20,072 bases of DNA from Ramlibacter sp. (GTDB lineage: Bacteria > Pseudomonadota > Gammaproteobacteria > Burkholderiales > Burkholderiaceae_C), in contig JAMPXR010000004.1 of NCBI GenBank assembly GCA_023701085.1, forward strand, positions 1 to 20,072, given 5' to 3'. A model generated the notes under the pieces. That model was given only the letters and a program-made list of their open reading frames with translations. It ran no database searches and was not told where the DNA came from. The position numbers and the translations under genes are program-made. Below, in pieces: positions 1-20,072 of the stretch. How positions within the stretch are numbered: position 1 is the stretch's first letter; each line of letters opens with the position of its first letter.

Positions 1-149
1 AATCGGTGCGCTTGGGGTAGAAACGTTATTGTGCGACAAGGACTTACGAACTTGAACTGTCTGCGCACGAACTGAATTCGTAAGTCTTTGATTTAAAGGG
101 AAATTTCTGGCACTACCGTGTCATTCCGCACCGAAAGTACGACCACCCC
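1..149 (+). repeat. Left 149-bp terminal inverted repeat (Tn3/IS1071-like end)
   Basis: This stretch is the exact reverse complement of 19924-20072, with no mismatch over 149 bp. The match ends sharply at 149/150 on this side. Read from its inner edge on the minus strand it starts GGGGTGGTCGTACTTTCGG. Tn3-family ends characteristically start GGGG and are about 38 bp long. From memory, the first 36 bases align well with the IS1071 end, sharing GGGGT, TTTC-GTGC and ACGGTA blocks. IS1071 is known for unusually long terminal repeats (about 110 bp) and for bounding catabolic genes in Burkholderiales. No transposase coding is visible inside the 149 bp. The family assignment is an inference; the repeat itself is certain. 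Confidence 0.9.
41..86. repeat. Palindrome inside the left terminal repeat
   Basis: Two perfect 10-bp arms, GACTTACGAA (41-50) and TTCGTAAGTC (77-86), flank a 26-nt spacer that contains GAACTG twice (54-59 and 69-74). Such a dyad could be a recombinase or transposase binding site or part of a resolution site, but no known site was recognised. The mirror copy lies at 19987-20032. Confidence 0.6.
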
Positions 150-211
150 ATTTCCCGCTCCGACTTCTTGCCCCGGCTGTACATCCGCCGGATCCTGCCA
201 ATCATGTCCAT
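150..211 (-). pseudogene. istA: istA 5' fragment (IS21 transposase, first ~20 codons)
   Basis: From ATG at 211 the minus strand encodes MDMIGRIRRMYSRGKKSERE. This matches the usual N-terminus of IstA, the DDE transposase of IS21-family elements, just before its helix-turn-helix. An AAGGAG ribosome-binding site lies 8 nt upstream. The reading frame is interrupted at 150/149 by the inner GGGG edge of the terminal repeat, within the next (Ile) codon. Only the start of the roughly 400-500-aa protein remains, so it cannot be functional. It shows that the 149-bp repeat belongs to an element that inserted into, or recombined with, an older IS21-type element. Confidence 0.75.
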
Positions 212-267
212 GGTGATCACTCCTTTTTCCCTCTGCTTAACAAAGCAGCAGGGTAGGTTGAACACCC

Positions 268-320
268 GGCTCAGTTTTGGGTCGGCATAACCCTCATAAG
301 TGGCTCAGTTTTCGGTCGGC
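268..320. repeat. IS21-type terminal repeat pair
   Basis: Positions 268-286 and 302-320 both read GGCTCAGTTTT-GGTCGGC and differ only at one base. They sit 34 bp apart in direct orientation. In IS21-family elements such internal copies of the end are transposase binding sites. Confidence 0.7.
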
Positions 321-327
321 GCCAACA

Positions 328-599
328 CACGTGAGGTATTTGGGTCGTATTCGATCGAGGACCATGCCGGTTTACAAGGGGGTGCGCCGGTATCCCAACG
401 AGCCGCTGGCAATTGAGTTTCAGCCCCCAAGCTGAATGATTGCTCGGCGCAATTGATCCCAGCCGCCAAGTGTGACTCCGCTGATGTGGGCCCGGAGGGA
501 ATCAAATATCGGGCTGCAGGAGCGCAATGCAGTCTTGCTGTGACGGATCAGATCAAGTCAGATACCGTCCGAGATACCGTCATTATTTCTGGCTGGGCG
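328..599. other. Non-coding flank between two insertion-sequence remnants
   Basis: No convincing gene was found here on either strand. The short open frames have no recognisable motif and no ribosome-binding site. The only local structure noticed is a 9-bp direct repeat, GATACCGTC, at 561-569 and 573-581. The stretch is less GC-rich than the catabolic genes, which fits insertion-sequence debris or an unrelated target sequence. Confidence 0.4.
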
Positions 600-800
600 A
601 CTGCGCCACCAAGGAAGTTCCTGAACATGCATCTGGCAGGCCCTTATTCCGCAACCGGCGAGGCTCTCACCCGAGAGAAGGCCTTGCCCGCGTAAGGAAT
701 TTTTTGTGGGGTTAAGACCGGCGAAGCAACACACCGTCTTACTCGCTTGCTCGATGAGCACAGGGATGCCGTGAGCAATGGTGAGATAGCCAATCACCCA
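600..800 (-). pseudogene. Degenerate IS110-family transposase C-terminal remnant
   Basis: In one minus-strand frame (about 794-708) the translation contains IGYLTIAHGIPVL and then VCCFAGLNP. These resemble the IS110 (Transposase_20) C-terminal blocks of the type IPGIGPxTAAxLLAE and FAGLNP. In the next frame (about 700-620) the translation contains RARPSLG, a stop, and RRLRNKGLPDA, resembling the following family block of the form RARLSKxGxxRLRKALYMPA. The order is right, but the blocks are split by a frameshift and a stop, so this is a dead fragment. The family call rests on short motifs read by eye. The boundaries are approximate. Confidence 0.5.
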
Positions 801-897
801 GTGAACCGATGCATTCCAAAAATCTGTTGCACAGAAAGCTGCGTCGTTCGCCACGTGCGCAAAATTGGCAGTGTCGACGTGTGAAGTGGCAAGCACG
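801..897. other. Junction debris downstream of the racemase gene
   Basis: This short stretch lies between the IS110-like remnant and the stop codon of the racemase gene. It has no gene and no recognisable terminator. The racemase homology appears to end at about 915, so the insertion-sequence-derived or rearranged sequence probably starts there and supplies the last five codons and the TAG at 898-900. Confidence 0.4.
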
Positions 898-1935
898 CTA
901 CCCCTCTACGCCGATGAACCGCGGCGCTATAGCCGGCCGGAGTTCGCCCGGCGCGCCGGCACGGCCAAACAGGGCACGCACCACGTTGTGCGGATGCGTT
1001 GCGGCTTCCGCCATGCCCAGCACAGGCGCGAAACACACGTCGGTGCCCTCCATGATGTCGCACCACTGCTGGCGCGTGCGCGTTCGAAAGATGGCCGACA
1101 CCCGTGCCTTCAGCGCCGACCACTCGGCACGGTCGTTCTGCTTCGAGGGGGCCACATCTTGAAGGCCTAGCTTCTGCAGCAACAGCGCATAGAACTGCGG
1201 CTCCATCGCCCCAACGCTCACATACATGCCGTCGGAACATTCATACGTGTCGTAGTAAGGCGAGTCGTGAAAGGGGCTGAGCTTTGGCCCGTCGAGGTTA
1301 CCTTGCGCCCGCACCCAGTGGGCGAGCATACCGAGCATCGACACAATGTCGACGATGGCCGCGTCCACGACACGCCCTGGGCCGCCGGCGCGCACGTCGG
1401 CCAGAGCGCAGGCGAGGCCGAAGGCCAGACCCAGCGCACCGCTAGCGTCACCTACCACGGTGGGTGGCACCATGGGTCGGTCGCCCGGCCGTGAGGACAG
1501 GGAAAGTAGGCCCGTCAGCGCCACGTAGTTCAGGTCATGGCCCGCGGCGTGCGCAAGCGGGCCGTCCTGGCCCCAGCCGGTCATGCGTCCGTAGATCAGG
1601 CGCGGGTTGCGCGTGAGGCAAACCCGCGGCCCGAGGCCAAGGCGTTCCATCACGCCCGGCCGGTTGCCCTCGATCAGCGCGTCGGCGTTGCTTACCAGGT
1701 CGAGGGCACGCCCCACCCCTTCGGCAGTCTTCAGGTCCACCGCGACGAGCTGCTTGCCTTCCCTTAGCGGATTGTCGCCCGTTCCCATCGCTTGCGCAAA
1801 GTCGCCGCGTGGCGGCCGCACCAGCGCGATCAACTCCGCGCCCATGCCAGCCAGGATCCGCCCGGCCATCGGGCCGGGCCCAATGCACTCGAACTCGACG
1901 ACGCGTACGCCCTGCAGCGGCTGCTGAAGCGACAT
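898..1935 (-). CDS. Alpha-methylacyl-CoA racemase (CaiB/BaiF fold), 3'-truncated
   Basis: This 345-aa protein belongs to CoA-transferase family III but matches the racemase branch rather than true CoA transferases. It has EGNRPGVMERLGLGP near 89-103, GRMTGWGQDGP near 116-126, GHDLNYVAL near 132-140 and YYDTYECSDG near 227-236. His133, Asp163 and Glu245 align with the catalytic His/Asp/Glu of M. tuberculosis MCR. The family interconverts (2R)- and (2S)-2-methylacyl-CoA, so that an S-specific acyl-CoA dehydrogenase can act. The gene starts 3 nt after the preceding SDR gene and is the last in the run. The usual C-terminal APRFSR-type tail is replaced after APRF by IGVEG and a stop, about 25 residues short by comparison with recalled family members. 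Whether the product is active is uncertain. Confidence 0.88.
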   Translation of the reverse strand: MSLQQPLQGVRVVEFECIGPGPMAGRILAGMGAELIALVRPPRGDFAQAMGTGDNPLREGKQLVAVDLKTAEGVGRALDLVSNADALIEGNRPGVMERLGLGPRVCLTRNPRLIYGRMTGWGQDGPLAHAAGHDLNYVALTGLLSLSSRPGDRPMVPPTVVGDASGALGLAFGLACALADVRAGGPGRVVDAAIVDIVSMLGMLAHWVRAQGNLDGPKLSPFHDSPYYDTYECSDGMYVSVGAMEPQFYALLLQKLGLQDVAPSKQNDRAEWSALKARVSAIFRTRTRQQWCDIMEGTDVCFAPVLGMAEAATHPHNVVRALFGRAGAPGELRPAIAPRFIGVEG

Positions 1936-1938
1936 CGT

Positions 1939-2769
1939 TCAGATTCCCGTGAGTCCGCCCGTGCACATCAGCGTGTGGCCGCTAACATAGTCGGACTCGG
2001 GGATGCACATCAGATACACGGATCCGGCGGCTTCTTCCGGTGTTCCGCCGTGACCCAGCGGGATCGAGCGCTGCATCATCTCCATCAGCTCAGGATTGAC
2101 GCCAACTTTAATGTCGTGGCCGTCGATCTTGGCAGTGGTGCTCTCGGTTGTCACTGCGGTCAGCCGGGTCTTGATGAAACCGAAGGCGACGCAATTCACC
2201 GTTACATTCATGCGGCCCCATTCTTTGGCCAACGTCATAGTTAAGCCCGTGATGCCGGCCTTGGCGGCGGAATAGTTCGTCTGGCCCGCATTGCCGAACA
2301 GGCCCGCCACTGACGAGATGTTCACGACTTTGCGCACCACGCGCCGGCCGGCTTCCGCATCGGCCTTGGCCAAGCCCCGGATCACCGGCTGCGCGGCGCG
2401 CAGGATCCGGAACGGCGCCGTCAAATGGCAATCCATCATCGCGTACCACTGCTCGTCGGTCATCTTCTGAATGGTGGCGTCCCAGGTGTAGCCAGCATTG
2501 TTCACGATGATGTCGAGGCCCTTGAAGGCGCTGACTGCGGTATCGATGAAACGCTCGGCGAAGTCCGGGGCCGTCACGTTGCCGGCGCATGCAATCGCTT
2601 CGCCGCCGAGAGCGCGGATCTCCGCCAACACTTCATCAGCCGGGGCCGAATCGAGGTCATTGATGACGAGGCGCGCCCCCTCGGACGCGAGCTTCAGCGC
2701 GATAGCGCGTCCAATCCCGCGGCCGGAACCGCTGACGATGGCGACTTTGCCTTCGAGTTTAGGAGTCAT
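1939..2769 (-). CDS. SDR-family 3-hydroxyacyl-CoA dehydrogenase (probable)
   Basis: A 276-aa classical short-chain dehydrogenase/reductase. The cofactor motif GSGRGIG is at 14-20, NNAG at 90-93, the catalytic Ser in NISSVAG at 152-153, and Tyr166-xxx-Lys170 in NYSAAK. The start at 2769 is chosen over a longer frame because AGAAGG lies just upstream and the protein then begins with the usual short lead into the Rossmann fold. It follows the MaoC hydratase gene by 20 nt and precedes the racemase by 3 nt. SDRs of this type next to MaoC hydratases correspond to the dehydrogenase part of peroxisomal MFE-2, so oxidation of a 3-hydroxyacyl-CoA is the likely job. Substrate and NAD/NADP preference cannot be told. 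Confidence 0.85.
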   Translation of the reverse strand: MTPKLEGKVAIVSGSGRGIGRAIALKLASEGARLVINDLDSAPADEVLAEIRALGGEAIACAGNVTAPDFAERFIDTAVSAFKGLDIIVNNAGYTWDATIQKMTDEQWYAMMDCHLTAPFRILRAAQPVIRGLAKADAEAGRRVVRKVVNISSVAGLFGNAGQTNYSAAKAGITGLTMTLAKEWGRMNVTVNCVAFGFIKTRLTAVTTESTTAKIDGHDIKVGVNPELMEMMQRSIPLGHGGTPEEAAGSVYLMCIPESDYVSGHTLMCTGGLTGI

Positions 2770-2789
2770 ATGACCTTCTCTTCTGAGAT

Positions 2790-3209
2790 TCAAGGAAGTG
2801 CGACCAGCGCCTCGCCGGCGATCTTGGTCTGCCCGAACTGGTTGGCACTGTGCACCTCGAGGCGCACGCATCGTTCACCGTTGACTTCGACCTTTTCCAT
2901 GACGCGGCCGGTGCATCGGATAACGTTGCCCAGATGGGTAATGCCCTGGAAGCGGACCTCGAAGCGGCGCAGGCGCGACTGCGGCGCCCAGCGCGTAATC
3001 AGGCGGCCGACCCAGGCCATGCCCAGCATGCCCTGCGCGAAAACGTCGGACATGCCGGCGCGGCGGGCCACGTCGGTGTCGATGTGGATCGGGTTGTGGT
3101 CGCCGGAGGCGCCGGCGAACAGCGCCAGCGTCTTGCGGTCCACGGCCGGCAGCTCCAAGGGCGGCAGCGCATCGCCGACGTGCACGGTCTCATAGGTGGG
3201 GGTCATCAT
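2790..3209 (-). CDS. MaoC-type (R)-enoyl-CoA hydratase 2
   Basis: A 139-aa single hot-dog-fold protein. It carries the hydratase-2 motif FAGASGDHNPIHID around residues 31-44, with the catalytic Asp37 and His42. Family members add water to trans-2-enoyl-CoA to give (R)-3-hydroxyacyl-CoA. The gene begins with tandem ATG codons 10 nt after a companion MaoC-like gene that lacks these residues. The pair resembles two-subunit MaoC hydratases such as ChsH1-ChsH2 of steroid side-chain degradation, where one half-fold is catalytic and the other helps shape the substrate pocket. It is followed by an SDR gene, fitting the next step of beta-oxidation. Confidence 0.87.
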   Translation of the reverse strand: MMTPTYETVHVGDALPPLELPAVDRKTLALFAGASGDHNPIHIDTDVARRAGMSDVFAQGMLGMAWVGRLITRWAPQSRLRRFEVRFQGITHLGNVIRCTGRVMEKVEVNGERCVRLEVHSANQFGQTKIAGEALVALP

Positions 3210-3219
3210 GGCCGATTCG

Positions 3220-3660
3220 TTAGTGGCGGCAGACGAGCACAGTGCGCATCTCGGCCACCAGCTCGCCCCCCTGGTTGGTAGCGCGCGAGATCTTCAACAC
3301 GAACTCGAGCGCGCCGTTCTTCTTGTCGTAGATGTCCTCGATGCGCGAGCGCACCGTGACCGTGTCGCCCACACAGGCGGCCCTGTGGTAGATGAAGGAT
3401 TGCTCGCCGTGCAGCAGCTTGGCGATCGGAATCTCCAGCAGCGCCAGCAACTTGTCCACCGCGCCGGAATCCAGTTCGGCGGCGAACAGGAAGGTGGGCG
3501 GCGCCGGCAGGTCCGGGTAGCCTGAACCGCGGGCGGACCGGCGCTCGGTGTACACCGGGTCGGTCTCGCCGATGGCCGTGGCGAAGAAGCGCAGGCGCGA
3601 CCACTCGATGGGCAAGTGCGAGGCGGCCAGCTCGTGGCCGATCCATTTCCTGTCAATCAT
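3220..3660 (-). CDS. MaoC-like hydratase, non-catalytic (N-terminal-type) subunit
   Basis: A 146-aa hot-dog-fold protein of the MaoC_dehydrat_N type, recognised from FATAIGETDPVY (26-37) and GYPDLPAPPTFLF (47-59). It lacks the Asp-x-Asn-Pro-x-x-His active-site signature that the next gene product has. In this family the N-terminal-type domain usually forms a heterodimer or fusion with the catalytic MaoC domain and accommodates bulky acyl chains. The start at 3660 follows the thiolase stop by 11 nt, with GAGGTGG just upstream. Pairing with the product of 3209-2790 is inferred from order and from the missing catalytic residues. Confidence 0.85.
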   Translation of the reverse strand: MIDRKWIGHELAASHLPIEWSRLRFFATAIGETDPVYTERRSARGSGYPDLPAPPTFLFAAELDSGAVDKLLALLEIPIAKLLHGEQSFIYHRAACVGDTVTVRSRIEDIYDKKNGALEFVLKISRATNQGGELVAEMRTVLVCRH

Positions 3661-3671
3661 CGAGGGCCACC

Positions 3672-4856
3672 TCAGGCGCGCTCGTACAGCGTGACGACGC
3701 AGGCGCCGCCCAGCCCCAGGTTGTGCTGCAGGGCGAGCCGCGCGCCGCTCACCTGGCGCTGGTCGGCCGTGCCGCGCAGCTGCTGGACCAGCTCCGTGCA
3801 TTGTGCGAGACCCGTGGCGCCCAACGGGTGGCCCTTGGAGAGCAGGCCACCCGAGGGGTTGGTCACGACCTTGCCGCCGTAGGTGTTGTCGCCATCGCAG
3901 ACGAACTTCTCCGCGCCGCCTTCCGGGCACAGGCCCAGCGCTTCGTAGGTGATCAGTTCGTTGTGGGCGAAGCAGTCGTGCAGTTCGATCACATCGATGT
4001 CGCCGGGCCCAACGCCCGCGGCCTCGTACACCTGGTTCGCAGCCGCCCTGGCCATGCTGAAGCCGACCACTTCGCGCATATCGCGCGCCTCGAAAGTCGC
4101 AGAGCGGTCTGTGGTCAGGGCCTGCGCCTTGATGCGGACGGTGGTATCCAGGCCGTGCTTCTTCGCGAAATCCTCCGAGCAGAGGATGGTCGCCGCCGCG
4201 CCGCAGGTGGGAGGGCAGGCCATCAGGCGCGTCATCACGCCCGGCCAGAGCACCGGGGCGGCCAGGACGTCTTCTTCGGTGACGACGTTGCGGAACAGCG
4301 CCAGCGGGTTGCTGGCGGCATGGCGGCTCGCCTTGGCGCGGATCTTTGCGAAGGTCGACAGCTTGGTGCCGTACTGCTGCATGTGCGCCAGCCCCGCGCC
4401 GCCGAAGTAGCGCAGCGCCAGCGGGATCTCTCCGTGGCCCACCAGTTCCTCCGTGGCAGCGTCGAAGCGGGCGAAAGGGCTCACGCGGTCGGTGAAGACC
4501 GAGCCCAGCGCACCGGGGCTCATCTGCTCGAAGCCCAGGGCCAGCACGCAGTCTGCAGCGCCGGAGGCCACGGCCTGGCGCGCCAGGAAGAGCGCGGTGG
4601 AACCGGTGGAACAGTTGTTGTTGACGTTGATGATGGGAATGCCAGTCATCCCCACTTCGTACACCGCGCACTGGCCGGCGGTGGAGTCACCGTATACATA
4701 GCCCACGTAGGCCTGCTGGACCTGGTCGTATGCAATGCCGGCGTCGACCAGGGCCAAGCGCACCGCCTTGGCGGCCATCTGCGGATAGGGTTCTTGCTTG
4801 CCCGGCTTGGCGAAGGGGATCATACCTACGCCGGTCACGTAAACCTGCTTGTTCAT
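3672..4856 (-). CDS. SCPx-type thiolase / lipid-transfer-like acyltransferase
   Basis: A 394-aa thiolase-fold protein of the SCP2/SCPx thiolase group. The nucleophile Cys82 lies in NVNNNCSTGS. HDCFAHNE at 293-300 and SKGHPLGATG at 340-349 supply the other active-site positions. SCPx thiolases cleave 3-oxo-2-methylacyl-CoA to propionyl-CoA, while relatives such as Ltp2 work as aldolases with a DUF35 partner. No DUF35 gene is seen here, so a thiolytic role is more likely. The gene starts 15 nt after a crotonase gene, with AAAGG upstream, and is followed by the MaoC pair. It is likely cytoplasmic. The chain-shortening step of the pathway is its best assignment. Confidence 0.88.
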   Translation of the reverse strand: MNKQVYVTGVGMIPFAKPGKQEPYPQMAAKAVRLALVDAGIAYDQVQQAYVGYVYGDSTAGQCAVYEVGMTGIPIINVNNNCSTGSTALFLARQAVASGAADCVLALGFEQMSPGALGSVFTDRVSPFARFDAATEELVGHGEIPLALRYFGGAGLAHMQQYGTKLSTFAKIRAKASRHAASNPLALFRNVVTEEDVLAAPVLWPGVMTRLMACPPTCGAAATILCSEDFAKKHGLDTTVRIKAQALTTDRSATFEARDMREVVGFSMARAAANQVYEAAGVGPGDIDVIELHDCFAHNELITYEALGLCPEGGAEKFVCDGDNTYGGKVVTNPSGGLLSKGHPLGATGLAQCTELVQQLRGTADQRQVSGARLALQHNLGLGGACVVTLYERA

Positions 4857-4871
4857 CTCAGCCTTTCGTGA

Positions 4872-5666
4872 TCAATCTATGCGTCGGTCGGTGAAGCGTG
4901 GCGCGCGCTTTTCTACGAAAGCAGCCACGCCCTCGCGGCCGTCGGACGACAGCGCGCAACGCAGTAGCGCCTGACGCTCGCGCTCCAGATGCGTGTGCAG
5001 ATCGAACGCCGGCGCGGCGTCGCACAGGCGCTTGATGCCGCCCAGCGAGCCGGTGGCGCCGCGCGCGAGCTCGGCGGCGAGCTTTTTCGCCTGCGGCATC
5101 AGCTCGTCGACCGGGTGCAGTTCGTCCACCAGGCCCAGACGCAGGCATTCATCTGCGGAGACCGCCTTGTTGGTCATCAGGATGTACTTGGCTCGGGCGG
5201 CGCCCGCGCGGCGCGCCAGATACCAGGCCGCGCCCAGGTCCGGGCTCAGGCCGATGGCGGAATAGCCGCCGCGCAGCTTCATCGCCGGTGACGCCAGCAC
5301 AATGTCGGCGCACAGGGCCATGGAGATGCCGGCGCCGCCCACGGGGCCGTGCACCGCGCTCACGACGGGCACAGGCAGCGTCACCAGCTTGTGAAGGGCC
5401 GGATGCAGGATGTCCAGCATTCCGCGGATCATCAGGTCGACATCGGCGCGCCGGTCCAGGAACGCGTTGATGTCGCCGCCGGCGCAGTACTGCCTGCCGG
5501 TGGACGACAGTAGCACCGCGCCGATGTCGGCGCGCGCCGCTGCCTCGATCGCCATTCCGAGCGCCTGAGCGAAAGGCGTATTCATCGCGTTGGCTGCGTC
5601 GGGCCGGTTGAGGGTGATGTGGCCGACGCCGTCTTCGATCCGCCAAAGCACGAGGGGCGTGGGCAT
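4872..5666 (-). CDS. Crotonase-family enoyl-CoA isomerase/hydratase (PaaG-like)
   Basis: A 264-aa crotonase. The oxyanion-hole segments are QYCAGGDINAF (59-69) and HGPVGGAGISMAL (106-118). The two glutamates of classical enoyl-CoA hydratase are absent: Ser115 sits at the first site and no acidic residue lies at the second. GLSPDLGAAWYL (139-150) carries an Asp143 that matches the catalytic Asp position of PaaG-type isomerases. A double-bond isomerase role is therefore more likely than simple hydration, but this is inferred by eye alignment. Its ATG shares the A of the preceding ligase's TGA (TGATG), implying translational coupling. Confidence 0.85.
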   Translation of the reverse strand: MPTPLVLWRIEDGVGHITLNRPDAANAMNTPFAQALGMAIEAAARADIGAVLLSSTGRQYCAGGDINAFLDRRADVDLMIRGMLDILHPALHKLVTLPVPVVSAVHGPVGGAGISMALCADIVLASPAMKLRGGYSAIGLSPDLGAAWYLARRAGAARAKYILMTNKAVSADECLRLGLVDELHPVDELMPQAKKLAAELARGATGSLGGIKRLCDAAPAFDLHTHLERERQALLRCALSSDGREGVAAFVEKRAPRFTDRRID

Positions 5667-7222
5667 CAGGCAACCTTTCTTTCGCGGCCTTCCCAGAAGG
5701 GGGCGCGCAGTGCAGTCTTGAGAATCTTGCCGGCGCCGGACAACGGCATGGCGTCGATAAGGGACACCTGGCGCGGGCATTTGTAGCTGGCGATACGTTC
5801 CTTGCAGTGGGTCACGATCTCTTCCGGCGTGACGTCCTGCCCCGGCTTGCGCACGATGAAGGCGTGCACCATCTCGCCCCACTGGTCATTGGGCACGCCG
5901 ATCACGGCACACGAGGCCACGGCCGAGTGGGTGGCAATCACGCCTTCGACCTCGGCGCTGTAGACGTTCTCGCCACCGGTGACGATCATGTCCTTGATGC
6001 GGTCAACGATGTACACGTAGCCGTCGGCATCCATGCGGCCGCCATCGCCGGTGAACATCCAGCCGTCGCGCACCGCCGCGGCAGTCTCGGCCGGCTTGTC
6101 CCAGTAGCCCATCATGACGCCGGGACCACTCACCGCGATTTCGCCGACCTCGCCGCGCGGCACTTCCTTGCCCAAGGCGTCGACGATGCGGACTTCGCAA
6201 CTGATCGCGGCGCGCCCGCCCGAGCGGTGGCGACCCAGCTTGCGGCCCGCCGCACGGTGCATCTCCTGGGTTAGGATGGTCGCCGTCGGCGACAGCTCGG
6301 TCATGCCATAGAGCTGGGTAAAGCCGGCCGAGGGGATCGTCTTCATCGCGCGGTCCAGCAGGCCCTCGCCGATCGGCGAGGCGCCGTACAGCATGTTGCG
6401 CAGGGTGTGCAAATCGTAACGTGGCAGCTCCGGATAGTCCACGAGCATCTGAATCATGGTGGGCACCAGCAAGGCCTCGCTCACCCGCTCGCGCTGAATC
6501 GCCTCCAACACCGCGGTCGGCTCGAAGCGCGGCACCATCACGTGGCAACCGCCGCTGGCCAACATGGCGTTCATGAAGCAGCCGTCGGCCAGGTGGAACA
6601 TGGGCGCGGCGTGCAGGCCGGTGCAACCGCGCTGGATCGCACCCTCAGCCACCATCGCCACCGAATTCACGAATATGTTGCGGTGCGAAAGCATCACGCC
6701 CTTGGGCGAGCCGGTGGTGCCGCCGGTGTAGAACACGCCAGCCAGGTCCTCCCCACCGCGCAGTGCGTCTTCCACCGGGTCCGCGGCTGCCACCAGTGCC
6801 TCGTACGACAGCATGCCGGCCGGCGCGGCGCCGTCGCCTATGTGAATGACCGTTTGCAGCTCGGGGCTGCGGCGCCGCAGGTCCTCGATCATGCCGGCGA
6901 ATGCATCGTCCACCAGCAGGATGCGCGTCTGGCAGTCGGTCAGCGAGTAGGCGATCTCGGCGGCGCTCCAGCGCGTGTTGATCGGGTTGACGACCCCACC
7001 GGCCCAGTAGGTCCCCAGGTAATACTCCAGGTACCAGTCGGAGTTGAGTGCGAGCATGCCGACGCGGTCGCCGGCCGCGAGCCCCACCTGGCGCAGCGCA
7101 CCGGCCAGTTTCGCCACGCGCTGGCCTAGCTCGGCGAAACTGCGCTTGCGGCCCTGGTAGATGGTGGCGATGGCATCCGGCGTCTGCTGAATCGAGCGGG
7201 AAAGGTTCTGCGTGAGGTGCAT
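5666..7222 (-). CDS. Acyl-CoA synthetase (AMP-forming), second of two
   Basis: A 518-aa adenylate-forming enzyme. The P-loop-like YTGGTTGSPKG is at 165-175, LYGMTE at 304-309, the hinge region around MFTGDGG (389-395) with DRIKDMIVTGGENVYS at 407-422, and the catalytic lysine in SGAGKILK (Lys499). It would activate a carboxylic acid to its CoA thioester through an acyl-AMP. A GAGGAGA ribosome-binding site precedes the ATG. It lies 16 nt after the acyl-CoA dehydrogenase gene and overlaps the following crotonase start by one base. It differs clearly from the other ligase at 9953-8409, so the two may act on different acids, for example the starting compound and a shortened product. Confidence 0.9.
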   Translation of the reverse strand: MHLTQNLSRSIQQTPDAIATIYQGRKRSFAELGQRVAKLAGALRQVGLAAGDRVGMLALNSDWYLEYYLGTYWAGGVVNPINTRWSAAEIAYSLTDCQTRILLVDDAFAGMIEDLRRRSPELQTVIHIGDGAAPAGMLSYEALVAAADPVEDALRGGEDLAGVFYTGGTTGSPKGVMLSHRNIFVNSVAMVAEGAIQRGCTGLHAAPMFHLADGCFMNAMLASGGCHVMVPRFEPTAVLEAIQRERVSEALLVPTMIQMLVDYPELPRYDLHTLRNMLYGASPIGEGLLDRAMKTIPSAGFTQLYGMTELSPTATILTQEMHRAAGRKLGRHRSGGRAAISCEVRIVDALGKEVPRGEVGEIAVSGPGVMMGYWDKPAETAAAVRDGWMFTGDGGRMDADGYVYIVDRIKDMIVTGGENVYSAEVEGVIATHSAVASCAVIGVPNDQWGEMVHAFIVRKPGQDVTPEEIVTHCKERIASYKCPRQVSLIDAMPLSGAGKILKTALRAPFWEGRERKVA

Positions 7223-7238
7223 ATGTTCTCCTCGGGAA

Positions 7239-8405
7239 TCAAATCTGGCGTCCGAGGGCGCGCGCGATGATCTCCTTCATGATCTCGCTGGCGCCGCCGT
7301 AGATGCGCTGCACGCGGGCATCCGCGTACAGGCGAGCGATCGGGTACTCCATCATGTAGCCGTAGCCGCCGTGCAGCTGCAGGCATTCGTCCGCGACCTT
7401 GCCGAGCATCTCGGTGGTCCACAGCTTGGCCACCGCCGCCGAATCGGGGTCCATGGTGCCGTCGACCACCCGCTGGATGCAGGCGTCGACGAAGGTGCGG
7501 CCGACGAGCGCCTGCGCCTTCACCTCGGCAAGCTTGAAGCGCGTGTTCTGCAGCTCGAATAGTTGTTTGCCAAATGCCTTGCGTTCGCGGGTGTAGTCCA
7601 GCGTGAGCCTCAGAGCCGCTTCGGCGGAGGCGATGGCGCTCGCCGCGCACAGCGTGCGCTCGTAGGGCAGCTCGTTCATCAGTTGGACGAAGCCCTGCCC
7701 TTCCATGCCGCCTAGCAGGTTGGCCGCCGGCACGCGCACATTATCGAAAAATAGCTCGCTGGTATCGGCCGACTTCTGCCCCAGCTTGTCCAAGATGCGG
7801 CCAACCTTGAAGCCCGGCGCATCGCGGGTCTCCAGCAACAGCAGCGACATGCCCTTGCTGCCCGCGGCAGGATCGGTCTTGACGACGACCACTATCAGGT
7901 CGGCCATCGAGCCGTTGGAGATGAAGATCTTGCTGCCATTGATGACGTACTCGTCGCCGCGCAGTTCGGCGCGGGTGCGCACGGCCTGCAGGTCCGAGCC
8001 TGCGTTGGGCTCCGTCATGGCGATGGCGCCGATCATCTTGCCCGAAGCCATCTGCGGCAGGTACTTGCGCTTCTGCTCCTCGGTGCCCTTGTGCAGGATG
8101 TAGTTGCAAGCAATGGAGTGCACGCTCAGGCCAAATCCGTAGTCGCCGGCGTAGGCCAGTTCCTCCATCACAGTCACCACGTGGGCGAAGGTGCCGCCGC
8201 CGCCTCCGTATTCCTCGGGTATGTCGGCCAGCAGCAGCCCGAGCTCGCCCGCCTTGTCCCAGGCGCGGCGATCCACGTGCTGCTGCTTCATGAAACGCTC
8301 CAGGTGCGGCGTGATCTCCTCGGCCACGAAACGGCGCGCCGTTTCGCGGAACATCTCGAGGTCAGCATCGATCCAGGGGCTGCGGTAATCGGGTTGTCGA
8401 TTCAT
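7239..8405 (-). CDS. Acyl-CoA dehydrogenase
   Basis: A 388-aa FAD-dependent acyl-CoA dehydrogenase of usual length. AMTEPNAGSD (129-138) and the C-terminal LQLHGGYGYMMEYP block are the family signatures. The position that is Glu376 in MCAD (YEG) is Gly here (IYGGASEI). Glu249 in NELPYERTLCA matches the alternative catalytic base used by isovaleryl-CoA and long-chain dehydrogenases. This favours a branched or bulky acyl-CoA as substrate. It introduces the alpha-beta double bond and passes electrons to ETF, which is not encoded in the window. The gene starts 3 nt after the preceding ligase, with AAGGAAG upstream. Confidence 0.92.
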   Translation of the reverse strand: MNRQPDYRSPWIDADLEMFRETARRFVAEEITPHLERFMKQQHVDRRAWDKAGELGLLLADIPEEYGGGGGTFAHVVTVMEELAYAGDYGFGLSVHSIACNYILHKGTEEQKRKYLPQMASGKMIGAIAMTEPNAGSDLQAVRTRAELRGDEYVINGSKIFISNGSMADLIVVVVKTDPAAGSKGMSLLLLETRDAPGFKVGRILDKLGQKSADTSELFFDNVRVPAANLLGGMEGQGFVQLMNELPYERTLCAASAIASAEAALRLTLDYTRERKAFGKQLFELQNTRFKLAEVKAQALVGRTFVDACIQRVVDGTMDPDSAAVAKLWTTEMLGKVADECLQLHGGYGYMMEYPIARLYADARVQRIYGGASEIMKEIIARALGRQI

Positions 8406-8408
8406 GGT

Positions 8409-9953
8409 TCACTTCCTTGCGGTGTCGTAGCGCTCGACCAGTAGGAACTTCTTTACTTTGCCGGTAGGCGTGCGCGGCAGCGGTTCGGCCTGCAGCAGCA
8501 CTCGCTTCGGGGTCTTGAAGCCGGCCAGGCTCTGGCGGCAGGCCGCGATCACGATATCGGGGTCGACTCGGGCACCCTCGGCGGGAACCACTACCGCGGT
8601 GACGGCCTCGCCCCAGAGCGGGTCGCTTAGGCCTATCACGGAGCAGTCCGCCACGCCCGGCACGGCGAGGATTGTTTCCTCCACCTCCCACGCGTGCACG
8701 TTCTGGCCACCGGTGACGATCACATCCTTGAGGCGCCCATTGATGAAAAGGTAGCCCTCCTCGTCCATTCGACCCAGGTCGCCGGTATGCAGCCAGCCAT
8801 CACGGAAGGTCTCGGCCGTCCTTTCGGCATTCTTGTGATAGGCCGTCACCGCGCTGGGAGAGCGACCGACGACGGCGCCGGTCGCACCGACCGGGACATC
8901 CCTGCCCTCGCTATCCAGAATTCGCACTTCCGCGAAAATAATGGCGCGGCCCACCGAGTCGGCCCGCCTGCGGCGGTCTTCCGGCGTGCTCACCACCAGC
9001 GTGCAGGATTCCTGCATGCCGTAGTACTCGTAGATGCCGGGGCAAATGCGCTCCAGCACGCCTTCGCGCACGGGCGCGGGCAGCAGTGATCCGGCGAACA
9101 CCACGGCGCGCAGCGAACTCAGGTCGGTTCTTGTCAGTTCCGGCGCCGCCAGCAGCATCGCGCCCATGGTTGGCACTAAGTTGGTGATGGTGACCTTCTC
9201 GCTCTCGATCAGCTTAAGCGCCTCGGCAGCGTCAAAGTTCATCAACACATTGCGGATGCCGTACATAACCGAGAACGCCAGCCAGCAGAAGCCGACCCGG
9301 CCGTACATCGGGAACACCGTCAACACCACATCCTGGCGACTCAGGTCGAGGCTGAGCGACATATTGAACAGCGTGGCGTTGTTGTAGTGACTGATGATGT
9401 AGCACTTGGGCAGGCCGGTGGTGCCCGAGGTGAGGTTGTAGTAGTACGGGTCGTGCTCGTGCACTTCCACCGTCGGCTCGCTCGCTGCGGCCGCTTCGAG
9501 CAGCGCCTCGTAATCGTGGCCGGTGCCCTCTCCCTCGCCGAACCCCACGTGAATCGTCACCTGGGGCAGCTCAGTGGAAGCGGCCTGCGCCACCTGCGCG
9601 AACTTGCGCTCGTATAGCAGAGCCGAAGCGCCGATGTCCTTCATCAGCGCGATCATCTCCACCAGCGCCAGGCGGTAATTGAGTGGAATGCCCACCAAGC
9701 CCGACTTTGCCAGTGCGAAGTAAATCTCGGCAATCTCTGTGCGGTTGGTGGAGAGAAAGGCGACGCAATCGCCTTTCCTGAGGCCCAGTCCCGCCAGGGA
9801 ATTCGCCAGCCGGTTACAGCGCTCGTTGACCTGCGCGAAGGTGGAGCGCCGGCCGGTGGCCGTGCAGAAAAGGGCTTCCCGCGGGCCGTGTGTGACTGCC
9901 GCTGTGGTCAGCAGGTTGCCGACGGTCAGGTGCCCCAGTCCAGATCGCTTCAT
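8409..9953 (-). CDS. Acyl-CoA synthetase (AMP-forming), first of two
   Basis: A 514-aa adenylate-forming CoA ligase. The motifs are TSGTTGLPK (175-183), YEYYGMQE (308-315), GWLHTGDLG (386-394), GRLKDVIVTGGQNVH (406-420) and PTGKVKK with Lys499. The start at 9953 is preferred over an in-frame upstream extension because GAGGAGG lies 5 nt upstream and the extension overlaps the preceding crotonase gene. It is placed directly before the acyl-CoA dehydrogenase gene. Likely role: activation of the imported acid. The unusual TSGTTGLPKCYIIS, with Cys184 in place of the common Gly, is a small deviation. The substrate is unknown. Confidence 0.9.
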   Translation of the reverse strand: MKRSGLGHLTVGNLLTTAAVTHGPREALFCTATGRRSTFAQVNERCNRLANSLAGLGLRKGDCVAFLSTNRTEIAEIYFALAKSGLVGIPLNYRLALVEMIALMKDIGASALLYERKFAQVAQAASTELPQVTIHVGFGEGEGTGHDYEALLEAAAASEPTVEVHEHDPYYYNLTSGTTGLPKCYIISHYNNATLFNMSLSLDLSRQDVVLTVFPMYGRVGFCWLAFSVMYGIRNVLMNFDAAEALKLIESEKVTITNLVPTMGAMLLAAPELTRTDLSSLRAVVFAGSLLPAPVREGVLERICPGIYEYYGMQESCTLVVSTPEDRRRRADSVGRAIIFAEVRILDSEGRDVPVGATGAVVGRSPSAVTAYHKNAERTAETFRDGWLHTGDLGRMDEEGYLFINGRLKDVIVTGGQNVHAWEVEETILAVPGVADCSVIGLSDPLWGEAVTAVVVPAEGARVDPDIVIAACRQSLAGFKTPKRVLLQAEPLPRTPTGKVKKFLLVERYDTARK

Positions 9954-9964
9954 GGGTTGCCTCC

Positions 9965-10732
9965 TCAGCGCTTGTTGGCGAAGGCCTCGATGGCCTGCTT
10001 GTGGAAAGGCGTGGAGAAGCACTCCTTCTCCAGCGCCAGCGAGGTGTCGAGCACCAGGCTCACGGCGTCGCGCACCAGCTTGTTGACCGATAGCTTGGTG
10101 GACCGGATGGCCAGGCGCGAACCGCGGGCCAGACGTTGAGCCAGGGCCTGGGCTGCGGGCAGGACTTCCGCCGCCGGCAGCACCTTGTTGACCAGACCGA
10201 TGCGCTCGGCTTCAGCGGCCGTCATGGCGTCGCCGGTCATCAGGTATTCCTTGGCGCGAGCCGGTCCCACCAGCAGCGGCCAGATCGCCGCGCCGCCATC
10301 GCCAGCGGTGACGCCGATCCGCACATGGGGGTCAGCGATCTTGGCGCCGTCGGCCACATAGACCACGTCGCAGAACAGGGCCAGCGTGGCCCCCAGCCCG
10401 GCGGCAACGCCGTTGACGGCGGCGACGATGGGCTGCGGCAGATCCACCAGATCCACGATGATCTTGCGGGCCTCGATGAACAGCGCATCGAGCTGCAGAC
10501 CGCTGATGTTGCGGAACCACTCCAGGTCACCGCCGGCGGAGAAAGCGCGCCCCTCACCGGTCAGGACCACGGCGTCCACGGTGCGGTCGGCTGCGATCTC
10601 GCCGAACACGCGCGAAAGCTCCGTGTGCAGTTTCTCGCTCACCGCATTGAGCGCCTCGGGGCGGTTCAGTTTGACGGTCAGGACAGCGCCTTCCTGGCTG
10701 AAGGCGAGGGTCTCGTATTTGGCGTAGTTCAT
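9965..10732 (-). CDS. Crotonase-family enoyl-CoA hydratase/isomerase
   Basis: A 255-aa crotonase. AFSAGGDLEWF (63-73) and NGVAAGLGATLAL (107-119) form the oxyanion hole. Neither classical catalytic Glu is evident: Thr116 and His136 occupy the approximate positions, while VTAGDGGAAIW offers Asp145. The C-terminus LEKECFSTPFHKQAIEAFANKR is typical of the family. The start at 10732 fits the family N-terminus. An alternative ATG at 10759 would overlap the SDR stop as TGATG and add nine residues, and neither has a strong ribosome-binding site. It sits between an SDR and a ligase. Whether it hydrates, isomerises or does another crotonase reaction cannot be settled from the sequence. Confidence 0.87.
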   Translation of the reverse strand: MNYAKYETLAFSQEGAVLTVKLNRPEALNAVSEKLHTELSRVFGEIAADRTVDAVVLTGEGRAFSAGGDLEWFRNISGLQLDALFIEARKIIVDLVDLPQPIVAAVNGVAAGLGATLALFCDVVYVADGAKIADPHVRIGVTAGDGGAAIWPLLVGPARAKEYLMTGDAMTAAEAERIGLVNKVLPAAEVLPAAQALAQRLARGSRLAIRSTKLSVNKLVRDAVSLVLDTSLALEKECFSTPFHKQAIEAFANKR

Positions 10733-10758
10733 GGATATCCAAAAAAGAATTCGGCGCA

Positions 10759-11508
10759 TCAGACGGAAGCGGTGACGCCCCCATCGACGGCGAAACTGGA
10801 ACCGGTGACATAGGAGGCGCGCTCGGAGGCGAGCCACACGACCATCTCGGCCACCTCCTCGGGCCGCGCCATTCGACGCAGCGCCACCCGGTCGACGGCG
10901 GCGGCGATCTTCTTCTGTGGAAAGATCGTTTCCTCGCCCACCGTCATCGGCGTCTCGATGTAGCCGGGACACACGGCGTTGACGCGGATGCCGTGGCGTG
11001 CGTACTCCAGTGCAGCGGCCTTGGTCAGACCGATCACGCCATGCTTGGCCGCACAGTAGGCCGAGCCGCCGGGCGAGGCTACGAGGCCCATGATCGAGGC
11101 GGTGTTGACGATGGCGCCGCCGGTGTCCTGCATGGCAGCGATCTCGGCGCGCATGCAGTTGAAGACGCCTGTGAGATTGACGTCCAGCACACGCTGCCAC
11201 TGCGCCAGGGTGTGATCGCCCAGCAGCAACGCGTATCCTGCGATGCCCGCGTTGTTGAAGGCGGCATCGAGTCGGCCGAAGCGCTCCAATGTGCGCCCGA
11301 CCAGAAACTGGCAATCCTCCTCGCGCGTCACATCGGTGCGCACGAAAAGGGCCTGTGCGCCCTGCGCCTCAAGCAGTCGCACGGTATCGCGGCCGCCGGC
11401 TTCGTTGATGTCGGCAACGACGACCGCATGGCCGTCGGCCGCAAGCCCGAGCGCCGCGGCCTGGCCTATGCCGGAGCTTGCGCCGGTGACGAGGGCTATT
11501 TTGGTCAT
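10759..11508 (-). CDS. SDR-family dehydrogenase (first of two)
   Basis: A 249-aa classical SDR. The motifs are GASSGIG at 9-15, FNNAG near 84-88, Ser138 in NTASIMG, Tyr151-xxx-Lys155 in YCAAK, and CPGYIETPM further on. Its ATG overlaps the stop of the binding-protein gene as ATGA, so it is translationally coupled to the transporter component. Likely an NAD(P)-dependent 3-hydroxyacyl-CoA or alcohol dehydrogenase. With another SDR at 2769-1939, the cluster can serve two hydroxyl oxidations, perhaps in two rounds of beta-oxidation or an early alcohol step. The substrate is unknown. Confidence 0.87.
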   Translation of the reverse strand: MTKIALVTGASSGIGQAAALGLAADGHAVVVADINEAGGRDTVRLLEAQGAQALFVRTDVTREEDCQFLVGRTLERFGRLDAAFNNAGIAGYALLLGDHTLAQWQRVLDVNLTGVFNCMRAEIAAMQDTGGAIVNTASIMGLVASPGGSAYCAAKHGVIGLTKAAALEYARHGIRVNAVCPGYIETPMTVGEETIFPQKKIAAAVDRVALRRMARPEEVAEMVVWLASERASYVTGSSFAVDGGVTASV

Positions 11509-12719
11509 CCCGCCTTCTTCACCAGGGGACAGTCGGACTCGAACAGCGGCTTCCAGCTCTGCTCGGCAGGCACCATCTCGAGGATCTTGTAGACGTCCCA
11601 CGGACCCTTGGACTCGGCGGGCCTCTTGACCTGCGCGATGTACGACTGCCGCATGACGCGGCCGTCCTCACGGATGCGAACGTTATCCGAGTAGAAATCG
11701 TTGACCGGGATCTCGCGCATCTTGGCGCGCACCACGTCCGGGTCCTTCGTGCCCGCGGCTTTCACCGCCTTCAGGTAGTGGGACACGGCGCTGTAGGTGC
11801 CCGCGTGCGCTTCGGTCGGCATGGCCTTGTTGCGTTCGTAGAAGCGGTTGGCGAAGGCACGAGTCTTGTCGTTCAGGTCCCAGTACCACACTGTGGAGAA
11901 CATCGTGCCCTGCGCGGTCGGCAGCCCCAGCGCCCGAACCTCCGAGATCAGCAGCGCCAGCGCGATCAGTTTCTGGCCCTTGGCGCCCATTTGGTACTCG
12001 TTCCACTGCTTGATGGCATTCACGGTGTACTGGGTGCCGTTGGACAGCGCCACCGCATCGGCTTTGGAGGCGGATGCCTGCATGAGGTAGGAGGAGAAAT
12101 CGGAGGTATTGGGCGCGTGCTTGATCGTGCCCGTGACCTTGCCGCCCGCGCCGGTGACGGCCCTGGCGGTGTCTGCCGCGAGCGCCTGGCCGAATGCGAA
12201 ATCGGCGGCGATGATGTACCAGTTCTTGTCGCCCTTGCTCACCAGGCGCGACGGCAGCGCCTTGGAGAACATGTAGCTGTCGTGGCTCCACTGCGTGCCG
12301 TACGGGGAGCATGCGGACCCGGTGAAGGCGGAGCTGGAAGCGCCGGCGAAGAACACAAGCTTCTTCTTGTTCTTCGCAAGTTCCTGCACACCCATGCCGA
12401 CGGCGGAGTTGCCGATGTCGGCGATCACGTCCACGCCATCGCTCTCGTACCACTTGCGCGCCGTGGCCAGGCCGACATCGGGCTTGTTCTGGTGGTCGGC
12501 GAAGACCAGCTCGATATTCTTGCCCAGCGCTTGGCCGCCGAAGTCCTCGATCGCCATGCGCGCCGCGTCGACCGAGCCGGGGCCCAGGGCCTGCGCCAGG
12601 TAGCCAGACAGGTCCGTCAACACGGCGACCTTGACCGGGCCGTCCTCGGCGGCGTGGGACGCGCCACCCGCCAGCAGCGTGGCGGCGGCGAGTTGGATGA
12701 AGGTTCTGGTGAATTTCAT
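11505..12719 (-). CDS. HAAT-family periplasmic substrate-binding protein
   Basis: A 404-aa type-1 periplasmic binding protein (Peripla_BP_6, LivJ/K-like). It begins with a signal peptide: MKFTRT, a hydrophobic stretch, and cleavage probably after SHA at 23. The mature part opens with VKVAVLTDLSGYLAQALGPG, typical of the family. FTGSACSPYGTQWSHDSYM resembles binding proteins found beside aromatic and acyl-CoA catabolic genes rather than true leucine binders. ATG at 12719 is chosen because AAGGAG lies 6 nt upstream and the signal peptide then starts correctly. It follows livM by an 84-nt gap that carries a promoter-like motif, and overlaps the next SDR gene as ATGA. It should capture the pathway's acid substrate and deliver it to LivHMGF. 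Confidence 0.92.
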   Translation of the reverse strand: MKFTRTFIQLAAATLLAGGASHAAEDGPVKVAVLTDLSGYLAQALGPGSVDAARMAIEDFGGQALGKNIELVFADHQNKPDVGLATARKWYESDGVDVIADIGNSAVGMGVQELAKNKKKLVFFAGASSSAFTGSACSPYGTQWSHDSYMFSKALPSRLVSKGDKNWYIIAADFAFGQALAADTARAVTGAGGKVTGTIKHAPNTSDFSSYLMQASASKADAVALSNGTQYTVNAIKQWNEYQMGAKGQKLIALALLISEVRALGLPTAQGTMFSTVWYWDLNDKTRAFANRFYERNKAMPTEAHAGTYSAVSHYLKAVKAAGTKDPDVVRAKMREIPVNDFYSDNVRIREDGRVMRQSYIAQVKRPAESKGPWDVYKILEMVPAEQSWKPLFESDCPLVKKAG

Positions 12720-12745
12720 TGAGTCTCCTTGGTGGTGGGTGTCGT

Positions 12746-12792
12746 ATGTTCGGGCGCGCAACCCGCGCCCGCCTCGTTCGAAGGAACAGTTC
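12746..12792 (-). promoter_or_regulatory. Promoter/operator-like motif, copy B (upstream of binding protein)
   Basis: Read on the minus strand, GAACTGTTCCTTCGAACGAG (12792-12773) is followed after exactly 20 nt by CGAACAT (12752-12746), 26 nt before the ATG at 12719. The spacer holds a hairpin with 7-bp arms, GGGCGCG and CGCGCCC, around GGTTG. This site would drive the binding-protein gene and the catabolic genes downstream. Confidence 0.6.
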
Positions 12793-12803
12793 TGCAAGTT
12801 GGG

Positions 12804-13769
12804 TCAGAGCGGCCTGCGCAGCCGATGCGCGAGCTCACCGACGATGCCGCGGCGAAAGCCCAGTACGCAAGCCATGAAGATCACTCCCTGGATCACCATG
12901 ACCCATGTGTCGAGGTGGGCGAGCCAGTTGTCCATGGCGACGATGATGGCCGCGCCGACGACCGGCCCAAGCAGTGTGCCCAGGCCGCCCAGCAGCGTAA
13001 TGAGAACCACCTCGCCGGACATGCCCCAGTGCGCGTCCGGTAGCGCCGCCAGCTGAAACACAAGTGTCTTCGTGGCGCCGGCCAAGCCGGCCAGCGCTGC
13101 CGAAATGACGAAGGCCAGCAGCTTGTAACGAGCCACCTTGTAGCCCAGCGATATGGCGCGTGGCTCGTTCTCGCGGATCGCCTTCAGGACCTGGCCGAAG
13201 GGCGAATGAACGGCTCGCCAGACTACGAAAAAGCCGAACAGGAAGATCGCGAACACGAAGAGGTACATCGCCGTCATGTTCTCCAAGTCAATCACGCCGA
13301 ACAGGCGGCCGCGCGGCACGCCCTGCAGGCCATTCTCCCCGCCGGAGAACGGCGCCTGCGCCACCAGGAAGTACACCATCTGCGCGATGGCCAGCGTGAT
13401 CATGGCGAAATAGATGCCTTGGCGCCGGATAGCGAGCAGTCCGCTCGCCAGGCCCAGCGCCGCCGCGCAGGCGCTGCCAAACAGCACCGCCAGTTCCGGC
13501 GTGACGCCCCAGGCCTTGGCGGCGTAACCGGCGCTGTACGCCGCGATGCCGAAGAACATCGCATGCCCAAAGGACAGCAGGCCGGCGAAGCCGATCAGCA
13601 AGTTGAAGGCGCAGGCGAACAGAGCGAAACACATCACCTTCATCAGGTACACCGGATAGATCACCAGCGGGGCCAGCGCGAAGAAGGTGACCATCACGGC
13701 GATCGCGGCGAGCTGCCCGCGCGCGGGGCTCAGCCTGGCGGCAGGTACGGGAATGGTCATGGAAGTCAT
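12804..13769 (-). CDS. livM: HAAT ABC transporter permease (LivM-like)
   Basis: A 321-aa inner-membrane permease with about 8-10 hydrophobic segments. FACAFNLLIGFAGLLSFGHA is the LivM-family N-terminal signature. AIRENEPRAISLGYKVARYK forms the cytoplasmic coupling loop contacting the ATPase. The start at 13769 overlaps the livH stop as ATGA, and upstream in-frame extensions would run through livH. With LivH it forms the translocation pore for the imported acid. It is followed by an 84-nt gap before the binding-protein gene. Confidence 0.92.
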   Translation of the reverse strand: MTSMTIPVPAARLSPARGQLAAIAVMVTFFALAPLVIYPVYLMKVMCFALFACAFNLLIGFAGLLSFGHAMFFGIAAYSAGYAAKAWGVTPELAVLFGSACAAALGLASGLLAIRRQGIYFAMITLAIAQMVYFLVAQAPFSGGENGLQGVPRGRLFGVIDLENMTAMYLFVFAIFLFGFFVVWRAVHSPFGQVLKAIRENEPRAISLGYKVARYKLLAFVISAALAGLAGATKTLVFQLAALPDAHWGMSGEVVLITLLGGLGTLLGPVVGAAIIVAMDNWLAHLDTWVMVIQGVIFMACVLGFRRGIVGELAHRLRRPL

Positions 13770-14662
13770 GCCGAAATCTCCGATTTGTTGGCGAACAGCC
13801 CATTGGGTTTGACCAGGATGACCAAGGCCATCATCACAAACACGACGACGCCCGCCGCCTCGGGGTAGTACACCTTGGTCAGCCCCTCCACCAGGCCAAG
13901 GCCGAAGCCGGCGACGATGGAGCCGAAGATGGAGCCCATTCCGCCGATCACGACCACCGCGAACACCACGATGATCATTTCGGTGCCCATGAGCGGCGCC
14001 ACTTGGTAGATCGGCGCGGCCATCACGCCTGCAAAGGCGGCGATGCCGACGGCGGCAGCGTAGGTCAGGGTCAGCATGCGCGGCACGTTGACGCCGAAGG
14101 CCTGCACCAGCTTCTGGTTCTCGGTGGCGGCGCGCAGGTAGCCACCAAGCCGGGTGCGCTCGATCAGGAACCAGGTAGCGATGCAGATGGCGAGCGAGGC
14201 GACGATGACCCACACGCGGTAGTGCGGCAGGAACATGAAGCCCAGGTTATGGCCGCCCGCGAGCTGCTCGGGGATGGTGTACGGCATGCCGGCGGAGCCG
14301 TACTGGCCCAGGAACACGCCCTGGATCACCAGCCCTAGGCCGAAAGTGAACATCAGGCTGTACAAGTGGTCGATGCGGTACAGGCGCGAGAGCATGGTGC
14401 GCTCGACGGCCACGCCGATCGCGGCCACCACCAGCGGCGCGATCAGCAGCGCCCACCAGTAGCCCAGGCCCGCCTTGTTTAGCAGCAGCCAGGCTACGAA
14501 GGCGCCGAACATATACTGCGCGCCGTGGGCGAAATTGACTACGCGCAGCAGGCCGAAGATGATCGCCAGTCCGAGGGAGAGCAGCGCGTAGAATGACCCG
14601 TTGATCAGGCCGATCAGCACCTGTCCCATCAGGGCCAGAAGTGGGACGCCGAATATGTCCAA
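13766..14662 (-). CDS. livH: HAAT ABC transporter permease (LivH-like)
   Basis: A 298-aa inner-membrane permease with LINGSFYALLSLGLAIIFGL and RVVNFAHGAQYMFGAF near the N-terminus, both LivH signatures. ERTRLGGYLRAATENQKLVQ gives the coupling loop. The start codon is TTG at 14662, supported by AGGAG located 7 nt upstream and by the usual LivH N-terminal length. It begins 10 nt after livF and overlaps livM by ATGA. It functions in the membrane together with LivM. Confidence 0.92.
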   Translation of the reverse strand: MDIFGVPLLALMGQVLIGLINGSFYALLSLGLAIIFGLLRVVNFAHGAQYMFGAFVAWLLLNKAGLGYWWALLIAPLVVAAIGVAVERTMLSRLYRIDHLYSLMFTFGLGLVIQGVFLGQYGSAGMPYTIPEQLAGGHNLGFMFLPHYRVWVIVASLAICIATWFLIERTRLGGYLRAATENQKLVQAFGVNVPRMLTLTYAAAVGIAAFAGVMAAPIYQVAPLMGTEMIIVVFAVVVIGGMGSIFGSIVAGFGLGLVEGLTKVYYPEAAGVVVFVMMALVILVKPNGLFANKSEISA

Positions 14663-14672
14663 TTGAATGCTC

Positions 14673-15377
14673 CTAGACGCCGAGCCGCTCGTGCAGCGTT
14701 TCCATGCGCGCGGGCAGCTGCGACGCGCCGAAGCTCTCGACCATGCGGCCGCCCTCCATCACGTAGAAGCGGTCCGCCAGGGGTGCAGCGAAGCGAAAGT
14801 TCTGTTCCACCATCACCACGGTGAAGCCCTGCTCACGCAAGCGCCCGATGGCGCGGCCGATCGCCTGCACGATTACCGGCGCGAGGCCCTCGGAGATCTC
14901 GTCCAGCAGCAGCAGCTTGGCGCCCGTGCGCAGGATGCGTCCGAGTGCGAGCATCTGCTGCTCGCCGCCAGACAGCCGCGTGCCCGGGCTGTGGCGGCGC
15001 TCCAGGAGGTTGGGGAACAGCTCGAAGATCTGCGCGAGCGACATGCCGCCGGGCGCGACCACGGGCGGCAGCAGCAGGTTTTCCTCGCAGGACAGGGCGG
15101 CGAAAATGCCGCGCTCCTCCGGACAGTAGCCGATCCCGTGGCGCGCCACCTTATGCGGCGCGGCCCCCACGATCTCGGCGCCCTGCATGCGGACGGAGCC
15201 GGTGCAGCGGCCGACCAAGCCCATGATCGCGCGCAGCATGGTCGTGCGGCCGGCGCCGTTGCGGCCCAGCACAGTCACAACTTCGCCACGCCGCACATCG
15301 AAGTCGACGCCGTGCAGCACGTGCGATTCGCCGTACCAAGCGTGCACGTCGCGCAGGCTCAGGTGTGTTTCAGCCAT
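14673..15377 (-). CDS. livF: HAAT ABC transporter ATPase (LivF-like), Walker A Lys to Arg
   Basis: A 234-aa ABC ATPase. The Walker A region reads GRNGAGRTT (38-46), where the normally invariant lysine is Arg44 (codon CGC). The signature LSGGEQQ (135-141), Walker B LLLLDE (155-160) and the switch segment MVEQN are intact. The start at 15377 overlaps the end of livG by 8 nt, which is the usual arrangement. LivF pairs with LivG to power the permeases. The Arg in Walker A might weaken ATP hydrolysis at one site of the heterodimer. Some HAAT ATPases may naturally carry Arg here, so it may not be a defect. Confidence 0.92.
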   Translation of the reverse strand: MAETHLSLRDVHAWYGESHVLHGVDFDVRRGEVVTVLGRNGAGRTTMLRAIMGLVGRCTGSVRMQGAEIVGAAPHKVARHGIGYCPEERGIFAALSCEENLLLPPVVAPGGMSLAQIFELFPNLLERRHSPGTRLSGGEQQMLALGRILRTGAKLLLLDEISEGLAPVIVQAIGRAIGRLREQGFTVVMVEQNFRFAAPLADRFYVMEGGRMVESFGASQLPARMETLHERLGV

Positions 15378-16149
15378 GGGCGCCCTCCAGCACGGCCTGC
15401 TCACTGCCCATGTAGGCCTCCAGCACCTGCGGATGCGTCGAGACCTCGGCATACGAGCCCTCAGCGATGATTCGGCCGCGCTGCAGCACGCTGATCGTGT
15501 CGGCGATGCGAGCGACGACGCTCATGTTGTGCTCCACCATCAGCACCGTGTGATCTGCGGCGACGCGCTTGATTAGCTCCGTGACACGGTCAATGTCCTC
15601 GTGACCCATCCCCTGCGTCGGTTCATCGAGCAGCAGCAGCTTGGGGTCCGCGGCCAGCGTAGTGGCGATCTCCAGCGCCCGCTTGCGGCCGTACGGCAGC
15701 TCGCCGGCGGGGACCGCGGCGAAGCTGTGCAGGTCCACCGTGCGCAGTAGCTCCAATGCGCGCTCGTTCAGGGCATCGAGGGTGCTTTCGCGTTTCCAGA
15801 AGTGGAAGGACGTGCCCAGCTTGCGCTGCAGCGCGATGCGCAGGTTTTCCAGTGCGGTGAGGCTGGGGAAGACGGCGGAGATCTGGAAGGAGCGCACCAT
15901 GCCCTTGCAGGCGACGTCGGCCGGCCCGTCGCTGGTGATGTCCTTGCCATCGAACACGATGGTGCCGCGCGTGGGCTGCAGGAATTTCGTGAGCAGGTTG
16001 AAAACGGTGGTCTTGCCGGCCCCATTGGGGCCGATCAGGGCATGGATGTACCCGCGCCGGACGCACAGATTGACGCCGTCCACGGCGATGAAGCCGCTGA
16101 ACTCGCGCACCAGGCCTTGGGTTTCCAGGATGTAGGTTGGGGAATGCAT
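15370..16149 (-). CDS. livG: HAAT ABC transporter ATPase (LivG-like)
   Basis: A 259-aa ABC ATPase. Walker A GPNGAGKTT (40-48), Q-loop Gln near 89, signature LPYGRKR (151-157), Walker B LLLLDEP (171-177) and the H-loop in MVEHN (His207) are present. The signature starts LPYG instead of the common LSYG, a mild deviation. The start at 16149 is chosen because the protein then has the normal LivG N-terminus and GGGTGA lies 6 nt upstream. A longer in-frame extension would overlap the crotonase gene. The gene opens the transporter block and is preceded by a promoter-like motif at 16177-16223. Confidence 0.92.
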   Translation of the reverse strand: MHSPTYILETQGLVREFSGFIAVDGVNLCVRRGYIHALIGPNGAGKTTVFNLLTKFLQPTRGTIVFDGKDITSDGPADVACKGMVRSFQISAVFPSLTALENLRIALQRKLGTSFHFWKRESTLDALNERALELLRTVDLHSFAAVPAGELPYGRKRALEIATTLAADPKLLLLDEPTQGMGHEDIDRVTELIKRVAADHTVLMVEHNMSVVARIADTISVLQRGRIIAEGSYAEVSTHPQVLEAYMGSEQAVLEGAHG

Positions 16150-16176
16150 GTCGTTCACCCGTTGCGGGGTGGCACA

Positions 16177-16223
16177 ATGTTCGCGTCGAAGCTGCCGGCG
16201 CCTCTCGTCCGAACGGATAATTC
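16177..16223 (-). promoter_or_regulatory. Promoter/operator-like motif, copy C (upstream of livG)
   Basis: Read on the minus strand, GAATTATCCGTTCGGACGAG (16223-16204) is followed after exactly 20 nt by CGAACAT (16183-16177), 27 nt before the livG ATG. The 20-mer matches copy A at 16 of 20 and copy B at 15 of 20 positions. The downstream heptamer is identical to that of copy B. It is probably an activator site with its -10 region. Confidence 0.55.
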
Positions 16224-16228
16224 GCTCC

Positions 16229-16244
16229 CCCGGGTTTTCCCGGG
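16229..16244 (-). terminator. Hairpin directly after the crotonase stop
   Basis: The minus strand reads CCCGGG-AAAA-CCCGGG immediately after the TGA of the 17018-16245 gene. Six GC pairs with a four-base loop can form a stable stem. No T-run follows, so it may be a weak or factor-assisted terminator, or an RNA-stability element separating the crotonase from the transporter unit. Confidence 0.4.
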
Positions 16245-17018
16245 TCAGGCGCCCTGCTGGGTGCGGCCGAGCGTGAGCACGCCCAGCCGGCGCGCCTCGA
16301 TCGACGCGCAGGACACCGCCGCGTTGAAAGCCTGTGCCTGCTGCTGCTCGATTCGCAGCGCCTGCGGGAACGGTGCGTCGAAGCCATCGTCGATCAGCTT
16401 GCGGTAGGCCGCGAGCAGGCCGGGGGCAAGCGACTGCATGTCGCGCGCGAGCGCGCATGCGGCCGGCAGCAGCTCCGCCGCCGGCAGCACGCGGTTGACG
16501 AGGCCCCACGCGTACGCGGTATGCGCGTCAAGGTAGTTACCGGTGAGCGAAAGCTCCTTCGCACGCCCGATGCCGATCAGGCGACTGAGGCGCTGGCTCA
16601 GGCCCCAGACCGGCAGCAGGCCCACGCGCCCGTGCGTGTCGGCAAAACGCGCGTTCTCGGAGGCGAGCAGCATGTCGCAGCCGAGGGCGAGCTCGAAGCC
16701 ACCCGCAGCAGCCACGCCGTTGATCGCGCCGATCACCGGCCCAGAGAACGAACGCAGCGCCTCGACGGGCGAGCGGGCCGCCAGCACGGAGCGCAGCGCG
16801 TCGTCGCTGGCGCCTATTTCCTTGAGGTCCAGGCCCGCGCAGAATGCGCTGCCTGCGCCGGTCAGCACCAGTACCTGCACGTCCGGCGCCTCGGCGAGTT
16901 CTTGTACCACGGCCGCGAGCGCAGCCCGAAGTGCCTGCGACAGGGCGTTGCGCGCTTCCGGGCGGTTCAGGGTGACGACCGCATATCCCTGGTCGCGGTC
17001 GATGGTGAGCACGGGCAT
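16245..17018 (-). CDS. Crotonase-family enoyl-CoA hydratase
   Basis: A 257-aa crotonase. SAFCAGLDLKEI (57-68) and NGVAAAGGFELALGCD (100-115) form the oxyanion hole. Glu109 in GGFELAL aligns with the first catalytic glutamate of rat enoyl-CoA hydratase, while His129 in FADTHGRVGLLP stands where the second glutamate would be. The motif FADTHxRVG is shared by a recognisable subgroup of bacterial enoyl-CoA hydratases. AGAGGAG lies 8 nt upstream of the ATG. It sits alone between the regulator and the transporter genes, with its own promoter-like motif (17049-17095) and a hairpin after its stop, so it is probably a separate transcription unit or a leader gene of the cluster. Confidence 0.88.
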   Translation of the reverse strand: MPVLTIDRDQGYAVVTLNRPEARNALSQALRAALAAVVQELAEAPDVQVLVLTGAGSAFCAGLDLKEIGASDDALRSVLAARSPVEALRSFSGPVIGAINGVAAAGGFELALGCDMLLASENARFADTHGRVGLLPVWGLSQRLSRLIGIGRAKELSLTGNYLDAHTAYAWGLVNRVLPAAELLPAACALARDMQSLAPGLLAAYRKLIDDGFDAPFPQALRIEQQQAQAFNAAVSCASIEARRLGVLTLGRTQQGA

Positions 17019-17048
17019 GGCTGGAGCTCCTCTTGTACAGAGTCCGCG

Positions 17049-17095
17049 ATGATCACCGGGCGGCGCGCCGCCGGCCTCGTTCGAAAGGACAGTTC
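17049..17095 (-). promoter_or_regulatory. Promoter/operator-like motif, copy A (upstream of crotonase)
   Basis: Read on the minus strand, GAACTGTCCTTTCGAACGAG (17095-17076) is followed after exactly 20 nt by TGATCAT (17055-17049), 30 nt before the ATG at 17018. The spacer contains the 14-bp palindrome GGCGGCGCGCCGCC. The 20-mer matches copy B at 18 of 20 positions. Confidence 0.6.
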
Positions 17096-17107
17096 GCCGC
17101 CGCTTCT

Positions 17108-19813
17108 TCAGGGCACCAGGCCGAGCTGCCGCGCCATCGCCACCGCGTGCGTGCGGCTTTGTGCCGCCAGCTTCACGTTCATGCTGCGCAGGTGAGCCTT
17201 GACTGTGGTCTCGGAGACGAATAGCCGGTCGGCGATCTCCTTATTGCGATGGCCCTCCGCCAGCAGGCGCAGCACCTGCAACTCCCGCTCAGACAGCAGA
17301 CTGGCGGCAGCGGCAGCGGGCGCCGGCGGGGGCGCCGCATCTCCCGAGGGAGCCACGGCGATGCCGCCTGCGGCCAGCACGGAGGCGGCGAAGGCCGCCA
17401 GCGCGTCGCCCGGCGGCAAAGAGTCGCGCAGCTCCGTCACTCGCCGCAGCATGTCCGGCCCCTCGTCGACGAAGGTGCGCACGAACCCTTCGCCGGCGGC
17501 GAAGTGGAGCGCATCGCGCAGCCGACGCATGCCCAGCGCCGACTGCCCTGACTGGCACAGCGCCTCGGCCAGCAGGAGGTTCAGCTTGTGAGCGCGCCGG
17601 TGTCGCTGCTGCGCATCGGCGGCGCGTATCGCCTCCTTGAGCGGCGCCACCGTGGATTCGGCGCGGCCGGTGCGGATCTTGAACCGCAGCGCCGCGATGA
17701 ATGGCGCGTCGACATCGTTGCCGTGCGTCACCAGTCCGTCGAACGGCGCCCAGGTGCGTTCATCACTGCCGCTGGCGAGCTTGTCGCGCGCGAAATCGAC
17801 GCGGCCCCGCATCAGCGCCAGCCGCGCTCGCTCGAGGCGCGCAGACGCCACCAGCCGCGGCAATCCGTTGCGGTGCCCGGTCACTTCCATCTCCGCCAGC
17901 AGTTCCTCGACATCCTCGCCACGCGCCGCCGCGCAGCGCGCCAGCACCCTGTAGCTGGTGATCAGCTGGTCCGGCGCGGCCGCGTCCTTGAGCATCGGCA
18001 GGTACAGCTTCAGCAGCCGCTCGGCCTCGTCGAGCTGATGGCTTTCATACAGTGCCTCGGCCAGGAACGCCGCCGCTACGGCACCGCCGGCCTGCTGCAG
18101 CACGTTGTCCGTGCCGCCGGCCAGCGCCGCGCGGAAGCGCGATGTGGCGCCGCGCAGCCGGCCCTGCGCGAACTCGATCGCGCCCTCGAGGCACAGCGTC
18201 ATGGGGACAATGAAGGAGCCACCGATTTCGCCCACCCGCTCGCGTGCCTGCGCCAGAAGCTGGCGCGCCTCGTCGAACCGGCTCTCGGCCACTAGGCAGT
18301 AGCCGTAGGAGGCCCCCAGCATGCCGTACGAGAAAGGCCGGTCCGGCGTCACCCGCGGCAGCACTTCGCGCCACTGCGCAGCCGCTTCGCGAACGCGATC
18401 GGTCATCGCCAGGATGAAGGCACGCTGCGCGCCGTCGGAAGTGGCAAAGGGCTCCGGTGGCACCGCGCCGGCCGCTCGTCCGGCCTGCAGGCCGTCCAGG
18501 AGCTTGAGGCTCTCCTGGTACCGATGCGTGAGCGTCAGGGCCCACGCAAAGGTGAGCGCGAGCATGGGATCACGCGCCACCCGCTCACTCACTTGTGGCG
18601 CGGCATACCAACGCGCCAGCGTGCGGGCTCGCCCTCGCCAGAGCGTCTGCTCCGCATGCTCGGCGAGCAGCTGCATCAGGAAGGCCGGCTCTTCCGCGTG
18701 CAGCGCGTGCTCGATCGCCCGCGCGGGCTGCCCCTGGTCCAGCCACCACTGCGCCGCGCGACGGTGCAGCCGCGGGATCTCACGAGGAGCCGACTGCGCG
18801 ATCTGCGCCCGCAGGAAACCGGCAAAGAGGGGGTGGTAACGGTACAGCCCCCTCTCGGGGTCCTGCGCGGCGAGAAAGAGGTGGGCCCGCTGCACGGCCG
18901 CCAGCAGCTCGCCGCTGTCGGAGATTTCCAGCAGGTAGTCGCACATCGGCGCGCTCAGCTCGCCCAGCACGCTGGTACGAACCAGGAAGTCGCGCAGGCG
19001 CGGCGGCTGCCGCGACAGCACATCTTCAACCAAGTAGTCGGCGATTGGTCCGCTAGAGCCGTCGAACGTGGCGACAAACTGCTGAGGGTCCGGGCGATCG
19101 CGCAGAGCCAACGAGACGAGCCACAGCGCGGCTGGCCAGCCTTCCGTGCGCTGCTGCAGGCGCAAGATGTCGTCGTTGCGCAGCGCCAGACCGCGCTGCT
19201 GGCGCAGGAAGGCCGCCGTTTCTGTTGAGGTGAATCGCAGTTCCGCGGGACGGATCTCCAGCAGCTTGCCGTGCGCGCGCAGCCGGCCAATGCCGATGTC
19301 CGGCACGCTGCGCGAGCCCACCAAGATCTGGCATTCGGCCGGCAGGTAGTCCACCAACTGACGCACGAGCCCCAGCACCACAGGGCTTTCGATGGCCTCA
19401 AAGTCGTCAAGGAAAAGCACGAAGCGGCCCTTCACTGCGGACAACCGCGCAGCGAGGCTCAGCACGGCGGCGTCGCTATCACCTTCAACCGCAGCGGCGC
19501 CAGGCGACAACGAGGGTTCGATCGCTCGTAGCGCCTCCACCATGTACGCCAGGAAGTGGCCGACCTCATTGTCCGCGCGGTCCAGCGTCAGCCAGCCCGT
19601 GGCGACACTGCGGCTGCGCAGCTGCGCGTAATACTGCAGCATGACCGTTGTCTTGCCAAATCCGGCGGGACCGTGCACAAGTACCAGCGCGGCCTCTTCG
19701 GCCGACCGGATGAGGTCGATTATCTGGGTGCGCGGGACGGGGCGCGGTGAGCTGAGCCGCGGATGGAGCTTGGCAAGGGCCATGTGCCGCGCGCCCGGGA
19801 TGTCTGTCTGCAC
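17108..19813 (-). CDS. MalT/LAL-type ATP-dependent LuxR-family regulator
   Basis: A 901-aa protein, the same size as MalT. An N-terminal STAND-type ATPase has Walker A GPAGFGKTT (48-56) and Walker B FVLFLDDFE (131-139). A long central helical repeat region (about 400-800, TPR-like) follows. The last 63 residues (839-901) are a LuxR helix-turn-helix containing LSERELQVLRLLAEG and NKEIADRLFVSETTVKAHL. Such regulators switch on transcription when ATP and an inducer are bound. The start is GTG at 19813, with GAAGG 6 nt upstream. An ATG ten codons later lacks a good ribosome-binding site. It heads the cluster in the same orientation, so it likely activates it, with the acid or its CoA ester as inducer. 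This is inferred from position only. Confidence 0.9.
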   Translation of the reverse strand: MQTDIPGARHMALAKLHPRLSSPRPVPRTQIIDLIRSAEEAALVLVHGPAGFGKTTVMLQYYAQLRSRSVATGWLTLDRADNEVGHFLAYMVEALRAIEPSLSPGAAAVEGDSDAAVLSLAARLSAVKGRFVLFLDDFEAIESPVVLGLVRQLVDYLPAECQILVGSRSVPDIGIGRLRAHGKLLEIRPAELRFTSTETAAFLRQQRGLALRNDDILRLQQRTEGWPAALWLVSLALRDRPDPQQFVATFDGSSGPIADYLVEDVLSRQPPRLRDFLVRTSVLGELSAPMCDYLLEISDSGELLAAVQRAHLFLAAQDPERGLYRYHPLFAGFLRAQIAQSAPREIPRLHRRAAQWWLDQGQPARAIEHALHAEEPAFLMQLLAEHAEQTLWRGRARTLARWYAAPQVSERVARDPMLALTFAWALTLTHRYQESLKLLDGLQAGRAAGAVPPEPFATSDGAQRAFILAMTDRVREAAAQWREVLPRVTPDRPFSYGMLGASYGYCLVAESRFDEARQLLAQARERVGEIGGSFIVPMTLCLEGAIEFAQGRLRGATSRFRAALAGGTDNVLQQAGGAVAAAFLAEALYESHQLDEAERLLKLYLPMLKDAAAPDQLITSYRVLARCAAARGEDVEELLAEMEVTGHRNGLPRLVASARLERARLALMRGRVDFARDKLASGSDERTWAPFDGLVTHGNDVDAPFIAALRFKIRTGRAESTVAPLKEAIRAADAQQRHRRAHKLNLLLAEALCQSGQSALGMRRLRDALHFAAGEGFVRTFVDEGPDMLRRVTELRDSLPPGDALAAFAASVLAAGGIAVAPSGDAAPPPAPAAAAASLLSERELQVLRLLAEGHRNKEIADRLFVSETTVKAHLRSMNVKLAAQSRTHAVAMARQLGLVP

Positions 19814-19840
19814 CTGGTGCCTTCAATGTACTGCACTCCC

Positions 19841-19846
19841 ATTGTA
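19841..19846 (-). promoter_or_regulatory. Possible -10 box for the regulator gene
   Basis: The minus strand reads GGC-TACAAT-GGG here, close to the sigma-70 -10 consensus and 27 nt before the GTG start. No good -35 hexamer is seen at the expected spacing. The 110 nt between the start codon and the terminal repeat hold no other gene. Confidence 0.3.
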
Positions 19847-19923
19847 GCCGCCGGGTCATGGGCAGCTGAGCGCCATCACAAGTTAGAGTTGAGGTTGCTC
19901 ACCCGCGGCCTGGCTTCAAGGTA

Positions 19924-20072
19924 GGGGTGGTCGTACTTTCGGTGCGGAATGACACGGTAGTGCCAGAAATTTCCCTTTAAATCAAAGACTTACGAATTCA
20001 GTTCGTGCGCAGACAGTTCAAGTTCGTAAGTCCTTGTCGCACAATAACGTTTCTACCCCAAGCGCACCGATT
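19924..20072 (-). repeat. Right 149-bp terminal inverted repeat (Tn3/IS1071-like end)
   Basis: This is the exact reverse complement of 1-149. It starts at its inner edge with GGGGTGGTCG. The five bases next to the inner edge are AGGTA on this side, and on the left side the adjoining plus-strand bases are ATTTC. They do not match as a target duplication. That is expected if the two ends belong to separately inserted copies of one insertion sequence. Confidence 0.9.
19987..20032. repeat. Palindrome inside the right terminal repeat
   Basis: This is the mirror copy of the 41-86 dyad: 10-bp arms GACTTACGAA and TTCGTAAGTC around a 26-nt spacer. It may bind the element's own recombinase or transposase; no known site was matched. 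Confidence 0.6.

Follow-up and report, generated by a model that had tools for sequence, protein, structure and literature searches.

The window, which is the whole of a 20,072-base contig (C96), comes from a Ramlibacter sp. and carries on its minus strand a LAL/MalT-type regulator gene together with genes of Liv-type uptake and acyl-CoA breakdown (Table 1). Three of its intergenic gaps hold closely similar 20-mers, which raises the question of whether these are promoters of a single regulon and, if so, which regulator governs them.

Table 1. Features of the window that bear on the proposed promoters; operator dyads and -10 hexamers are predicted from sequence, and offsets are counted from the dyad end.
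Feature	Position	Strand	Remarks
LAL/MalT-type regulator, 901 aa	17108..19813	minus	NTPase region, TPR_MalT, GerE HTH
20-mer, copy 1: GAACTGTCCTTTCGAACGAG	17076..17095	minus	ahead of crotonase gene
Putative operator dyad, copy 1: CTGTCC-TTTC-GAACGA	17077-17092	minus	
Predicted -10 hexamer, copy 1: GATCAT	17049..17054	minus	offset 23-28
Crotonase/enoyl-CoA hydratase family gene	16245..17018	minus	ECH_1; first gene behind copy 1
20-mer, copy 2: GAATTATCCGTTCGGACGAG	16204..16223	minus	ahead of livG
Putative operator dyad, copy 2: TTATCC-GTTC-GGACGA	16205-16220	minus	
Predicted -10 hexamer, copy 2: GAACAT	16177..16182	minus	offset 23
livG, livF, livH (two ABC-transporter ATPases, first permease)	13766..16149	minus	ABC_tran, BCA_ABC_TP_C, BPD_transp_2; unit begins behind copy 2
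livM (second permease)	12804..13766	minus	BPD_transp_2; ends unit behind copy 2
20-mer, copy 3: GAACTGTTCCTTCGAACGAG	12773..12792	minus	ahead of binding-protein gene
Putative operator dyad, copy 3: CTGTTC-CTTC-GAACGA	12774-12789	minus	
Predicted -10 hexamer, copy 3: GAACAT	12746..12751	minus	offset 23
Periplasmic binding protein	11505..12719	minus	Peripla_BP_6; first gene behind copy 3
Acyl-CoA catabolic genes	898..11523	minus	same strand, follow binding-protein gene

The pattern that an earlier note had described, minus-strand 20-mers with 15 of 20 columns invariant and YGAWCAT exactly 20 nt past each, was recovered in full: the heptamers are TGATCAT, CGAACAT and CGAACAT, and the start codons (ATG at 17018, 16149 and 12719) lie 30, 27 and 26 nt beyond them. 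All three 20-mers are intergenic, in gaps of 89, 95 and 84 bases, which removes coding constraint as an explanation. A chance resemblance, which the earlier note had considered improbable, fares no better: the best ungapped 20-column three-way match among the gaps, sought with no preset motif, has 15 identical columns, against a mean of 8.74 (sd 0.62) and a maximum of 11 in 300 dinucleotide shuffles. The consensus, a pattern derived from the same data, has three matches in the window and none in 100 shuffles, and with up to three mismatches it finds exactly three places in the genome draft (3,099,125 bases, 543 contigs, 80.85% complete), compared with one for a reversed control pattern. The supposed absence of further copies stood for the window as a whole, in which the next best place has six mismatches (the limit of the search), and ahead of the regulator gene it holds for the 259 bases available before the contig ends.

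The regulator has the domain plan of MalT. Its residues 24-389 match the MalT structure 8bob (E 1.8e-44), with a Walker A motif, PAGFGKTT, that is mostly invariant in A1; Pfam AAA_22 is above its cut-off (28.3 vs 27) and AAA_16 just under (30.4 vs 32.6). These are followed by a MalT-like TPR region (PF17874, 108.5 bits, cut-off 45) and a C-terminal GerE/LuxR HTH (PF00196, 70.4 bits, cut-off 23.5) with the recognition helix TVKAHLRS. It is not MalT proper, scoring 365.6 bits under the NCBIfam MalT equivalog cut-off of 537 and being surrounded by acyl-CoA rather than maltose genes, and a Pfam scan at E 0.001 found the NTPase, TPR and HTH only, with no autoinducer-binding domain of the LuxR quorum-sensing kind. 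The catabolic genes that follow the binding-protein gene encode an SDR, a crotonase, two acyl-CoA ligases, an acyl-CoA dehydrogenase, a second crotonase, an SCP2-type lipid-transfer thiolase, two Had/MaoC-like hydratases, another SDR and a CaiB-like CoA-transferase. Families were assigned by Pfam at 9965-11523 and by NCBIfam at 898-9953; in the latter stretch a curated cut-off is passed only by the thiolase and by the ligase gene at 5666-7222, the others being family-level matches below it.

Conservation of the site beside the regulator gene is evident in the nearest relatives of the cluster. The nearest regulators, at loci L055 (63% identity) and L056 (54%, truncated by the contig end), each have one window-like site directly behind the regulator gene, with an A/T pair of the -10 type at the expected offset (TACTCT and GAGGAT, respectively). 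Several cluster genes are retained in both at 69-83% identity (a ligase, a crotonase and a MaoC-like protein, three of the 18 compared from the window, had been cut out of frame and do not figure in this count), and what comes next after the site differs, being catabolic genes in L055, a binding protein gene in L056 and the crotonase gene in the window. Clusters that keep the genes and lose the motif, which the earlier note had named as telling against its reading, are thus not what the two nearest clusters are. In the third-nearest, L057, no window-like site was seen within the ~520 bases past the regulator gene, where the contig ends. A search of 399 genomes of the order for regulators of this type, made with the L055 protein, returned only two beyond that of the window, both at 43%.

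More distant relatives indicate what the 20-mer may be. Loci with relatives of the regulator were found by an alignment query, a scan of contigs with the single protein having given zero, and in the best 80 of 534 such loci TCGTC-N6-GACGA is the top-ranked 5-base dyad (168 seen, 5.2 expected), present in 63 of the 80. The ranking took in 1024 half-sites at 16 spacings in regions picked by the LAL gene alone; it was prompted by a pattern in the first ten loci and counts near-copies, such as those of Cupriavidus. In full the dyad reads TCGTCG-N4-CGACGA, with TCATCC-N4-GGATGA as the form of some relatives. The window 20-mers contain a diverged 16-bp inverted repeat, YTRTYC-N4-GRACGA, which departs from the exact family half-sites and in which the promoter-proximal half is better kept; a reading of the 20-mer as a directional element was abandoned after the relatives revealed a dyad. 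Ten target genes chosen from a list had Pfam matches to acyl-CoA ligase, thiolase, CoA-transferase III, 3HCDH, SDR, ACAD, NMO or periplasmic binding protein.

A fixed distance separates the dyad from a -10-like element. Among 98 non-redundant, TT-centred dyads of relatives, 82 carry an A at hexamer position 2 and a T at position 6 (-11 and -7 of a sigma-70-like -10) at offset 23 or 24, compared with a mean of 6.3 and a maximum of 16 at 44 other offset pairs. The three sites of the window fall on the same offsets, though unused in setting them: of 49 offsets tried, 23 scores best for copies 1 and 3 and second-best for copy 2, in which AACATT at offset 24 scores highest. Transcription starts are accordingly placed, as predictions, near 17042, 16170 and 12739 (copies 1, 2 and 3), about 35 nt from the dyad end if the -10 is at offset 23. 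The opposite side of the TT-centred dyads likewise has a -10-like peak at offset 23, though a weaker one (z 3.7); a good -10 is absent from the acyl-CoA ligase gene side of the dyads of L019 and L134, and from the usual offset of those of L015 and L065.

Across 300 genomes of the order, the dyad combined with the -10 has 14 matches, nine of them in four of the ten regulator-bearing genomes and five, all single, in the other 290, with nine for the reversed control in the 300; the genome of the window itself and five others of the ten have no match to this composite pattern. The bare dyad marks the LAL only weakly: it has 18 matches in the ten LAL genomes and 68 in the remaining 290, roughly threefold the reversed control, which has 22 in all 300. 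These counts were read by eye, and a genome counts as one without LAL if it has no match at E <=1e-60 among at most three scored candidates. Two genomes of three dyads each, G093 and G285, have no full-length LAL in 40 kb from each, one weak 428-aa match being present in G093. In 13 genomes with dyad-bearing LAL loci there are 117 dyad matches and 12 control matches, which is not an unbiased rate because the genomes were chosen for a dyad at LAL loci. A LAL gene is absent from 17 of 20 regions selected for additional dyads, which is compatible with a trans-acting regulon but no proof of one.

These comparisons make it very probable that the three 20-mers with their YGAWCAT are MalT-type activator-dependent promoters of one regulon under the adjacent regulator; the earlier note had proposed an activator site plus -10 with this LAL protein as candidate, and the sites of the two nearest clusters and the -10 offset support it. 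Each would be a sigma-70 promoter at which the regulator would recognise two MalT-box-like half-sites arranged as an imperfect inverted repeat, the dyad centre being at about -42.5 and the half-site GRACGA covering about -40 to -35, where it would substitute for a -35 box, and RNA polymerase would read a -10 of the type KANNNT starting 23 bases further along. Once on its sites and activated by ligand and ATP, the regulator would induce together the crotonase gene, the livGFHM importer genes, and the binding-protein gene with the acyl-CoA catabolic genes. Its ligand is likely to be the acid that is imported, or the CoA ester of that acid.

The MalT box of E. coli is centred at -37.5 or -38.5, and the E. 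coli regulator has the same domain plan (NTPase, TPR_MalT, GerE). Its box, GGA(T/G)GA, is described as lying at -35 with its 5' end at -34.5 to -35.5 (cited in PMC7567727 and PMC9628970); GGACGA of copy 2 is one base off GGATGA and GAACGA of the two other sites is two off, and E. coli has repeats of one hexamer and a maltose regulon, unlike the inverted pair and the regulon here. Closer in geometry is Actinoplanes sp. SE50/110, for which PMC7567727 describes a MalT-like regulator encoded among many co-regulated promoters and an inverted hexamer pair over the -35, TCATCC-5nt-GGATGA, ending 34.4 +/- 1.0 nt before mapped starts, much as the 3' end here would lie ~34-35 nt before the predicted ones; deletion and overexpression were measured there and binding is assumed in the Discussion. 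The Ramlibacter sites differ in having a 4-nt spacer, the hexamers YTRTYC and GRACGA, and targets in acyl-CoA catabolism and Liv-type uptake. Compared by description only (PMC8784404), AlkS of Pseudomonas putida GPo1 and Alcanivorax is likewise an activator of the LuxR/MalT type; it controls a cluster for hydrocarbon catabolism and has an inverted-repeat operator upstream of the promoter, but its repeat is 20 bp and its genes are those of alkane degradation. SCO6993 of Streptomyces coelicolor is a LAL regulator with footprints on palindromes, but is reported as a repressor of 606 aa, for which its authors could not predict a consensus (PMC9628970). No published description of the present operator for this LAL group was found among titles and abstract starts, most subscription papers being outside the search.

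It is unlikely that the dyad is the operator of another regulator encoded elsewhere, such as a TetR-type repressor of fatty-acid genes, with the LAL neighbour coincidental. Palindromes are common among repressor operators, the 13 genomes have many dyads at a distance from the LAL gene used as bait (17 of 20 such regions are without LAL), and bare dyads exceed the reversed control in genomes without this LAL; yet scans of 18 window genes with Pfam and NCBIfam showed no regulator besides the LAL, the dyad ranks first in regions picked by LAL alone and its form tracks LAL clades, dyad plus -10 matches concentrate in LAL genomes, and a repressor site would need no fixed 23-24 base distance to a -10 in the stead of a -35. 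Slightly less probable again is that the LAL protein binds the dyads and mainly represses or acts both ways, for which SCO6993, the reported repressor at palindromes (PMC9628970), is a precedent. The predicted place of the dyads over the -35 is the one reported for MalT-type activation, deletion of the Actinoplanes regulator is reported to lower expression from motifs so placed (PMC7567727), and AlkS is described as an activator (PMC8784404).

That the three gaps share a chance resemblance, a repetitive element or a transcribed RNA structure can be given almost no weight. Copies 1 and 3 do have GC-rich inverted repeats in their spacers, and a hairpin-like CCCGGG-AAAA-CCCGGG precedes copy 2, but the gaps have the dyad and the -10 in common and not the spacer, none of the 300 shuffles comes near the match, the genome draft has only the three copies, and window-like sites recur at L055 and L056. 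A search of 12500-20072 for RNA elements returned just two Rfam matches, neither of which reaches the gathering score or lies near the sites.

Operator form appears to follow the recognition helix. Regulators with an R-T helix have the TCGTC dyad at 61 of 65 loci (absent from four), and those without R-T at 7 of 26, these 91 regulators including near-copies and at least one same-contig pair (L021 and L117). K-type relatives have dyads of the forms TCATCCCTTTGGATGA, TCGTTCCTTCGAACGA or TGGTCCGTTCGGACCA, and two of them, L069 and L074, use the hexamers of the Actinoplanes motif, TCATCC and GGATGA. The Fisher value of 2e-10 overstates the link because it is at clade level, with only three independent helix-operator contrasts, of which on average 1.9 agree, none disagrees and 1.1 are neutral. 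It may tentatively be suggested that, in the LAL group of Burkholderiales and relatives, a TV-K-x or TV-R-T helix goes with a MalT-like half-site (TCATCC, TCGTTC, TGGTCC) or TCGTCG, respectively, the position over the -35 staying fixed and the window group (TV-K-A) being lopsided with the polymerase-side half kept, and that SCP2-thiolase/MaoC-type beta-oxidation of branched or cyclic acids is under the joint control of these regulators.

This type of promoter switch is already known, with MalT (E. coli, Actinoplanes) and AlkS as close precedents; LAL regulators are described as a poorly studied family (PMC3282765), and the promoter set seems to belong to a large, little-studied group among them. 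For Ramlibacter, one likely regulator can be assigned to a cluster of Liv-type uptake and acyl-CoA breakdown. For the LAL subfamily as a whole, the site, its position in the promoter and its apparent link to the helix can now be read from sequence, which provides testable regulons in named strains of Cupriavidus, Variovorax, Marinobacter, Delftia and others.

The three minus-strand 20-mers of the window were recovered exactly as the earlier note had described them, each 20 nt from its YGAWCAT, and the distances from YGAWCAT to the start codon (30 nt for the crotonase gene, 27 nt for livG and 26 nt for the binding-protein gene) were likewise confirmed. All three lie between reading frames, in gaps of 89, 95 and 84 bases, respectively. 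When these gaps were compared without any preset motif, 15 of 20 columns were identical, and none of 300 dinucleotide shuffles gave more than 11 (mean 8.74, standard deviation 0.62). At up to 3 mismatches the consensus has exactly three matches in the organism's own genome draft (3,099,125 bases, 80.85% complete), all in the window, versus one for the reversed control, and the best remaining position in the window has 6 mismatches. The three-copy motif is real. GC-rich inverted repeats occur within the spacers of copies 1 and 3, and a hairpin-like repeat (CCCGGG-AAAA-CCCGGG) ahead of copy 2 may be the terminator of the crotonase unit.

Coordinates of sites and neighbouring features (L handles are loci with relatives of the regulator)
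Feature	Location	Strand	Remark
Copy 1	17076-17095	minus	transcription start predicted near 17042
Copy 2	16204-16223	minus	transcription start predicted near 16170
Copy 3	12773-12792	minus	transcription start predicted near 12739
Spacer repeat, copy 1	17056-17075		GC-rich
Spacer repeat, copy 3	12753-12772		GC-rich
Hairpin-like repeat	16227-16244		
LAL/MalT-type regulator	17108-19813	minus	
Thiolase and hydratase genes	2790-4856		
Perfect dyad TGGTCCGTTCGGACCA	L019:1983-1998; L134:18630-18645		
Site in K-T relatives	L015:117-175; L065 near 19369		

The gene adjoining copy 1 codes for a protein of 901 aa that combines an NTPase region with a MalT-like TPR region and a GerE helix-turn-helix; its residues 24-389 match the solved MalT structure 8bob. 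With a score of 365.6 against the MalT model, short of the cut-off of 537, the protein counts as a regulator of the MalT type (LAL), but by this measure not as MalT itself. Crotonase, a Liv-type ABC importer with its binding protein, and acyl-CoA functions are encoded on the same strand. A lipid-transfer (SCP2-type) thiolase (693.8 bits versus 436) and one acyl-CoA ligase (517.7 versus 476) pass curated cut-offs; the family matches of the Had/MaoC-like hydratases, SDR, second ligase, acyl-CoA dehydrogenase, crotonase and CaiB-like transferase are below theirs. The SCP2-type thiolase is beside the Had/MaoC-like hydratase pair, with the acyl-CoA dehydrogenase and CaiB-like transferase near, a gene set that we take to resemble one for branched or sterol side chain breakdown.

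Relatives of the regulator were found at E ≤1e-60 in 10 of 300 genomes of the order (the window's own counted), and a dyad was first spotted by eye in 20-kb stretches around ten regulators of the order. An alignment of ten regulators was used to gather 80 named loci (the best 80 of 534; 1,602,051 bases in total), in which every perfect dyad with 5-base halves and a spacing of 0-15 was counted, near-copies included. TCGTC-N6-GACGA, of which YTRTYC-N4-GRACGA is the diverged window form, ranks first, with 168 occurrences versus 5.2 expected, and is present in 63 of the 80 loci; its centre is TT/AA in 115 cases, AT in 43 and something else in the remaining 10. Apart from L055 and L100, metagenome bins labelled Desulfovibrionaceae and Actinomycetes, for which mis-binning is possible, the regulators' named hosts are nearly all Pseudomonadota.

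Promoter geometry was examined at 130 TT-centred sites from the 80 loci plus nine additional stretches, reduced to 98 by removal of near-copies, by sliding a sigma-70 -10 matrix across offsets of 5-59 bases from the dyad end. The matrix peaks at offsets 23 (z 6.1) and 24 (z 4.6), where A and T occupy hexamer positions two and six at 82 of the 98 sites; 44 other offset pairs average 6.3 such sites and reach 16 at most. On the opposite side, the peak at offset 23 is weaker (z 3.7), and AT-centred dyads, identical in either direction, have a peak there on both sides; thus, some dyads may serve two promoters. Among 49 offsets, 23 scores best for window copies 1 and 3, and for copy 2 it is second to 24. 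If the hexamer is taken as -12 to -7, the 16-bp dyad would extend from -50 to -35, centred at -42.5.

A simple rule assigned a downstream reading frame, in some cases doubtfully, to 99 of 102 non-redundant sites. By Pfam, ten representative targets comprise two acyl-CoA ligases, two 3-hydroxyacyl-CoA dehydrogenases, and one each of thiolase, nitronate monooxygenase, CoA-transferase III, SDR, acyl-CoA dehydrogenase and periplasmic binding protein. Judging from coordinates, the regulator gene is itself preceded by a site at L125, L129 and L133.

The nearest relatives, L055 (regulator 63% identical) and L056 (54%, cut off by the contig end), each have one window-like site just behind the regulator gene: AAACTGTCCGTTTGAACGAG with TACTCT at offset 23, and AAATTGTCCGTTCGGACGAG with GAGGAT at offset 23, respectively. 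The L055 site is followed by genes for crotonase (76%), acyl-CoA dehydrogenase (78%), ligase (69%), thiolase (83%) and SDR (73%); the 13.3 kb covered, out of 21.2 kb, contain no Liv genes. The L056 site is followed by genes for a binding protein (70%) and then crotonase (75%). Thus, the site keeps its place between the regulator gene and the following unit while the unit itself changes. No site was seen at L057 (51%), whose contig ends about 520 bases beyond the regulator gene. Three same-genus genomes (G391, G490 and G563) have no match to the regulator at E ≤1e-180, which may point to a patchy distribution or to acquisition of the cluster.

Across the 300 genomes, the dyad followed by N23-24 and a -10 hexamer has 14 matches: nine in four of the ten regulator-bearing genomes (G039, G049, G133 and G240), none in the window's genome and the five others, and one each in five of the 290 genomes without a regulator match. 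The reversed control has nine, one per genome, as read by eye. Counts by eye for the bare dyad with A/T ends give 86 matches, of which 18 are in the ten regulator genomes and 68 in the 290 others (control 22). In 13 genomes picked for a dyad adjoining the regulator, there are 117 dyads versus 12 for the reversed control, often elsewhere in the genome; among 20 regions around other such dyads, 11 of them on the same contig as the bait and nine on different contigs, three contain a LAL gene, one being the bait and two, on other contigs, further R-T types. A 38-kb contig in the genome of L129 (L192-L193), in which no LAL gene was found, has nine TT-centred dyads, several with a good -10, and may be a large regulon cluster.

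For 91 regulators (the window's, those of the 80 named loci and ten of the order, near-copies included), operator form was compared with the pair of residues that follows T-V/I in the recognition helix. At least one TCGTC-N6-GACGA occurs at 61 of 65 R-T loci versus 7 of 26 non-R-T loci. K-type relatives have other dyads, chosen by eye from a list also containing chance dyads: TCATCCCTTTGGATGA (L069), TCATCCCTTCGGATGA (L074), TCGTTCCTTCGAACGA (L118), TGGTCCGTTCGGACCA (L019, L134) and TCGTCCGATCGGACGA (L108, L112). An A/T-bearing hexamer is present at offset 23 or 24 in L069, L074, L118, L108 and L112, only on the side facing away from the acyl-CoA ligase gene in L019 and L134 (AAGAAT at offset 23), and at neither offset in L015 and L065. 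In the latter two, the site precedes a gene of 406-407 aa, with an apparent second imperfect copy (TCCATCC..TTCG..CGATGA) about 30 bases on and no clear -10 at 23. In a regulator tree (n=62, helix region excluded), the window groups first with L055 and L056, next with L057 and after that with the K-type group. The R-T label requires three changes on it, and of three independent pairs compared with the dyad, on average 1.9 agree, 0 disagree and 1.1 are neutral, which puts significance out of reach; the helix-operator link is an agreement between clades, not statistical proof.

PMC7567727 describes an Actinoplanes MalT-like regulator acting on a large cluster through TCATCC-5nt-GGATGA; the motif overlies the -35 and is 34.4 ± 1.0 nt away from the 17 starts that were mapped. 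Expression fell on deletion and rose on overexpression, and binding was assumed. The same paper cites the E. coli MalT box GGA(T/G)GA, whose 5' end is put at -34.5 to -35.5, and PMC8784404 describes AlkS as a LuxR/MalT-type activator, with an inverted repeat preceding the alkane genes. The window promoters apparently work in a similar mode, but are variants with a spacer of 4, diverged hexamers and other genes. Literature searches did not turn up a description of this dyad operator for the regulator's LAL group. The earlier reading of an activator site plus -10 region, with the adjacent LAL/MalT-type regulator as candidate, is well supported by comparison with relatives, and the window sites are very probably MalT-type activator promoters under that regulator, confidence being slightly reduced by the bare-dyad background outside regulator genomes and the second -10 peak on the other side of the dyad. 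Beyond the known MalT-type activator promoters, the comparison adds a putative, testable family-wide operator code.
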